Source: a virus. Taken from it: a DNA stretch of 38,497 nt. A program made the translations under genes and the position numbers. Under the pieces are notes generated by a model. That model worked only from the letters and a program-made list of their open reading frames with translations. It had not been told where the DNA came from and searched no databases. The stretch spans positions 1-38,497 of the IMG/VR virus record IMGVR_UViG_3300017917_002302, one strand, 5' to 3'. How positions within the stretch are numbered: the stretch's first letter is position 1; each line of letters opens with the position of its first letter. Positions 1 through 38,497 of the stretch are shown piece after piece.

Positions 1-1028
1 ATGACTTTGAGGCGCATGCGGGCTATTCGTTCAACAAGTCTCATGCGGTTGCTTATTCTACGCTCTCGTATTGGACAGCATGGTTAAAGTATCATTATCC
101 AATTGAATTTATGTATTCATTGCTAAAAAATGAAAGGGACAAAGATGCACGAACTGAATATCTTATTGAAGCGAAAAGAATGGGCATTAGCATTAAACTA
201 CCTCACATTAATGATTCGGATATTGATTTTAAAATTGAGGGTAAGGGTATTAGGTTTGGATTATCGGGGATCAAGTTTATCTCTGATAAGATTGCAGAAC
301 GATATATATCGGCACGACCTTTTAAGTCTTTTGAACAACTTAGAGAGTTTACATTCACGAAAGGTAATGGAGTCAATAGCAGAGCACTAGAGGCTCTTAG
401 AGTTATTGGTGCTGCCACATTCCCAGATAATCCTAGAAATGATAATGAAATTCGTGACAATCTTTATGAATATTTGGGTTTGCCAGAGTTTACTCAAACA
501 GTACCATCTCATTATCATGCTTTTATAAACCCAGTAGAAGATTTTGAAGAAAAGGGATCATTTATTCTTATGGGTATGGTTAAAGGCATTAAAAGAGGAA
601 CTGGATGGTCTCGTGTTGAAATATTAGATAAAACTGGAAGCATAGGAGTATTTGATGAAGAGCAAACTACAATTGAGGCTGGACGAAGTTATATTGCACT
701 CTGTTCTGATAACAGAATTGTTAGTGCTGTTCCTGTGGACGAAATAAAAGGGTCAGACTCTGCATTAATTAAGTTTTTGAATTATAGAATGCTGCCTTAT
801 AAAGATGACGAATTGTTTGTGGTATCATTTAAACCTAGAATAACTAAAGCAGGAAAGAAGATGGCTTCATTAACATTAGCAGATACATCAAGAGAACTTC
901 ATCCTGTAACTGTATTTCCAACAGCATTTGCTAAAGCATATATGAAAATTGAAGAGGGAAATGCATATAAATTTGAATTAGGAAAAACAAAAGATGGAAC
1001 TGTTATATTGGAGGATATAAATGTTTGA
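1..1028 (+). CDS. dnaE: DNA polymerase III alpha subunit, C-terminal part (5' truncated)
   Basis: The reading frame is open from the window edge (codons from base 3), so the start lies upstream; 341 residues are visible. The first residues read GYSFNKSHAVAYS, a conserved block of bacterial DnaE polymerases just after the fingers region. A helix-hairpin-helix-like segment follows (GLSGIKFISDKIA), then an OB-fold-like beta segment starting near FILMGMVKG. This is the replicative C-family polymerase chain-elongation subunit. The visible part lacks the PHP and catalytic aspartates, which would lie upstream. The stop overlaps the start of the MazG-like gene, so it belongs to the replication operon. 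Family call is confident; whether the full protein is an intact polymerase cannot be judged from this window. Confidence 0.88.
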   Translation, partial: DFEAHAGYSFNKSHAVAYSTLSYWTAWLKYHYPIEFMYSLLKNERDKDARTEYLIEAKRMGISIKLPHINDSDIDFKIEGKGIRFGLSGIKFISDKIAERYISARPFKSFEQLREFTFTKGNGVNSRALEALRVIGAATFPDNPRNDNEIRDNLYEYLGLPEFTQTVPSHYHAFINPVEDFEEKGSFILMGMVKGIKRGTGWSRVEILDKTGSIGVFDEEQTTIEAGRSYIALCSDNRIVSAVPVDEIKGSDSALIKFLNYRMLPYKDDELFVVSFKPRITKAGKKMASLTLADTSRELHPVTVFPTAFAKAYMKIEEGNAYKFELGKTKDGTVILEDINV

Positions 1029-1338
1029 TGAACTAGCAGAAGAAATACATAAAAATGCAGTAGATAAAGGATTTTGGGATAGAACTGTAGATCCAATTTT
1101 TATAGCAAAACAGATGATGATGATTGTTTCTGAAGTATCAGAGGCTATGGAGGCTCTTCGTAAAGATATGGACCCAGAACAAATATCTGATGAATTTGCA
1201 GATATTCTTATCCGTACTTTAGATTTATATGCAGGAATAGCAGAAGCAGGATATGTAACAAAATCATTAGATTATGCAGTAAAGGAAAAAATGGAAAAAA
1301 ACTCTAAGAGACCAACCAAGCATGGGGTGAGATTCTAA
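1021..1338 (+). CDS. MazG-like nucleotide pyrophosphohydrolase
   Basis: A 105-residue all-alpha protein with the MazG/NTP-PPase pattern: an EVSEAMEALR helix followed by EFADILIRTLD, which supplies the acidic residues that bind Mg2+. Family members hydrolyse (d)NTPs to monophosphates; phage versions are thought to clean nucleotide pools or alter host alarmone signalling. The start overlaps the dnaE stop by 8 bases and its stop shares a base with the recA start, so it is translationally coupled in the replication operon. Length matches single-domain phage MazG proteins. The substrate cannot be told from sequence. Confidence 0.8.
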   Translation: MFDELAEEIHKNAVDKGFWDRTVDPIFIAKQMMMIVSEVSEAMEALRKDMDPEQISDEFADILIRTLDLYAGIAEAGYVTKSLDYAVKEKMEKNSKRPTKHGVRF

Positions 1339-2351
1339 TGACAGTTTCAGTAGAAGATGTAATTGCTCAACTTAACCCAAAGTTAAGAAAAAGCATTTTG
1401 GTTGGAGATGCTGTACCTAAAACAGAATACGCAGCAACTCCAAGTTATGGATTAAATAGAGCGTTAAATGGTGGACTTCCTTATGGACGTCAGGTTCTTA
1501 TCTGGGGAAGCAAGTCTAGTGCAAAGTCTTCTCTGTGTTTGCAAACAATAGGCCTAGCACAAAAAGAAGGAAAGATATGCGCTTGGATTGATGCAGAAAT
1601 GTCCTACGATAAGGCATGGGCAGAAAGCCTTGGCGTTGATACTTCAAAGTTAATTGTTTCACAAGCAAGAACAATTAATGAGATGGTTGAGGTGGGGGTT
1701 AGTTTAATTGAGGCTGGAGTAGATATAATTGTTGTTGACTCAATAACATCATTGCTTCCAGCAATTTATTTTGAAAAAGATTCTGATGAATTAAAGCAAT
1801 TAGAAAATACAAAACAAATTGGTGCGGAGTCTCGTGATTTTAGCAATGCATGGAAGATGCTTAATTATGCAAATAATAAAGTTAAACCTACATTATTGAT
1901 TCTTATTTCTCAGTCTCGTAATAATATTAATGCCATGTATACTAGCCAACAACCAACTGGCGGTCAGGCTACAAAATTCTATTCATCTACAGTTGTTAAA
2001 TTATTTTCATCTGAATCAGATAATCAAGCATTGAAGGGAAAAATATATGTTGGCGACAAGGCTATTGAAGAAAAGATTGGTAGAAAAGTTAGATGGGAGT
2101 TACAGTTTAGTAAAACCAGTCCTGCTTTTCAGTCTGGTGAATATGATTTCTATTTTAGAGGCGATAACTTGGGCATTGATGGGGTCGCTGATCTTGTTGA
2201 CACTGCTGAATTGATGGGTATTGTTGAGCGTACTGGCGCATGGTATTTATTGCCAGACGGGTCAAAAGTTCAGGGTAGAGAAGGATTTGTTAATAGAGTT
2301 AGAGAGGATCTTGATCTACAAGATATGATTAAGGCTAAAATCAGTGGATAA
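1338..2351 (+). CDS. recA: RecA-like recombinase
   Basis: A 337-residue RecA/UvsX-type ATPase. The Walker A loop GSKSSAKSS is at residues 57-65 and the Walker B strand IIVVDSITS at about 130-138; a QLLxxQxR-like segment ISQSRNNINAMY sits near residue 193, where RecA has its L2/DNA-binding region. It would coat single-stranded DNA and drive strand exchange in phage recombination and replication. It lacks the long C-terminal acidic region of bacterial RecA and is slightly short (about 350 in bacteria), as phage forms often are. ATG overlaps the preceding stop (TAATG). It is flanked by polymerase, nuclease and resolvase genes, consistent with a recombination-dependent replication module. Confidence 0.88.
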   Translation: MTVSVEDVIAQLNPKLRKSILVGDAVPKTEYAATPSYGLNRALNGGLPYGRQVLIWGSKSSAKSSLCLQTIGLAQKEGKICAWIDAEMSYDKAWAESLGVDTSKLIVSQARTINEMVEVGVSLIEAGVDIIVVDSITSLLPAIYFEKDSDELKQLENTKQIGAESRDFSNAWKMLNYANNKVKPTLLILISQSRNNINAMYTSQQPTGGQATKFYSSTVVKLFSSESDNQALKGKIYVGDKAIEEKIGRKVRWELQFSKTSPAFQSGEYDFYFRGDNLGIDGVADLVDTAELMGIVERTGAWYLLPDGSKVQGREGFVNRVREDLDLQDMIKAKISG

Positions 2352-2520
2352 ATACACAATCTATGAAGGAAAATTTCCTTGCAGGATTTGCAAGAAAGAA
2401 GTAAAGACTATGAGGGTATATGCTTCAACTGGTATGGCATCGTGGATGTGTTCAGAAAAGCATTTATCAGAGGTAGAGTTGTTTAAGGTTGGATATAAGA
2501 AAAAGAAAATACATGAGTGA
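2344..2520 (+). CDS. small zinc-finger-like protein
   Basis: A 58-residue ORF with a GTG start that overlaps the recA stop by 8 bases; its own stop overlaps the next ATG (ATGAGTGA). It carries CRICKKEV (CxxC) near residue 13 and a CSEKH motif (Cys plus His) near residue 37, together able to bind one zinc ion. Only GTG is available as a start in this position, but the perfect overlap with both neighbours supports translation. Similar small zinc-knuckle proteins are frequent in tailed phages; no specific role is known to me. Function is unassigned. Confidence 0.6.
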   Translation: MDKYTIYEGKFPCRICKKEVKTMRVYASTGMASWMCSEKHLSEVELFKVGYKKKKIHE

Positions 2521-2812
2521 AAAAAATGAAAGTAAAAGAATAGGCGCAAAGCAACATAAAAATTCTGGAAGAGGAATTAAAAAGGGGGATGCAACCTGGA
2601 ATAATTTCACTATAGATTTTAAAGAAGTATCAAAGTCTTTTACTATAAACCAAGATATCTGGTCCAAAGCAGTTACTGATGCAATAAAAAATAACAATGA
2701 TCCTGCAATTATACTTGTCATTGGAAAAGATAATAAAAAGGTAAGACTAGCAATACTTGAGTTTTCTATATTAGAGGAACTAATTAATTCAGATTTTACA
2801 GAGGTGGTATAA
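2513..2812 (+). CDS. possible PD-(D/E)XK Holliday-junction-resolvase-like protein
   Basis: 99 residues from ATG 2513, chosen because it overlaps the upstream stop (an in-frame ATG at 2489 lies inside the previous gene). The pattern KNSGRGIKKGDAT, then FTIDFKEVSKSFTI, then WSKAVTDAIKN resembles small PD-(D/E)XK nucleases in which KGD supplies the Asp, DFK the D/ExK, and a basic helix follows. The spacing fits resolvase-like proteins of actinophages. The neighbours (RecA, Cas4-like, RuvC-like) suit a recombination role. The similarity is weak and the second acidic residue is Asp rather than Glu; it could be another restriction-fold enzyme or inactive. Confidence 0.45.
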   Translation: MSEKNESKRIGAKQHKNSGRGIKKGDATWNNFTIDFKEVSKSFTINQDIWSKAVTDAIKNNNDPAIILVIGKDNKKVRLAILEFSILEELINSDFTEVV

Positions 2813-2813
2813 T
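2805..2813 (+). promoter_or_regulatory. extended -10 promoter (TGGTATAAT) giving a leaderless start at 2820
   Basis: TGG precedes a perfect TATAAT (2808-2813). The next gene's ATG at 2820 lies exactly 6 nt beyond the -10 box, where transcription would be expected to begin, so the mRNA would start with its AUG. No Shine-Dalgarno sequence precedes the ATG. No good -35 is visible, as is common for extended -10 promoters. Confidence 0.6.
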
Positions 2814-2819
2814 ATACAT

Positions 2820-3650
2820 ATGATAAATGCAGCGTATAAACCAAAAAAGTTCGGACAGTATGATGATGTTATTCCCCATATTATAAAGGGATTCTTTTCT
2901 GATGATGAGGTTAAAGAATTAAAAGAATTAATCAATCATGGGAAAAGCCTTCCTCCAGGAGGATTTTACTCCCCATTGGTTCTTCCACAACTTGCTAGAG
3001 AGCAGATAGAATTAAAAATTTCAGGCAAGTTATTGAAAAAGATAGAAGATTTTGCATCTGATTTTGTTGGAGAAGAAGTTAAGATGACACACAATAGTTA
3101 TCTTTCATATAACAAAAAGCACAATCCAGATGCATTTGAAACTAGGGGTGAGGATTCAAATCTTGCCGTATCTCCAAAACTTCCACCACATTTCGATTCA
3201 GATAATTATTTTACTAAATTAACAATAGACTATCAACTAGACCAAAACATTAATTGGCCAATAGTTGTTGATGTTGATGGAAAACTTTATCGTTTTAATA
3301 TGGAGTATGGAGACTTATTAGTTTTTTGGGGAGCAGGAACAATTCACTGGAGAGATCCTATTATTTTAAAAGAGGGAGACAATTGCGAAGTTTGGACAGC
3401 ACACTTTGCAGTTCAAAAAGATTTTGATGAATTAAATATTCCAGCACGTGATCCTGAAGCAAGAAAAGTTAGGTTTCAAGAATGGAAAGAAAAAAGCAAA
3501 TTTGATGAATATAATGATGCATGGCAAGAAGAAATGACAAAACTAGAAAAGGCGGACGGTTTGGAACGTATTTCTAAATTAAAGCAACGTATTGATGAAT
3601 TAGATAAAAAGTATCAAGAAGCAATTGAAAGAAAAAATAATAATGCTTGA
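2820..3650 (+). CDS. 2OG-Fe(II) oxygenase-like protein with C-terminal coiled coil
   Basis: 276 residues. A double-stranded beta-helix oxygenase is suggested by PHFDSDNYF (an HxD iron-binding pair, about residue 123) and a later NMEYGDLLVFWGAGTIHW segment giving the distal His; WTAHFAV forms the last strand. The final 70 residues, rich in E, K and Q, are predicted coiled coil. Family members hydroxylate proteins or small molecules using 2-oxoglutarate and O2. It appears to be read from its own leaderless promoter in the middle of the recombination operon. The 2OG-binding Arg is not obvious, so assignment is moderate; a distantly related cupin is possible. Confidence 0.5.
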   Translation: MINAAYKPKKFGQYDDVIPHIIKGFFSDDEVKELKELINHGKSLPPGGFYSPLVLPQLAREQIELKISGKLLKKIEDFASDFVGEEVKMTHNSYLSYNKKHNPDAFETRGEDSNLAVSPKLPPHFDSDNYFTKLTIDYQLDQNINWPIVVDVDGKLYRFNMEYGDLLVFWGAGTIHWRDPIILKEGDNCEVWTAHFAVQKDFDELNIPARDPEARKVRFQEWKEKSKFDEYNDAWQEEMTKLEKADGLERISKLKQRIDELDKKYQEAIERKNNNA

Positions 3651-3951
3651 TGAACAAAAAACAACACTTGAGCAAATAAATGGTCTTTCAGAAATTGCAG
3701 AATATATGCAAGATGAAGAACTTACCACTGCATTGACAACAATAGTAAAACTTATACTCAAGCCAGATATTCCTATGAATGTTGCTACGCTTGAAATTGT
3801 AAGGCTTCAGGCAATTGCTTCAAAAATGTCGTTAAGAGCAACATGGATGGCCAACGTAGATAAAGGAGATAGAGCGAAAAAAAATATTTATTATACTGCT
3901 GCTGAGTCAATTAATAACTTAGTATCTGCTCTTAAATATATTACACGCTAA
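3643..3951 (+). CDS. hypothetical protein, helical
   Basis: 102 residues from ATG 3643, which overlaps the previous stop; an in-frame ATG at 3625 is less likely. The sequence is mostly helical (LTTIVKLILKPDIPMNVATLEIVRLQAIASKM) with no cysteines or recognised motif. It sits between an oxygenase-like gene and the Cas4-like nuclease, in the same direction with a short gap. I do not recognise the family; similar short helical proteins are often found in phage replication operons. Its conserved compact position suggests a helper of the neighbouring nuclease but nothing proves this. Confidence 0.55.
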   Translation: MLDEQKTTLEQINGLSEIAEYMQDEELTTALTTIVKLILKPDIPMNVATLEIVRLQAIASKMSLRATWMANVDKGDRAKKNIYYTAAESINNLVSALKYITR

Positions 3952-3957
3952 AACGTT

Positions 3958-4809
3958 ATGAAAAATTTATTACAAGAGGTTATGATTAAGTCTGATAAAA
4001 AGAAAAAGCCTGAGTTTCAAGGGGCTACTTTTAATGTTGACGGGCTTATAGAAAAAATACAGTCTGGATACCTTATTGGTCGTGAGGCCAAATATACAAA
4101 AAAGAAAACCTTTGCACCATCAACGCTTGCCTATAGTCATGGAGAATGCCCCAGATATTGGTATCTTGCATTTGAAGGTGGTATTTTTGAAAATAGCGAC
4201 ACCCCATATGGTGTAGCAAACATGACATCTGGAACAATGTCACATGATAGAATTCAAAAGGCTATGCTTGACAGTGGTGTAGCACAAAAGTTTATAGATG
4301 AAAAAGAAACAGAAAAACAGGGAGAGACAGTATATACAACAGAATTTAAGGTTGTAAATGATGATCCCCCAATTTTTGGATATGGCGATGCCATGATAAA
4401 TTGGGAAGATCAAGAAATAGTTGGCGAAATTAAAACAATGAATAACGAAGTTTTTGAATATTTTAAAAATGCCAACAAGCCTAAAAAGGGTCATTTAATT
4501 CAGTTATTAATATATATGAAAGTACTGGGTAAGGCAAAGGGAGTTTTAATTTATGAAAATAAAAACAATCACGACTTATTAGTATTTCCAATAGAAGTAA
4601 ACAGTCACTATATTCGGTGGGTAGATCAAACATTTGACTGGTTGCGTAGAACAAGACAGGCATGGAAAGATAAAACTATTCCTAAAAAAAATTACCGATC
4701 TAACTCTAAGATTTGTAAAACTTGTCCATTGCAACAAGCATGTGCTGATGCTGAGGTGGGAGATATAAAAATCGAATCCTTGGAGCCACTAGAATATGAA
4801 GAATTGTAG
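3958..4809 (+). CDS. Cas4/RecB-like PD-(D/E)XK nuclease with putative Fe-S cluster
   Basis: 283 residues. Motifs in order: a Cys near residue 63 (SHGECPRYWYLAF), a conserved His in TMSHDRIQ, PPIFGYGDAMI giving the active-site Asp, VGEIKTMNN giving E-x-K, then QLLIYMKVLG, the QxxxY motif of RecB-type nucleases. Near the C-terminus KICKTCPLQQAC supplies three cysteines which, with the N-terminal Cys, match the four-Cys iron-sulfur pattern of Cas4 and AddB nucleases. It would act as a DNA exonuclease in recombination. No CRISPR array or other cas gene is nearby, so this is a phage recombination nuclease rather than an immunity gene. No clear Shine-Dalgarno is visible. Confidence 0.72.
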   Translation: MKNLLQEVMIKSDKKKKPEFQGATFNVDGLIEKIQSGYLIGREAKYTKKKTFAPSTLAYSHGECPRYWYLAFEGGIFENSDTPYGVANMTSGTMSHDRIQKAMLDSGVAQKFIDEKETEKQGETVYTTEFKVVNDDPPIFGYGDAMINWEDQEIVGEIKTMNNEVFEYFKNANKPKKGHLIQLLIYMKVLGKAKGVLIYENKNNHDLLVFPIEVNSHYIRWVDQTFDWLRRTRQAWKDKTIPKKNYRSNSKICKTCPLQQACADAEVGDIKIESLEPLEYEEL

Positions 4810-5080
4810 TTGGTGTGACAAAAATTTTGAAGCAAAAATATCTTATCAGATATATTGTTCAGAAGAATGTAGGGATTTTTCTACAAAAGAAAAAATAGCA
4901 CAAAGATATATACAAAATAGAAGGCAAAAACGAAAAGGAAAAAATCGTATTTGCAAGAAGTGTGGCGAGAAGTTATCTATATATAATGATGAACCACTTT
5001 GTGTTAAATGTAATATTAATCCAAATGATGTCAAAAAGGCTTTAAAAGAAATAAAAGGAATATCAAATGGTAAAAAGTAA
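4796..5080 (+). CDS. zinc-finger protein with two CxxC modules
   Basis: 94 residues. The N-terminus has CSWCDKNF followed by YCSEEC, the pattern of a treble-clef or MYND-like finger; a lysine/arginine-rich linker (RRQKRKGKNR) leads to a second ribbon, CKKCGEK...CVKC. The basic linker suggests nucleic-acid contact. It overlaps the Cas4-like gene by 14 bases and the RuvC-like gene by 14, so all three are translationally coupled. Similar double-zinc proteins are found next to RuvC-like genes in actinophages. Function not established. Confidence 0.65.
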   Translation: MKNCSWCDKNFEAKISYQIYCSEECRDFSTKEKIAQRYIQNRRQKRKGKNRICKKCGEKLSIYNDEPLCVKCNINPNDVKKALKEIKGISNGKK

Positions 5081-5645
5081 TCAGCCATATAATATATGTG
5101 CTATAGACGCAAGTACCAATAGCCTTGCCTTTGCCATATACTCGCATCAAAAATTAGCAAAATATGGCAAGATAACATTTGAAGGAAAAGATATTTATGA
5201 AAAAGTAGTTGATGCTTGTAAAAAATCTAAAGCATTATTTTCTCATTATAACTGTATGGGGGCTATAGTAATAGAGCATACTATATTTATGAATTCTCCT
5301 AAAACAGCAGCAGATCTAGCACTGGTTCAAGGAGCAATTTTAGGGGGTGCTGGAATGACTGGAATTAATACTATAGGAAAAGTATCTCCAATTACATGGC
5401 AAAGTTACTTAGGAAATAAAAAATTAACTAAAGAAGAACAGTTGCAAATAAGATCTGCTAATCCAGGCAAATCGGCTTCATGGTATAAATCATATGAAAG
5501 AGAGTTTAGAAAACAAAGAACCGTTAAATTATTAAATATTATTTATGATAAAAAAATAGAAGATTATGATGCAGCAGATGCTTGTGGTATAGGGCACTGG
5601 GCTATTAATAATTGGGAAAAGGCTATTGGGGTTGACAAGGAATAG
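5067..5645 (+). CDS. RuvC-like Holliday junction resolvase
   Basis: 192 residues with the RNase H-like fold of RuvC. Acidic residues fall where expected: Asp in ICAIDASTNS (first strand), Glu in AIVIEHTIF (about residue 70), and the final pair in EDYDAADACGIGHW. The DxAxAxxxG end motif is characteristic of RuvC/YqgF-type enzymes. It would resolve or debranch four-way junctions before packaging, a common job for phage resolvases acting upstream of terminase. It overlaps the zinc-finger gene and lies 2.4 kb after recA. RuvC versus other RNase H-fold resolvases cannot be separated by eye, but activity seems preserved. Confidence 0.75.
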   Translation: MVKSNQPYNICAIDASTNSLAFAIYSHQKLAKYGKITFEGKDIYEKVVDACKKSKALFSHYNCMGAIVIEHTIFMNSPKTAADLALVQGAILGGAGMTGINTIGKVSPITWQSYLGNKKLTKEEQLQIRSANPGKSASWYKSYEREFRKQRTVKLLNIIYDKKIEDYDAADACGIGHWAINNWEKAIGVDKE

Positions 5646-5647
5646 GT

Positions 5648-5803
5648 ATGGCTGCTAAACTATATACAAACGAGGTGTGGCTTAAAAAAAGATATCATCT
5701 TGACAAAAAGTCACCAGAAGCAATAGCCAAGGAGTGCGGTGTGAGTGTAGAAACTATTTATGTTTACCTTGCTAAATTTGGATTAAGGAAGTCAAAAAGA
5801 TGA
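5648..5803 (+). CDS. small helix-turn-helix protein
   Basis: A 51-residue ORF starting 3 bases after the previous stop and ending in an ATGA overlap with the next gene. Residues 22-47 (SPEAIAKECGVSVETIYVYL) form a clear helix-turn-helix of the homeodomain-like/MerR-like sort, with the turn at CGVS. It is too small for more than a single DNA-binding domain, so it may be a local regulator or a terminase-associated DNA-binding protein. Position just upstream of terS/terL is suggestive but not proof. Confidence 0.6.
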   Translation: MAAKLYTNEVWLKKRYHLDKKSPEAIAKECGVSVETIYVYLAKFGLRKSKR

Positions 5804-6135
5804 GTTTACAGCCAGTATTTGAGGATTCTGTAGAGTTTAATTGTCAAGATCTTCAGTTGCTTACTATTGGCACTGAGGCTGGAAGAGAGATACTATCTAC
5901 ATGTCACGAGATTGCTCACATGCTTGTAAAAAAGAACATCGCTTATGGAAATTCAGCACTTGATCCAGTTCGTGTATTTTCAAAAGCAGGACCAAGAGAA
6001 CAACTTTATGTTCGTATAGATGACAAACTAAATAGGCTTATGAAGGGAACAGATTACCCAGGAGACAACGATATCGATGATTTAATTGGATATTTAGTTT
6101 TGTTGAAGATAGCAAAGGAAAAAGATGTCAACTGA
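5800..6135 (+). CDS. nucleotide modification associated domain 1 (DUF1599-like) protein
   Basis: 111 residues with the pattern KNIAYGNSALDPVRVFSK, then YVRIDDKLNRLMKG, then GDNDIDDLIGYLVLLKI. This matches the Nmad1/DUF1599 family as I remember it, an all-alpha, MazG-related fold found near DNA-modification or nucleotide-metabolism genes in phages. The DDK and DNDIDD acidic pairs could bind metal. It might hydrolyse or bind a modified nucleotide. Overlaps both neighbours. No nucleotide hydroxymethylase or other base-modifying enzyme is seen nearby, so the connection to DNA modification is only by family name. Confidence 0.7.
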   Translation: MSLQPVFEDSVEFNCQDLQLLTIGTEAGREILSTCHEIAHMLVKKNIAYGNSALDPVRVFSKAGPREQLYVRIDDKLNRLMKGTDYPGDNDIDDLIGYLVLLKIAKEKDVN

Positions 6136-6658
6136 AGAAGATCTAGTTAAGCATCTAGATGAAGTCAACACGGTTGTTGGAGAATACCTAAAGGGTAATG
6201 ATGCTACAAAAATATCAAAGGACCTTTCAATACCAAGAACTCGTGTAGTTCAACATATCAATGAGTGGAAGGTTATGGCATCCGCTAATGATGCTATTCG
6301 TGCTCGTGCTAAAGAGGCTCTTGCAGTCGCAGACACACACTATAATAAATTAATTGCTAAATCATATGAGGTTATAGATGAAGCATCTCTTACAAATAAT
6401 CTTAGTGCTAAAACAGCAGCAATTAAACTAGTTATGGACATTGAATCAAAAAGAATTGATATGCTACAAAAAGCAGGACTGCTAGAAAATAAAGAGTTAG
6501 CAGAAGAAATGCTGCAAATAGAAAAGAAACAAGAAATTCTTATGGGTATCCTAAAAGATATAGCATCAGAATATCCTCAAGTACGTGATGAAATTATGCG
6601 TAGACTTTCTGACATTTCTAAAAGAGATGAAGTGATTACAATTGTCCATGATGTTTGA
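6125..6658 (+). CDS. candidate terminase small subunit (DNA-binding)
   Basis: 177 residues directly upstream of and overlapping terL. Residues 25-48 (KISKDLSIPRTRVVQHINEW) form a helix-turn-helix, followed by long helices (residues 70-150) that could form the oligomerisation core. Size, position and the HTH-plus-helical layout fit a small terminase, which recognises the packaging site and loads the large subunit. Sequence similarity to a named TerS family is not visible, which is usual for this fast-evolving protein. ATG 6125 overlaps the preceding stop. Confidence 0.6.
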   Translation: MSTEEDLVKHLDEVNTVVGEYLKGNDATKISKDLSIPRTRVVQHINEWKVMASANDAIRARAKEALAVADTHYNKLIAKSYEVIDEASLTNNLSAKTAAIKLVMDIESKRIDMLQKAGLLENKELAEEMLQIEKKQEILMGILKDIASEYPQVRDEIMRRLSDISKRDEVITIVHDV

Positions 6659-8426
6659 TGATTTTCTAGAAGCATTAAAGGATAATCATTTTGAAGAAAC
6701 TCCAGTAGATGCTAAAACTTTTGTAGAATCTCCAGACTACCTAGGTCAACCTGGGCTATCAAATATTCAATACGATATTGTGGAGGCAATGAGTCAGATT
6801 TATCGTAAGGAAGATCTTCAACAAATAATGGGTGAAGAAGAGGGGGCAAAGTATTATGAAAAATACACAAAAAACGAAATTATATTACAACTTGGGAAGG
6901 GCAGTGGGAAGGACTTCACCTCTACTGTTGCTTGTGCTTATATTGTCTATAAACTACTATGTCTTAAAGATCCTGCAAGATATTTCGGAAAACCAAGTGG
7001 AGATGCAATAGATCTTATCAATGTTGCTATTAACGCACAACAGGCTAAGAATGTTTTCTTTAAAGGCTTTAAGTCAAAAATTGAAAGATCTCCATGGTTT
7101 GCTGGCAAATATGAGGCAAAAGTAGATTCAATCACTTTTGATAAATCTATTACAGTTTATTCTGGTCACTCTGAACGTGAATCTCATGAGGGTTTAAATC
7201 TATTGCTTGCAGTTCTTGACGAGATTTCTGGTTTTGCTACAGAGGTTGGAACTGGTAATGAACAAGGAAAGACTGCTGACAATATATATAAAGCGTTCCG
7301 TGGATCAGTAGACTCTAGATTCCCAGACCTTGGCAAGGTAGTTCTTCTTTCATTTCCTCGTTACAACGGCGACTTTATTTCTGAGCGGTATGAAGCAGTA
7401 ATTGCTGATAAAGAAGTAATAACAAAGAGTCATAAGTTTATTATTAATCCATTATTGCCAGAAGATGATAAAGATAATTGGTTTGAAATTACATGGGACG
7501 AAGATCATATAAAGTCTTATAAATATCCTGGAGTCTTTGCTTTAAAAAGACCTACATGGGAAGTAAACCCCACAAGAAAAATTGATGACTTTAAGATTGC
7601 ATTTATGACAGATCTTGGTGATGCAATGATGCGTTTTGCTTGCGTTCCAACATACGCCTCAGATGCATTTTTTAAGCAGGCAGATAAGGTAAGAGCCTGT
7701 ATGAGTATTAGAAATCCTCTTGATACTTTTAGAAGGTTTGAAGAAAACTTTAAGCCAGATCCAGAAAAAGTTTATTATGTTCATGCTGACCTTGCACAAA
7801 AACATGACAAATGTGCTGTTGCAATTGCACATGTTGAGAAATGGGTCAATGTGCAGGTAATTAAAGACTACGAGCAGATATCTCCCGTAGTAGTTGTAGA
7901 TGCAGTAGCATGGTGGGAGCCAAAGGTAGAGGGTCCAGTAAACCTATCTGAGGTAAAGCAGTGGATACAAAACCTACGCAGGCTTGGGTTTAATATTGGA
8001 CTAGTTACATTTGATCGTTGGCAGTCATTTGATATTCAAAACGAATTACAGGCGGTAGGAATAAGAACAGAGACTGTATCTGTAGCAAAGAAACATTATG
8101 AAGATATGGCTATGCTTGTATATGAAGAAAGACTCGCCATGCCTGCTATAGAACTTTTGTTTGAAGAATTAACAGAACTTAAGATTATGAAAAATGATAA
8201 AGTTGATCACCCACGTAAAAAATCTAAGGACTTAGCAGATGCCGTATGCGGTTCTATTTTTGGTGCTATTTCTTATACCCCAAGAGATCAAAACCTTGAA
8301 GTAGAAGTTCACACATTTAAAGATAAGCCACGTCGAATTGACAGGCTACCTGAGAACGTGATACAATATAAACCTAGTCAAATAGAAGACATAAAAGACT
8401 ATTTGGATAGATTAAAAACCATATAA
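6648..8426 (+). CDS. terL: terminase large subunit (packaging ATPase-nuclease)
   Basis: About 592 residues. The N-terminal ATPase carries Walker A GKGSGKD and Walker B LLLAVLDEIS with its catalytic Glu; a coupling motif-like VVLLSFPRYNG follows. The C-terminal nuclease is RNase H-like, with the first acidic strand at YYVHADLAQKHDKCAV, a second Asp in GLVTFDRWQ and a third in KDLADAVCG. It powers DNA packaging and cuts concatemers. ATG 6648 is chosen over TTG 6642; both lie within the terS 3' end. The gene downstream is not a portal protein, which is unusual for a tailed phage. Confident identification. Confidence 0.9.
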   Translation: MMFDDFLEALKDNHFEETPVDAKTFVESPDYLGQPGLSNIQYDIVEAMSQIYRKEDLQQIMGEEEGAKYYEKYTKNEIILQLGKGSGKDFTSTVACAYIVYKLLCLKDPARYFGKPSGDAIDLINVAINAQQAKNVFFKGFKSKIERSPWFAGKYEAKVDSITFDKSITVYSGHSERESHEGLNLLLAVLDEISGFATEVGTGNEQGKTADNIYKAFRGSVDSRFPDLGKVVLLSFPRYNGDFISERYEAVIADKEVITKSHKFIINPLLPEDDKDNWFEITWDEDHIKSYKYPGVFALKRPTWEVNPTRKIDDFKIAFMTDLGDAMMRFACVPTYASDAFFKQADKVRACMSIRNPLDTFRRFEENFKPDPEKVYYVHADLAQKHDKCAVAIAHVEKWVNVQVIKDYEQISPVVVVDAVAWWEPKVEGPVNLSEVKQWIQNLRRLGFNIGLVTFDRWQSFDIQNELQAVGIRTETVSVAKKHYEDMAMLVYEERLAMPAIELLFEELTELKIMKNDKVDHPRKKSKDLADAVCGSIFGAISYTPRDQNLEVEVHTFKDKPRRIDRLPENVIQYKPSQIEDIKDYLDRLKTI

Positions 8427-8451
8427 TCAAATGAATAATAAAAGGAGAAAA

Positions 8452-9612
8452 ATGAATTCATTTAAGAAGATCGCTCTAGCCATGGTTGCAGCCATGACAC
8501 TGGGCACACTTTCTGTAGTACCTGCAAGTGCTGCTCCGATGACAGTTGCTGTAGATTTGAACTCAGTTGCTAATACAACTGCGTCTTCATCTGCTACACC
8601 TGCATCATTGCCAGTACCAGCAGATAACACAGTTGATGCTGCCGATGCTTTGCGCTTTGTCGCTACTGTAGATACAGGTACAACTGTAACTGTAACAGCA
8701 ACAAATGCAACTGTTGTTTCAGCACTACATACAACTGCTGCACCAGTAACTGCATCATCAGGCTCATCAAGCCTCTCAATCGCAACTGGCACAGGAACTA
8801 CTGCAACATTCTATGTTTATACAAAGACAACTGCGGTTGGCACAGTAGTAATTACAAATCAGGGAACTACTCTTACATACTATGTACAGGGAACTGCAGG
8901 TAAGATCAATAATCTTACAGTTACCGCTCCAGCATCTGCTGCAGCAGGAACAAAGACTGATATTGTAGTAACCGCAACAGACGTTTTCGGAAACAAAGTT
9001 TCTGGCAAGTCTCTTACTGCAACCGTATTTGCTTCAACTGGAACTCTTGATTCAGCCACAGCAACTACTGGCGCAACTCTTTCAGATTTTGGTCAAGCAA
9101 CATTTAAGTTGACTTTGCCAACAACTGGCACACGCTCATTAGTAACATTTGCTCCAACTACAGCAGGAGATGCTGTTTCTGGTGCTGTTACTGGTCTAAC
9201 TGCTCCAACTCTTGCTCCTTTTGCAGAGATTGCAGTTCGTGATCTTATTGCAGAACTAGCAAAGGCTCAGGCAGATCTTGCTGCTGAAAAGGCTGCTCGT
9301 ACTGCTGATGCAACTGCTGCTGCTAACGCTGCTGCAACCGCTAAGGCTGCTGCTGATGCTGCTGCACTAAAGGCTGCTGCTGATCTTGTAACAGCAAATG
9401 CAGAAATTGTTAAGTTGAAGGCTGATGCAGTTGTTGCTAAGGCTGCTGCTGACAAGGCTCTTGCTGATGCAACTGCTGCACACGCTGCAGAACTTGCAAA
9501 GGTAAAGGCTGACAATGATGCAGCAATGGCTGCTCTAAAGAAAGCATTTAATTCACTTGCTCGTAAGTGGAATAAGGCAAATCCAAAGGCTAGAGTTACT
9601 TTAGTTAAGTAA
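8452..9612 (+). CDS. secreted Ala/Thr-rich protein with C-terminal coiled coil
   Basis: 386 residues from ATG 8452, chosen over ATG 8431 because AAGGAG lies just upstream. A classical signal peptide (basic n-region, hydrophobic ALAMVAAMTLG, cleavage near ASAAP at about residue 28) directs export. The middle is Thr/Ala/Val-rich beta sequence (PASAAAGTKTDIVVTATDVFG, an Ig-like strand pattern). Residues about 270-360 are Ala/Lys/Asp heptads forming a long helix or coiled coil, ending KARVTLVK. It resembles cell-surface proteins of the host type more than virion proteins. It could coat the infected cell or decorate the virion. A strong terminator follows. Unusual Ala-codon-rich composition versus neighbours. 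Confidence 0.65.
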   Translation: MNSFKKIALAMVAAMTLGTLSVVPASAAPMTVAVDLNSVANTTASSSATPASLPVPADNTVDAADALRFVATVDTGTTVTVTATNATVVSALHTTAAPVTASSGSSSLSIATGTGTTATFYVYTKTTAVGTVVITNQGTTLTYYVQGTAGKINNLTVTAPASAAAGTKTDIVVTATDVFGNKVSGKSLTATVFASTGTLDSATATTGATLSDFGQATFKLTLPTTGTRSLVTFAPTTAGDAVSGAVTGLTAPTLAPFAEIAVRDLIAELAKAQADLAAEKAARTADATAAANAAATAKAAADAAALKAAADLVTANAEIVKLKADAVVAKAAADKALADATAAHAAELAKVKADNDAAMAALKKAFNSLARKWNKANPKARVTLVK

Positions 9613-9628
9613 TCTAAACTTTAAAATT

Positions 9629-9661
9629 AGAGTGGGATATAAAAGTCCCACTCTTTTTTTA
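9629..9661 (+). terminator. rho-independent terminator
   Basis: AGAGTGGGA (9629-9637) pairs perfectly with TCCCACTCT (9646-9654) to give a 9-bp stem with an 8-nt loop, followed by a run of T to 9661. It ends the long terminase-to-secreted-protein transcript. Confidence 0.85.
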
Positions 9662-9669
9662 TAATTAAA

Positions 9670-9678
9670 TGTTATAAT
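9670..9678 (+). promoter_or_regulatory. extended -10 promoter (TGTTATAAT) for the PA14 protein gene
   Basis: A TGT triplet precedes a perfect TATAAT at 9673-9678, directly after the terminator. No convincing -35 is seen at 17 bp. The predicted start near 9685 gives a short leader containing AAGGAGAGGAG before the ATT start codon at 9707. Confidence 0.6.
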
Positions 9679-9706
9679 CTCCTTATAGCACATAAGGAGA
9701 GGAGAA

Positions 9707-11779
9707 ATTAGAAACAACTTATTTCGCATAGGCTTATCAATAATATTTGGCTTTGGATGGCTATTTTCTGCCTCCTCTCAAGCAACTAATGATCCCTTAA
9801 TCCAGGCACAAGAAGATATACAACAATTAACAATAGATATAGAAAACCTTGTAAATAAAACAGAAACCCAAAGACTTTTAGATTTGGCAAATGAAAAATA
9901 CGACGATGCAGTTCAAGCAAGGCAGGATAAAGAAGATGCAATTCAAAACTATGATGATTCAGTAAATGCCTATAATGATGCTGTGACCGCAGAGGCGACG
10001 GCACTTGAACAATTAACTTTGGCCCAATCAGCAGTAGATGGACAAACAGTAACAGTTAATTTAGCATTAGAGGAGAAGAATAATTCTCAGGACGCTTTAG
10101 ATTTAGCAAATATTAATTTACAAACAGCACAATTAGTAGTGCAGAATTCTGGAAATCAAGGATGGCAGTTTACAGCCTATACACTTAATAGAAGCGGAAA
10201 TTTTGCATATGCTGGAACACAATACTGCTCTGGAGTACTGACCCAATCGTATCAGGGTATGCCAATTTGTGGTAGATATGAGAACATGTTTGTTGTTTAT
10301 TCTGGAAAAATAACAGCACCCGAAGGTGTAAATAATGTATCTTTTGCAGGGTACACGGATGATGGCTTTAGAATGTATGTTGACGGCCAATTAGTTATTA
10401 ATCAATGGCAAGATCAGGGGGCAACATGGAGCCCTTACTATTATCATACCTTTACTGCCGAAGATAGGGTTATAGATGTAGTATTTCATTATTTTAATGG
10501 AGGAGGCCCAGGAGTATTTCATGTTGGTTGGGGTCATAGCGGAATTTGGACTGGGGTAGCATCAAGCGCAATGTCTTATGGTCAGGGCGCTACGCAGGCA
10601 CAAATAGATTCATATAACCAGGCGTTATCAGATCAGCAGGCAGCACAAGAAGACTACGATAGTAAACTTGCTACATATAATTCTGCGGTTCAAAACCTCA
10701 CATCATTAAATCAAGACCTCACAAATGCTACACAAAACCTCACAACAGCACAGCAAAACCTAACAAATGCTCTGAATGCAAAAAATAATGCGCTACAAGA
10801 TAAAGAAAATGCAGAAGATAATTATGATCAGGCAATATTAGATATGCAACAGGCTATCATAAATACTAGAGAAGAATATAATAAGCAATGGGAGTTTGAA
10901 GAAGCACAAAGAGTTGCTGCTGCTATTGCTCAGGCTTTAGCAAATCAACCACAACCTGAGCCCACTCCTGAGCCTGAACCCAGTCCTCTACCGTCCCCAG
11001 AACCATCACAGCCAGAAGAGCCAACACCAGAGCCTTCATCTGAACCTACTCCAAGTCCCCAACCATCGCCTGAGCAAACAGAACAAGATTCTCCCAATCC
11101 TGAGCCAACTGATCAAACAAATGGTGAATCAAACGCAACTCCAACCCCTGAGCCTGAGACAACTCAAGAGCCTCAGCCAGAGCCATCACCTCAGCAAACG
11201 GATATAGATCCTTTTCCCACTCCAACTCCTCAACCAGAGCCAACTCTTCCTGAACCCTCTTTAGAACCAACACAAGATAATAATACCACGGAAGATCTAA
11301 CAAGAGTATTAGCAAATCTAACAAGTAAAGATAACATTACTGTTAAATTAACTCCAGAACAAATGGCTATTGTTGGACAATCTTTAATTGCCTTGGCTCC
11401 AGAGGCTAAGGTAGAACTTGCAAAAGATCTTGGGGTTAAGACAGATGAGATAGCAATACTTGCAGAAGCAGCACAGGATAATCCTGCTGTGGCTGCTGCT
11501 ATTATTTCATTTGCTGAAAAGGCAGAAGAAAATGCTGATGCTCCTATGCCATATACAATTGCAGACGCTATTACTGAGGCTGCTGCTGAGTTATTTTTAG
11601 AAGACCCGCTTGCTGTTTTTGCTGCGGTAGATTTAGAAGAATTATCTGACCCTAGTCAATGGGGTAAAGATATGACAGATGATCAAAGAGAAAAAGCACA
11701 AGAGGTTATAGTTCCAGTAATATTAGTATCTAATATTGTTACATCTGTTGCCTCTGCTCTTTCAATAAGGAGAATATAA
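9707..11779 (+). CDS. exported PA14-domain, proline-rich surface protein with ATT start
   Basis: 690 residues if translation begins at ATT 9707. No in-frame ATG, GTG or TTG lies between the stop at 9686 and TTG 9884, but a strong AAGGAGAGGAG site precedes ATT, and only this start yields the signal peptide (NNLFRIGLSIIFGFGWLF, cleavage near SSQA). Order: signal peptide; N/Q-rich coiled coil to about 150; PA14 beta domain to about 290 with YTDDGFRMYVDGQ, typical of sugar-binding PA14; second coiled coil; Pro/Glu/Ser/Thr stalk; helical domain; hydrophobic C-terminal segment. PA14 usually binds carbohydrate, so the protein may be a host-exported adhesin or a virion fibre. Follows a terminator with its own promoter. 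Confidence 0.72.
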   Translation: MRNNLFRIGLSIIFGFGWLFSASSQATNDPLIQAQEDIQQLTIDIENLVNKTETQRLLDLANEKYDDAVQARQDKEDAIQNYDDSVNAYNDAVTAEATALEQLTLAQSAVDGQTVTVNLALEEKNNSQDALDLANINLQTAQLVVQNSGNQGWQFTAYTLNRSGNFAYAGTQYCSGVLTQSYQGMPICGRYENMFVVYSGKITAPEGVNNVSFAGYTDDGFRMYVDGQLVINQWQDQGATWSPYYYHTFTAEDRVIDVVFHYFNGGGPGVFHVGWGHSGIWTGVASSAMSYGQGATQAQIDSYNQALSDQQAAQEDYDSKLATYNSAVQNLTSLNQDLTNATQNLTTAQQNLTNALNAKNNALQDKENAEDNYDQAILDMQQAIINTREEYNKQWEFEEAQRVAAAIAQALANQPQPEPTPEPEPSPLPSPEPSQPEEPTPEPSSEPTPSPQPSPEQTEQDSPNPEPTDQTNGESNATPTPEPETTQEPQPEPSPQQTDIDPFPTPTPQPEPTLPEPSLEPTQDNNTTEDLTRVLANLTSKDNITVKLTPEQMAIVGQSLIALAPEAKVELAKDLGVKTDEIAILAEAAQDNPAVAAAIISFAEKAEENADAPMPYTIADAITEAAAELFLEDPLAVFAAVDLEELSDPSQWGKDMTDDQREKAQEVIVPVILVSNIVTSVASALSIRRI

Positions 11780-11786
11780 TACGACT

Positions 11787-12020
11787 ATGAAAAATATAAT
11801 AAATAAGGCAGCCCATATTTTACTAAAAGGAATTAAAGGGTTTTTGTCATGGTTTAATAAGGCTATAAAGGAGAGTATTGCCCAGGTATGGACCCTATTG
11901 GGCTTTTTTATTGCCTGGTTGACCCTAACAGGTACAGCACAGCAGATTGTGGGCATAGCGACTGTTTTAGCCACGATTTTATGGCTTATAACCATACCCC
12001 TTAGAGAAGAAAAAGAATAG
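11787..12020 (+). CDS. holin-like small membrane protein
   Basis: 77 residues with an amphipathic N-terminus, two transmembrane segments (VWTLLGFFIAWLTL and QQIVGIATVLATILWLITI) separated by a short turn, and a charged tail REEKE. This layout, and its place three genes before an endolysin, fit a class II-type holin that forms membrane holes to release the lysin. Start is ATG 11787, positioned 6 nt after a TATAAT (11775-11780), so it may be leaderless. No sequence match to a named holin family is visible. Confidence 0.55.
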   Translation: MKNIINKAAHILLKGIKGFLSWFNKAIKESIAQVWTLLGFFIAWLTLTGTAQQIVGIATVLATILWLITIPLREEKE

Positions 12021-12032
12021 TATAATACCCAT

Positions 12033-12356
12033 ATGAAGTTTATTCTTGCTATATTTTCTTCTGTTATTTTGGCCTTTGGTGTAACTGCCTGTGGTTATGA
12101 CGGACATTACAGATACCCTTGCCAGGATCCTGCAAACTGGGAAGCACCTGAGTGCAATCCTCCATTATGTGAAGCAACTGGAACCTGTACAGTAGATTTA
12201 TTGGGTTATGATCCAAAAGAGGGTAGCCCAGAAATAACAGAGACTCCAGCAGACGAAACAACTTCTGATATAATTGAAGATACAAATGACGCACCAGCGC
12301 CAGAAAATGTAGATAATATCAATACTATGGTTGATGAATTATCGGAAGGGAATTAA
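12033..12356 (+). CDS. phage lipoprotein
   Basis: 107 residues. Signal peptide II: KFILAIFSSVILAFG then the lipobox VTAC, with the lipidated Cys at residue 20. The mature part begins GYDGHYRYPCQDP and has five more cysteines in its first 35 residues (probable disulfides), followed by an acidic, disordered tail. It would be anchored to the outer face of the cytoplasmic membrane. In a lysis cassette it could help holin/lysin timing or block superinfection. TATAAT at 12021-12026 lies exactly 6 nt before the ATG, suggesting leaderless transcription. Confidence 0.65.
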   Translation: MKFILAIFSSVILAFGVTACGYDGHYRYPCQDPANWEAPECNPPLCEATGTCTVDLLGYDPKEGSPEITETPADETTSDIIEDTNDAPAPENVDNINTMVDELSEGN

Positions 12357-12359
12357 TAA

Positions 12360-12761
12360 GTGAGTAAAGTTAAATATACTCCAGCAGAGTTAGATGCACG
12401 ATTAAAGTTTACATTAGGAATCATTCTTGGCTCTATTCTATTCTTTACAGCAATGGGAATTTTGTATGCACTTATTTTTGTTACCCAGCCAGTTGGCGCA
12501 CAGTCAGAAAACGATAAAATGTTTTTCAATGTTCTTGGATCAGTAGCAACATTTATTACAGGAACATTAGCAGGTTTGTTAATTGGAAAGAGTGGTTCTG
12601 ACGCAATTGCAGAAACCATACAACCAATGACATCAGAAACAACTCCAGTCGCTGAAGAAGTTGTTGAAGGGGTTGTTGAAGAAGAACCTGTTGCACAAGG
12701 AAAGCCTGAAGGCGAAATGCCAGAAGAGCAACCAGTAGATGAGGATTGGGATAAGGATTAA
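12360..12761 (+). CDS. two-TM membrane protein, holin-like, with acidic tail
   Basis: 133 residues from a GTG start at 12360 (no ATG alternative near the 5' end). Two hydrophobic helices (ILGSILFFTAMGILYALIF and FFNVLGSVATFITGTLAGLLIG) are followed by a 60-residue Glu/Pro/Val-rich tail. It lies between the lipoprotein and the endolysin, two bases before the latter, so it is a second holin or antiholin candidate. Two holin-like proteins in one cassette are common in actinophages. Assignment is by topology and position. Confidence 0.55.
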   Translation: MSKVKYTPAELDARLKFTLGIILGSILFFTAMGILYALIFVTQPVGAQSENDKMFFNVLGSVATFITGTLAGLLIGKSGSDAIAETIQPMTSETTPVAEEVVEGVVEEEPVAQGKPEGEMPEEQPVDEDWDKD

Positions 12762-12763
12762 TC

Positions 12764-13345
12764 ATGGCAGAAATGGGAACAGCAGCAAAACTTATTGAAA
12801 TAGCCAAAGAAGAGATTGGTGTCATCGAAGGTCCTCGTGATAACGAGACTAAGTATGGCAAGTTTACTAAAGCAAACTTCCAGCCATGGTGTGGATCATT
12901 TGTTATGTGGTGCGCTGATCAAGCAGGAGTAAAGGTTCCTAATACCGTTTATACACCAGCAGGTGCAGCAGCATTTAAAAAGGCTGGTCGTTGGTATGAT
13001 GCACAGATTTGCGATCCAGAACCAGGCGATATTGCTTATTTTGATTTCCCAGCAGATGGTGTAGATCGTATCTCACATGTTGGTATTGTTATTAAAGATA
13101 ATGAAGATGGAACTGTATGGTGCATTGAAGGAAACACTACAAATCGTAAAGGCGGAAGCCAAAGAAATGGTGGAGAAGTTTGCAAACAACTTCGTGCATA
13201 TAAGAAAAATAAAAAGGGCGTACAGGTATCTATAGTAGGTTTTGGTCGTCCTAAATTTAAAGGCGCAGCAGCAACTGAAAATAAACTAGAATCTAATAAA
13301 CCTGAAACAAAGAAATGTCCAACATGTGGACAAGATGTCAAATAG
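12764..13345 (+). CDS. endolysin, CHAP amidase/peptidase with C-terminal zinc ribbon
   Basis: 193 residues. A CHAP-type papain-like fold is marked by Cys43 in PWCGSFV, His105 in RISHVGIV and the Glu/Asn of WCIEGNT (about 122-124). It would cleave peptidoglycan amide or peptide bonds at lysis. The last 10 residues, KKCPTCGQDV, form a CxxC knuckle after a low-complexity linker; with only two cysteines it might pair between monomers or with metal. It follows holin-like genes by 2 bases, completing the lysis cassette. There is no signal peptide, so it depends on a holin. Confidence 0.8.
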   Translation: MAEMGTAAKLIEIAKEEIGVIEGPRDNETKYGKFTKANFQPWCGSFVMWCADQAGVKVPNTVYTPAGAAAFKKAGRWYDAQICDPEPGDIAYFDFPADGVDRISHVGIVIKDNEDGTVWCIEGNTTNRKGGSQRNGGEVCKQLRAYKKNKKGVQVSIVGFGRPKFKGAAATENKLESNKPETKKCPTCGQDVK

Positions 13346-13374
13346 TTGACATATTTTTATCTTAGTGATATACT
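13346..13374 (+). promoter_or_regulatory. strong sigma70-type promoter (TTGACA-17-TATACT)
   Basis: Perfect -35 TTGACA at 13346-13351, a 17-bp spacer and TATACT at 13369-13374, also with an upstream TGA (extended -10). Transcription would begin near 13381, giving a short leader with AAAGG before the HslV-like ATG at 13400. It starts the 13.4-19.6 kb cargo transcript. Confidence 0.8.
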
Positions 13375-13399
13375 GATATAAACTATCAGAAAGGCTACC

Positions 13400-13933
13400 A
13401 TGACTTGTATAGCAGTTGTGCGTGATAAAGTAAATAATAAAATATGGATGGCAGGAGATCGTGGTGTCTCTGATGATAATGTAATTAATGTTTGTTCAAG
13501 TCCTAAAATCTGGAAAAAAGAGGGCTACTTATTTGGATATGCTGGTTCTATGGATGGAGATAGGATAAAACATTTATTTGTACCGCCACAATTTGAAGGT
13601 CGTGGCAGCATTGATAAATTTATGTATAGTAAATTTTTAAAAGCACTTAGAAAATTTTATGAAGAGTGGTGGGTTGATACATCTACATCATCAGACTTTG
13701 GAATGATTATTTGTATTCGTGGAAAAATCTATGAACACAATGCAGTAGACATGTCACTAACGCAATATGAACAAGACTATCTTGCGATGGGATCTGGAGG
13801 AGATTTAGCACTTGGATCTTTATATTCAACGCAAAAACAAAAAGACGCAAGGAAAAGGGCAGTACTTGCAGTAAATGCTGCTATTAATCATTCTATGTCC
13901 TGTAAAGGCCCTATTGACATTCTAAGTATTTAG
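13400..13933 (+). CDS. HslV/proteasome-like Ntn-hydrolase
   Basis: 177 residues. The start MTCIAVVRDKVNNKIWMAGDRGVSDD matches proteasome beta/HslV proteins: Thr2 would become the N-terminal nucleophile after Met removal, and the MAGDRGVSD block supplies the conserved Asp and support residues. AMGSGGDLALGSLYS matches the GSGG segment near the C-terminal half of HslV. The usual active-site Lys is not clear: the position after the second strand reads SPKIWKKEG. No HslU/unfoldase partner is present, so it may act alone or with a host partner. Driven by the strong promoter at 13346. Similar stand-alone proteins exist in phages and are of unknown function. Confidence 0.68.
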   Translation: MTCIAVVRDKVNNKIWMAGDRGVSDDNVINVCSSPKIWKKEGYLFGYAGSMDGDRIKHLFVPPQFEGRGSIDKFMYSKFLKALRKFYEEWWVDTSTSSDFGMIICIRGKIYEHNAVDMSLTQYEQDYLAMGSGGDLALGSLYSTQKQKDARKRAVLAVNAAINHSMSCKGPIDILSI

Positions 13934-13942
13934 TATATTGTT

Positions 13943-14608
13943 ATGGATATTAAAAGACTAATAAATAAGAATAGAATTGGCTCAGAGTTTTGGATAAACT
14001 CAGAAAATAAAAGTTTTACAGAGATTGTACAAGCAAATAAAACTATGCCTAGGATTTGGGCGTCACCAGAAACCATTGTGCACAGTTTATATTATGATAA
14101 TATATTCAAACCAATAAATGGTTATGCTAAAGAGTTTTGGCCAAGACCAAAACTTATAAAAGATAATGAAGTCCTACATCTAAGATATTTTACACATGCA
14201 GAAATTTGGGTTCAACCAATGAGAGATGGACTGTATTGCTTAGATAAGGTATGGCAAAGACAGTTTTATCCTTCTGAAATCAATATTAATAATACAGAAG
14301 ATTGTTTTAGTGCTGTTTATAAATTTTATATACCATGGATTTTTGATGAAAACTTAACTTTAAGTATAAAAGAAGTAGATGGTTCTCCATTTAAAATTTT
14401 AAATACTAAAGTTAATTTTTATAAATTAGATAGAAATGAATATTGGAACTGTGATTGGTTTCATTTTTTAATTAAATCTGAGGGAAATCATCTAGAAAAA
14501 TATAATGATCGTGTATATGGAGTAATTCCAATTAATACTCCTATATGTGATATAATTATTGAAAATAAAGAACTTATCGATAAAATAGAAAGAGAATATG
14601 GAAAATAA
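13943..14608 (+). CDS. hypothetical phage protein
   Basis: 221 residues, rich in aromatic residues (WASPETIVHSLYYDN, FWPRPKLI, IWVQPMRDGLYCLDKVWQ) with alternating strands, suggesting a compact beta protein. A proline-rich VIPINTPICDIIIENKE near the C-terminus resembles the PxxTPxxQ segment of the next gene, so the two may be diverged relatives. I do not recognise the family. It starts 9 bases after the HslV-like stop and overlaps the next gene by 11 bases, so it is co-translated with it. Confidence 0.55.
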   Translation: MDIKRLINKNRIGSEFWINSENKSFTEIVQANKTMPRIWASPETIVHSLYYDNIFKPINGYAKEFWPRPKLIKDNEVLHLRYFTHAEIWVQPMRDGLYCLDKVWQRQFYPSEININNTEDCFSAVYKFYIPWIFDENLTLSIKEVDGSPFKILNTKVNFYKLDRNEYWNCDWFHFLIKSEGNHLEKYNDRVYGVIPINTPICDIIIENKELIDKIEREYGK

Positions 14609-15329
14609 AATAATATTTTCTCCAACTGGAGTGAACGCTAATAATAGTTTATATAACACTCCCCCAGTAAAAGCACTTTCAGTTTTACCAGATTGGTACA
14701 AAGATTTAGCAGGTTATCGTTTTGGATCAAGCCATAGCAAAAGTTTTTTGCATCCAGTAAATGATCGTGGTCAAGACGGATCTGATGTATCTACTAAATT
14801 ATGTAATCCTTTAATGGATGCCATGACTTCTGGATATATTCAAACATTGCCAGAAGATGTTGAAGTAATAGTAGATAAGGATGAAAAGCCATCTTTATTT
14901 TGGAAAACACAAGTTCCATTAATTGATACTAGGCCTATAGTAGATTTTGCTATTCCAAAGGAGTGTTATCCAATACATTTTGGGTGGAAAATGTTTTGGT
15001 ATTATGAAACACCTCCAGGATATTCTCTTTTAATAACTCACCCCCTTAATAGATACGATTTGCCATTTTATAGTCCGTCTGGGATTGTAGACAGTGATAT
15101 TTGGGGGCTTCCCGTATTCTTTTCATTTTTCCTTAAAAGAGGGTTTGAGGGAATTATAGAAAAAGGGACTCCATTATTTCAAATGATTCCAATAAAAAGA
15201 GAAGACTGGTCTCTTGAATTAGATTACTCTGAAGAAAAATATTGGGAAAATAAAATAAAAGAAGAACAAAGGCGTTCACATATTACAGGACATTATAAAA
15301 AGTCTACATGGCAACGAAAAAATTACTAA
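14598..15329 (+). CDS. conserved phage hypothetical protein (DUF6065-like pattern)
   Basis: 243 residues. Recognisable blocks are LPDWYKDLAGY near the N-terminus, PPGYSLLITHPLNRYDLPF about residue 140, then SGIVDSDIWGLPVFF and KGTPLFQMIPIKREDW. I remember this order from uncharacterised beta-sandwich proteins of cyanophages and other marine phages, close to the family called DUF6065; the name is tentative. No catalytic motif is clear. Such genes often sit beside 2OG-oxygenases and glycosyltransferases, as here. Confidence 0.55.
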   Translation: MENKIIFSPTGVNANNSLYNTPPVKALSVLPDWYKDLAGYRFGSSHSKSFLHPVNDRGQDGSDVSTKLCNPLMDAMTSGYIQTLPEDVEVIVDKDEKPSLFWKTQVPLIDTRPIVDFAIPKECYPIHFGWKMFWYYETPPGYSLLITHPLNRYDLPFYSPSGIVDSDIWGLPVFFSFFLKRGFEGIIEKGTPLFQMIPIKREDWSLELDYSEEKYWENKIKEEQRRSHITGHYKKSTWQRKNY

Positions 15330-15334
15330 TAGTG

Positions 15335-15340
15335 TATAAT
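15335..15340 (+). promoter_or_regulatory. -10 element (TATAAT) before the 15367 gene
   Basis: A perfect TATAAT at 15335-15340 is followed by AAAAGGAG and the ATG at 15367. No -35 is apparent. It would give a second transcript start inside the cargo operon. Confidence 0.4.
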
Positions 15341-15366
15341 GGATAATAACTATAAAAGGAGAAAAA

Positions 15367-16035
15367 ATGCAGAATAATAATTTTTATAATACGCCAAAGG
15401 CTTACAATAAGCCACACCAATTTTTTGAAAAATATTTAGATAATGATTTAAACAAAATGATGGATCATTTAATTCAGGTTTATAGAGATATGCAAAATGC
15501 AAATTTACGTGGAGTTTCTCCAGTAGGATCAGAAAAAGATAAATTTTGGATTGAATCTGGCAGCGTTTCTACTGTTAAGTGGACAGAGTATAATGTTTTT
15601 CAATTTTATACCGAAGAAATCCATAATGTTTATTCTGCTGTAAGAGATCTTGCTATTGAGGCTTGCGACTACTATGGGGTTAATTTTAAAGAACAAAAAT
15701 ATTATATTCAGGGATGGTTTAATATTAATGATCGTAAAGTTGGTAAACTGAACTGGCATGATCACGGTGGCCCCTGGGCACCATTTTGGCATGGATATTA
15801 TTGCATTAAAGCGGAGCCTTCATCTACTTTCTATAAAATAGAAAACAGAGATGACTTAATTGTTGAAAATCACAATAAAGACAACAGACTTATTCTTTCT
15901 GAAATGGGTCATCCTCATGCAATGGGAGATTGGGAATGGGATGGTCCAAGAATCACCTTGGCATATGATATTGTGCCACTTGCTAGTCTTCAGTTAGCGT
16001 CAGCAACTCCACAGCACTGGATTCCATTGGTATAG
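15367..16035 (+). CDS. 2OG-Fe(II) oxygenase-like protein of the cyanophage type
   Basis: 222 residues. The C-terminal half carries LNWHDHGGPWAPFWHGYYCI, then a beta segment ending EMGHPHAMGDW and PRITLAYDIVP. This arrangement (WHxH/D, later His, PRIT-AxDIVP) resembles a family annotated as 2OG-Fe(II) oxygenases in cyanophages. The classical HxD is replaced by HDH, so iron ligation differs or another metal-binding cupin-type chemistry is used. A strong Shine-Dalgarno, AAAAGGAG, precedes ATG 15367. It begins a tight run with a glycosyltransferase-like protein and two prolyl-hydroxylase-like proteins. Confidence 0.55.
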   Translation: MQNNNFYNTPKAYNKPHQFFEKYLDNDLNKMMDHLIQVYRDMQNANLRGVSPVGSEKDKFWIESGSVSTVKWTEYNVFQFYTEEIHNVYSAVRDLAIEACDYYGVNFKEQKYYIQGWFNINDRKVGKLNWHDHGGPWAPFWHGYYCIKAEPSSTFYKIENRDDLIVENHNKDNRLILSEMGHPHAMGDWEWDGPRITLAYDIVPLASLQLASATPQHWIPLV

Positions 16036-16036
16036 T

Positions 16037-16867
16037 ATGACATCTATAAAAGTTTTTATTTACAGTTATAAAAATAAAAATTTATTAGAAAACTTACAGG
16101 ATATAATAAACAAACAAAGTAATAAAAATGATATAAGTTATTATATTTATGACCAGAATAACGTTAATAGAGATTTTTTATTTAACAAAGTAAATGCTAA
16201 CATTAAATATAATCATGTTAGATGGGATGACATCAAATCTATAACCTATCATAGAAACATGGCTTTATTGCATTATAGTAATTCTAAATATTACTTAGAA
16301 TTAAATCCAAATATTTCTTTGATGAATGAATGGGACGATTATTTTCTTTCTAATATTGAAGATAAAAAAGTAATTTCTGGTTTTGGGATGCCTAGATTAT
16401 CTATAAATAAATCTTATGTTGTTGAAAATAGAGAATATTCTGATTCCATTAAAGAAACAAATTATATAGATACAGATTTAATATTTTGTTCTCAAATTGA
16501 TGCACTAACCTTAATCAAATTAAAAAATTTAAAGCAAATTGGACAAAATTTATTTGCATCCTTACTATTTGTAAATAAAGGATACAGTATATATTCGCTT
16601 CCAAGTAATTTATATAATAAGATAGTGCAAGAAAATGAAAATACATACAAGTCTTTCTCAATAAATCATGGATACAATAAAATGTTATCACTGATTAAAA
16701 AAGAGAATAATGAAAAATTTGAATATTTTCATAAAATATCTATTAATGAGATATCGGAAATTCCCTATCAAATTGATGATGTACCTTATAGTGAATATAA
16801 AATTAGTCTTGAAGATATGGATACGCCAAGATTTTTAGATGGGTATCGGAAGATACAAATAACATAG
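16037..16867 (+). CDS. GlcNAc-transferase-like (GT60/Skp1-type) protein
   Basis: 276 residues. The segment from residue 71, YHRNMALLHYSNSKYYLELN...WDDYFL, resembles the RN-x-LYxGExYxLQIDSHxxFxxxWD block of the GlcNAc-transferase family that modifies hydroxyproline of Skp1 in eukaryotes; DNA-phage relatives exist. Here the DSH metal/nucleotide motif is replaced by NPN (residues 90-92), so sugar transfer may be lost or use another residue. It is flanked by a 2OG-oxygenase-like gene and by prolyl-hydroxylase-like genes, the same two activities that act one after the other on Skp1. The match is moderate; a diverged GT-A enzyme of other specificity is possible. Confidence 0.45.
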   Translation: MTSIKVFIYSYKNKNLLENLQDIINKQSNKNDISYYIYDQNNVNRDFLFNKVNANIKYNHVRWDDIKSITYHRNMALLHYSNSKYYLELNPNISLMNEWDDYFLSNIEDKKVISGFGMPRLSINKSYVVENREYSDSIKETNYIDTDLIFCSQIDALTLIKLKNLKQIGQNLFASLLFVNKGYSIYSLPSNLYNKIVQENENTYKSFSINHGYNKMLSLIKKENNEKFEYFHKISINEISEIPYQIDDVPYSEYKISLEDMDTPRFLDGYRKIQIT

Positions 16868-16873
16868 TATAAT
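16868..16873 (+). promoter_or_regulatory. -10 element (TATAAT) before the prolyl-hydroxylase-like genes
   Basis: TATAAT at 16868-16873 in the 3' end of the previous gene and just beyond its stop, followed by the ribosome site GGAGG (16880-16884) and ATG 16889. No -35 match is seen. Confidence 0.4.
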
Positions 16874-16888
16874 CTAATAGGAGGTATT

Positions 16889-17485
16889 ATGCATAGAATA
16901 ACAGTTATAGAAAATTTTATTACACCAGAAGACGCATCTACTTTGATTCAGCAACAATTGGATCCTAATGCAGAAAAAAATCCATATCCAGAATATTATT
17001 CTGACAGGTACGGCGGAACCTCTCTTCCATATAACAAAACCGTACAAGATATAATGATAAAGTATGGTAAAAAGTCTAATGAAATGCACAAACACTTAAA
17101 TGGTTTTAAAAATGATATATATGTTTTTAAAGGATTTGGATCCCATTGGTCTGCTGGCACTAGGGGTGATTTGCATATAGATGCACAAGGCCCAGAGCCT
17201 TTTATTGAGTTTAGCACAATTATGTATTTAAGTGATGAAAAAGACTATGATGGTGGAATAATTTATTTTCCAAATCAAGATTTTCAATATAAACCAAAAC
17301 AATATTCTGCAGTATTTTTCCCTTCAGCAGGAACAGAGTATGTTCACGGTATAACTACAGTTACTCGTGGAGAAAGATTTACCGCACTTTTTATGCATAC
17401 TAGTCTGCCACAACATTCAGATCCAGACTATCACCCTAATCCAAGTTTTTGGAAGGCTGGTGTATACCCGCTTGCTAAAATATGA
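16889..17485 (+). CDS. prolyl 4-hydroxylase-like 2OG-Fe(II) oxygenase
   Basis: 198 residues. The P4Hc pattern is clear: HIDAQ gives the HxD iron pair (about residue 94), STIMYLSD...YDGGIIYFPNQ is the strand-turn-strand (DGGxxxFP), FFPSAGTEYVHGI supplies the distal His and RGERFTALF the 2OG-binding Arg. It should hydroxylate proline or a related residue in a peptide using O2 and 2-oxoglutarate. The strong GGAGG site and TATAAT upstream suggest independent expression. Its 3' end overlaps the next paralogous oxygenase. Substrate unknown. Confidence 0.75.
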   Translation: MHRITVIENFITPEDASTLIQQQLDPNAEKNPYPEYYSDRYGGTSLPYNKTVQDIMIKYGKKSNEMHKHLNGFKNDIYVFKGFGSHWSAGTRGDLHIDAQGPEPFIEFSTIMYLSDEKDYDGGIIYFPNQDFQYKPKQYSAVFFPSAGTEYVHGITTVTRGERFTALFMHTSLPQHSDPDYHPNPSFWKAGVYPLAKI

Positions 17486-18131
17486 AACTTTAGATCTTGG
17501 TTTAGTTTTATATAAAGATGTAATCAAAGATCCTGAAAAAATTATAGAAGAAGTTAATTCTTTAGAAAATAGGTATAGAGATAACGAGCACGGAACATCT
17601 TTTACTGATGTTAAAACATGGACTCCATGGCAGAACGAAAGTGCTAAGACTATGGAAACTTTTTGCTGGCAAAAGTTTTTACCTCCACCACATACAATTA
17701 ACACCAATGATTATTATTTTAATGAACAACTTAGCATATCTAAAAAGTTATATGAAACATTAGATCTTGCAACTAATCATTATGCAAATACACTTTACCC
17801 CTTTTGTGGGAAAAATATAAAAAATAGAGAATTTAGCATACACCTATTAAAATACGATGTCGGTGGATTTTTGCCTGCACATCAAGACCATGGTGTTAGT
17901 AGCAGAATACTCTCCACTGTTAGTTATCTTAACGATGACTACGAAGGCGGAGAAATAGAATTTCCTAATTCTAAAATAAAAATAAAACCTCCAGCAGGCA
18001 GTATTATATTTTTTCCATCTAATTTTTTATATGTGCATCAGGTTCATGCAATAACTAAAGGCTCTAGATATTCTTTACCGCACTGGTATCATAATATGAG
18101 AAACCCTATATTCTCAACAGGAGAAGAATAA
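17472..18131 (+). CDS. second prolyl 4-hydroxylase-like 2OG-Fe(II) oxygenase
   Basis: About 219 residues. PAHQDHG gives HxD, YLNDDYEGGEIEFPNSKIKIKPPAGS is the classic P4Hc turn and FFPSNFLYVHQVHAITKGSRYSLPHW gives the distal His and Arg. It lacks an in-frame ATG at the 5' end: TTG 17472 is taken (overlapping the upstream stop by 14 bases), with GTG 17460 possible because of a GGAAGG at 17451, though the spacing is short. It is closer to the 35.1 and 35.6 kb pair (all share YINDDYxGGEIxFP) than to its immediate neighbour. Role as for the neighbour. Confidence 0.72.
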   Translation: MLKYETLDLGLVLYKDVIKDPEKIIEEVNSLENRYRDNEHGTSFTDVKTWTPWQNESAKTMETFCWQKFLPPPHTINTNDYYFNEQLSISKKLYETLDLATNHYANTLYPFCGKNIKNREFSIHLLKYDVGGFLPAHQDHGVSSRILSTVSYLNDDYEGGEIEFPNSKIKIKPPAGSIIFFPSNFLYVHQVHAITKGSRYSLPHWYHNMRNPIFSTGEE

Positions 18132-18133
18132 AA

Positions 18134-18220
18134 ATGAAAAAATTAATTAAAAAAATTAAACTTTATTTTTTTATTCGTAAGATAAGGAAAACAGATAAAA
18201 CTAAAAGGTATTTTTACTAA
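18134..18220 (+). CDS. tiny basic peptide (28 aa)
   Basis: A 28-residue ORF, too short for usual gene-finder cut-offs, begins two bases after the oxygenase stop and ends directly before the carbamoyltransferase ATG. It is very basic (KKLIKKIKLYFFIRKIRK) with an amphipathic or membrane-active look. The perfect spacing supports translation. A similar small basic peptide (35 aa) occurs at 19867. Function unknown; it may be a coupling leader for the downstream gene. Confidence 0.45.
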   Translation: MKKLIKKIKLYFFIRKIRKTDKTKRYFY

Positions 18221-19648
18221 ATGATAATCCTTGGAATAAATGAAACTTCTCATGACGCATCTATATCTTTAATTAAAGATGGAGAAATACTTTTTGCTGG
18301 GCATGCAGAAAGATATAGCAAGCAAAAGAATGATTGGTATAACAATAAAGAAATTATTTTAGATGCATTAAACTACGGAACACCAGATGCCGTGGCATAT
18401 TATGAAAAACCTTGGCTAAAAAGATCCAGAATATTTTTAAAAGGCGGGGCAGCAGATTGGAAACCAAACATTCCATTAAAGGTGCCAGTACATTATTTTA
18501 AGCACCATCATTCACATGCAGCAGCAGGATACTATACTAGTAAATTTAATGATGCTGTTATAGTAGTCCTAGACGCTATTGGAGAATACAATACTTCTAC
18601 CGTATGGGTTGGTGAAGGAAATTCAATAAAGCAAGTATATAAAAAAAATTATCCTTTTAGTTTTGGTTTATTTTATTCAGCATTCACTCAGTTGGTCGGA
18701 CTAATGCCGAATCAAGAAGAATATATTATGATGGGGATGGCTGCCTATGGGGATTGGACAAAGTATTACCTAAAGGTAAAAGAATATTTTCCAGATATAA
18801 ACACACAAAAATATAATTTTCACAAAGGAATTCTTGATTGGAATCAAGAAATAACGGAGCAAGATAGGTTTGATATAGCAGCAGCAGTTCAAAAGGTATA
18901 TGAAGATAGACTAGTTAACTTTATGGCTATGGCAAAAAAACTTACAGGAAAACGTAATCTTGTTTTTATGGGGGGATGTGCCCTTAACTGTGCAGCCAAT
19001 ACAATGCTTTGGAGGATGTTTGATGATGTCTGGATTATGCCAAACCCAGGAGATGCTGGATCGTCTCTAGGAGCGGCTGCAGCAGCCTATGGAAGTCATC
19101 TAAAGTGGGAGCATCCATATCTAGGGCATGACTTAGGGGGAGAGTATCCAGTAAAATCTATCATGACAGAGTTAATAAGAAATAAAATTGCTGCAGTAGC
19201 GACTGGAAGAGCGGAATATGGTCCAAGGGCTTTGGGAAATAGAAGTATTCTTGCAGATCCAAGAGATCCAAACATTAAAGATAAAGTTAATTTAATTAAA
19301 AAAAGAGAGTTGTTTAGGCCTTTTGCCCCAGTAATATTAGAAGAATACGCAAGTAAATGGTTTGATATGAGATATACCTCGCCATATATGCAATATACTC
19401 CTAAATGCTTAAAGCCTGACCTAATACCTTCAGTTGTTCATAAGGATGGAACCTCTAGAGTTCAGACGGTAAATAAAAACCAACATCCAGGACTTTACAA
19501 TTTACTTTCAGAGTGGTATGCTGTAACTGGTGTTCCAATATTATTAAATACAAGTTTAAATATAAAGGGGCAGCCTCTTCTTAATGACAAAGATGATATA
19601 ATTAATTGGGAAAAGGCCTATGGCCATAAAATAATAACAGGAGATTAA
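18221..19648 (+). CDS. NodU/CmcH-type carbamoyltransferase
   Basis: 475 residues. The Kae1-like N-terminal half begins MIILGINETSHDASISL, with the KHHHSHAAAGYY metal-binding histidines at about residue 95 and VVLDAIGEYNTST. The C-terminal YrdC-like part of this family includes GGCALNCAANT, GDAGSSLGAA, RAEYGPRALGNRSILADPR and KKRELFRPFAPV, all present here. Family members transfer carbamoyl groups from carbamoyl phosphate via carbamoyl-AMP to sugars or antibiotics. Carbamoyltransferases of this type occur in tailed phages, where they may modify glycans or nucleic acids. All key motifs are intact, so it is probably active. It shortly follows the oxygenase/glycosyltransferase cluster. Confidence 0.88.
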   Translation: MIILGINETSHDASISLIKDGEILFAGHAERYSKQKNDWYNNKEIILDALNYGTPDAVAYYEKPWLKRSRIFLKGGAADWKPNIPLKVPVHYFKHHHSHAAAGYYTSKFNDAVIVVLDAIGEYNTSTVWVGEGNSIKQVYKKNYPFSFGLFYSAFTQLVGLMPNQEEYIMMGMAAYGDWTKYYLKVKEYFPDINTQKYNFHKGILDWNQEITEQDRFDIAAAVQKVYEDRLVNFMAMAKKLTGKRNLVFMGGCALNCAANTMLWRMFDDVWIMPNPGDAGSSLGAAAAAYGSHLKWEHPYLGHDLGGEYPVKSIMTELIRNKIAAVATGRAEYGPRALGNRSILADPRDPNIKDKVNLIKKRELFRPFAPVILEEYASKWFDMRYTSPYMQYTPKCLKPDLIPSVVHKDGTSRVQTVNKNQHPGLYNLLSEWYAVTGVPILLNTSLNIKGQPLLNDKDDIINWEKAYGHKIITGD

Positions 19649-19867
19649 ATGGAGTCTACAAAAAGAAGTTTATTAAAAACGCTAAGTTGGGAAACGTTCC
19701 ACTTAATTGGAGTTGCTGGGGTAATTGCAGTAGTAACATATATGATAACTGGTGAGGTTGAATATGAGTATGCTACCTTGGGCGCACTCGTGTATATTTT
19801 ATGGGAAGCATTAGGATACTTTTTTCACGAAAGAGTTTGGGCTAAGTTTGGCAAGGAGGTAAAGTAA
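19649..19867 (+). CDS. DUF2061-type small membrane protein
   Basis: 72 residues with two transmembrane helices (FHLIGVAGVIAVVTYMITG and ATLGALVYILWEALGYFF) and the closing HERVWAKFG. The K-SLLKTLSWE start, TYMITG middle and HERVW end match DUF2061 small membrane proteins of bacteria and phages. It starts one base after the carbamoyltransferase stop. A clear paralog lies at 23677, sharing the TGE and the HERxW motif. Function unknown. Confidence 0.65.
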   Translation: MESTKRSLLKTLSWETFHLIGVAGVIAVVTYMITGEVEYEYATLGALVYILWEALGYFFHERVWAKFGKEVK

Positions 19868-19974
19868 TGAGAATTAAGATAATTAAGTTTGTAGTAAAAT
19901 TATTAGGATATGAATGGTCTGGAGATAATGTTAATTTACCAGTTTGGCAAGTCAAGGCTAAGAAAAAGAAGTAA
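19867..19974 (+). CDS. small basic peptide (35 aa)
   Basis: A 35-residue ORF whose ATG overlaps the stop of the membrane protein (TAATG) and which ends 2 bases before the next ATG. Sequence has a hydrophobic IKIIKFVVKLLGY start, a WSGDNVNLPVW middle and a KAKKKK end. Overlaps and spacing support it as a translated gene. Unknown function. Confidence 0.5.
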   Translation: MRIKIIKFVVKLLGYEWSGDNVNLPVWQVKAKKKK

Positions 19975-19976
19975 TA

Positions 19977-20165
19977 ATGCCAGCATATGAATATGACTGT
20001 ATGGCATGTGCCATAAGATATACAAAGGTTAGAAGCATGTCAGACAATGATCCAGGATATAAATGTGATACTTGCAATAAAGACTTGGTTCGTGTATACT
20101 CTAATGTAGGAATTACTTTTAATGGCTCTGGTTTTTATAAAACTGATAACAGAAAGGTAAAATGA
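19977..20165 (+). CDS. FmdB-type zinc-ribbon protein
   Basis: 62 residues beginning MPAYEYDCMACAIRYTKVRSM, then YKCDTCNKDLVRVYS and FNGSGFYKTD. The P-x-YEYxCxxC start, second CxxC and GSGFYKTD end are characteristic of the FmdB/CxxC_CxxC_SSSS family of small zinc ribbons, usually called putative regulators. Two CxxC pairs could bind one zinc. ATG overlaps the following gene's start in the ATGA style. Confidence 0.75.
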   Translation: MPAYEYDCMACAIRYTKVRSMSDNDPGYKCDTCNKDLVRVYSNVGITFNGSGFYKTDNRKVK

Positions 20166-20737
20166 TATATATACCCAATAATCAAATGTGTCAGGCATTT
20201 GATCCTATGATGTATCTTCCTGAAAAAACAACAAATATACTAGAAGATTCTTCAAGGGCAAGTACCTCTTGCGTTGCTCCTGCGTACGTATATATAGAGG
20301 GAAGTCGTGGAAAAAGATTCTTATGTGATTTTCATTATCATTATGAAAAAAATATGACAAGATCAAGTACCCCGCACCTGTGGGCAGAAATAGAAAAAAT
20401 TATATTCGATCAAAGAGAATTAATAAAAGAAACCTTTTCACAAGATACAAAAACCCAGGAAACTGTAGGGTTTAAATGTAGCCTGTCCACTTCAGGAAAT
20501 CATGGACCTTCAAAAAGTTATCATCTGGGATTATCCTGTTCTTCTGATGCCCTTGTAAAAGTTATAAATAAGTCAGATTTGGGCGTCACATATTTTTGTA
20601 ATTTTCATTTTAGGAAAAACTACTATAGGTACTATTCAAATAATGTAGTGTATGAGGATAAGTTTGACATTATAGACGAAAGATATAGAATGACAATGTC
20701 TATTGCAGAAGAGTCAGAATCGCTTAATTTAATATAA
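20162..20737 (+). CDS. two-copy Cys/His zinc-domain protein (related to 20819 gene)
   Basis: 191 residues containing two diverged copies of the domain present singly in the 20819 gene: copy one has SCVAPAYVYIEGSRGKRFLCDFHYHYEKN; copy two has LSCSSDALVKVINKSDLGVTYFCNFHFRKN. Both use Cys and C-x-x-H pairs, and each is followed by an I-DERxxL-like helix (IIFDQRELI and IIDERYRMT). It appears to be an internal duplication with loss of some Cys ligands. The family is typical of Actinobacteria and their phages. Function unknown. Confidence 0.5.
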   Translation: MIYIPNNQMCQAFDPMMYLPEKTTNILEDSSRASTSCVAPAYVYIEGSRGKRFLCDFHYHYEKNMTRSSTPHLWAEIEKIIFDQRELIKETFSQDTKTQETVGFKCSLSTSGNHGPSKSYHLGLSCSSDALVKVINKSDLGVTYFCNFHFRKNYYRYYSNNVVYEDKFDIIDERYRMTMSIAEESESLNLI

Positions 20738-20752
20738 TTAGTATGAACTGAT

Positions 20753-20781
20753 TTGCAATAACCTTTAGTTTAGTATATAAT
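20753..20781 (+). promoter_or_regulatory. promoter (TTGCAA-17-TATAAT)
   Basis: In the 81-base gap between genes, TTGCAA (20753-20758, four matches to TTGACA), a 17-bp spacer and a perfect TATAAT (20776-20781) precede the leader AGAAAGG and ATG 20819. Confidence 0.6.
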
Positions 20782-20818
20782 ATAAATATCAATATAGTTA
20801 ATAATAGAAAGGTATAAT

Positions 20819-21076
20819 ATGTTTAGTATGCTTAAGGGTAAAGAAGAACAAAAAGTCTGGCTGTTAGATGCAACAGATAGATGCGATAGGTGTGCTGCAC
20901 AGGCCTATGTAAAGGTGATTGGTAAAGACGGAATGTCTCTTTTATTCTGTGGCCATCACTATAATAAAATCATGGATAATGCCGTTGGATATGACAAAAT
21001 GATGAAGTTTGCCATAGAGATCGTAGATGAGCGAGAACGTCTCATAGAAAACAAATTGATTGGTAGTGAAAATTAA
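20819..21076 (+). CDS. actinobacterial-type zinc-domain protein (DUF7455-like)
   Basis: 85 residues with TDRCDRCAAQAYVKVIGKDGMSLLFCGHHY: the CxxC and CxHH ligands and the spacing are typical of a small family widespread in Actinobacteria and actinophages (DUF7455 as I recall it). Residues after 50 form a charged helix (IEIVDERERLIENK). Expressed from its own promoter. Its presence is one of the better clues to the host phylum. Role unknown; zinc binding is likely. Confidence 0.7.
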   Translation: MFSMLKGKEEQKVWLLDATDRCDRCAAQAYVKVIGKDGMSLLFCGHHYNKIMDNAVGYDKMMKFAIEIVDERERLIENKLIGSEN

Positions 21077-21399
21077 TGGAAGAAATAAGTGATTTTGATA
21101 AACTTTTATTGTCTGGCGCAATTGAACCAGCAGCACTAGATCCAGATACTGGAGAGATGCTTTATAGTTTTTCTGAAAACTTAGAAGAAAAAAATCCAGA
21201 GTTGCATAGGCTAGTTCTTGATAATTTTTATAAAACTTCTTTAAAACTTTGGGAATTAGGATTTTTAAATATGGATATAACAAATAATAATCCTTTAGTA
21301 TCTTTAACCCCTAAAGCATTTAATGATAAAAAAATAAAGCAATTAGATAAAGACTTACAGTTTGCCTTATCAGAAATAAAAAGAGGTCTAACTCAATAA
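21076..21399 (+). CDS. hypothetical protein
   Basis: 107 residues starting in an overlap with the preceding stop (TAATG). Mostly helical with charged residues; the segment SGAIEPAALDPDTGEMLYSF followed by LHRLVLDNFYKTSLKLWELGFLNMD and SLTPKAFND is distinctive. The last part looks like a small winged-helix core (LWELGFLNMDITNNNPLVSLTPKAF), as in proteins where a helix is followed by an LTPKG turn, but this is weak. I cannot name a family. Confidence 0.5.
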   Translation: MEEISDFDKLLLSGAIEPAALDPDTGEMLYSFSENLEEKNPELHRLVLDNFYKTSLKLWELGFLNMDITNNNPLVSLTPKAFNDKKIKQLDKDLQFALSEIKRGLTQ

Positions 21400-21417
21400 G
21401 TAGTATAATAGGTAATT

Positions 21418-21846
21418 ATGGAATACCTATTGGGATTTTTTACATCTATATTTATACTGTATAGTATTGTAAAAATACAGAAAAAATATAATATACTAAA
21501 TGAACAAAAAATCAAACCAATTAGGTATAGCCAAAGCCATATACATTCTTTAGTATTTCCATTATTGCCAAAACCAGAAAAGATAAGAAAAGTTATAAAA
21601 AGTCAAGCGTCAATCATTGATAGACAAAATAATATAAAGGTAATAATAATGGACAATAAGGCCTATTGGATAAAAGATAATACTTTTTATACAGCAGAAA
21701 TGTCCATAGATGGGACGGTAAATAAAGAAAGTACATCAAGAGTTGACACAAACAGTATGAGTAAGGTACAATTAGATAAGATGTTGTTCATAGTAGATAA
21801 ACTTCGAGAAGGGACTTTTGATGATAGTGGGGGTACAGGGAACTAG
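21418..21846 (+). CDS. N-terminally membrane-anchored phage hypothetical protein
   Basis: 142 residues: a transmembrane anchor (LLGFFTSIFILYSIVKI) followed by a soluble part containing VIIMDNKAYWIKDNTFYTAEM and SKVQLDKMLFIVDKLREG, a short conserved block I associate with uncharacterised phage proteins. TATAAT at 21404-21409 lies 8 nt before the ATG, suggesting a near-leaderless message. Overlaps the following gene. Function unknown. Confidence 0.5.
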   Translation: MEYLLGFFTSIFILYSIVKIQKKYNILNEQKIKPIRYSQSHIHSLVFPLLPKPEKIRKVIKSQASIIDRQNNIKVIIMDNKAYWIKDNTFYTAEMSIDGTVNKESTSRVDTNSMSKVQLDKMLFIVDKLREGTFDDSGGTGN

Positions 21847-22171
21847 TAGTTTTGATGACTACCAGGTTTTTCTTCGTGCCATTGGTGTTGCTCTTTCCAG
21901 TGTAACTGAGCAAGATCCGTACTTTTATATATATACTGCTGGACCAGCCAAAGTAAACTCTATGGTTATGGAGTTTGTAAATGTATCTGAGCGGAGTATG
22001 AAGTCACGTGGCATTAAGATAAAGATGTATAAGGTTCCTCCATCATGGATAGAGGAAAATATTTCTGATTTTAACTATTTAGCGTTTCTTTCTAAACCAA
22101 AGGAAGGTTCTTCTAGGTTGGTTAAAGTTGCAGAAGAAAATAATGTAGAAGTAGGAATATTTAGATATTAG
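21821..22171 (+). CDS. SLOG/DUF2493-like Rossmann-fold protein
   Basis: About 116 residues from ATG 21821 (TTG 21818 just before it also possible). MIVGVQGTSSFDDYQVFLRA has the first Rossmann strand and glycine-rich loop, YFYIYTAGPAKVNSMVMEF resembles the GxxGAD-like block, and RGIKIKMYKVPPSW the third strand. SLOG proteins sense nucleotide-derived ligands or act as nucleotide hydrolases; small phage ones are uncharacterised. Overlaps the previous gene by 26 bases. Moderate confidence. Confidence 0.55.
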   Translation: MIVGVQGTSSFDDYQVFLRAIGVALSSVTEQDPYFYIYTAGPAKVNSMVMEFVNVSERSMKSRGIKIKMYKVPPSWIEENISDFNYLAFLSKPKEGSSRLVKVAEENNVEVGIFRY

Positions 22172-22179
22172 GAGAAAAA

Positions 22180-22416
22180 ATGATTATTAAAACATTAGAA
22201 CAAATGGAAGAAATCGTATCAAATAATAAAGATCTGTATTGGGATGGCTGGTCAGTTATTAATAGATATAAGTCTGATAAGGCCAAAACCTCTAAATATG
22301 GAGTATATTTTAAAGGTAGTTGGTATATGTCTAAAAGATTTGATCCAAGTCGTAGTGGATGGGACATCCCAGAAAGGTTTGTCTTAGGACATGCACAAAC
22401 TAAAATGGAAAGATAA
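22180..22416 (+). CDS. hypothetical actinophage-type small protein
   Basis: 78 residues preceded by a good Shine-Dalgarno (TTAGGAGA). Aromatic- and basic-rich: DLYWDGWSVINRYK, YGVYFKGSWYMSKRFDP, GWDIPERFV. This looks like a compact alpha-beta protein and resembles short uncharacterised proteins in actinophage early regions. It overlaps the WhiB-like gene by 26 bases, so the two are made together. Confidence 0.5.
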   Translation: MIIKTLEQMEEIVSNNKDLYWDGWSVINRYKSDKAKTSKYGVYFKGSWYMSKRFDPSRSGWDIPERFVLGHAQTKMER

Positions 22417-22678
22417 TGCATCTTGTTTGGATTATGATACAAATTTATTTTTTGATAAGTACGAAGAAGACATTGCGCTAAGGCCTGCGATAGATGCATT
22501 ATGTTTAAACTGTCCAGTAACTAAAACTTGTTTTTCTGTTGGAGTATCAAGCAAAGAATATGGAGTATGGGGCGGTGTTTTTTTAGATGCTGGCAATCCA
22601 TCTAAAGAGTTTAATGATCATAAGACAGATCAAAATTGGTCAGATATCTGGCAAAAATTAACAATAGAAAAAGAATAA
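22391..22678 (+). CDS. WhiB-family Fe-S transcription factor
   Basis: 95 residues with the WhiB signature: Cys12, then Cys38-x2-Cys41-x5-Cys47 for a 4Fe-4S cluster, followed by the GVWGG turn (about residue 58). The short basic tail expected after the turn is weakly represented, so DNA binding may rely on a sigma-factor partner, as known for WhiB proteins. The family is confined to Actinobacteria and their phages, which is the strongest host clue here. Phage WhiB proteins can repress host WhiB-regulated genes such as septation control. Overlaps the upstream gene. Confidence 0.85.
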   Translation: MHKLKWKDNASCLDYDTNLFFDKYEEDIALRPAIDALCLNCPVTKTCFSVGVSSKEYGVWGGVFLDAGNPSKEFNDHKTDQNWSDIWQKLTIEKE

Positions 22679-22679
22679 A

Positions 22680-22856
22680 GTGAATAATAAAGATTACTTA
22701 AATTTTTTAAGAAAAAAAAATAAAGAAGTAATGTCAAAATGCTATTATTGCGATGGGTTTTCTATAACAATAATTGCAGATGGATATTCTATTAGACCAG
22801 TATGTAAAAGCCATGATACTAGGTCATTAGAAGAAATAGAGGAGAACATAGATTGA
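22680..22856 (+). CDS. small Cys/His zinc protein (58 aa)
   Basis: A GTG-initiated 58-residue ORF lying two bases after the WhiB stop and overlapping the next start. It carries CYYCDGFS and later VCKSHDT, so CxxC and C-x2-H, enough for one zinc, plus an acidic EEIEENID tail. A related arrangement occurs in other small proteins in this window (2344, 38153). Not long enough for prediction of function. Confidence 0.55.
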   Translation: MNNKDYLNFLRKKNKEVMSKCYYCDGFSITIIADGYSIRPVCKSHDTRSLEEIEENID

Positions 22857-23611
22857 TTATACAAATTATAGGTTTGCCAGGATCTGGCAAAACAGCATTA
22901 GCCAAGGCTTTGAAGGAGCGAATTAATGCCATTCATCTTAATGCTGATGAAGTTAGATCTACAGTAAATTCTGATTTAGGATTTGCCCCTGAAGATAGAA
23001 TTGAACAGGCACGTCGTATGGGTGAAATTGCAAGACTTATTGCCAAGCAAAATGTTGCGCCTGTAATTGTTGATTTTGTTTGTCCTACTGATGAAACAAG
23101 GAGCGCATTTGGCTTTGCAGACATAATTATATGGGTTGATCGCATAAAAGAGGGAAGGTTTGAAGATACAAACAAACTCTGGAAAGATCCTATCAGTTTT
23201 CATATTAGAATTCTGGATGGCTATACAATAGAAGAGGAGGTTGATATGATATTACAATCTTGTGGATTGTTTGACTGGTCTGCCCCAACTACACTACAAC
23301 TTGGCAGGTATCAGCCTTGGCATGAAGGTCATCAGGCTTTGAAGGAGGAGGCGCATAAAAGAACTTCTCAGGTCTTAGTTGGCGTTCGTAATACGTATAA
23401 AACATCTGAGAAAGATCCGCTAATGTATCATGAGGTGGCTAACTATATTAAACAAGATAATCCTTTTAAAGATACATTGATATTAAGATTGCCTAATATT
23501 ACGAATATTATCTATGGTCGTGATGTTGGATATAAGATTGAACAGGTAAAGTTAGGAGAAGATATTGAATCTATTAGTGCTACTCAAAAACGTAAAGAAA
23601 TGGGTATCTGA
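22853..23611 (+). CDS. APS-kinase-like and nucleotidyltransferase fusion
   Basis: 252 residues from TTG 22853. Residues 1-115 form a P-loop kinase of the APS-kinase type: GLPGSGKT at 7-14, LNADEVRS (substrate loop), LGFAPEDRIEQARRMGEIARL and the FVCPTDETR lid. Residues 140-252 form a cytidylyltransferase-like nucleotidyltransferase with GRYQPWHEGH (GRxQPxHxGH), then the ISATQKRKE phosphate motif. Together it could phosphorylate and adenylylate or cytidylylate a small substrate; one reading is PAPS-like or NMN-type metabolism. Stand-alone APS-kinase-like proteins are common in cyanophages, but I do not recall this fused form. A sulfotransferase is encoded at 28984. Substrate not determinable. 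Confidence 0.75.
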   Translation: MIIQIIGLPGSGKTALAKALKERINAIHLNADEVRSTVNSDLGFAPEDRIEQARRMGEIARLIAKQNVAPVIVDFVCPTDETRSAFGFADIIIWVDRIKEGRFEDTNKLWKDPISFHIRILDGYTIEEEVDMILQSCGLFDWSAPTTLQLGRYQPWHEGHQALKEEAHKRTSQVLVGVRNTYKTSEKDPLMYHEVANYIKQDNPFKDTLILRLPNITNIIYGRDVGYKIEQVKLGEDIESISATQKRKEMGI

Positions 23612-23696
23612 AAATACAGACAACTCTTGGGCAGATAAAGAAGCAGCAATGTATTTAAACTTTAAAGAAGAAATAGATGAAAGTAACGAAGAGTAG
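23577..23696 (+). CDS. possible small ORF (39 aa)
   Basis: A GTG-initiated frame overlaps the 3' end of the kinase-nucleotidyltransferase gene and the start of the DUF2061 gene. It encodes VKKWVSENTDNSWADKEAAMYLNF and an acidic end. It fills the otherwise empty 65 bases between these genes and its composition is protein-like, but no ribosome site is clear. Could be spurious. Confidence 0.3.
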   Translation: MLLKNVKKWVSENTDNSWADKEAAMYLNFKEEIDESNEE

Positions 23697-23880
23697 ATCG
23701 TTTGCTAAGGCTTGGAGTTATAGAGTATTTGGTACTTTGACTTCTTTTATTGTTGTATATATAATTACTGGTGAGGCTGTTTTGGCTACTGCTATTGCAT
23801 TTTGGGAAACCGTATTAAAAATTGGTGTATATTATTGGCACGAAAGAATATGGGATAAAGTTCAGTGGGGTAGAAAATAA
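23677..23880 (+). CDS. DUF2061 membrane protein (second copy)
   Basis: 67 residues. TKSRSFAKAWSYRVFGTLTSFIVVYIITGE...HERIWDKV matches DUF2061 well (SRxxAKAxSYR start, TGE middle, HERxW end) with two transmembrane helices. A shorter-similarity paralog is at 19649. Overlaps the next gene by one base (TAATG). Function of the family is not known. Confidence 0.7.
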   Translation: MKVTKSRSFAKAWSYRVFGTLTSFIVVYIITGEAVLATAIAFWETVLKIGVYYWHERIWDKVQWGRK

Positions 23881-24119
23881 TGTATACAGATACTATGCGT
23901 AAGGCATTTAGATCATTAGACCATTTTGCACCAAAAGGTTTCAGGCTAGAAATAGTTGACAATGATAATTTTATTACTGTTCGTGCTTCAGAAAAATCTT
24001 TTATGTCACTACTTGACGAAGATAAGCGTCGTGCTGTAGAATATATGGTAAGGGTAAAAAAAGCCCTAGAGGATAATGGAGCCATTGTCCTTCTTGTTCG
24101 TGAAGGCGGTAAAGAGTAA
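23880..24119 (+). CDS. hypothetical protein
   Basis: 79 residues overlapping both neighbours by single bases. Predicted alpha-beta-beta-alpha: FRSLDHFAPKGFRLEIVDNDNFITVRA, then RRAVEYMVRVKKALEDNGAIVLLVREG. No known motif. Its sandwich position between a membrane protein and the dimer glycosylase-like gene suggests coexpression only. Confidence 0.5.
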   Translation: MYTDTMRKAFRSLDHFAPKGFRLEIVDNDNFITVRASEKSFMSLLDEDKRRAVEYMVRVKKALEDNGAIVLLVREGGKE

Positions 24120-24616
24120 TGCAAACATTTCTACCACAATCAGACTATCATGTATCTGCTGCTATTCTAGATAATAAGAGACTTAACAAACAAATTCTAG
24201 AGTGTTATCAAATTTTAAATGTTTTATCTGGTAAGTCTCGCACAGGTGGATGGCGTAATCATCCAGCAGTATTGATGTGGAAAGGATTTGAGCGAGGCTT
24301 GTGGTCCTATGTGCAGGCTATGATTACAGAAGCCAAATCTCGTGGAATCAAAACTGAAAACAATGAAGTAAATCTTAATAACCTAAAAGAATTATGTTGG
24401 GATAATTGGGGTAATAACATTCCTGATTATTTCCAAGATGAGAATAAGTTACTTCGTATTGTGACTACTCATCGTGCTAATCTATTTAAGAAGGACCCAT
24501 TGCTATATGCACCATTCCAATATGCAGTTACAAGCATCAACAATGTGCCTTGCTGTCCTGATCGCAAAGAACCGTGCAAATATTATTGGCCAACACATGA
24601 GGCGTCCAATGCTTGA
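24119..24616 (+). CDS. pyrimidine-dimer DNA glycosylase-like protein
   Basis: 165 residues. MQTFLPQSDYHVSAAILDNKRLNKQILECYQIL...GWRNHPAVLMWKG...L..Y matches the endonuclease V/pyr_excise-type family seen in bacteria (MSMEG_6728-like), which resembles T4 DenV and starts DNA repair at UV photoproducts. The LDxxRLxKQxxE and GWxNHPAxxMW blocks are the family hallmarks. The N-terminal Thr nucleophile of DenV is not directly at residue 2 here (MQTF), so catalytic mechanism is uncertain. It suits a sunlit aquatic phage. C-terminal Cys-rich end CCPDRKEPCKYYWP could bind metal. Confidence 0.7.
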   Translation: MQTFLPQSDYHVSAAILDNKRLNKQILECYQILNVLSGKSRTGGWRNHPAVLMWKGFERGLWSYVQAMITEAKSRGIKTENNEVNLNNLKELCWDNWGNNIPDYFQDENKLLRIVTTHRANLFKKDPLLYAPFQYAVTSINNVPCCPDRKEPCKYYWPTHEASNA

Positions 24617-25016
24617 TTTATTAATTTTTATAATAGTTGTTGTAGTTATTACTGGTGCAGTTTTAGAAAACATTAGATTAAAAAATAAAAATATAGAATT
24701 ATTATTTTTATTAGCACAACTGAACCTAGATAATAATGCAATAAAGAAAAACTTACCGACATCAGAAGATATCGAAAAAGATCATTTGATAAAATTTTTA
24801 TCAGAAACTAGAGACGCCTCTTATCTTTTTATACAAGAGTTTCAAGATGAAATAAAAAATCTTAAAGAGAACCTCGACAATGATGTACAATATTTTGAAA
24901 AATTTGGAGTGCTTACAGAGCCGTATGATATCCATTACAATATGTCTAAAAAATTTGTAGATTATTACAAAAAACTTTTAAAATTTTTACCAGAAGAAGA
25001 TAAAGATGGACGCTAG
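24612..25016 (+). CDS. membrane-anchored helical protein
   Basis: 134 residues from ATG 24612, selected because it overlaps the previous stop. An N-terminal transmembrane anchor (LLIFIIVVVVITGAVL) is followed by charged helical segments, including EFQDEIKNLKENLDNDVQYFEKFG and MSKKFVDYYKKLLKFLPEED. Similar anchored helical proteins are common and uncharacterised in large tailed phages. Topology recalls an i-spanin but actinobacteria lack an outer membrane like that of Gram-negatives, so I do not call it that. Confidence 0.5.
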   Translation, partial: LDLLIFIIVVVVITGAVLENIRLKNKNIELLFLLAQLNLDNNAIKKNLPTSEDIEKDHLIKFLSETRDASYLFIQEFQDEIKNLKENLDNDVQYFEKFGVLTEPYDIHYNMSKKFVDYYKKLLKFLPEEDKDGR

Positions 25017-25194
25017 AGGAATTCCAACCTGTTCTTGTCCTCAATGTGGCTGCGTGTATTTTAAGGCTGTAATTCAATTTGATCCAACAGATTATGAGAT
25101 AGGTTTATATTTTTTGGATGGGGAATGTAAAGATTGCGGAACATTAGTTACGCTTCCTACCCCAATAGACAAAATGAAGGAGAAAGATTTATGA
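25006..25194 (+). CDS. zinc-ribbon protein
   Basis: 62 residues, starting inside the previous gene. CSCPQCGCVYFKAV and CKDCGTLVTLP give two CxxC pairs of a classical zinc ribbon, with a beta hairpin and hydrophobic strands between them (QFDPTDYEIGLYFLDGE). Such ribbons bind nucleic acid or protein. Overlaps the next gene by 4 bases (ATGA). Confidence 0.6.
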   Translation: MDARGIPTCSCPQCGCVYFKAVIQFDPTDYEIGLYFLDGECKDCGTLVTLPTPIDKMKEKDL

Positions 25195-25349
25195 AAGAGA
25201 TATTGTTATCTATAGTTACTGGGTTCGGCTGTGGTGTTATTTTTGCTGCTTTTAAATTACCAGTTCCAGCACCACCAGTATTTGCAGGTGTTGCTGGTAT
25301 AATTGGATTATGGCTCGGTTACGATGTCATAACAAAGTTCATATCCTAG
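25191..25349 (+). CDS. XapX-domain (DUF1427-like) small membrane protein
   Basis: 52 residues from ATG 25191, preceded by AAGGAGA and in ATGA overlap; a longer in-frame ORF from 25134 lies inside the zinc-ribbon gene and is rejected. Two hydrophobic stretches (LSIVTGFGCGVIFAAF and PPVFAGVAGIIGLWLGYDVI) are separated by KLPVPAPP, the KxPxPAPP-GxxGIxGxxxG pattern of XapX proteins. Found in bacteria and phages; role unknown. Confidence 0.65.
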   Translation: MKEILLSIVTGFGCGVIFAAFKLPVPAPPVFAGVAGIIGLWLGYDVITKFIS

Positions 25350-25359
25350 GAGGAAAAAA

Positions 25360-25644
25360 ATGGACGCAAAAATGAAAGCAATGCTTGCATCATATGCTCG
25401 TTCAGTAGTTGGTGCTGCATCTGCTCTTTATGTGTCTGGAGTAACAGATCCAAAAGATCTATGGGCAGCACTTGTTGGTGCTCTTATTCCAGTAGTAGCA
25501 AGAGCAGTTAATCCAAATGATAAGGCTTTTGGTAGAATGCCAAAGGTTAAAGATGTTGAGAATGCACTTAAAAATGCTAAGGCTCCAGTTAAGAAGGCTG
25601 TTAAAAAGTCTTCTGGTGGCGGATCTTCACATAATATGCTATAA
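25360..25644 (+). CDS. small hydrophobic phage protein (holin-like)
   Basis: 94 residues preceded by AGGAGG. Two helical hydrophobic segments (SYARSVVGAASALYVSGV and LWAALVGALIPVVARAV) around DPKD, then NPNDKAFGR and a basic lysine-rich tail ending SSGGGSSHNML. I remember similar proteins from marine phages, where they are sometimes annotated as holins. A strong terminator follows, so it ends the long rightward transcript. Function unproven. Confidence 0.5.
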   Translation: MDAKMKAMLASYARSVVGAASALYVSGVTDPKDLWAALVGALIPVVARAVNPNDKAFGRMPKVKDVENALKNAKAPVKKAVKKSSGGGSSHNML

Positions 25645-25662
25645 ATTATTAAGCATTAGATC

Positions 25663-25693
25663 AAGCGGTTGTCATATTTGACAGCCGCTTTTT
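25663..25693 (+). terminator. rho-independent terminator overlapping a promoter
   Basis: AAGCGGTTGTCA (25663-25674) pairs with TGACAGCCGCTT (25679-25690) to give a 12-bp stem with one G-U pair and a 4-nt loop, then T's to 25693. It ends the 19.6-25.6 kb transcript. Its 3' arm contains the -35 box of the next promoter. Confidence 0.85.
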
Positions 25694-25706
25694 CTTATGT
25701 TATAAT
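25678..25706 (+). promoter_or_regulatory. perfect consensus promoter (TTGACA-17-TATAAT, extended -10)
   Basis: TTGACA at 25678-25683, a 17-bp spacer and TATAAT at 25701-25706, preceded by TGT (extended -10). All 12 consensus bases match. It drives the small heat-shock gene; start site expected near 25713. The -35 lies inside the terminator stem. Confidence 0.9.
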
Positions 25707-25711
25707 TAATT

Positions 25712-25735
25712 TATACCTGCCCAAAGGGGGGTATA
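25712..25735 (+). other. 5' leader hairpin of the heat-shock gene
   Basis: TATACC (25712-25717) can pair with GGTATA (25730-25735), continued inward by CCC with GGG around an AAA loop after a small internal loop. It lies at the very 5' end of the predicted mRNA, 17 bases before the AAGGAGG ribosome site. It does not obviously sequester that site, so it may protect the mRNA 5' end rather than act as a thermometer. Confidence 0.45.
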
Positions 25736-25763
25736 TATTGAACTCGCTTAACAAGGAGGAAAC

Positions 25764-26183
25764 ATGGTAAGTTCATTTGCATTGGATCTATTTAAAGATC
25801 CATTTTTTATTGGTTTCAACAGAGAGTTGGACCGTCTTTCAAATATCCATCGTGAGGCAACTCGTCAGTCATACCCACCATATGATGTGGTAAAACTAGA
25901 TGAGGACACTTACAAATTATCTTTGGCTATTGCTGGTTTCAGCAAAGACGAAGTTGAGGTTTCTGTGGATAATGGAAGTTTAATTATCAAGGGTGAGAAA
26001 ACCGAAGATGAGACAGAGAATGTCTTGCATAAGGGTATCGCAACTCGAAAGTTCACACGCACCTTTGCTCTAGGAGAGTATATGGAGGTTGATCGTGCTG
26101 AAATGGCAGACGGTATTCTTAGCGTCATTGTGGAAAGAAACATCCCCGAAGAAAAGAAACCAAAAACAATTAAAATCAAGTAA
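25764..26183 (+). CDS. small heat-shock protein (Hsp20)
   Basis: 139 residues. The alpha-crystallin domain runs from PPYDVVKLDEDTYKLSLAIAGF to ERNIPEEKKPKTIKIK, with GSLIIKGEK, the FTRTFALGEYMEVDRAEMADGILSVIV segment typical of bacterial IbpA/Hsp20 proteins, and a C-terminal IKIK in place of the usual IxI. It holds unfolding proteins in a foldable state, in oligomers. Phage Hsp20 genes are known, and may protect virion assembly. Expressed from a perfect consensus promoter and a full AAGGAGG ribosome site, so high constitutive expression is predicted. Confidence 0.88.
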   Translation: MVSSFALDLFKDPFFIGFNRELDRLSNIHREATRQSYPPYDVVKLDEDTYKLSLAIAGFSKDEVEVSVDNGSLIIKGEKTEDETENVLHKGIATRKFTRTFALGEYMEVDRAEMADGILSVIVERNIPEEKKPKTIKIK

Positions 26184-26197
26184 ATAAAATACCACCT

Positions 26198-26218
26198 GAG
26201 CATGTGGATAAACTGCTC
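26198..26218. terminator. weak hairpin between convergent genes
   Basis: GAGCA (26198-26202) and TGCTC (26214-26218) can form a 5-bp stem with an 11-nt loop, followed by TTTTA on the plus side. It lies in the 37-base gap between the convergent heat-shock and methyltransferase genes and may stop transcription in one or both directions. Confidence 0.35.
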
Positions 26219-26220
26219 TT

Positions 26221-26892
26221 TTATTCTGAGTTTTTCTTTATATATATATCATGAAATCCAAGTTCATGTAATACTATAGCATCAACAGACCAATTTTGAT
26301 TAAACTTTAAAAATTCATTTACACTTTGATATACTCCAACATGACCTTGATATAAAATACTGTCATAGTTTGTATAAGAAGTTAATCCTATAATTCCATT
26401 AATGTTAATTAATTTAGAACAATCTAATAAAAATTTTCTTATTAAAAATCTTTCTGTTTCCATGTCTAAAAAAATAAAGTCATATTTTTTATTTAAGTTT
26501 GGCAATATATCTTTTGCATTTCCCTTTATAATATTTATATTAGGATGATAAGAAAATTTATTTTTTATATATTCTTCATGCGTTTCTAAATTATTTTCTG
26601 GTCTCGGACCACCTGGCTGCAATATGCCTTGGGCATTGTTATAAAAATCTAAAAGATCTGCAGATTTAGCATTAGTTAAATCTATAAACATTTTAGCAGA
26701 ATGGCCCCACGCAACACCTACTTCTAGATATGATATATTTTTGCTTAATGTTTTTGCATACTCATATCTTGAACTAAATAATTTTGCATTATCTAATTGA
26801 TTTTGAGATATTTGAAATGCTTTTTCAATTTCATTATCCGTGCACACAAACTCTTCATCATACCTTAATGGTCCTATTATCTTTTTAGGCAT
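26221..26892 (-). CDS. class I SAM-dependent methyltransferase
   Basis: 223 residues. YLEVGVAWGHSAKMFIDL is the SAM-binding motif I (ExGxxxGxS), YDFIFLDMET is motif II/acidic strand, and INGIIGLTSY the next strand, matching methyltransferase_24-like proteins. ADLLDFYNNAQG would contact the SAM ribose. Such enzymes are often sugar or small-molecule O-methyltransferases beside glycan genes. The minus-strand ATG is at 26892, overlapping the stop of the upstream small gene by 8 bases. First gene of the leftward arm. Confidence 0.72.
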   Translation of the reverse strand: MPKKIIGPLRYDEEFVCTDNEIEKAFQISQNQLDNAKLFSSRYEYAKTLSKNISYLEVGVAWGHSAKMFIDLTNAKSADLLDFYNNAQGILQPGGPRPENNLETHEEYIKNKFSYHPNINIIKGNAKDILPNLNKKYDFIFLDMETERFLIRKFLLDCSKLININGIIGLTSYTNYDSILYQGHVGVYQSVNEFLKFNQNWSVDAIVLHELGFHDIYIKKNSE

Positions 26893-27064
26893 TTTTAATA
26901 TCAGTTATGATAGCGTCTGCTAAGGCTTTATCAAAATGAAGGTGTCCATCTGATATTTTATCAAATTGTGGCTGAAGAATAGAAACAATTCTATCTTTAG
27001 TGGCTTGCATTATTTTATGAACAACAATCTCAGCCTGTTGTTCTGGTGTAAGATTTTCTTCCAT
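26885..27064 (-). CDS. small helical protein (59 aa)
   Basis: A minus-strand ORF of 59 codons from ATG 27064 that falls in an otherwise empty gap and overlaps the methyltransferase start. Sequence ENLTPEQQAEIVVHKIMQ and KDRIVSILQPQFDKISD is amphipathic helix with an acidic bias. It lies back-to-back with the + strand gene at 27101, sharing a 36-base divergent promoter region. Unknown function. Confidence 0.55.
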   Translation of the reverse strand: MEENLTPEQQAEIVVHKIMQATKDRIVSILQPQFDKISDGHLHFDKALADAIITDIKNA

Positions 27065-27085
27065 ATCTTAATTTTACCATAAGTA

Positions 27086-27094
27086 TGGTATACT
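27086..27094 (+). promoter_or_regulatory. extended -10 promoter (TGGTATACT) giving a leaderless start at 27101
   Basis: TGG-TATACT, with the -10 box at 27089-27094 and the ATG exactly 6 nt later. No Shine-Dalgarno is visible. Same arrangement as at 2805 and on the minus strand at 35648 and 36254. Confidence 0.6.
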
Positions 27095-27100
27095 ATTTCT

Positions 27101-28237
27101 ATGCCATATCGCATAGGTGCTAAAGGTTCTTCTGGTTGTTCTGGATACCCTGCCGTAAAGGACACAGGAGAGGTTATGGGCTGCCATAAGACTCGTCGTG
27201 AGGCTGCAGCACAGATATACGCTATAAACCGCTCTGAGGGCAATATAGGCAAGGCTATGGTAAAAGAGGGCGACATGGTAATGGCCCCACACGAAGAAGA
27301 AATGTATGTTGGTCGTGTAGTTCATGTTATGACAGAAGGCATGCTTGGTATGCCAGGATCAGAATATTCTCTTGAGGCTTCAGCAGAAGAGCCTTCTATT
27401 TTAATTCAGTTATTTGAAATGGAAGAAGGCGAATTAGAAGAGACAGAGTATTTTGTCGGAGCAATGGCTAAAGATGTAATGGTTTTGCCTGCAATGGAAA
27501 ATGATGAAGAGATGGATAAGTCCATGTCTGGAGGATCTTCTGATGACGAAGAAGATGACGAAGACGAAATGGATAAGGCATATGCAGGATGCGGATGTCC
27601 AATGTGTAAGGAATTAGATGTAACTTGTGATCAATGTCCACAGTGCCAGTCTGAAGAAATGAAATCAGATTGCTGTTCTGATGTAATTAAGCAGGCCCCT
27701 TGCTGGGATGGATATGTACAAAGAGGAATGAAACCAGGAAATGGTGGAAGAATGGTCCCTAATTGTGTTCCAGCAGAAAAGGCTGACGATCTTTGGGAAG
27801 ACGATGATTCTATAGTATATGAAACTGATAGTGTATCAAAAGCAGAAGGATATTCTCCTCCAGCAGGTGCTCGTGCAGCAGCAAGAAAAGCAATTAGATT
27901 TAAAGAACAAGGCAAGGCAAAAGGTGCTGGTACGGCAGTAGGTTGGACTCGTGCAGGACAATTAGCAAGAGGAGAAACACTTTCTCTAAGCACAGTTAAA
28001 AGGATGTATTCTTATTTTTCTCGACATGAAGTCGATAAGAAAGGAAAAGATTGGGCTAATCAATCAAATCCGTCCAATGGGTACATAATGTGGTTAGCAT
28101 GGGGCGGGGATGCTGGGTATTCTTGGTCACGCCGTATTGTAAATGCAGAAAAAGATAAAGCATTGTTTGCTGATACCTTTAATGCAATAGAAAAACAGAG
28201 TAAGAAAGTTCGTGGTAGCGGTAATGGCTTCTGGTAA
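27101..28237 (+). CDS. multi-domain phage protein with HEVDKKG...WGGDAG domain
   Basis: 378 residues. N-terminal domain (1-45): IGAKGSSGCSGYPAVKDTGEVMGCHKTRREA, a small Cys/His motif that recurs in phage head-region proteins. Middle: acidic linkers (SSDDEEDDEDEMDK) and a cysteine-rich stretch CGCPMCKELDVTCDQCPQC able to bind zinc. C-terminal domain (about 250-350): GARAAARKAIRFKE...GWTRAGQLARGETLSLSTVKRMYSYFSRHEVD...WLAWGGDAGYSW, a domain I recall from actinophage and cyanophage head or protease-region proteins. Structural or head-assembly role is plausible but unproven. Starts leaderless. Confidence 0.6.
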   Translation: MPYRIGAKGSSGCSGYPAVKDTGEVMGCHKTRREAAAQIYAINRSEGNIGKAMVKEGDMVMAPHEEEMYVGRVVHVMTEGMLGMPGSEYSLEASAEEPSILIQLFEMEEGELEETEYFVGAMAKDVMVLPAMENDEEMDKSMSGGSSDDEEDDEDEMDKAYAGCGCPMCKELDVTCDQCPQCQSEEMKSDCCSDVIKQAPCWDGYVQRGMKPGNGGRMVPNCVPAEKADDLWEDDDSIVYETDSVSKAEGYSPPAGARAAARKAIRFKEQGKAKGAGTAVGWTRAGQLARGETLSLSTVKRMYSYFSRHEVDKKGKDWANQSNPSNGYIMWLAWGGDAGYSWSRRIVNAEKDKALFADTFNAIEKQSKKVRGSGNGFW

Positions 28238-28376
28238 ATCTTCTGGAAAATATAAATCTAAACATCCATTTAATCCTATTCAAATAAAAGATGGCATGGT
28301 TGTTCGTTTAAGAAAAGACGGTACAGTTAAAGCAGTTCTTGGCAAGTATGGCGAGTATAACAAAAAAAATAAATGA
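28224..28376 (+). CDS. small basic phage protein (50 aa)
   Basis: 50 residues from ATG 28224, overlapping the stop of the preceding gene and in ATGA overlap with the next. Begins with a Gly/Ser/Lys-rich stretch (SGKSSGKYKSKH) and continues IQIKDGMVVRLRKDGTVKAVLG, which forms two short strands of SH3-like or KOW-like shape. Very basic; may bind nucleic acid. Unknown function. Confidence 0.5.
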   Translation: MASGKSSGKYKSKHPFNPIQIKDGMVVRLRKDGTVKAVLGKYGEYNKKNK

Positions 28377-28981
28377 TAAACAAATTCAATATTCTTGAAT
28401 CCATCAGGAAAAGAGATATTTTTTTACAAAAAAACTTTACAGATCAAATGCCATCGTGGGAAAAAATTAATAACTTATATGATAAATCAATAAATTCAGA
28501 AAACATAATTTTTTCTTCATTTGGAACAATGGTTGTCAATAAATCTGATCAGTACGTTGACTTTTATAATGATTTTATAAATTTTTTTAAAGATTTAACT
28601 AATTGGAATTTTTCTCAAGCATTAACAATAATACATTTTATTAATAAAAATAATAATATTATTAATGATGATTATGCAAAAAAAATATATGAAAAATTTT
28701 ATAAAGATAATCCTAAGAAAAAGCCAAATGAAGTTGTTTTATCTGACTATAGCGCTGAACCATTGAAATATTTTGAGCCAGAAATACATCATGATAAATC
28801 ACATAATTTTTTTATTCAAGGTCAAGGGAAAACATTGTGGAAAATTTATCATGATGAAAAATTATTTAAAGAGTATATAATTGAAGAGGGAGATCTTGTT
28901 TATATACCAGAAAATTTAATGCATAGTGTTGAAAGTTTATGTCCAAGATTTTCTGTTTCCCTGATATTTAATAATATTTAA
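28373..28981 (+). CDS. cupin/JmjC-like 2OG-Fe(II) oxygenase
   Basis: 202 residues. EPEIHHDKSHNFFIQGQGKTLWKIYH then IEEGDLVYIPENLMHSVES is the JmjC/cupin_8 pattern: H-x-D and distal His with an FxxQxxGxKxWxxY core. Such enzymes hydroxylate Asn, Arg or His side chains in proteins. It is unlike the P4H-type oxygenases elsewhere here, so it is a separate lineage. It ends next to the convergent sulfotransferase gene. Base composition is very AT-rich (long AAT/ATT runs), more so than its neighbours, so it may be a recent acquisition. Confidence 0.55.
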   Translation: MINKFNILESIRKRDIFLQKNFTDQMPSWEKINNLYDKSINSENIIFSSFGTMVVNKSDQYVDFYNDFINFFKDLTNWNFSQALTIIHFINKNNNIINDDYAKKIYEKFYKDNPKKKPNEVVLSDYSAEPLKYFEPEIHHDKSHNFFIQGQGKTLWKIYHDEKLFKEYIIEEGDLVYIPENLMHSVESLCPRFSVSLIFNNI

Positions 28982-28983
28982 AA

Positions 28984-29586
28984 CTATTTAAACTTTTTGC
29001 AATCATTTATTAATTTATTATAAATTTCATAACATGCAGTTAAATCACTATTTCTAACCTTTTCTTTAATATGTTCATAACTTTCAGTTATCTTAGAAGA
29101 CTTTAAAAATTTGTCTTCTGGAAAATCTACAATTTGCGGATTATAATCTTTATCAATAATCTGATTATTAGTTTCTTTACTTATATATTCTAAAATATCA
29201 TATCTATGTATATTTATATCATTAAAATTTAATGTTAAGTCTGCAAATTTTGATATTTCTTTTAAAGAAAAAATATAATAGTCAATATGTTGTTTAATAT
29301 TAGAATCAATACTTATATCTTTATTATAAAAATTTTCCATAGAAGATATTGAGGAAATAGAGTCTAGTGGATCTCGTAATATGGTAATTACATAGTTATT
29401 TTTTTTAAAAGATTCAGAATTTGCATCATTATAATATTCATCATTTTTAATGCATGTTGGATCAATATCTGCTGTACTATTAAGATGTTTTTTATAAACT
29501 GGCTTTTTAAAACTTTCAGAAAATAATTTAAAAAGATATACAGAGCCACATCTTGGATATGTAACAATATGTATTTCTTTGCTCAT
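28984..29586 (-). CDS. sulfotransferase-like protein
   Basis: About 200 residues. HIVTYPRCGSVYLFKLF is the 5'-phosphosulfate loop (YPRxGS) and VITILRDPLDSISSISS the 3'-phosphate-binding block (RDPxxxxxS) of PAPS-dependent sulfotransferases. The two motifs are 80 residues apart, as expected. It would transfer sulfate from PAPS to a sugar, lipid or protein hydroxyl. The start is set at 29586, the second ATG, because the TATAAT of the promoter (29594-29599) lies 7 nt from it; ATG 29592 lies only 1 nt from the -10. It shares the intergene space with tRNA-Thr. Confidence 0.72.
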   Translation of the reverse strand: MSKEIHIVTYPRCGSVYLFKLFSESFKKPVYKKHLNSTADIDPTCIKNDEYYNDANSESFKKNNYVITILRDPLDSISSISSMENFYNKDISIDSNIKQHIDYYIFSLKEISKFADLTLNFNDINIHRYDILEYISKETNNQIIDKDYNPQIVDFPEDKFLKSSKITESYEHIKEKVRNSDLTACYEIYNKLINDCKKFK

Positions 29587-29593
29587 GCTCATA

Positions 29594-29602
29594 ATTATAC
29601 CA
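29594..29602 (-). promoter_or_regulatory. extended -10 promoter (TGGTATAAT), minus strand
   Basis: On the minus strand TGG-TATAAT occupies 29602 down to 29594, between tRNA-Thr and the sulfotransferase gene. The second ATG (29586) is 7 nt beyond the box, so the mRNA would be leaderless or nearly so. Confidence 0.55.
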
Positions 29603-29603
29603 G

Positions 29604-29675
29604 AGCCTCCTGTAGGATTTGAACCTACGACAACCCGCTTACAAGGCGGGTACTCTACCCCTGAGTTAAGGAGGC
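29604..29675 (-). tRNA. tRNA-Thr (anticodon TGT)
   Basis: The minus strand gives a 7-bp acceptor stem GCCTCCT/AGGAGGC, D-arm around ACTCAGGGGTAGAGT, anticodon stem CCCGC/GCGGG enclosing CTTGTAA and T-arm GTAGGTTCAAATCCTAC. No CCA is encoded. It reads ACA codons. A likely -10 (TGATATAAA) lies inside the katG 3' end at 29687-29695. Confidence 0.9.
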
Positions 29676-29682
29676 AACCCTA

Positions 29683-31722
29683 TTACTTTATATCAAATCT
29701 ATCAAGCATCATAACTTTGTCCCATGCCTTAGCAAAGTCATTGACAAACTTTTGATTTGCATCATCTGCAGCATACACCTCTGAAATAGCACGTAATTCA
29801 GAATTAGATGCAACGATTAGATCAACACGAGGAACTCCTGCGGCTTGATCAGCATTAATGTAAGATAAAAGTTGAATCAAATAACTATTATCTAATTTAT
29901 CAGATTCTAGCACTCTCATTCCAGTAAGAAGAATTACCATTTCTACAGGATTTAAATTAAGCATGTTTGCTTTTTCAATTAATAATTTTTCTTCAGGAAC
30001 AAATACTGTAGGATTGACATAGTTTCTAAAGCCATCTGCAATAGGCTCAAGTGTTTTAAATGAGTCAACATCGGTTTGCTCTTGAGTTGCATCTCCACGA
30101 CCTGGAGTAAATGAAACCTTAACCTGTTCGCCAGAGGCCTTTTCAATTGCTGCACATCCTGCAAGAACAATTAAATCTGCAATTGAAATTAAATGTTCTT
30201 TTTGAATCTGCTCTAAAAATGAAATAACATCAGAAATTATTTCATGATTGTTTGACTGCCAAGTATTTTGTGGTCTCAGTCTAATTCGAGCACCGTTTGC
30301 ACCACCACGCTTATCTGTTTTGCGGAAGGTAGATGCAGAAGCCCATGCTGTATATACAAAATGATACATAGGAATATCAGAGGATTTGATTCTATTCTTA
30401 ATACTCTCTACATCGATATCCTTAGTAATTGATGCAGGAACTGGATCCTGCCAAATTAATTCTTCAGAAGGAACTTCTTTACCAAGATATCTAGCAATTG
30501 GACCCATGTCTCTGTGTGTTAGTTTGAACCAAGCACGAGCAAATTGATCAGAGAAATAATCAAAGTCTTCAAGGAATCTTCTTGAAATCTTTTCATATTC
30601 TGGATCAAATCTAAGAGCAAGGTCTGCAGTTGTCATAACTGGAGCATGGAATTTTCCTTCAATATGTGCATCTGGAACTAAATTAGCAGCAGATTCATCT
30701 GTAGGAATCCATTGTGTTGCACCAGCAGGAGACTTTGTTTGCTTCCAATCATACTTAAACAATAGTTTTAGATATGTATTATCCCACTTTGTTGGAGTTG
30801 GAGTCCATGCACCTTCAATACCACTTGTAATAGTATCTTCTGCATTACCCTTTCCAAATGAGTTTTTCCATCCAAGACCCATTTGCTCAATAGGCGCAGC
30901 CTCTGGCTCTGGTCCAACATGGGATGGATCTCCAGCACCATGTGCCTTACCAAATGCATGTCCACCTGCAATAAGTGCAACAGTCTCTTCATCATTCATA
31001 GCCATACGGGCAAAGGTTTCACGAATATCTCGTGCAGATAGGAGCGGATCTGGATTACCATTTGGTCCTTCAGGATTTACATAAATCAAGCCCATCTGCA
31101 CCGCAGCAAGAGGATTCTCTAACTCACGATCACCGCTATAACGATTGTCTGCAAGCCATTCCTTTTCGCTACCCCAATAAGTATCATCTGCTTCATAAAC
31201 ATCTTCACGACCTCCACCAAAACCGAAAGTCTTAAAGCCCATGTTTTCTAAAGCAACATTACCAGCAAGAATCATAAGGTCTGCCCATGAAATCTTCTTG
31301 CCATACTTCTTTTTAATTGGCCATAGAAGTCTACGAGCCTTATCTAAATTACCATTATCTGGCCATGAGTTTTGTGGAGCAAATCTGTGCAGACCTTCTC
31401 CTGCACCGCCACGACCATCAGTTGTTCTGTATGTACCTGCACTGTGCCAAGCCATACGAATAAAGAATGGACCATAATTACCATAGTCAGCAGGCCACCA
31501 ATCTTGCGAGGTAGTCATAACCTGCTCAATATCAGCCTTAAGAGTATCAAGATCTAGACTCTGAAACTCTTTAGCATAATCAAAATCAGGATCCATAGGG
31601 TCTGACTTTTCTGAATTTTTTCTTAAAGGAGATAGATCTAATTGGTTTGGCCACCAATCTTCGTTGTATGTTCCTTTAGTTGTTAAACTATTACCCGTGA
31701 ATGGGCACTTTTCTTCTGACAT
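29683..31722 (-). CDS. katG: catalase-peroxidase KatG
   Basis: 679 residues. Arg89, Trp92 and His93 of the active-site segment [12 protein letters not shown] are intact, as is DGRGGA; the [11 protein letters not shown] Tyr and the proximal His in [13 protein letters not shown] are present. The two-domain layout of bacterial KatG is visible, with the second half (from about 400) containing [31 protein letters not shown]. It destroys hydrogen peroxide (and is a broad peroxidase). Bacterial enzymes are typically 720-740 residues, so this is somewhat short; no frameshift is seen. It is an auxiliary gene for oxidative stress, set between tRNA-Thr and tRNA-Glu with its own promoter and ribosome site (AGAAGGA). 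Confidence 0.95.
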
Positions 31723-31750
31723 TATATTTCCTTCTACTAGTAGTTATTCT

Positions 31751-31759
31751 ATTATATCA
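31751..31759 (-). promoter_or_regulatory. extended -10 promoter (TGATATAAT) of katG
   Basis: Minus-strand TGA-TATAAT at 31759 down to 31751, right after tRNA-Glu, with AGAAGGAAA and the ATG of katG following after a leader of about 22 nt. It separates katG from the tRNA promoter upstream. Confidence 0.6.
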
Positions 31760-31764
31760 AACTG

Positions 31765-31836
31765 TAGCACTAACGGGAATCGAACCCGTCTTTCCGCCGT
31801 GAAAGGGCGATGTCCTAACCGATAGACGATAGTGCC
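31765..31836 (-). tRNA. tRNA-Glu (anticodon TTC)
   Basis: Minus strand: acceptor GGCACTA/TAGTGCT (first pair G-U), anticodon loop CTTTCAC and T-arm ACGGGTTCGATTCCCGT. Discriminator is A. No CCA encoded. Reads GAA, the main Glu codon in this AT-rich genome. Confidence 0.92.
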
Positions 31837-31845
31837 AGTACTACT

Positions 31846-32214
31846 TTATTTAGCAGTCCATGGATTTGGACCTGAAGAACTGATTTCGTTAGATTTATTT
31901 AGTGTTTTTGTTGTTACCCCAATTGAATCAGCGATTACTTCAAAAGATGTTCTCTTTTTGCCCTCATTGTCTGTCCAATTTTCTTCACGCATAACACCTA
32001 CAACAATAATCTCATTACCCTTTTTGATATTATTTTTTGAGTGCTCTGCCAATGTTTTCCATGCTTTGATAGTAAACCAGGAAGTATCTCTGTCTTCCCA
32101 CTCCCCATCAGCATTTTTTACTCTATCATTTGTGGCCATACGAAATCTAATACCGCTTCCGATTGCTTCTGGCTCTTGGCCAACACGGCCAATTAGTGTT
32201 ATTCTAGGGTTCAA
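31846..32214 (-). CDS. ssb: single-stranded DNA-binding protein
   Basis: 122 residues from TTG 32214, which has a strong AGGAGAGGAG site 7 nt before it. The OB fold is clear: NPRITLIGRVGQEPE start, RFRMATNDR, DTSWFTIKAWKTLAEHSKNNIKKGNEIIVVGVMREENWTD. It binds single-stranded DNA in replication and recombination. The usual acidic C-terminal tip (DDDIPF-type) is absent: it ends GPNPWTAK, so protein partner recruitment through that tip is probably lost or altered. It stands alone between tRNA-Glu and tRNA-Asp, far from other replication genes. Confidence 0.85.
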   Translation of the reverse strand: MNPRITLIGRVGQEPEAIGSGIRFRMATNDRVKNADGEWEDRDTSWFTIKAWKTLAEHSKNNIKKGNEIIVVGVMREENWTDNEGKKRTSFEVIADSIGVTTKTLNKSNEISSSGPNPWTAK

Positions 32215-32257
32215 TTTGAACTCCTCTCCTAGACTTGTTATTCACCTATTTGGTGAG

Positions 32258-32331
32258 CGATCCGTATCGGACTTGAACCGACGACCTCTACCGTGACAGG
32301 GTAGCGTTCTAACCAACTGAACTAACGGACC
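32258..32331 (-). tRNA. tRNA-Asp (anticodon GTC)
   Basis: Minus strand: acceptor GGTCCGT/ACGGATC with a G-U pair, D-arm AGTTCAGTTGGTTAGAACG, anticodon loop CTGTCAC and T-arm CGGTTCAAGTCCG. Discriminator G, no CCA. A TGGTACCAT element lies 9 nt upstream (32341-32349). Confidence 0.92.
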
Positions 32332-32340
32332 AGTATAAAT

Positions 32341-32349
32341 ATGGTACCA
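32341..32349 (-). promoter_or_regulatory. promoter of tRNA-Asp (TGGTACCAT)
   Basis: Minus-strand TGG-TACCAT, an extended -10 in a palindromic ATGGTACCAT. The tRNA begins 9 nt downstream. It lies in the 21-base gap between tRNA-Asp and the halogenase stop. Confidence 0.45.
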
Positions 32350-32352
32350 TAC

Positions 32353-33957
32353 TTATTCCTCTCCGTCAAAATAGTTATTTTTTAAATATTGGTATAAAGA
32401 TGGTGCATTAAGTGCGTTATTTTTCCATTTTTCTTTTCTTGATTCCCAAATTAAATTTGCCTGATAAACTATATGACTTAAAGGTATTCCAGTGCTAAAA
32501 TATTCTGCATCTGCTCTAGCATTATTCATCATATTTAGATTCATTCCAGTTGCTATGTATGTTATTCCAGCAACACCCAAAGGATGTTCAAAATTAGTCA
32601 TATATCTTTCAACCAAGTCATTAAAAGAACTTTTAGTATTAGAAAAAGAATCTATCATTTCATTTTCTACATTTATGGTAGTTCCATTTTTAATACTTCT
32701 CCAATATTCTGTATCATCTCTATGAGATAATAAATAATGTAATGATACAAATTGAGCAAAACCTTTATATAGAGATTTAGTTGATTGATTATACATATTA
32801 CGATCAAACTGACTTATATCATTTCTTTGTAATATGTCTACTAACTTAAACAAAAATTCATGTACAGTATATAAGCCATTAGACTCCAAGGGTTCAATAA
32901 AACCAGCAGCCATACCTATTGCCACTACATTTTTTACAAATGTTCTCTCATGAATACCAATCTTAATATCAATATATCTAAATTTCAAATTATCTACTTC
33001 TTCTTTTGTTCTAGGTATTATCATTTTATCTGACATTAAATATTTTTTAAACTCATCTAACGCCTGTTCTTTTGTAATAAATTTTGTTGAATGAACATAC
33101 CCAGTTCCTAGTCTAGAATACAATGGTGTATTCCAACACCAACCATTCTCTATGGCTGTACAATTTGTATACGACTCCATTTCTTTTTCTTTATCTTTAT
33201 AAGGCACCTGGGCTGCCCAAGCGCCATTATTTGGAATTATATTTTGAAAAGAAATATAAGGTTCGTTTAAAGATTGGCCCAATAATAAACTTTTAAATCC
33301 TGTACAGTCTACAAATAAATCTGCATTAACAATCTCTCCATTATCTAATTCAAGATATTTAATTCCTATTTCATCATCTTTGATAACACTAGTAACGGTT
33401 GCTTCAATATGTTTTACTCCATTTGGTAAACATATAAAATCTTTAAGCCATCTACCAAATTTAACTGCATCGAAATGATAAGCAACATCTCTTTTAGGAT
33501 CAAAATTATCAAATTCATTATTAGTATTTGGAGAATATTTATTTTGTGCAAATAATGCTGATGCTGGAAATAAACAGTCTACAAAGTCAGTTACTGGTAT
33601 TTCTGGATGAAAATATTTTTTTACATGCCAATCATAAAATGGATTTCGATTTTTATCTACCATTGGATTTCCAAATGGATAATGAAATCCTCCAGAATCT
33701 TTTTTATAAAAGTCAGTAAACTTTATACTTAGTTTATACGTAGCATCTGTAGCCTTTAAAAAATCTTTATCTTTTAATCCTATGAAATTTGTCCAACGTT
33801 TAATATGAGACAAGGTAGATTCTCCAACACCAATAATTGGAACATCTTTAGATTCTATTACGCTTATTTCTTTATTTGGAAATGCTTTTATTAAAGTCGC
33901 TGCCGACATCCACCCAGCAGATCCACCACCCACAATTACTATTTTATTTATTGACAT
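32353..33957 (-). CDS. FAD-dependent tryptophan-halogenase-like protein
   Basis: 534 residues. IVIVGGGSAGWMSAAT is the GxGxxG FAD loop with the SAGW end typical of flavin-dependent halogenases; GVGESTLSHI, then LSIKFTDF (the expected catalytic Lys region), and WCWNTPL near residue 270, a variant of the WxWxIP motif that separates halogenases from monooxygenases. IEPLESNGLY matches the PLES(S/N) block. Length fits PrnA/RebH-type enzymes. Substrate is unknown: viral and phage relatives exist and some act on free indole or other compounds. Its neighbours are an SGNH hydrolase and oxygenases. The reductase partner is not seen. Confidence 0.85.
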   Translation of the reverse strand: MSINKIVIVGGGSAGWMSAATLIKAFPNKEISVIESKDVPIIGVGESTLSHIKRWTNFIGLKDKDFLKATDATYKLSIKFTDFYKKDSGGFHYPFGNPMVDKNRNPFYDWHVKKYFHPEIPVTDFVDCLFPASALFAQNKYSPNTNNEFDNFDPKRDVAYHFDAVKFGRWLKDFICLPNGVKHIEATVTSVIKDDEIGIKYLELDNGEIVNADLFVDCTGFKSLLLGQSLNEPYISFQNIIPNNGAWAAQVPYKDKEKEMESYTNCTAIENGWCWNTPLYSRLGTGYVHSTKFITKEQALDEFKKYLMSDKMIIPRTKEEVDNLKFRYIDIKIGIHERTFVKNVVAIGMAAGFIEPLESNGLYTVHEFLFKLVDILQRNDISQFDRNMYNQSTKSLYKGFAQFVSLHYLLSHRDDTEYWRSIKNGTTINVENEMIDSFSNTKSSFNDLVERYMTNFEHPLGVAGITYIATGMNLNMMNNARADAEYFSTGIPLSHIVYQANLIWESRKEKWKNNALNAPSLYQYLKNNYFDGEE

Positions 33958-33973
33958 ACTACCTCCATGTCAA

Positions 33974-33982
33974 ATTATACCA
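33974..33982 (-). promoter_or_regulatory. extended -10 promoter (TGGTATAAT) of the halogenase gene
   Basis: Minus-strand TGG-TATAAT at 33982 down to 33974. The 16-nt leader has GGAGGT before ATG 33957, so this one is not leaderless. Confidence 0.6.
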
Positions 33983-33985
33983 TTG

Positions 33986-34058
33986 CTGGTCTGGCAGGTC
34001 TCGATCCTGCGACATCTCGATTAACAGTCGAGTGTTCTACCAACTGAACTACAGACCA
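33986..34058 (-). tRNA. tRNA-Asn (anticodon GTT)
   Basis: Minus strand: acceptor TGGTCTG/CAGACCA, anticodon loop CTGTTAA, T-arm GCAGGATCGAGACCTGC. The T-loop starts ATCGA rather than the usual TTCGA, a slight oddity. Discriminator G. No CCA. Confidence 0.88.
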
Positions 34059-34063
34059 ATTCT

Positions 34064-35065
34064 TTAATTACGTACCCCATAAAATAAATCTGAAACATGA
34101 ATATGAGAATGAACTCCTGGATGAGATGTTTTGTTTGTTTTTTTATTATTAATCATAGTATAATCAGACCCTTTATCCCACCATATACTATTTATAAATT
34201 TAGACTCGTGATCTAAATTACAACTTTGAAGTACAAAAGCATCAAATTCTTTGCTAACATCATTTATAAAAAACGGTACAAAGTTTTTTAATTTAAAATC
34301 TTTAATATTTAATAATAATTTCATTATTAGGTGAGTGTTTAAATCCCATGTTGTCCAATATAATTTTATATTATTGGTTGAGCAAAATGACTCTAAGTTA
34401 TAAATGGCATTTATAGAATTTAAAATTAATTGATGTGGAGATGTTGAGTCTTCTATAAATTTTTTATCTTGCATTTCCATAAATAAAGAATCTTCGTATT
34501 TATTGATTGTTGGATTACAATAAATTAGTGACAATGAATCATCTTTTGCAAGATTGTTTCTAATTTGCGAAGAACCCAAATGTCTTGATTGAAAAAAATC
34601 TTTATCTACTACAACCATGCTTCTAAAAAAATCTGGAAATAAACAAAAAACCTCTTTAGGCATTTTAGTATTTAAAGAATATTGAATAATATTATTGCAA
34701 ATACTCTCTACAGATGCTCCAAGGTTTCCTAGATTTGTAATACTTTTATTCATTTTAGTACTTAAAATATTTGTCCACCTTGCTTCTTCTGGAACTCCTA
34801 ATCCAAAAGTTATAGAACAGCCAGATGCAATTACATCAGCATTTTCATCAATTTCTCCACGAAGCCCAAAACGATTAATTTCGTATGTATTGTGTTCATC
34901 AACTGTTCCCCATTTAGTTTTTGTCATATCCGAAACAATAACATTTTGAGCATGTGGCTCATATTTGCCAACGTGTGCTGTATCAGTAAAATATTTTATT
35001 AAATAAGGATCATTATTATTGTTAATTTTATAAAAATTTAAAATATCTTTCGTTAAAGAAGTCAT
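34064..35065 (-). CDS. SGNH/GDSL-type hydrolase-like protein
   Basis: 333 residues. VIASGCSITFGLGVPEEARW (serine block, G-C-S instead of G-D-S), then NLGNLGASVESICNN (oxyanion Gly/Asn block), and near the C-terminus SHPGVHSHIHVSDLF with the HPGxxSH pattern of the catalytic Asp-His region. Members hydrolyse esters, often acetyl groups on glycans. Related phage proteins of this shape are uncharacterised. TATAAT lies 5 nt before ATG 35065, so it is nearly leaderless. Confidence 0.62.
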   Translation of the reverse strand: MTSLTKDILNFYKINNNNDPYLIKYFTDTAHVGKYEPHAQNVIVSDMTKTKWGTVDEHNTYEINRFGLRGEIDENADVIASGCSITFGLGVPEEARWTNILSTKMNKSITNLGNLGASVESICNNIIQYSLNTKMPKEVFCLFPDFFRSMVVVDKDFFQSRHLGSSQIRNNLAKDDSLSLIYCNPTINKYEDSLFMEMQDKKFIEDSTSPHQLILNSINAIYNLESFCSTNNIKLYWTTWDLNTHLIMKLLLNIKDFKLKNFVPFFINDVSKEFDAFVLQSCNLDHESKFINSIWWDKGSDYTMINNKKTNKTSHPGVHSHIHVSDLFYGVRN

Positions 35066-35071
35066 ATTATA

Positions 35072-35641
35072 TTATAAATTCCTGCCTGGTTTTTTATACT
35101 GATTTATATCTCCACGATAAGTTGAGCCCCTAAAGTTAAACCATAGGGTAGACGAGTATCTTTCTTTACCAATATTTTCAAGCACCTCGTGCAAATATTC
35201 CTGATTGCTAGGGAATATAATAAAACTATTAGACTTAGGCTTAATTGTTAAGTTATGCCACGGAAAATTTATTTCGCCACCCTCATAGTCATCGTTAATA
35301 TAGTATATTGCTGCAAAATCACCTGCAGTATCTACATGCTCATTCATTTTATGTCCTATTTCAAACTTAATTAAATGAACCTCTTCTCTTTCAAAAACAC
35401 GAAGTTCTACATTATATAAATCTACGCATTTTTGATAAGCAATTCTAAAAACTTTTTCCAACATATCAACAATTTCTTTCGGCATTTCTTTTGATACGAA
35501 AAATTTAACACCCCATGGCTGAGTCTGCCATGAATTAATATTTATTACATAGTTAAGCAATTGATCATGCTCTTCTTTGGACAAAACATTTTCTATAACA
35601 TGTATATTGTTTACTGAATTACCTAATTCATAGTTTGTCAT
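35072..35641 (-). CDS. prolyl 4-hydroxylase-like 2OG-Fe(II) oxygenase (tandem copy A)
   Basis: 189 residues. MNEHVDTAG gives HxD, YYINDDYEGGEINFPWHNLTIKPKSNS is the conserved turn, and YLHEVLENIGKERYSSTLW gives the distal His and Arg. It is the closest relative of the adjacent copy at 35645, both starting with N-I-x-x-x-ENVLSKxEH. It also resembles the 17472 oxygenase. A TACGAT -10 with TGG lies 6 nt before the ATG. Confidence 0.78.
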   Translation of the reverse strand: MTNYELGNSVNNIHVIENVLSKEEHDQLLNYVININSWQTQPWGVKFFVSKEMPKEIVDMLEKVFRIAYQKCVDLYNVELRVFEREEVHLIKFEIGHKMNEHVDTAGDFAAIYYINDDYEGGEINFPWHNLTIKPKSNSFIIFPSNQEYLHEVLENIGKERYSSTLWFNFRGSTYRGDINQYKKPGRNL

Positions 35642-35644
35642 ATT

Positions 35645-36247
35645 TTAATCGTACCATTCATTTTTTTTATTAAAATTAGAGCCAGTAAACTGAAACCATT
35701 TAGAAGAACTATATCTGTCTTTACCAACAACTTTATATACTTCATGTGTATAGTTTTCATTGCCAGGAAAAATAATAAGGCTATTAGCCTTTGGCTTAAT
35801 CTTTAAATTATGATCTGGAAAGTTTATCTCTCCGCCAGTATAATCATCATTAATATAATATACTGATGCAATATGGTTTGATTCAACTGATAGGGTATCT
35901 ATATGAGGATTTAAGGAGAAACCTTCCACAAATTTAAATAAGTTAAATTTATATCTATCTAAAGGATTAATTTGGACGCCGTAAAGATCTATAGATTTTT
36001 GATGAGCAATCATAAATACTTTATATAACATCTCTAAAATTTCTTTAGGAATTTTATCATATAAAATAGACATAGCGTTCCACGGCTCTTCACCCCAAGA
36101 TTCATAACTCGTTACAAAATTAAGTATAGTATTATGTTCATCTTTAGATAATACATTTTCTAAATATTGTATATTATCTATAGAGTTACCTATTTTTGCA
36201 ACATTTGATAGGTATACCTCATCTTTTTCAGAGGGGGTAGTAATCAT
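35645..36247 (-). CDS. prolyl 4-hydroxylase-like 2OG-Fe(II) oxygenase (tandem copy B)
   Basis: 200 residues. PHIDTLS (HxD), YYINDDYTGGEINFPDHNLKIKPKANS and NYTHEVYKVVGKDRYSSSKWF (His and Arg) show the intact P4Hc core. An extra N-terminal segment, TPSEKDEVYLSNVAKIGNS, distinguishes it from copy A. Preceded by TGG-TAAAAT and a 6-nt gap to ATG 36247, then tRNA-Arg. Together the two copies look like a tandem duplication of one gene. Confidence 0.78.
   Translation of the reverse strand: MITTPSEKDEVYLSNVAKIGNSIDNIQYLENVLSKDEHNTILNFVTSYESWGEEPWNAMSILYDKIPKEILEMLYKVFMIAHQKSIDLYGVQINPLDRYKFNLFKFVEGFSLNPHIDTLSVESNHIASVYYINDDYTGGEINFPDHNLKIKPKANSLIIFPGNENYTHEVYKVVGKDRYSSSKWFQFTGSNFNKKNEWYD
35648..35656 (-). 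promoter_or_regulatory. extended -10 (TGGTACGAT) with leaderless ATG
   Basis: Minus strand: TGG-TACGAT with exactly 6 nt (TAAAAT) before ATG 35641. The box lies inside the end of the upstream copy's coding sequence. Confidence 0.5.
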
Positions 36248-36253
36248 ATATCT

Positions 36254-36262
36254 ATTTTACCA
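36254..36262 (-). promoter_or_regulatory. extended -10 (TGGTAAAAT) with leaderless ATG
   Basis: Minus strand: TGG-TAAAAT with exactly 6 nt before ATG 36247. No Shine-Dalgarno. It lies between tRNA-Arg and the oxygenase. Confidence 0.6.
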
Positions 36263-36278
36263 CAATACCATTATGTTG

Positions 36279-36351
36279 CACCCTCGATTGGATTTGAACC
36301 AACGACAAACGGATTAGAAGTCCGCTACTCTATCCCCTGAGTTACGAGGGT
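36279..36351 (-). tRNA. tRNA-Arg (anticodon TCT)
   Basis: Minus strand: acceptor ACCCTCG/CGAGGGT, anticodon loop CTTCTAA, T-arm GTTGGTTCAAATCCAAT (with G-U closing pair). Reads AGA, the most AT-rich Arg codon. Its 5' end is directly next to the structured RNA candidate. No CCA. Confidence 0.92.
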
Positions 36352-36616
36352 AAGGCCTAACTTTATTATGCGTCCCAGTTAGGCTTGGGTATGTCTAGAA
36401 CATAAGTAGTATGATCGGCACAATGTGCTACAGGGACTGCTCTACGCAATTCTTATATACCAGCCACGAAGTCCGTTTTGACGGAAGAATCAACTGCTGG
36501 CTCTGTTCCCTAGACATTCGACTAAGTGGACATCTTCGACAAATGCTACCCACCGTCAACGCCACCGTAGGTTCGGGACAGTTGTACTTAACCTGAGTCG
36601 AATCTGGTTAAGCCTT
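36352..36616 (-). ncRNA. candidate structured RNA between tRNA-Met and tRNA-Arg
   Basis: A 265-nt segment without a plausible coding frame, GC-rich by hand count (114 G/C of 240 in 36361-36600) versus about 30 percent in nearby genes. Minus-strand 5' end AAGGCTTAAC (36616-36607) pairs with 3' end GTTAGGCCTT (36361-36352), 10 bp with one U-G wobble that is pairable only on the minus transcript. Nested inside: 8 bp between 36596-36603 and 36516-36523 (perfect), 8 bp between 36391-36398 and 36510-36517 (perfect), a TCCGT/ACGGA hairpin (36472-36485) and CCAGC/GCTGG (36460-36464/36496-36500). Its ends are 0-1 nt from the flanking tRNAs, so tRNA processing alone could release it. Not recognised as a known class. 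It might instead be two local 7-bp hairpins in competition with the closing stem. Confidence 0.6.
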
Positions 36617-36617
36617 G

Positions 36618-36691
36618 TAGAGCAGGTAGGACTTGAACCTACGATAACCGAATTATGAGTTCGGGGCCTTGACCAACTTGGCTACTGCTCC
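36618..36691 (-). tRNA. tRNA-Met (anticodon CAT)
   Basis: Minus strand: acceptor GGAGCAG/CTGCTCT (first pair G-U), D-arm GCCAAGTTGGTCAAGGC, anticodon stem CCGAA/TTCGG with loop CTCATAA and T-arm GTAGGTTCAAGTCCTAC. Lacks the three G-C pairs of initiators, so elongator Met or the AUA-reading Ile tRNA (after lysidine change) is likelier than initiator. No CCA encoded. Confidence 0.85.
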
Positions 36692-36702
36692 TTGAATATT
36701 TA

Positions 36703-36708
36703 ATTATA
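36703..36708 (-). promoter_or_regulatory. -10 element (TATAAT) of the Met-RNA-Arg transcript
   Basis: Minus-strand TATAAT about 11 nt before tRNA-Met. It is the only clear promoter upstream and probably drives tRNA-Met, the structured RNA and tRNA-Arg as one transcript. Confidence 0.5.
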
Positions 36709-36728
36709 GTGTATGGTGAGGATGATTG

Positions 36729-37769
36729 TCAAATACCATTATTCCAAACTAATCTTTTACCCTTTTTAATACAAGTAAACTTTAATCCAGCAATAGATTT
36801 ATTTGAATTAAATTTATTACACCGCTTACTGGCATATAGTTTTCTTGCTAAATCTTGATTCTTTTTTATCTGTGCAGCAAGTTTTTGTTCTTCCTTTTTC
36901 TTTGCTTTTTCTTTTAAAAACTCTTTAATTTTATCCTCATTGACAATTAATTCTGCCTCTTTTATCAAATTCATAAACTTAAAGGTAGGAGTTATTCCAG
37001 AAACTCCTCCCCCAATACCAAACGTGGCTTTATTATAGCAATTAGGTATTGCCCACGTAAATCCTCCAACAGGACCTATATAAAATCTAGTGTTTTCTGC
37101 TTCTACAAAGAACCCTGCTCCTGAGTCTCCATCACAGATAGAGCCACCATCTTTTGTATTTAAAATTCCATATTTTAAAACTGTTTGATTTAATGGAATA
37201 CTTTGAAAATTCTTTGAACGATACTCAAGAATTTCTTTTTCTCCAATTATACGAGTTGTCATTTTATGCGGACTAAAGTCAAATACTTTATTTATTTCTC
37301 TTTGAGAAGAATTTTGAAGACCATATCCAACCATGCGCACTGTAGTTTTATTTAAAATAAAAAACTCAATATCTTCTTTGGTAGCAATAACAACTTTATT
37401 ATGCATAGGAATGCTTTCCTGCAAAATTATTATTGCAAAATCATCGATACGAGTTTGATCGTTAAGATTTCTAGGAATATATGTAGGAGACATGATCACT
37501 TTTTTAACTTTATATGATCTTTCACCTGCCCTACTAACAATTCCTGGAGAATATACAATTCCATTTTTTTCCCAATAACTTAGCCCTCCAGTTGACTCAA
37601 TGACATGTGCTGCTGTAAAAATTATTCTGTCTGAATATAAAAACCCAGATGCTCCTCCTACCTTGACAGCATTAGGGTCACCAGTGGCATCTTGACCAAA
37701 CTCTACAGAATAGGAGGGCGAAGAGTTTAGTACAAGAGTTGATAAAACTATAAGTATGATTTTTTTCAT
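36729..37769 (-). CDS. secreted trypsin-like serine protease
   Basis: 346 residues. A signal peptide (KKIILIVLSTLVLN, cleavage near SYS-VEF) precedes a chymotrypsin-fold domain: His in IIFTAAHVI (about residue 55), Asp in RIDDFAIII (about 102), Ser in CDGDSGAGF (about 215). All three are present so it should be active outside the membrane. After residue 280 a Lys-rich helix leads to CNKFNSNKSIAGLKFTCIKKGKRLVWNNG, a short Cys-pair motif that I recall from exported proteins of small aquatic actinobacteria, so the gene may be host-derived. A TATAAT element lies about 30 nt upstream, with AGAAAG before ATG. Confidence 0.75.
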   Translation of the reverse strand: MKKIILIVLSTLVLNSSPSYSVEFGQDATGDPNAVKVGGASGFLYSDRIIFTAAHVIESTGGLSYWEKNGIVYSPGIVSRAGERSYKVKKVIMSPTYIPRNLNDQTRIDDFAIIILQESIPMHNKVVIATKEDIEFFILNKTTVRMVGYGLQNSSQREINKVFDFSPHKMTTRIIGEKEILEYRSKNFQSIPLNQTVLKYGILNTKDGGSICDGDSGAGFFVEAENTRFYIGPVGGFTWAIPNCYNKATFGIGGGVSGITPTFKFMNLIKEAELIVNEDKIKEFLKEKAKKKEEQKLAAQIKKNQDLARKLYASKRCNKFNSNKSIAGLKFTCIKKGKRLVWNNGI

Positions 37770-37824
37770 ATTTATCTTTCTACTTAGGTTATATACTAAT
37801 TATAGAGCAGAACAGGAATAATTG

Positions 37825-38163
37825 TCAAATACCGTTATCTTCTAGTTTTCTTAATATTTCGGCAGTCTTGGGGTCATTTATAATTTCTTCAATTGCCTCT
37901 GAAATTTCCTGTCTAACTGGTGGTATAGAATATTTATCATTCTTCGTAATCTTATTTAAAAGATTCATTATCCGTACACAATCATCATGTCTCCACCATG
38001 TATAACAAAATAGTTTTTCTTCAGACTCAATTATATTGGGGCAAGACATATAGTCTTCTATAATCTGGTCTATAATAACCTTCTGTGCCTTTTTACAGCC
38101 ATTGCAGGGACAGGCCCATAATTTTGCTTTAGGCTGAGGATCTTTATATGCATCAGGATTCAT
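37825..38163 (-). CDS. Cys-rich hypothetical protein
   Basis: 112 residues from ATG 38163, preceded by AAGGAGA. CPCNGCKKA at the start of the second strand, CPNIIESEEKLFCYTWWRHDDC later, giving six Cys in total, compatible with two zinc sites. The C-terminal half is helical and acidic. Found by itself beside the protease; overlaps the next gene upstream by 11 bases. Similar cysteine-rich phage proteins are known but not characterised. Confidence 0.55.
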   Translation of the reverse strand: MNPDAYKDPQPKAKLWACPCNGCKKAQKVIIDQIIEDYMSCPNIIESEEKLFCYTWWRHDDCVRIMNLLNKITKNDKYSIPPVRQEISEAIEEIINDPKTAEILRKLEDNGI

Positions 38164-38311
38164 TTATTTCTCCTTGATTATCACACTTAGAATCAATAAT
38201 AAATCTTTCCATTTCTAATACCATCTTATCACATTGACAGCATTTTTCATAGATATCATCTTTGATATACCCTCCCCAGTGCCAACAATGATGCCTGATA
38301 TCAGAGGTCAT
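38153..38311 (-). CDS. small Cys/His zinc protein (52 aa)
   Basis: A 52-residue minus-strand ORF from ATG 38311 that overlaps both neighbours (ATGA with the upstream gene). Contains HHCWHWGG and ECxCCQCD-like CCQCDKM, resembling the small zinc protein of 22680. Unknown function; the overlaps support it as real. Confidence 0.55.
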   Translation of the reverse strand: MTSDIRHHCWHWGGYIKDDIYEKCCQCDKMVLEMERFIIDSKCDNQGEINES

Positions 38312-38430
38312 TTTGCCAATTCACTTAGCATCATTAGCAAAATAAAAAATGCAGCACCAAATCCAATAAACATCATGAAGTATGTTGACATAGGAAGGTC
38401 AACTTTGTGCTTATGCTTTATCTTTTTCAT
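38308..38430 (-). CDS. tiny membrane protein (40 aa)
   Basis: A 40-residue ORF: basic start KKIKHKHKVD and one hydrophobic helix (MSTYFMMFIGFGAAFFILLMML). Starts directly in an ATGA-type overlap with the upstream reading frame's stop and ends in overlap with the next gene. Typical small phage membrane protein. Confidence 0.55.
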   Translation of the reverse strand: MKKIKHKHKVDLPMSTYFMMFIGFGAAFFILLMMLSELAK

Positions 38431-38497
38431 TTTGTTCCCCTCGCAATTCTTGCAGCTTGTTGCATAGTAGCAGCAGAGTCACCAACTACCTCAATTA
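38427..38497 (-). CDS. C-terminal end of a truncated gene
   Basis: An open minus-strand frame reaches the window edge and ends at TGA 38427-38429, overlapping the next ATG. The visible residues, IEVVGDSAATMQQAARIARG, look like an amphipathic helix. Too short for identification; the gene continues beyond the window. Confidence 0.45.
   Translation of the reverse strand, partial: IEVVGDSAATMQQAARIARGTK

Follow-up and report, generated by a model that had tools for sequence, protein, structure and literature searches.

Glycosylation of hydroxyproline is best known in eukaryotes. In the PhyA-Gnt1 pathway that modifies Skp1, a glycosyltransferase of the PF11397/GT60 type requires the hydroxylated residue that is supplied by a prolyl hydroxylase (PMC6939170). 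Among phages, protein glycosylation has been described for a few mycobacteriophages; in Che8, Corndog and Myrna, phage-encoded glycosyltransferases modify both capsid and tail proteins, and oxygenase partners are not mentioned (PMC12363180). A search of full-text, open-licence literature returned no precedent for a phage prolyl hydroxylase, or for phage hydroxyproline, in combination with a glycosyltransferase.

Gene content and order of the cassette

The window analyzed here is a 38,497-nt stretch of DNA from an uncultured aquatic phage. Reading frames and annotation place seven packed genes at positions 13943–19648, encoding two uncharacterised proteins, three oxygenase-like proteins, one GT-A glycosyltransferase (GT) and one carbamoyltransferase (CT):

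13943..14608, + strand: G13943, uncharacterised protein, first gene of the conserved cassette
14598..15329, + strand: G14598, phrog_7084, dUTPase-like predicted fold
15367..16035, + strand: OX15367, oxygenase-like (phrog_2696), with an HxH...H-x10-R pattern
16037..16867, + strand: GT, GT-A fold glycosyltransferase-like, with NPN at 90–92 and QNL at 170–172
16889..17485, + strand: P4Ha, 2OG-Fe(II) oxygenase, prolyl 3-hydroxylase-like, with H96, D98, H153 and R163
17472..18131, + strand: P4Hb, 2OG-Fe(II) oxygenase, bacterial prolyl 4-hydroxylase-like; start taken tentatively as the TTG at 17472
18221..19648, + strand: CT, O-carbamoyltransferase of the NodU/TobZ type

An earlier note on this DNA had delimited a unit at 14598–18131. 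The frames that it listed are all open (14598–15329, 15367–16035, 16037–16867, 16889–17485 and approximately 17472–18131, the last of which sits inside a frame at 17367–18131). The run of genes is not a product of chance, because the identical order recurs in IMG/VR viral contigs scanned with the GT only; the true unit is, however, larger: its first gene starts at 13943, and in most cases the carbamoyltransferase at 18221 belongs to it as well. In this independent scan, the order G13943-G14598-(G14598b or OX15367)-GT-P4Ha was constant and was fixed across 80 distinct GTs. P4Ha lies directly 3' of the GT, at a distance of at most 63 bases, in 77 of the 79 distinct untruncated GT proteins, and G13943 is the third gene upstream of the GT in 62 distinct GT loci. 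Dozens of other phages have the cassette in common, in the same order.

A natural cassette-minus arrangement also exists, from which G13943, G14598, GT, P4Ha and P4Hb are jointly absent. P4Ha and P4Hb were found without an adjoining GT in eight loci (the GT is located elsewhere in two of those records), and in some loci a methyltransferase replaces the GT upstream of P4Ha. Pairwise distances correlate within the cassette, where those of G13943 track those of the GT best (r 0.84), and correlate more weakly with the flanking endolysin and HslV-like genes; these correlations still include shared phage ancestry, and gene C8, located outside of the cassette, also reaches 0.69 (28 loci). The cassette itself was not found in the phage collection, in which tblastn left GT and P4Ha unmatched among isolates. 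Elsewhere, the window contains a tryptophan-halogenase-family gene and an O-methyltransferase-like gene.

Oxygenases

The two genes at 16889 and 17472 had been described as prolyl-hydroxylase-like, a description that is borne out by both family profile and nearest structures. P4Ha and P4Hb pass PF13640 (2OG-FeII_Oxy_3) with E values of 2.6e-7 and 1.5e-15, respectively, and the solved structures nearest to them are prolyl 3-hydroxylase 1 (E value 1.2e-6) and a Bacillus-type prolyl 4-hydroxylase (E value about 6e-6). Residues H96, D98, H153 and R163 of P4Ha are each 100% conserved among 52 homologues, and the HxD...H and R residues of P4Hb are 98–100% conserved among 50. Judged by sequence, P4Ha and P4Hb resemble prolyl hydroxylases and keep the predicted Fe and 2OG residues. 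The PKHD-type protein PiuC is also among their matches, and P4Hb has a weak match to Tet_JBP (E value 0.043) that falls under the cut-off.

OX15367 matches phrog_2696 (E value 8.8e-9). Its H131, H133, H184 and R195 residues are 97–100% conserved among 38 homologues; the first pair forms HxH rather than HxD/E, and the distal H184 and R195 have the spacing expected for a 2OG oxygenase. The prior assignment of this gene to the 2OG oxygenases rests on the pattern H131-x-H133...H184-x10-R195 and not on Pfam, which gave nothing for OX15367 and nothing useful for the relatives of OX15367 or G13943. On the strength of this pattern we regard OX15367 as oxygenase-like and as a putative 2OG oxygenase.

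Glycosyltransferase

The GT is a protein of 276 aa in which a lectin domain is absent. The glycosyltransferase relationship suggested for it was confirmed by a profile match and by the predicted fold. It passes Pfam PF11397 "GlcNAc" with 31.6 bits (cut-off 21; E value 1.6e-7) in a match spanning 56 residues only (52–107), and most of the other cassette GTs scanned score below that cut-off. The predicted model (pLDDT 87.8) has its best fold match in GalNAc-T2 (Z 19.2, 229 residues), and the top-ranked matches are polypeptide GalNAc-transferases (Z 16–19, 12–14% identity) in fold lists that are silent on families outside the list. Comparison of a GT profile with PDB sequences produced chance matches only. 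One pattern-limited scan of genome contigs yielded no cellular homologues, although distant ones could escape it, and the search for PF11397 in cassette-minus records gave no match but its positive control was silent as well.

The metal motif of GT27 enzymes is DXH, and in PF11397 enzymes the acidic metal-binding motif (DXD/DXH) follows the fourth strand. The window GT has NPN at the corresponding residues 90–92, as the earlier note had observed, and the accompanying warning about its chemistry was right, in that acidic residues are missing at both the DXD/DXH and the GEE positions. An acidic residue occupies the DXD/DXH position in 68 of the 80 GT homologues, among which the window GT, with neither of the two active-site positions acidic, is the most degenerate. 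The GT is under purifying selection, with dN/dS of 0.14–0.23 (simple Nei-Gojobori estimates, which are approximate as dS is near or >0.7). It is probably metal-independent, chemically altered, or a non-catalytic subunit that holds the substrate. The series from GTs with acidic motifs, such as SDD, to the NPN form is a natural case in which the metal site is lost while selection persists.

G13943, G14598 and the carbamoyltransferase

No Pfam or PHROG match was obtained for G13943. G14598 matches phrog_7084 (E value 8.5e-35), has a sub-threshold match to DUF6065 (E value 0.14), and has homologues in HF2-type haloviruses. Its model (pLDDT 82.6) is closest in fold to dUTPase (Z 9.5) and the top matches are all dUTPases, in alignments that cover approximately half of the protein with a middling Z and that indicate fold likeness only. 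In dUTPases, motif I includes an Asp after GY, and motif III is Asp-x-x-Tyr. These catalytic residues are not conserved in G14598, where G79-Y80 is followed by Ile or Met, D165 is either Asp or Glu, and the Tyr position is mostly Ile. A canonical dUTPase was also considered and rejected, as PF00692 was not found in 18 related records, ten of which are >100 kb and whose completeness, and hence any absence, is uncertain.

The carbamoyltransferase scores above the Pfam cut-offs for PF16861 (178.6 bits) and PF02543 (131.7 bits) and matches phrog_1601 (E value 1.4e-108). Its relatives of solved structure include TobZ, GdmN and the novobiocin carbamoyltransferase.

The PA14-like protein

The proline-rich stalk of a protein encoded upstream of the cassette had been proposed as the natural target:

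9884..11779, + strand: PA14-like protein with a proline-rich stalk (reading frame; the earlier note placed its start at 9707)

Upstream of 9884, the frame could encode a signal peptide, and the match of the protein to PF07691 (PA14; E value 3.2e-4) is under the cut-off. Its distribution is not linked to that of the cassette: the gene is present in three of three long cassette-minus records and had no match in five long cassette-plus records. Cassette-minus phages carry stalks that are equally proline-rich. The stalk was rejected as the target of the cassette since co-occurrence does not support it.

Proposed pathway and alternatives

Synteny, the natural cassette-minus arrangement, the correlated distances, the fold and PF11397 relationship of the GT, the likeness of the oxygenases to prolyl hydroxylases, the conserved Fe and 2OG residues and the purifying selection on the GT support a module that would hydroxylate and then decorate its substrate, for which the Skp1 pathway and mycobacteriophage virion glycosylation are precedents; we place the chances that the gene run is a single functional module of this kind at about even. 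P4Ha, P4Hb and OX15367 would place hydroxyls using Fe(II), O2 and 2-oxoglutarate. The GT-A protein, as kin of enzymes that transfer GalNAc or GlcNAc to polypeptides, would attach a sugar to the hydroxyl, and the carbamoyltransferase would cap a hydroxyl on either the sugar or the substrate. Given the likeness of the hydroxylases to prolyl hydroxylases and of the GT to polypeptide GTs, the substrate is most likely a polypeptide made during infection, e.g., a component of the virion or a phage protein that is exported. We infer the order of the reactions, the polypeptide nature of the substrate and a benefit to the phage. Counting against the module are the loss of acidic residues at both 90–92 and 170–172 of the window GT, the failure of the PA14 target to track the cassette, the eight P4Ha/P4Hb loci without an adjoining GT, the dUTPase-like fold of G14598, which protein glycosylation leaves unexplained, and the use of PF13640 and GT-A folds on non-protein substrates as well.

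We tentatively propose, as a possibility falling short of an even chance, a phage-encoded pathway of protein hydroxylation and glycosylation, perhaps with carbamoylation, that comprises prolyl-hydroxylase-like oxygenases, a divergent GT27/GT60-like GT, a carbamoyltransferase, and two partner proteins, one of them dUTPase-folded. Acting first, on a protein of the virion or one that is exported, the oxygenases would create the sites, and the GT and carbamoyltransferase would complete them; the GT may be metal-independent or pseudo-enzymatic in some lineages. Of the hydroxylation-glycosylation system originally suggested, the presence of polypeptide-GT-like and prolyl-hydroxylase-like genes in one conserved cassette stands, while the PA14 target is not supported. 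No pathway of such composition in prokaryotic viruses was found in the open-licence literature or in phage records.

The cassette, together with the neighbouring methyltransferase and halogenase, might instead tailor a small molecule or a cell-surface or exported glycan, e.g., against superinfection. The structurally known CT relatives act on antibiotics (TobZ, GdmN, novobiocin), and both the halogenase-family and O-methyltransferase-like genes of the window and the methyltransferase that takes the place of the GT upstream of some P4Ha would fit such a role. We nevertheless consider it rather doubtful, given that the GT fold is nearest to polypeptide GTs, that the oxygenases are nearest to protein hydroxylases, and that a biosynthetic scaffold gene was not recognised in the cassette. 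It is unlikely that the substrate is DNA, with the oxygenase hydroxylating a base that the GT and carbamoyltransferase elaborate, as in base J, phage TET/GT systems and 5-carbamoyloxymethylcytosine, and with dUTPase-fold proteins shaping the nucleotide pool. A phage carbamoyltransferase of the CT family does modify 5hmC (PMC8670742), and the predicted fold of G14598 and the weak Tet_JBP match of P4Hb point the same way. However, a thymidylate synthase accompanies the carbamoyl system that is known (PMC8670742), and the DNA reading is weakened by the lack of homologues of thymidylate-synthase/hydroxymethylase (PF00303) and C5-methylase (PF00145) in all 18 related records (0/18, positive controls run), subject to their uncertain completeness. 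Moreover, every Tet_JBP (PF12851) match is under the cut-off, and the one that was checked proved to be P4Hb; prolyl hydroxylases are the nearer relatives of both P4Ha and P4Hb, and the dUTPase catalytic residues of G14598 are not conserved.

It is very improbable that these are loose metabolic genes with no shared pathway, in which the oxygenases use up 2-oxoglutarate or each act on a target of their own, and the GT is a relic in decay. Cyanophages with many 2OG oxygenases have been proposed to modulate host 2-oxoglutarate (PMC3037559), and the window GT is degenerate, but a gene order fixed over 80 distinct GTs, the dN/dS of the GT, and the strictly conserved oxygenase residues argue for linked, selected functions. 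If the proposed pathway is correct, this fixed hydroxylase-GT cassette, present across dozens of aquatic phages known from uncultured material, would show that phages carry out decoration in several chemical steps. The cassette offers named genes, relatives whose intact motifs suit them to biochemical work, and a natural contrast between phages with and without it, which makes the question directly testable.

Comparison with known systems

The T4-like cyanophages have 2OG oxygenase and carbamoyltransferase genes of the same broad families (PMC3037559), but the cassette was not found in them, GT and P4Ha being unmatched in the phage collection. The 5hmC carbamoyltransferase system shares the carbamoyltransferase families PF02543/PF16861 with CT (PMC8670742), yet it pairs with a thymidylate synthase, which the 18 records related to the cassette are without, as far as their completeness allows. 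In virion glycosylation by mycobacteriophages, which are actinobacterial phages, the GTs are phage-encoded too, but a hydroxylase partner is not mentioned (PMC12363180).

The polypeptide GalNAc-transferases (GT27) provide the closest solved fold to the phage GT, which differs from them in its low identity, in the absence of the lectin domain, and in having NPN instead of DXH. As in the Skp1 pathway of Dictyostelium and Toxoplasma (PhyA and the GT60 enzyme Gnt1), the phage cassette pairs a prolyl hydroxylase-like protein with a PF11397-type GT. The Skp1 pathway, however, is eukaryotic, has one known target, and is encoded by genes that are not in a cassette, whereas in the phage the acidic motif of the GT is lost, and a carbamoyltransferase and two further proteins accompany the pair in the cassette.

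Gene layout and conservation of the cassette

The window is a linear IMG/VR virus record of 38.5 kb, whose reading frames include seven co-directional genes at 13943-19648, with overlaps or short gaps across 13943-18131 and about 90 bases ahead of CT18221. The gene run described in the earlier note (14598-18131) is thereby confirmed and enlarged. In order, the genes are:

13943, + strand: G13943, first gene of the cassette
14598, + strand: G14598, dUTPase-like in fold
15367, + strand: OX15367, oxygenase-like
16037-16867, + strand: GT16037 (GT), GT-A glycosyltransferase-like
16889, + strand: P4Ha, prolyl-hydroxylase-like 2OG-Fe(II) oxygenase
about 17472, + strand: P4Hb, prolyl-hydroxylase-like 2OG-Fe(II) oxygenase
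18221-19648, + strand: CT18221 (CT), O-carbamoyltransferase

Elsewhere in the window, six minus-strand tRNA genes (29603-36691) are separated mostly by single protein genes and do not form one array. The protein at 22391 has a cysteine motif that we take to be WhiB-like. WhiB is regarded as an actinophage marker (PMC10202952).

The gene maps of the viral loci gathered with the P4Ha scan (66) and the OX15367 scan (30) have an identical order around GT. Phages without the cassette share a fixed 'empty' arrangement which retains an HslV-like gene, a subtilase, OX15367, CT and an endolysin, and from which G13943, G14598, GT, P4Ha and P4Hb are absent. Because OX15367 and CT persist in that arrangement without the other five, the pair may be an older core which the GT-P4H part joined later. 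A GT-only scan was mapped separately to prevent circularity; its untruncated loci read G13943, G14598, a second G14598 or OX15367, GT and P4Ha. P4Ha starts at most 63 bases from GT in 77 of the 79 untruncated GT proteins (80 distinct GTs). In one exception (L141) P4Ha is still the next gene past GT, but the gap is larger; in the other (L102) an OX15367-type gene replaces it. The latter, a 98-kb record, also has a P4Ha locus without an adjoining GT, and its GT sits elsewhere amid three OX15367-type genes. Correlations with GT distances are 0.84 (G13943), 0.77 (G14598), 0.70 (P4Hb), 0.57 (P4Ha) and 0.50 (CT) inside the cassette, and lower outside it, at 0.35 for the flanking HslV-like gene, 0.25 for the flanking endolysin and 0.19 for a kinase; one further non-cassette gene reaches 0.69 (28 loci).

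A secreted subtilase-like gene adjoins the cassette in many related loci, and the window encodes a trypsin-like protease (36732-37769, minus strand; PF00089, E value 4.8e-12). A family of about 300 residues with a GxS motif, often inserted near the cassette (L045 3106-4017; window 34067-35065, minus strand), appears SGNH-hydrolase-like; a Pfam search gave nothing above cut-off.

The glycosyltransferase

The glycosyltransferase relationship suggested earlier for the 16037 protein holds. GT passes the cut-off of Pfam GlcNAc (PF11397) over residues 52-107, and several uncultured-phage proteins among its viral neighbours are labelled 'Glycosyltransferase, GlcNAc'. The closest solved folds to its model (mean pLDDT 87.8, from a 43-sequence alignment) are polypeptide GalNAc-transferases (Z 19.2, 229 residues, 13% identity). 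The NPN noted in place of the metal motif is indeed found at residues 90-92, immediately after the predicted strand 85-89, which is the metal-motif site of GT-A enzymes; 68 of the 80 homologues have an acidic residue there. At residues 170-172 nearly all of the 80 homologues have at least one acidic residue, the only exceptions being the window copy and L006, both of which also lack one at 90-92. Since a test for the acidic motif found it lacking, membership of GT60 or GT27 is not claimed. In comparisons with close relatives GT has a dN/dS of 0.14-0.23, which is similar to or slightly higher than that of the other cassette genes (0.04-0.22). With the acidic residues missing and yet such a ratio, the copy is kept by selection, and its residues make the usual metal-dependent catalysis doubtful.

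A second, more canonical PF11397 glycosyltransferase lies close to the carbamoyltransferase in some cassette phages (L028, L035, L046, L047 and L068; E value 2.7e-16 in L068).

Oxygenases, carbamoyltransferase and other genes

Both P4Ha and P4Hb pass the PF13640 cut-off in Pfam, the closest relatives being prolyl 3-hydroxylase 1 and a Bacillus-type prolyl 4-hydroxylase, respectively. OX15367, a member of phrog_2696, contains the pattern HxH...H-x10-R, and by this residue pattern alone is termed oxygenase-like. CT is a clear carbamoyltransferase of the NodU/TobZ type (Pfam).

Two more 2OG oxygenases of phrog_61 are encoded in the window (35075-35641 and 35648-36247, both minus strand), and several long related records have 4 to 7 P4Ha-matching proteins each. 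Some plain 2OG oxygenases in this analysis match PHROGs 2297, 274 and 3531, which are annotated as DNA endonuclease, DNA endonuclease V and ferrochelatase; for these members the names look wrong. A JmjC_2 (PF08007) oxygenase-like protein of the ribosomal-oxygenase family (28373-28978, + strand; E value 3.9e-8) is a possible host-ribosome modifier. Other genes of the window encode a fusion of APS-kinase-like and cytidylyltransferase-like domains (22853-23608, + strand), a flavin-dependent tryptophan-halogenase-family protein (32356-33957, minus strand; PF04820, E value 1.1e-102; phrog_2928) and a KatG-type (catalase-peroxidase) heme peroxidase (29686-31722, minus strand; PF00141, E value 1.6e-67). 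There is an earlier report of viral katG in an estuary (PMC13390420).

Proposed function and alternatives

For the cassette, the analysis shows which genes are present and in what order, how they are related, which residues are conserved and that selection acts on them; from this we infer a reaction order and a polypeptide substrate. In the most likely reading, the oxygenases would put hydroxyls on a polypeptide, GT would then attach a sugar, and CT would cap a hydroxyl with carbamoyl. The target suggested earlier was the proline-rich stalk of the PA14-like protein (9884-11779, + strand). Phages without the cassette also have such a stalk, at equal proline density: the protein is present in 3/3 long records lacking the cassette, and no match was found in five long records carrying it, some of which may have a different proline-rich protein there. 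Co-occurrence therefore lends this target no support, and does not by itself exclude it. The proposed hydroxylation-plus-glycosylation system is thus borne out in part, as a conserved module, with hydroxyproline, the transferred sugar and PA14 as target still hypothetical.

DNA modification by the cassette is a weaker reading. Carbamoyltransferases of the CT family can modify phage-DNA 5hmC, together with thymidylate synthase (PMC8670742). However, homologues of thymidylate synthase and C5-methylase were found in 0/18 related records, whose completeness is not established, with positive controls run, and the Tet_JBP matches in related records all fall below cut-off. G14598 (phrog_7084; model mean pLDDT 82.6) has dUTPases or dCTP deaminase as its top fold matches, with Z reaching 9.5 across roughly half its length; its homologues, which HF2-type haloviruses also carry, do not conserve the defining catalytic residues of dUTPases, and we treat it as a cassette partner protein. 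Its dUTPase-like fold, and records not known to be complete, keep DNA modification alive. The cassette might also tailor a small molecule or a surface glycan, the solved-structure relatives of CT having antibiotics as substrates.

The preferred reading, polypeptide hydroxylation followed by glycosylation, gives the phage cassette an overall plan similar to that of the Skp1 PhyA-Gnt1 pathway (PMC6939170).

Follow-up and report, generated by a model that had tools for sequence, protein, structure and literature searches.

A conserved structured RNA, 158-164 nt long, was identified directly behind phage tRNA genes and is represented by 12 distinct complete sequences in IMG/VR virus records. One of these lies in the stretch analysed here (an IMG/VR virus record of 38,497 bases, hereafter the window), on the minus strand (Table 1). 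Since its relatives keep their shape despite changed letters, the element is a real functional RNA family, and apparently one undescribed so far, full-text searches of an open-access library having turned up no description of it. On balance, it is probably a phage non-coding RNA of about 160 nt, which host tRNA-processing enzymes would cut out of tRNA transcripts and which would act in trans.

The tRNA-Met/tRNA-Arg gap of the window, as delimited by ARAGORN, covers 265 nt of the minus strand (36352-36616). Its GC content (46.8%, compared with 34.2% for the window) agrees with the initial annotation, which had described a gap of this length that is GC-rich for its region. The folding energy of the gap (z-scores of -1.71 for the minus and -0.16 for the plus strand) is by itself weak evidence for a structured RNA. 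The same annotation had postulated such an RNA behind tRNA-Met, on the minus strand, and had proposed an Rfam search and a covariation analysis of homologues as checks. Both were performed and its expectations were borne out: Rfam searches of the window and the family members, at gathering and permissive thresholds, gave nothing credible inside the element, compensatory changes were found in the relatives, and the conserved, covarying RNA reads on the strand of the tRNAs. The tRNA/tmRNA models (ARAGORN and Rfam) also had no match inside the element. A protein-coding reading was rejected, as the open frames differ among members and their lengths change by single bases within the range given above.

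The promoter ahead of tRNA-Met has a consensus match that was reached by 0/500 shuffles of the 70 nt upstream; a good promoter directly ahead of the tRNA was found only in the window and, at the same place, in L089 (11/12). Because the window terminase is closest, at up to 55.9% identity, to those of Stanwilliamsviridae phages infecting Streptomyces, the host of the window virus is probably an actinobacterium, presumably a freshwater (lake) one. The protein encoded further upstream (36729-37769, minus strand) is a trypsin-like protease with a probable signal peptide, whose relatives in other phages have long Ala/Glu/Lys-rich C-terminal repeats.

With this upstream protein as a query no loci were found, while the tryptophan halogenase encoded at 32353-33957 gave 80 loci. 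Loci L002 and L004 carry the same tRNA-Met, followed by a homologue of the window gap sequence and then by an intact tRNA-Leu, and the strings conserved between them and the window were used for pattern scans of the viral collection (IMG/VR). One sequence type of the complete element is shared by L002, L004, L086, L091, L092 and L095 (some records contribute more than one of these loci), and further complete copies are present in L083/L093, L087/L088, L089, L096, L098, L099/L100, L102, L101, L103 and L114; L003 and L009/L097 contain the 3' part only. These relatives span about a dozen distinct virus lineages, and the window and the 11 distinct complete sequences form a 12-row alignment with a mean pairwise identity of 73% (minimum 61%). 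Against covariance model R1 the complete members score 140-180 bits and everything else at most 15.2 bits. The pattern matches L082, L084, L085, L090, L094, L105-L113, L115-L146 and L157-L161 were rejected by inspection as chance. The R1 search also revealed close relatives without the RNA (L007, L008 and L042), and it is therefore accessory and dispensable in some lineages. At L042:3664-3705, the site that holds the RNA in relatives, tRNA-Met is followed by AAGG and an apparent 3' part of tRNA-Arg, an arrangement resembling a deletion that took out the RNA along with most of the tRNA.

Outside these relatives, a BLAST search of the gap against phages returned only tRNA matches and chance matches of 25 nt, and a search of a second member against phage isolates and plasmids returned nothing. 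R1 found no copy in seven actinophage isolates and T4, and the element is absent from the Stanwilliamsviridae and Rhodococcus isolates with related terminases. One strict exact-match pattern, which would miss divergent cellular copies, gave a single match in bacterial genome contigs (L104); this was rejected as chance, as it lies in an apparent coding region with no tRNA nearby and has no R1 match.

Table 1. Features of the window at the tRNA-Met/tRNA-Arg locus, with positions counted along the whole stretch.
Feature	Position	Strand	Remarks
Sigma-70 promoter (predicted)	36703-36732	-	TTGACA-18-TATAAT; 12/12 consensus; 11 nt before tRNA-Met
tRNA-Met	36617-36691	-	ARAGORN and Rfam; directly upstream of the RNA element
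Conserved structured RNA element	36457-36616	-	160 nt; R1 169.9 bits; 11 distinct relatives; compensatory changes
P1 hairpin	36586-36613	-	arms 36606-36613 and 36586-36593; loop UUCGAC at 36597-36602
P2-closed domain	36503-36581	-	arms 36575-36581 (CUGUCCC) and 36503-36510 (GGGAACAG)
P2a	36513-36563	-	arms 36560-36563 and 36513-36516
P2b	36526-36553	-	arms 36550-36553 and 36526-36529
P2c hairpin	36531-36545	-	loop GUCGAA (36535-36540), which would kiss the P1 loop
P3 3' hairpin	36459-36501	-	arms 36496-36501 and 36459-36464; inner tip CCGU/ACGG
Decayed tRNA-Leu gene (putative)	36371-36437	-	outside the RNA; alignment to L002 spacer and tRNA-Leu(TAA)
tRNA-Arg	36278-36351	-	ARAGORN and Rfam; downstream

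RNAalifold predicted 37 pairs from the 12-row alignment, of which 18 change on both sides. On the alignment with the hairpin around GUCGA corrected by hand and the letters checked by script, five stems covary by compensatory changes, with 94-100% of the cells paired: P1 (outer 7 pairs, 84/84 cells, double changes in 4/7 pairs), P2a (48/48 cells, 2/4 pairs), P2b (45/48 cells, 2/4 pairs), P2c (47/48 cells, 4/4 pairs) and P3 (72/72 cells, 3/6 pairs). The arms of P2c occur as CAUU/GAUG, CACU/AGUG, CACC/GGUG, CCCA/UGGG, CCGU/ACGG and GCGU/ACGC. The P3 tip is paired in 48/48 cells, and P2 (82/84 cells) is nearly invariant, with double changes in one pair. When the 3' arms were reshuffled (n = 2000), P1, P2a, P2c and P3 were never matched and P2b was matched once; P2 and the P3 tip are too invariant for such reshuffles to discriminate. 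As the reshuffles ignore kinship among the members, the number and spread of the double changes are the stronger argument. Folding of single sequences gave P1 and P3 in all members and P2, whole or in part, in most of them.

In 12/12 members (72/72 cells), loop UUCGAC of P1 is complementary to that of P2c (GUCGAA or GUCGAG, i.e. GUCGAR). This complementarity suggests a kissing contact, which is unproven by covariation because both loops hardly vary. Since both loops contain the palindrome UCGA as a self-complementary core, loop-loop contacts between molecules, leading to oligomers, would be possible too.

The gap had initially been read as one RNA of 265 nt, sealed by a 10-bp stem between its two ends. 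A structured RNA does lie within the gap, but the length has to be corrected to the 160 nt of the conserved unit. The downstream remainder of the gap (36352-36456, 105 nt) is, as read from the alignment, mostly a decayed tRNA-Leu, because it aligns with the L002 spacer and tRNA-Leu better than 1000/1000 dinucleotide shuffles. The tRNA part alone is matched against the L002 tRNA-Leu by 20/1000 shuffles, the spacer supplying much of the signal. In the relic, which was not detected by ARAGORN or Rfam, GUCCCUG...CUGGGAC resembles the tRNA-Leu acceptor stem GCCCUUG...CAGGGGC and the T-arm has been lost. The 10-bp complementarity is real and part of the minimum-energy fold of the 265 nt, but it exists in the window only, where it would pair the RNA 5' end with bases outside the element and compete with the covarying P1, the bases of which it takes up. 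In other members, the first 10 nt pair downstream in runs of at most 5-7, and there is no room for a closing stem in L083/L093, L087, L103 and L114, because the next tRNA starts 2-8 nt past the element. The sealed 265-nt RNA, the 3' third of which is mainly the tRNA-Leu relic, is thus refuted as a family feature, and as an explanation of the element it has next to no likelihood. The associated idea of paired ends is unsupported as well, since the 5' end forms its own hairpin P1; the nested 8-bp stems as originally drawn are likewise unsupported, and a supposed alternative conformer (36587-36612) turned out to be the conserved hairpin P1. Nor do the relatives support a conformational switch, as they lack the alternative partner, which is confined to the window. 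A hairpin at 36355-36384 (stem GCCUAAC/GUUAGGC), which adjoins tRNA-Arg and has nearly the P1 stem sequence of the other members, gives rise to the 10-bp stem and may reflect chance or a partial duplication.

In all complete members except L101, the element starts right behind a tRNA, one base (C) past the discriminator. This tRNA is tRNA-Met in the window, L002, L083, L087, L089 and L103, tRNA-Asn in L096, L098, L099 and L102, and tRNA-Thr in L114, i.e. the element has swapped its tRNA partner while the linkage was kept. The downstream neighbours vary and comprise tRNA-Leu, -Arg, -Asp and -Trp as well as katG, ahpC (AhpC-type peroxiredoxin) and hsp20; the gene names were read by eye from protein starts, with a family search for the window KatG alone. 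In L103 and L114, the element spans the tRNA-tRNA gap to within 2 nt and its 3' end abuts a tRNA too. L101 has no tRNA ahead and no recognisable promoter, and carries a T-tract behind the P3 hairpin, about 8 nt beyond P3 and too far for the terminator-scan rule.

Some further features of these loci were recorded. The window encodes, at 29683-31722 (minus strand), a KatG-like catalase-peroxidase (Pfam peroxidase) that shares about 53% identity with bacterial KatG; it had few matches in the phage collection, and these seem to be bacterial sequences filed under phages. A further conserved RNA, about 90 nt long and without an Rfam match, occupies the tRNA-Arg/tRNA-Asn gap in L096 (5115-5204), L098 (10793-10882), L099, L100 and L102, just upstream of the tRNA preceding the main element, and in L103 it is located upstream of tRNA-Met. 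It looks pseudoknotted (CGCAG-ACUGG-CUGCG...CCAG), and L103 alters both sides of its stems.

A trans-acting, tRNA-processed RNA is favoured because the linkage to tRNAs outlasts the changes of partner, the downstream neighbour varies and L101 looks independent. Transcription would start at the promoter just ahead of tRNA-Met, and host tRNase Z (or another 3' nuclease) would cut past the tRNA and free the 5' end of the RNA. The 3' end would be set by RNase P at the next tRNA or by exonuclease trimming to P3, and in L101 possibly by termination behind P3. Release by tRNA-processing enzymes, already put forward for the 265-nt RNA, is the most economical reading for the shorter unit, as the 5' end abuts a tRNA in all members but L101; for the 3' end this direct contact applies to L103 and L114. 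The freed RNA would form the hairpins P1 and P3 and a long arm composed of P2, P2a, P2b and P2c, with the P1 and P2c loops probably kissing, and this compact molecule would act in trans in the infected cell. Its most likely target would be a host or phage protein or ribonucleoprotein, bound through the invariant joining segments. Varied downstream neighbours are expected of such an RNA, because it would not serve the next gene, and L101, with no tRNA and with its T-tract, fits an independent RNA.

The element might instead be a cis-regulatory leader (of the riboswitch or RNA-thermometer type) of the downstream auxiliary gene, perhaps connected with oxidative or heat stress. It stands directly ahead of katG in L096 and L098 and of ahpC in L099, L100 and L102, about 10 nt before the Shine-Dalgarno sequence in these five, as a leader would, and hsp20 follows about 75 nt past it in L089; moreover, the curated classification of manA RNA is cis-regulatory, and ibpA chaperones are among the genes reported for it (PMC2864571). 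However, a tRNA gene follows the element in most distinct members, the stand-alone L101 copy ends in a T-tract, and the katG of the window is located elsewhere, behind tRNA-Glu and without this RNA. The Shine-Dalgarno sequences show neither conserved pairing nor consistent masking, their predicted accessibility rising slightly in two cases and falling in two. A leader function is consequently regarded as rather unlikely.

Two other roles would depend on the tRNA ahead of the element. A compact fold could block 5'-3' decay (of the RNase J type) after tRNA excision and so shield the downstream RNA, in keeping with the location of the element at the very 5' end expected from tRNA processing and with the probable kissing-loop fold beside it. 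Many copies, however, have only a tRNA downstream, L101 lacks a preceding tRNA, and P3 and the joining segments are more strongly conserved in sequence than a roadblock requires; such protection appears improbable. An aid to maturation of the preceding tRNA, as a ribozyme or a 3'-processing guide, would also suit the strict association of the element with the 3' side of tRNAs, which carry only the first C of CCA, yet other tRNAs of the same phages are without the element, L007 and L008 keep tRNA-Met in its absence, L101 has no tRNA ahead, and no Rfam ribozyme family matches; this role is considered very improbable.

The element resembles a loose kind of phage RNAs (manA, T4 rnaC/rnaD and GOLLD/ROOL) and is a member of none of these families. 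The nearest kind is manA RNA (RF01745) of cyanophages, likewise a structured phage RNA, of about 200 nt, which starts with a hairpin and has a pseudoknot as well. In S-CREM1, manA runs from 1 nt behind tRNA-Leu up to tRNA-Asn, as the element does between tRNAs; in ACG-2014f, a manA-like match lies ahead of a gene for an Fe(II)-dependent oxygenase, like the element before auxiliary genes. This position, behind a tRNA and before a tRNA or an auxiliary gene, is common to both and is not Rfam-defining. In contrast, manA differs in sequence and fold, with a GACG loop in its 5' hairpin and a pseudoknot joining other segments. In cross-searches neither the R1 nor the manA model found the other, and RF01745 (threshold 55.2 bits) had no match even at E<=10 in 15 virus records, 12 of them with the element, while the positive control, S-CREM1, scored 96.6 bits. 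The S-CREM1 copy (L172, OP535465.1, 10215-10429) lies exactly between the two tRNAs, and the classification of manA as a cis-regulatory leader may need a second look.

The T4 RNAs rnaC and rnaD (species 1 and 2 stable RNAs; 139 and 119 nt) are phage RNAs of a tRNA cluster, discrete and of unknown function (PMC9697503, PMC3014915). rnaD starts 1 nt behind tRNA-Arg, the element being likewise directly 3' of a tRNA; R1 scored at most 5.8 bits in the T4 tRNA region with filters off and found nothing in the whole of T4. GOLLD and ROOL are RNAs of phages and prophages near tRNA islands, with unknown function, whose kissing loops join monomers into cages, and a GOLLD was first found downstream of tRNA-Met (PMC12286853). 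Both are far larger than the element, GOLLD often exceeding 800 nt, and their Rfam models had no match in the window or the members. The small abiF RNA (RF03085), annotated between tRNAs in S-CREM1, has a 37-nt model without a match to the element. Between tRNAs of L114 (3925-3960, minus strand) there is a sub-threshold abiF match (31.1 bits, cut-off 37).

The RNAs of phage tRNA arrays (T4 rnaC/rnaD, manA, GOLLD and ROOL) have long been without a known function, and the new compact family joins them with a fold that is well supported, a clear hypothesis on its processing and a few conserved contacts. Owing to its small size, probing, pull-down and structure solution should be easier than with GOLLD or ROOL. 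A bolder and distinctly doubtful proposal is that the family forms a new class of small trans-acting phage RNAs, cut from tRNA transcripts, which would self-assemble or dock via UUCGAC/GUCGAR and control the machinery or stress responses of the actinobacterial host; an equally doubtful analogy would then liken them, in a compact form, to the RNA-only assemblies of GOLLD and ROOL in style. If this were true, a self-assembling or docking RNA would be used by phages of abundant freshwater actinobacteria. Together with manA lying between tRNAs in S-CREM1, the family indicates that excision along with tRNAs may be a general route by which phages obtain mature non-coding RNAs.
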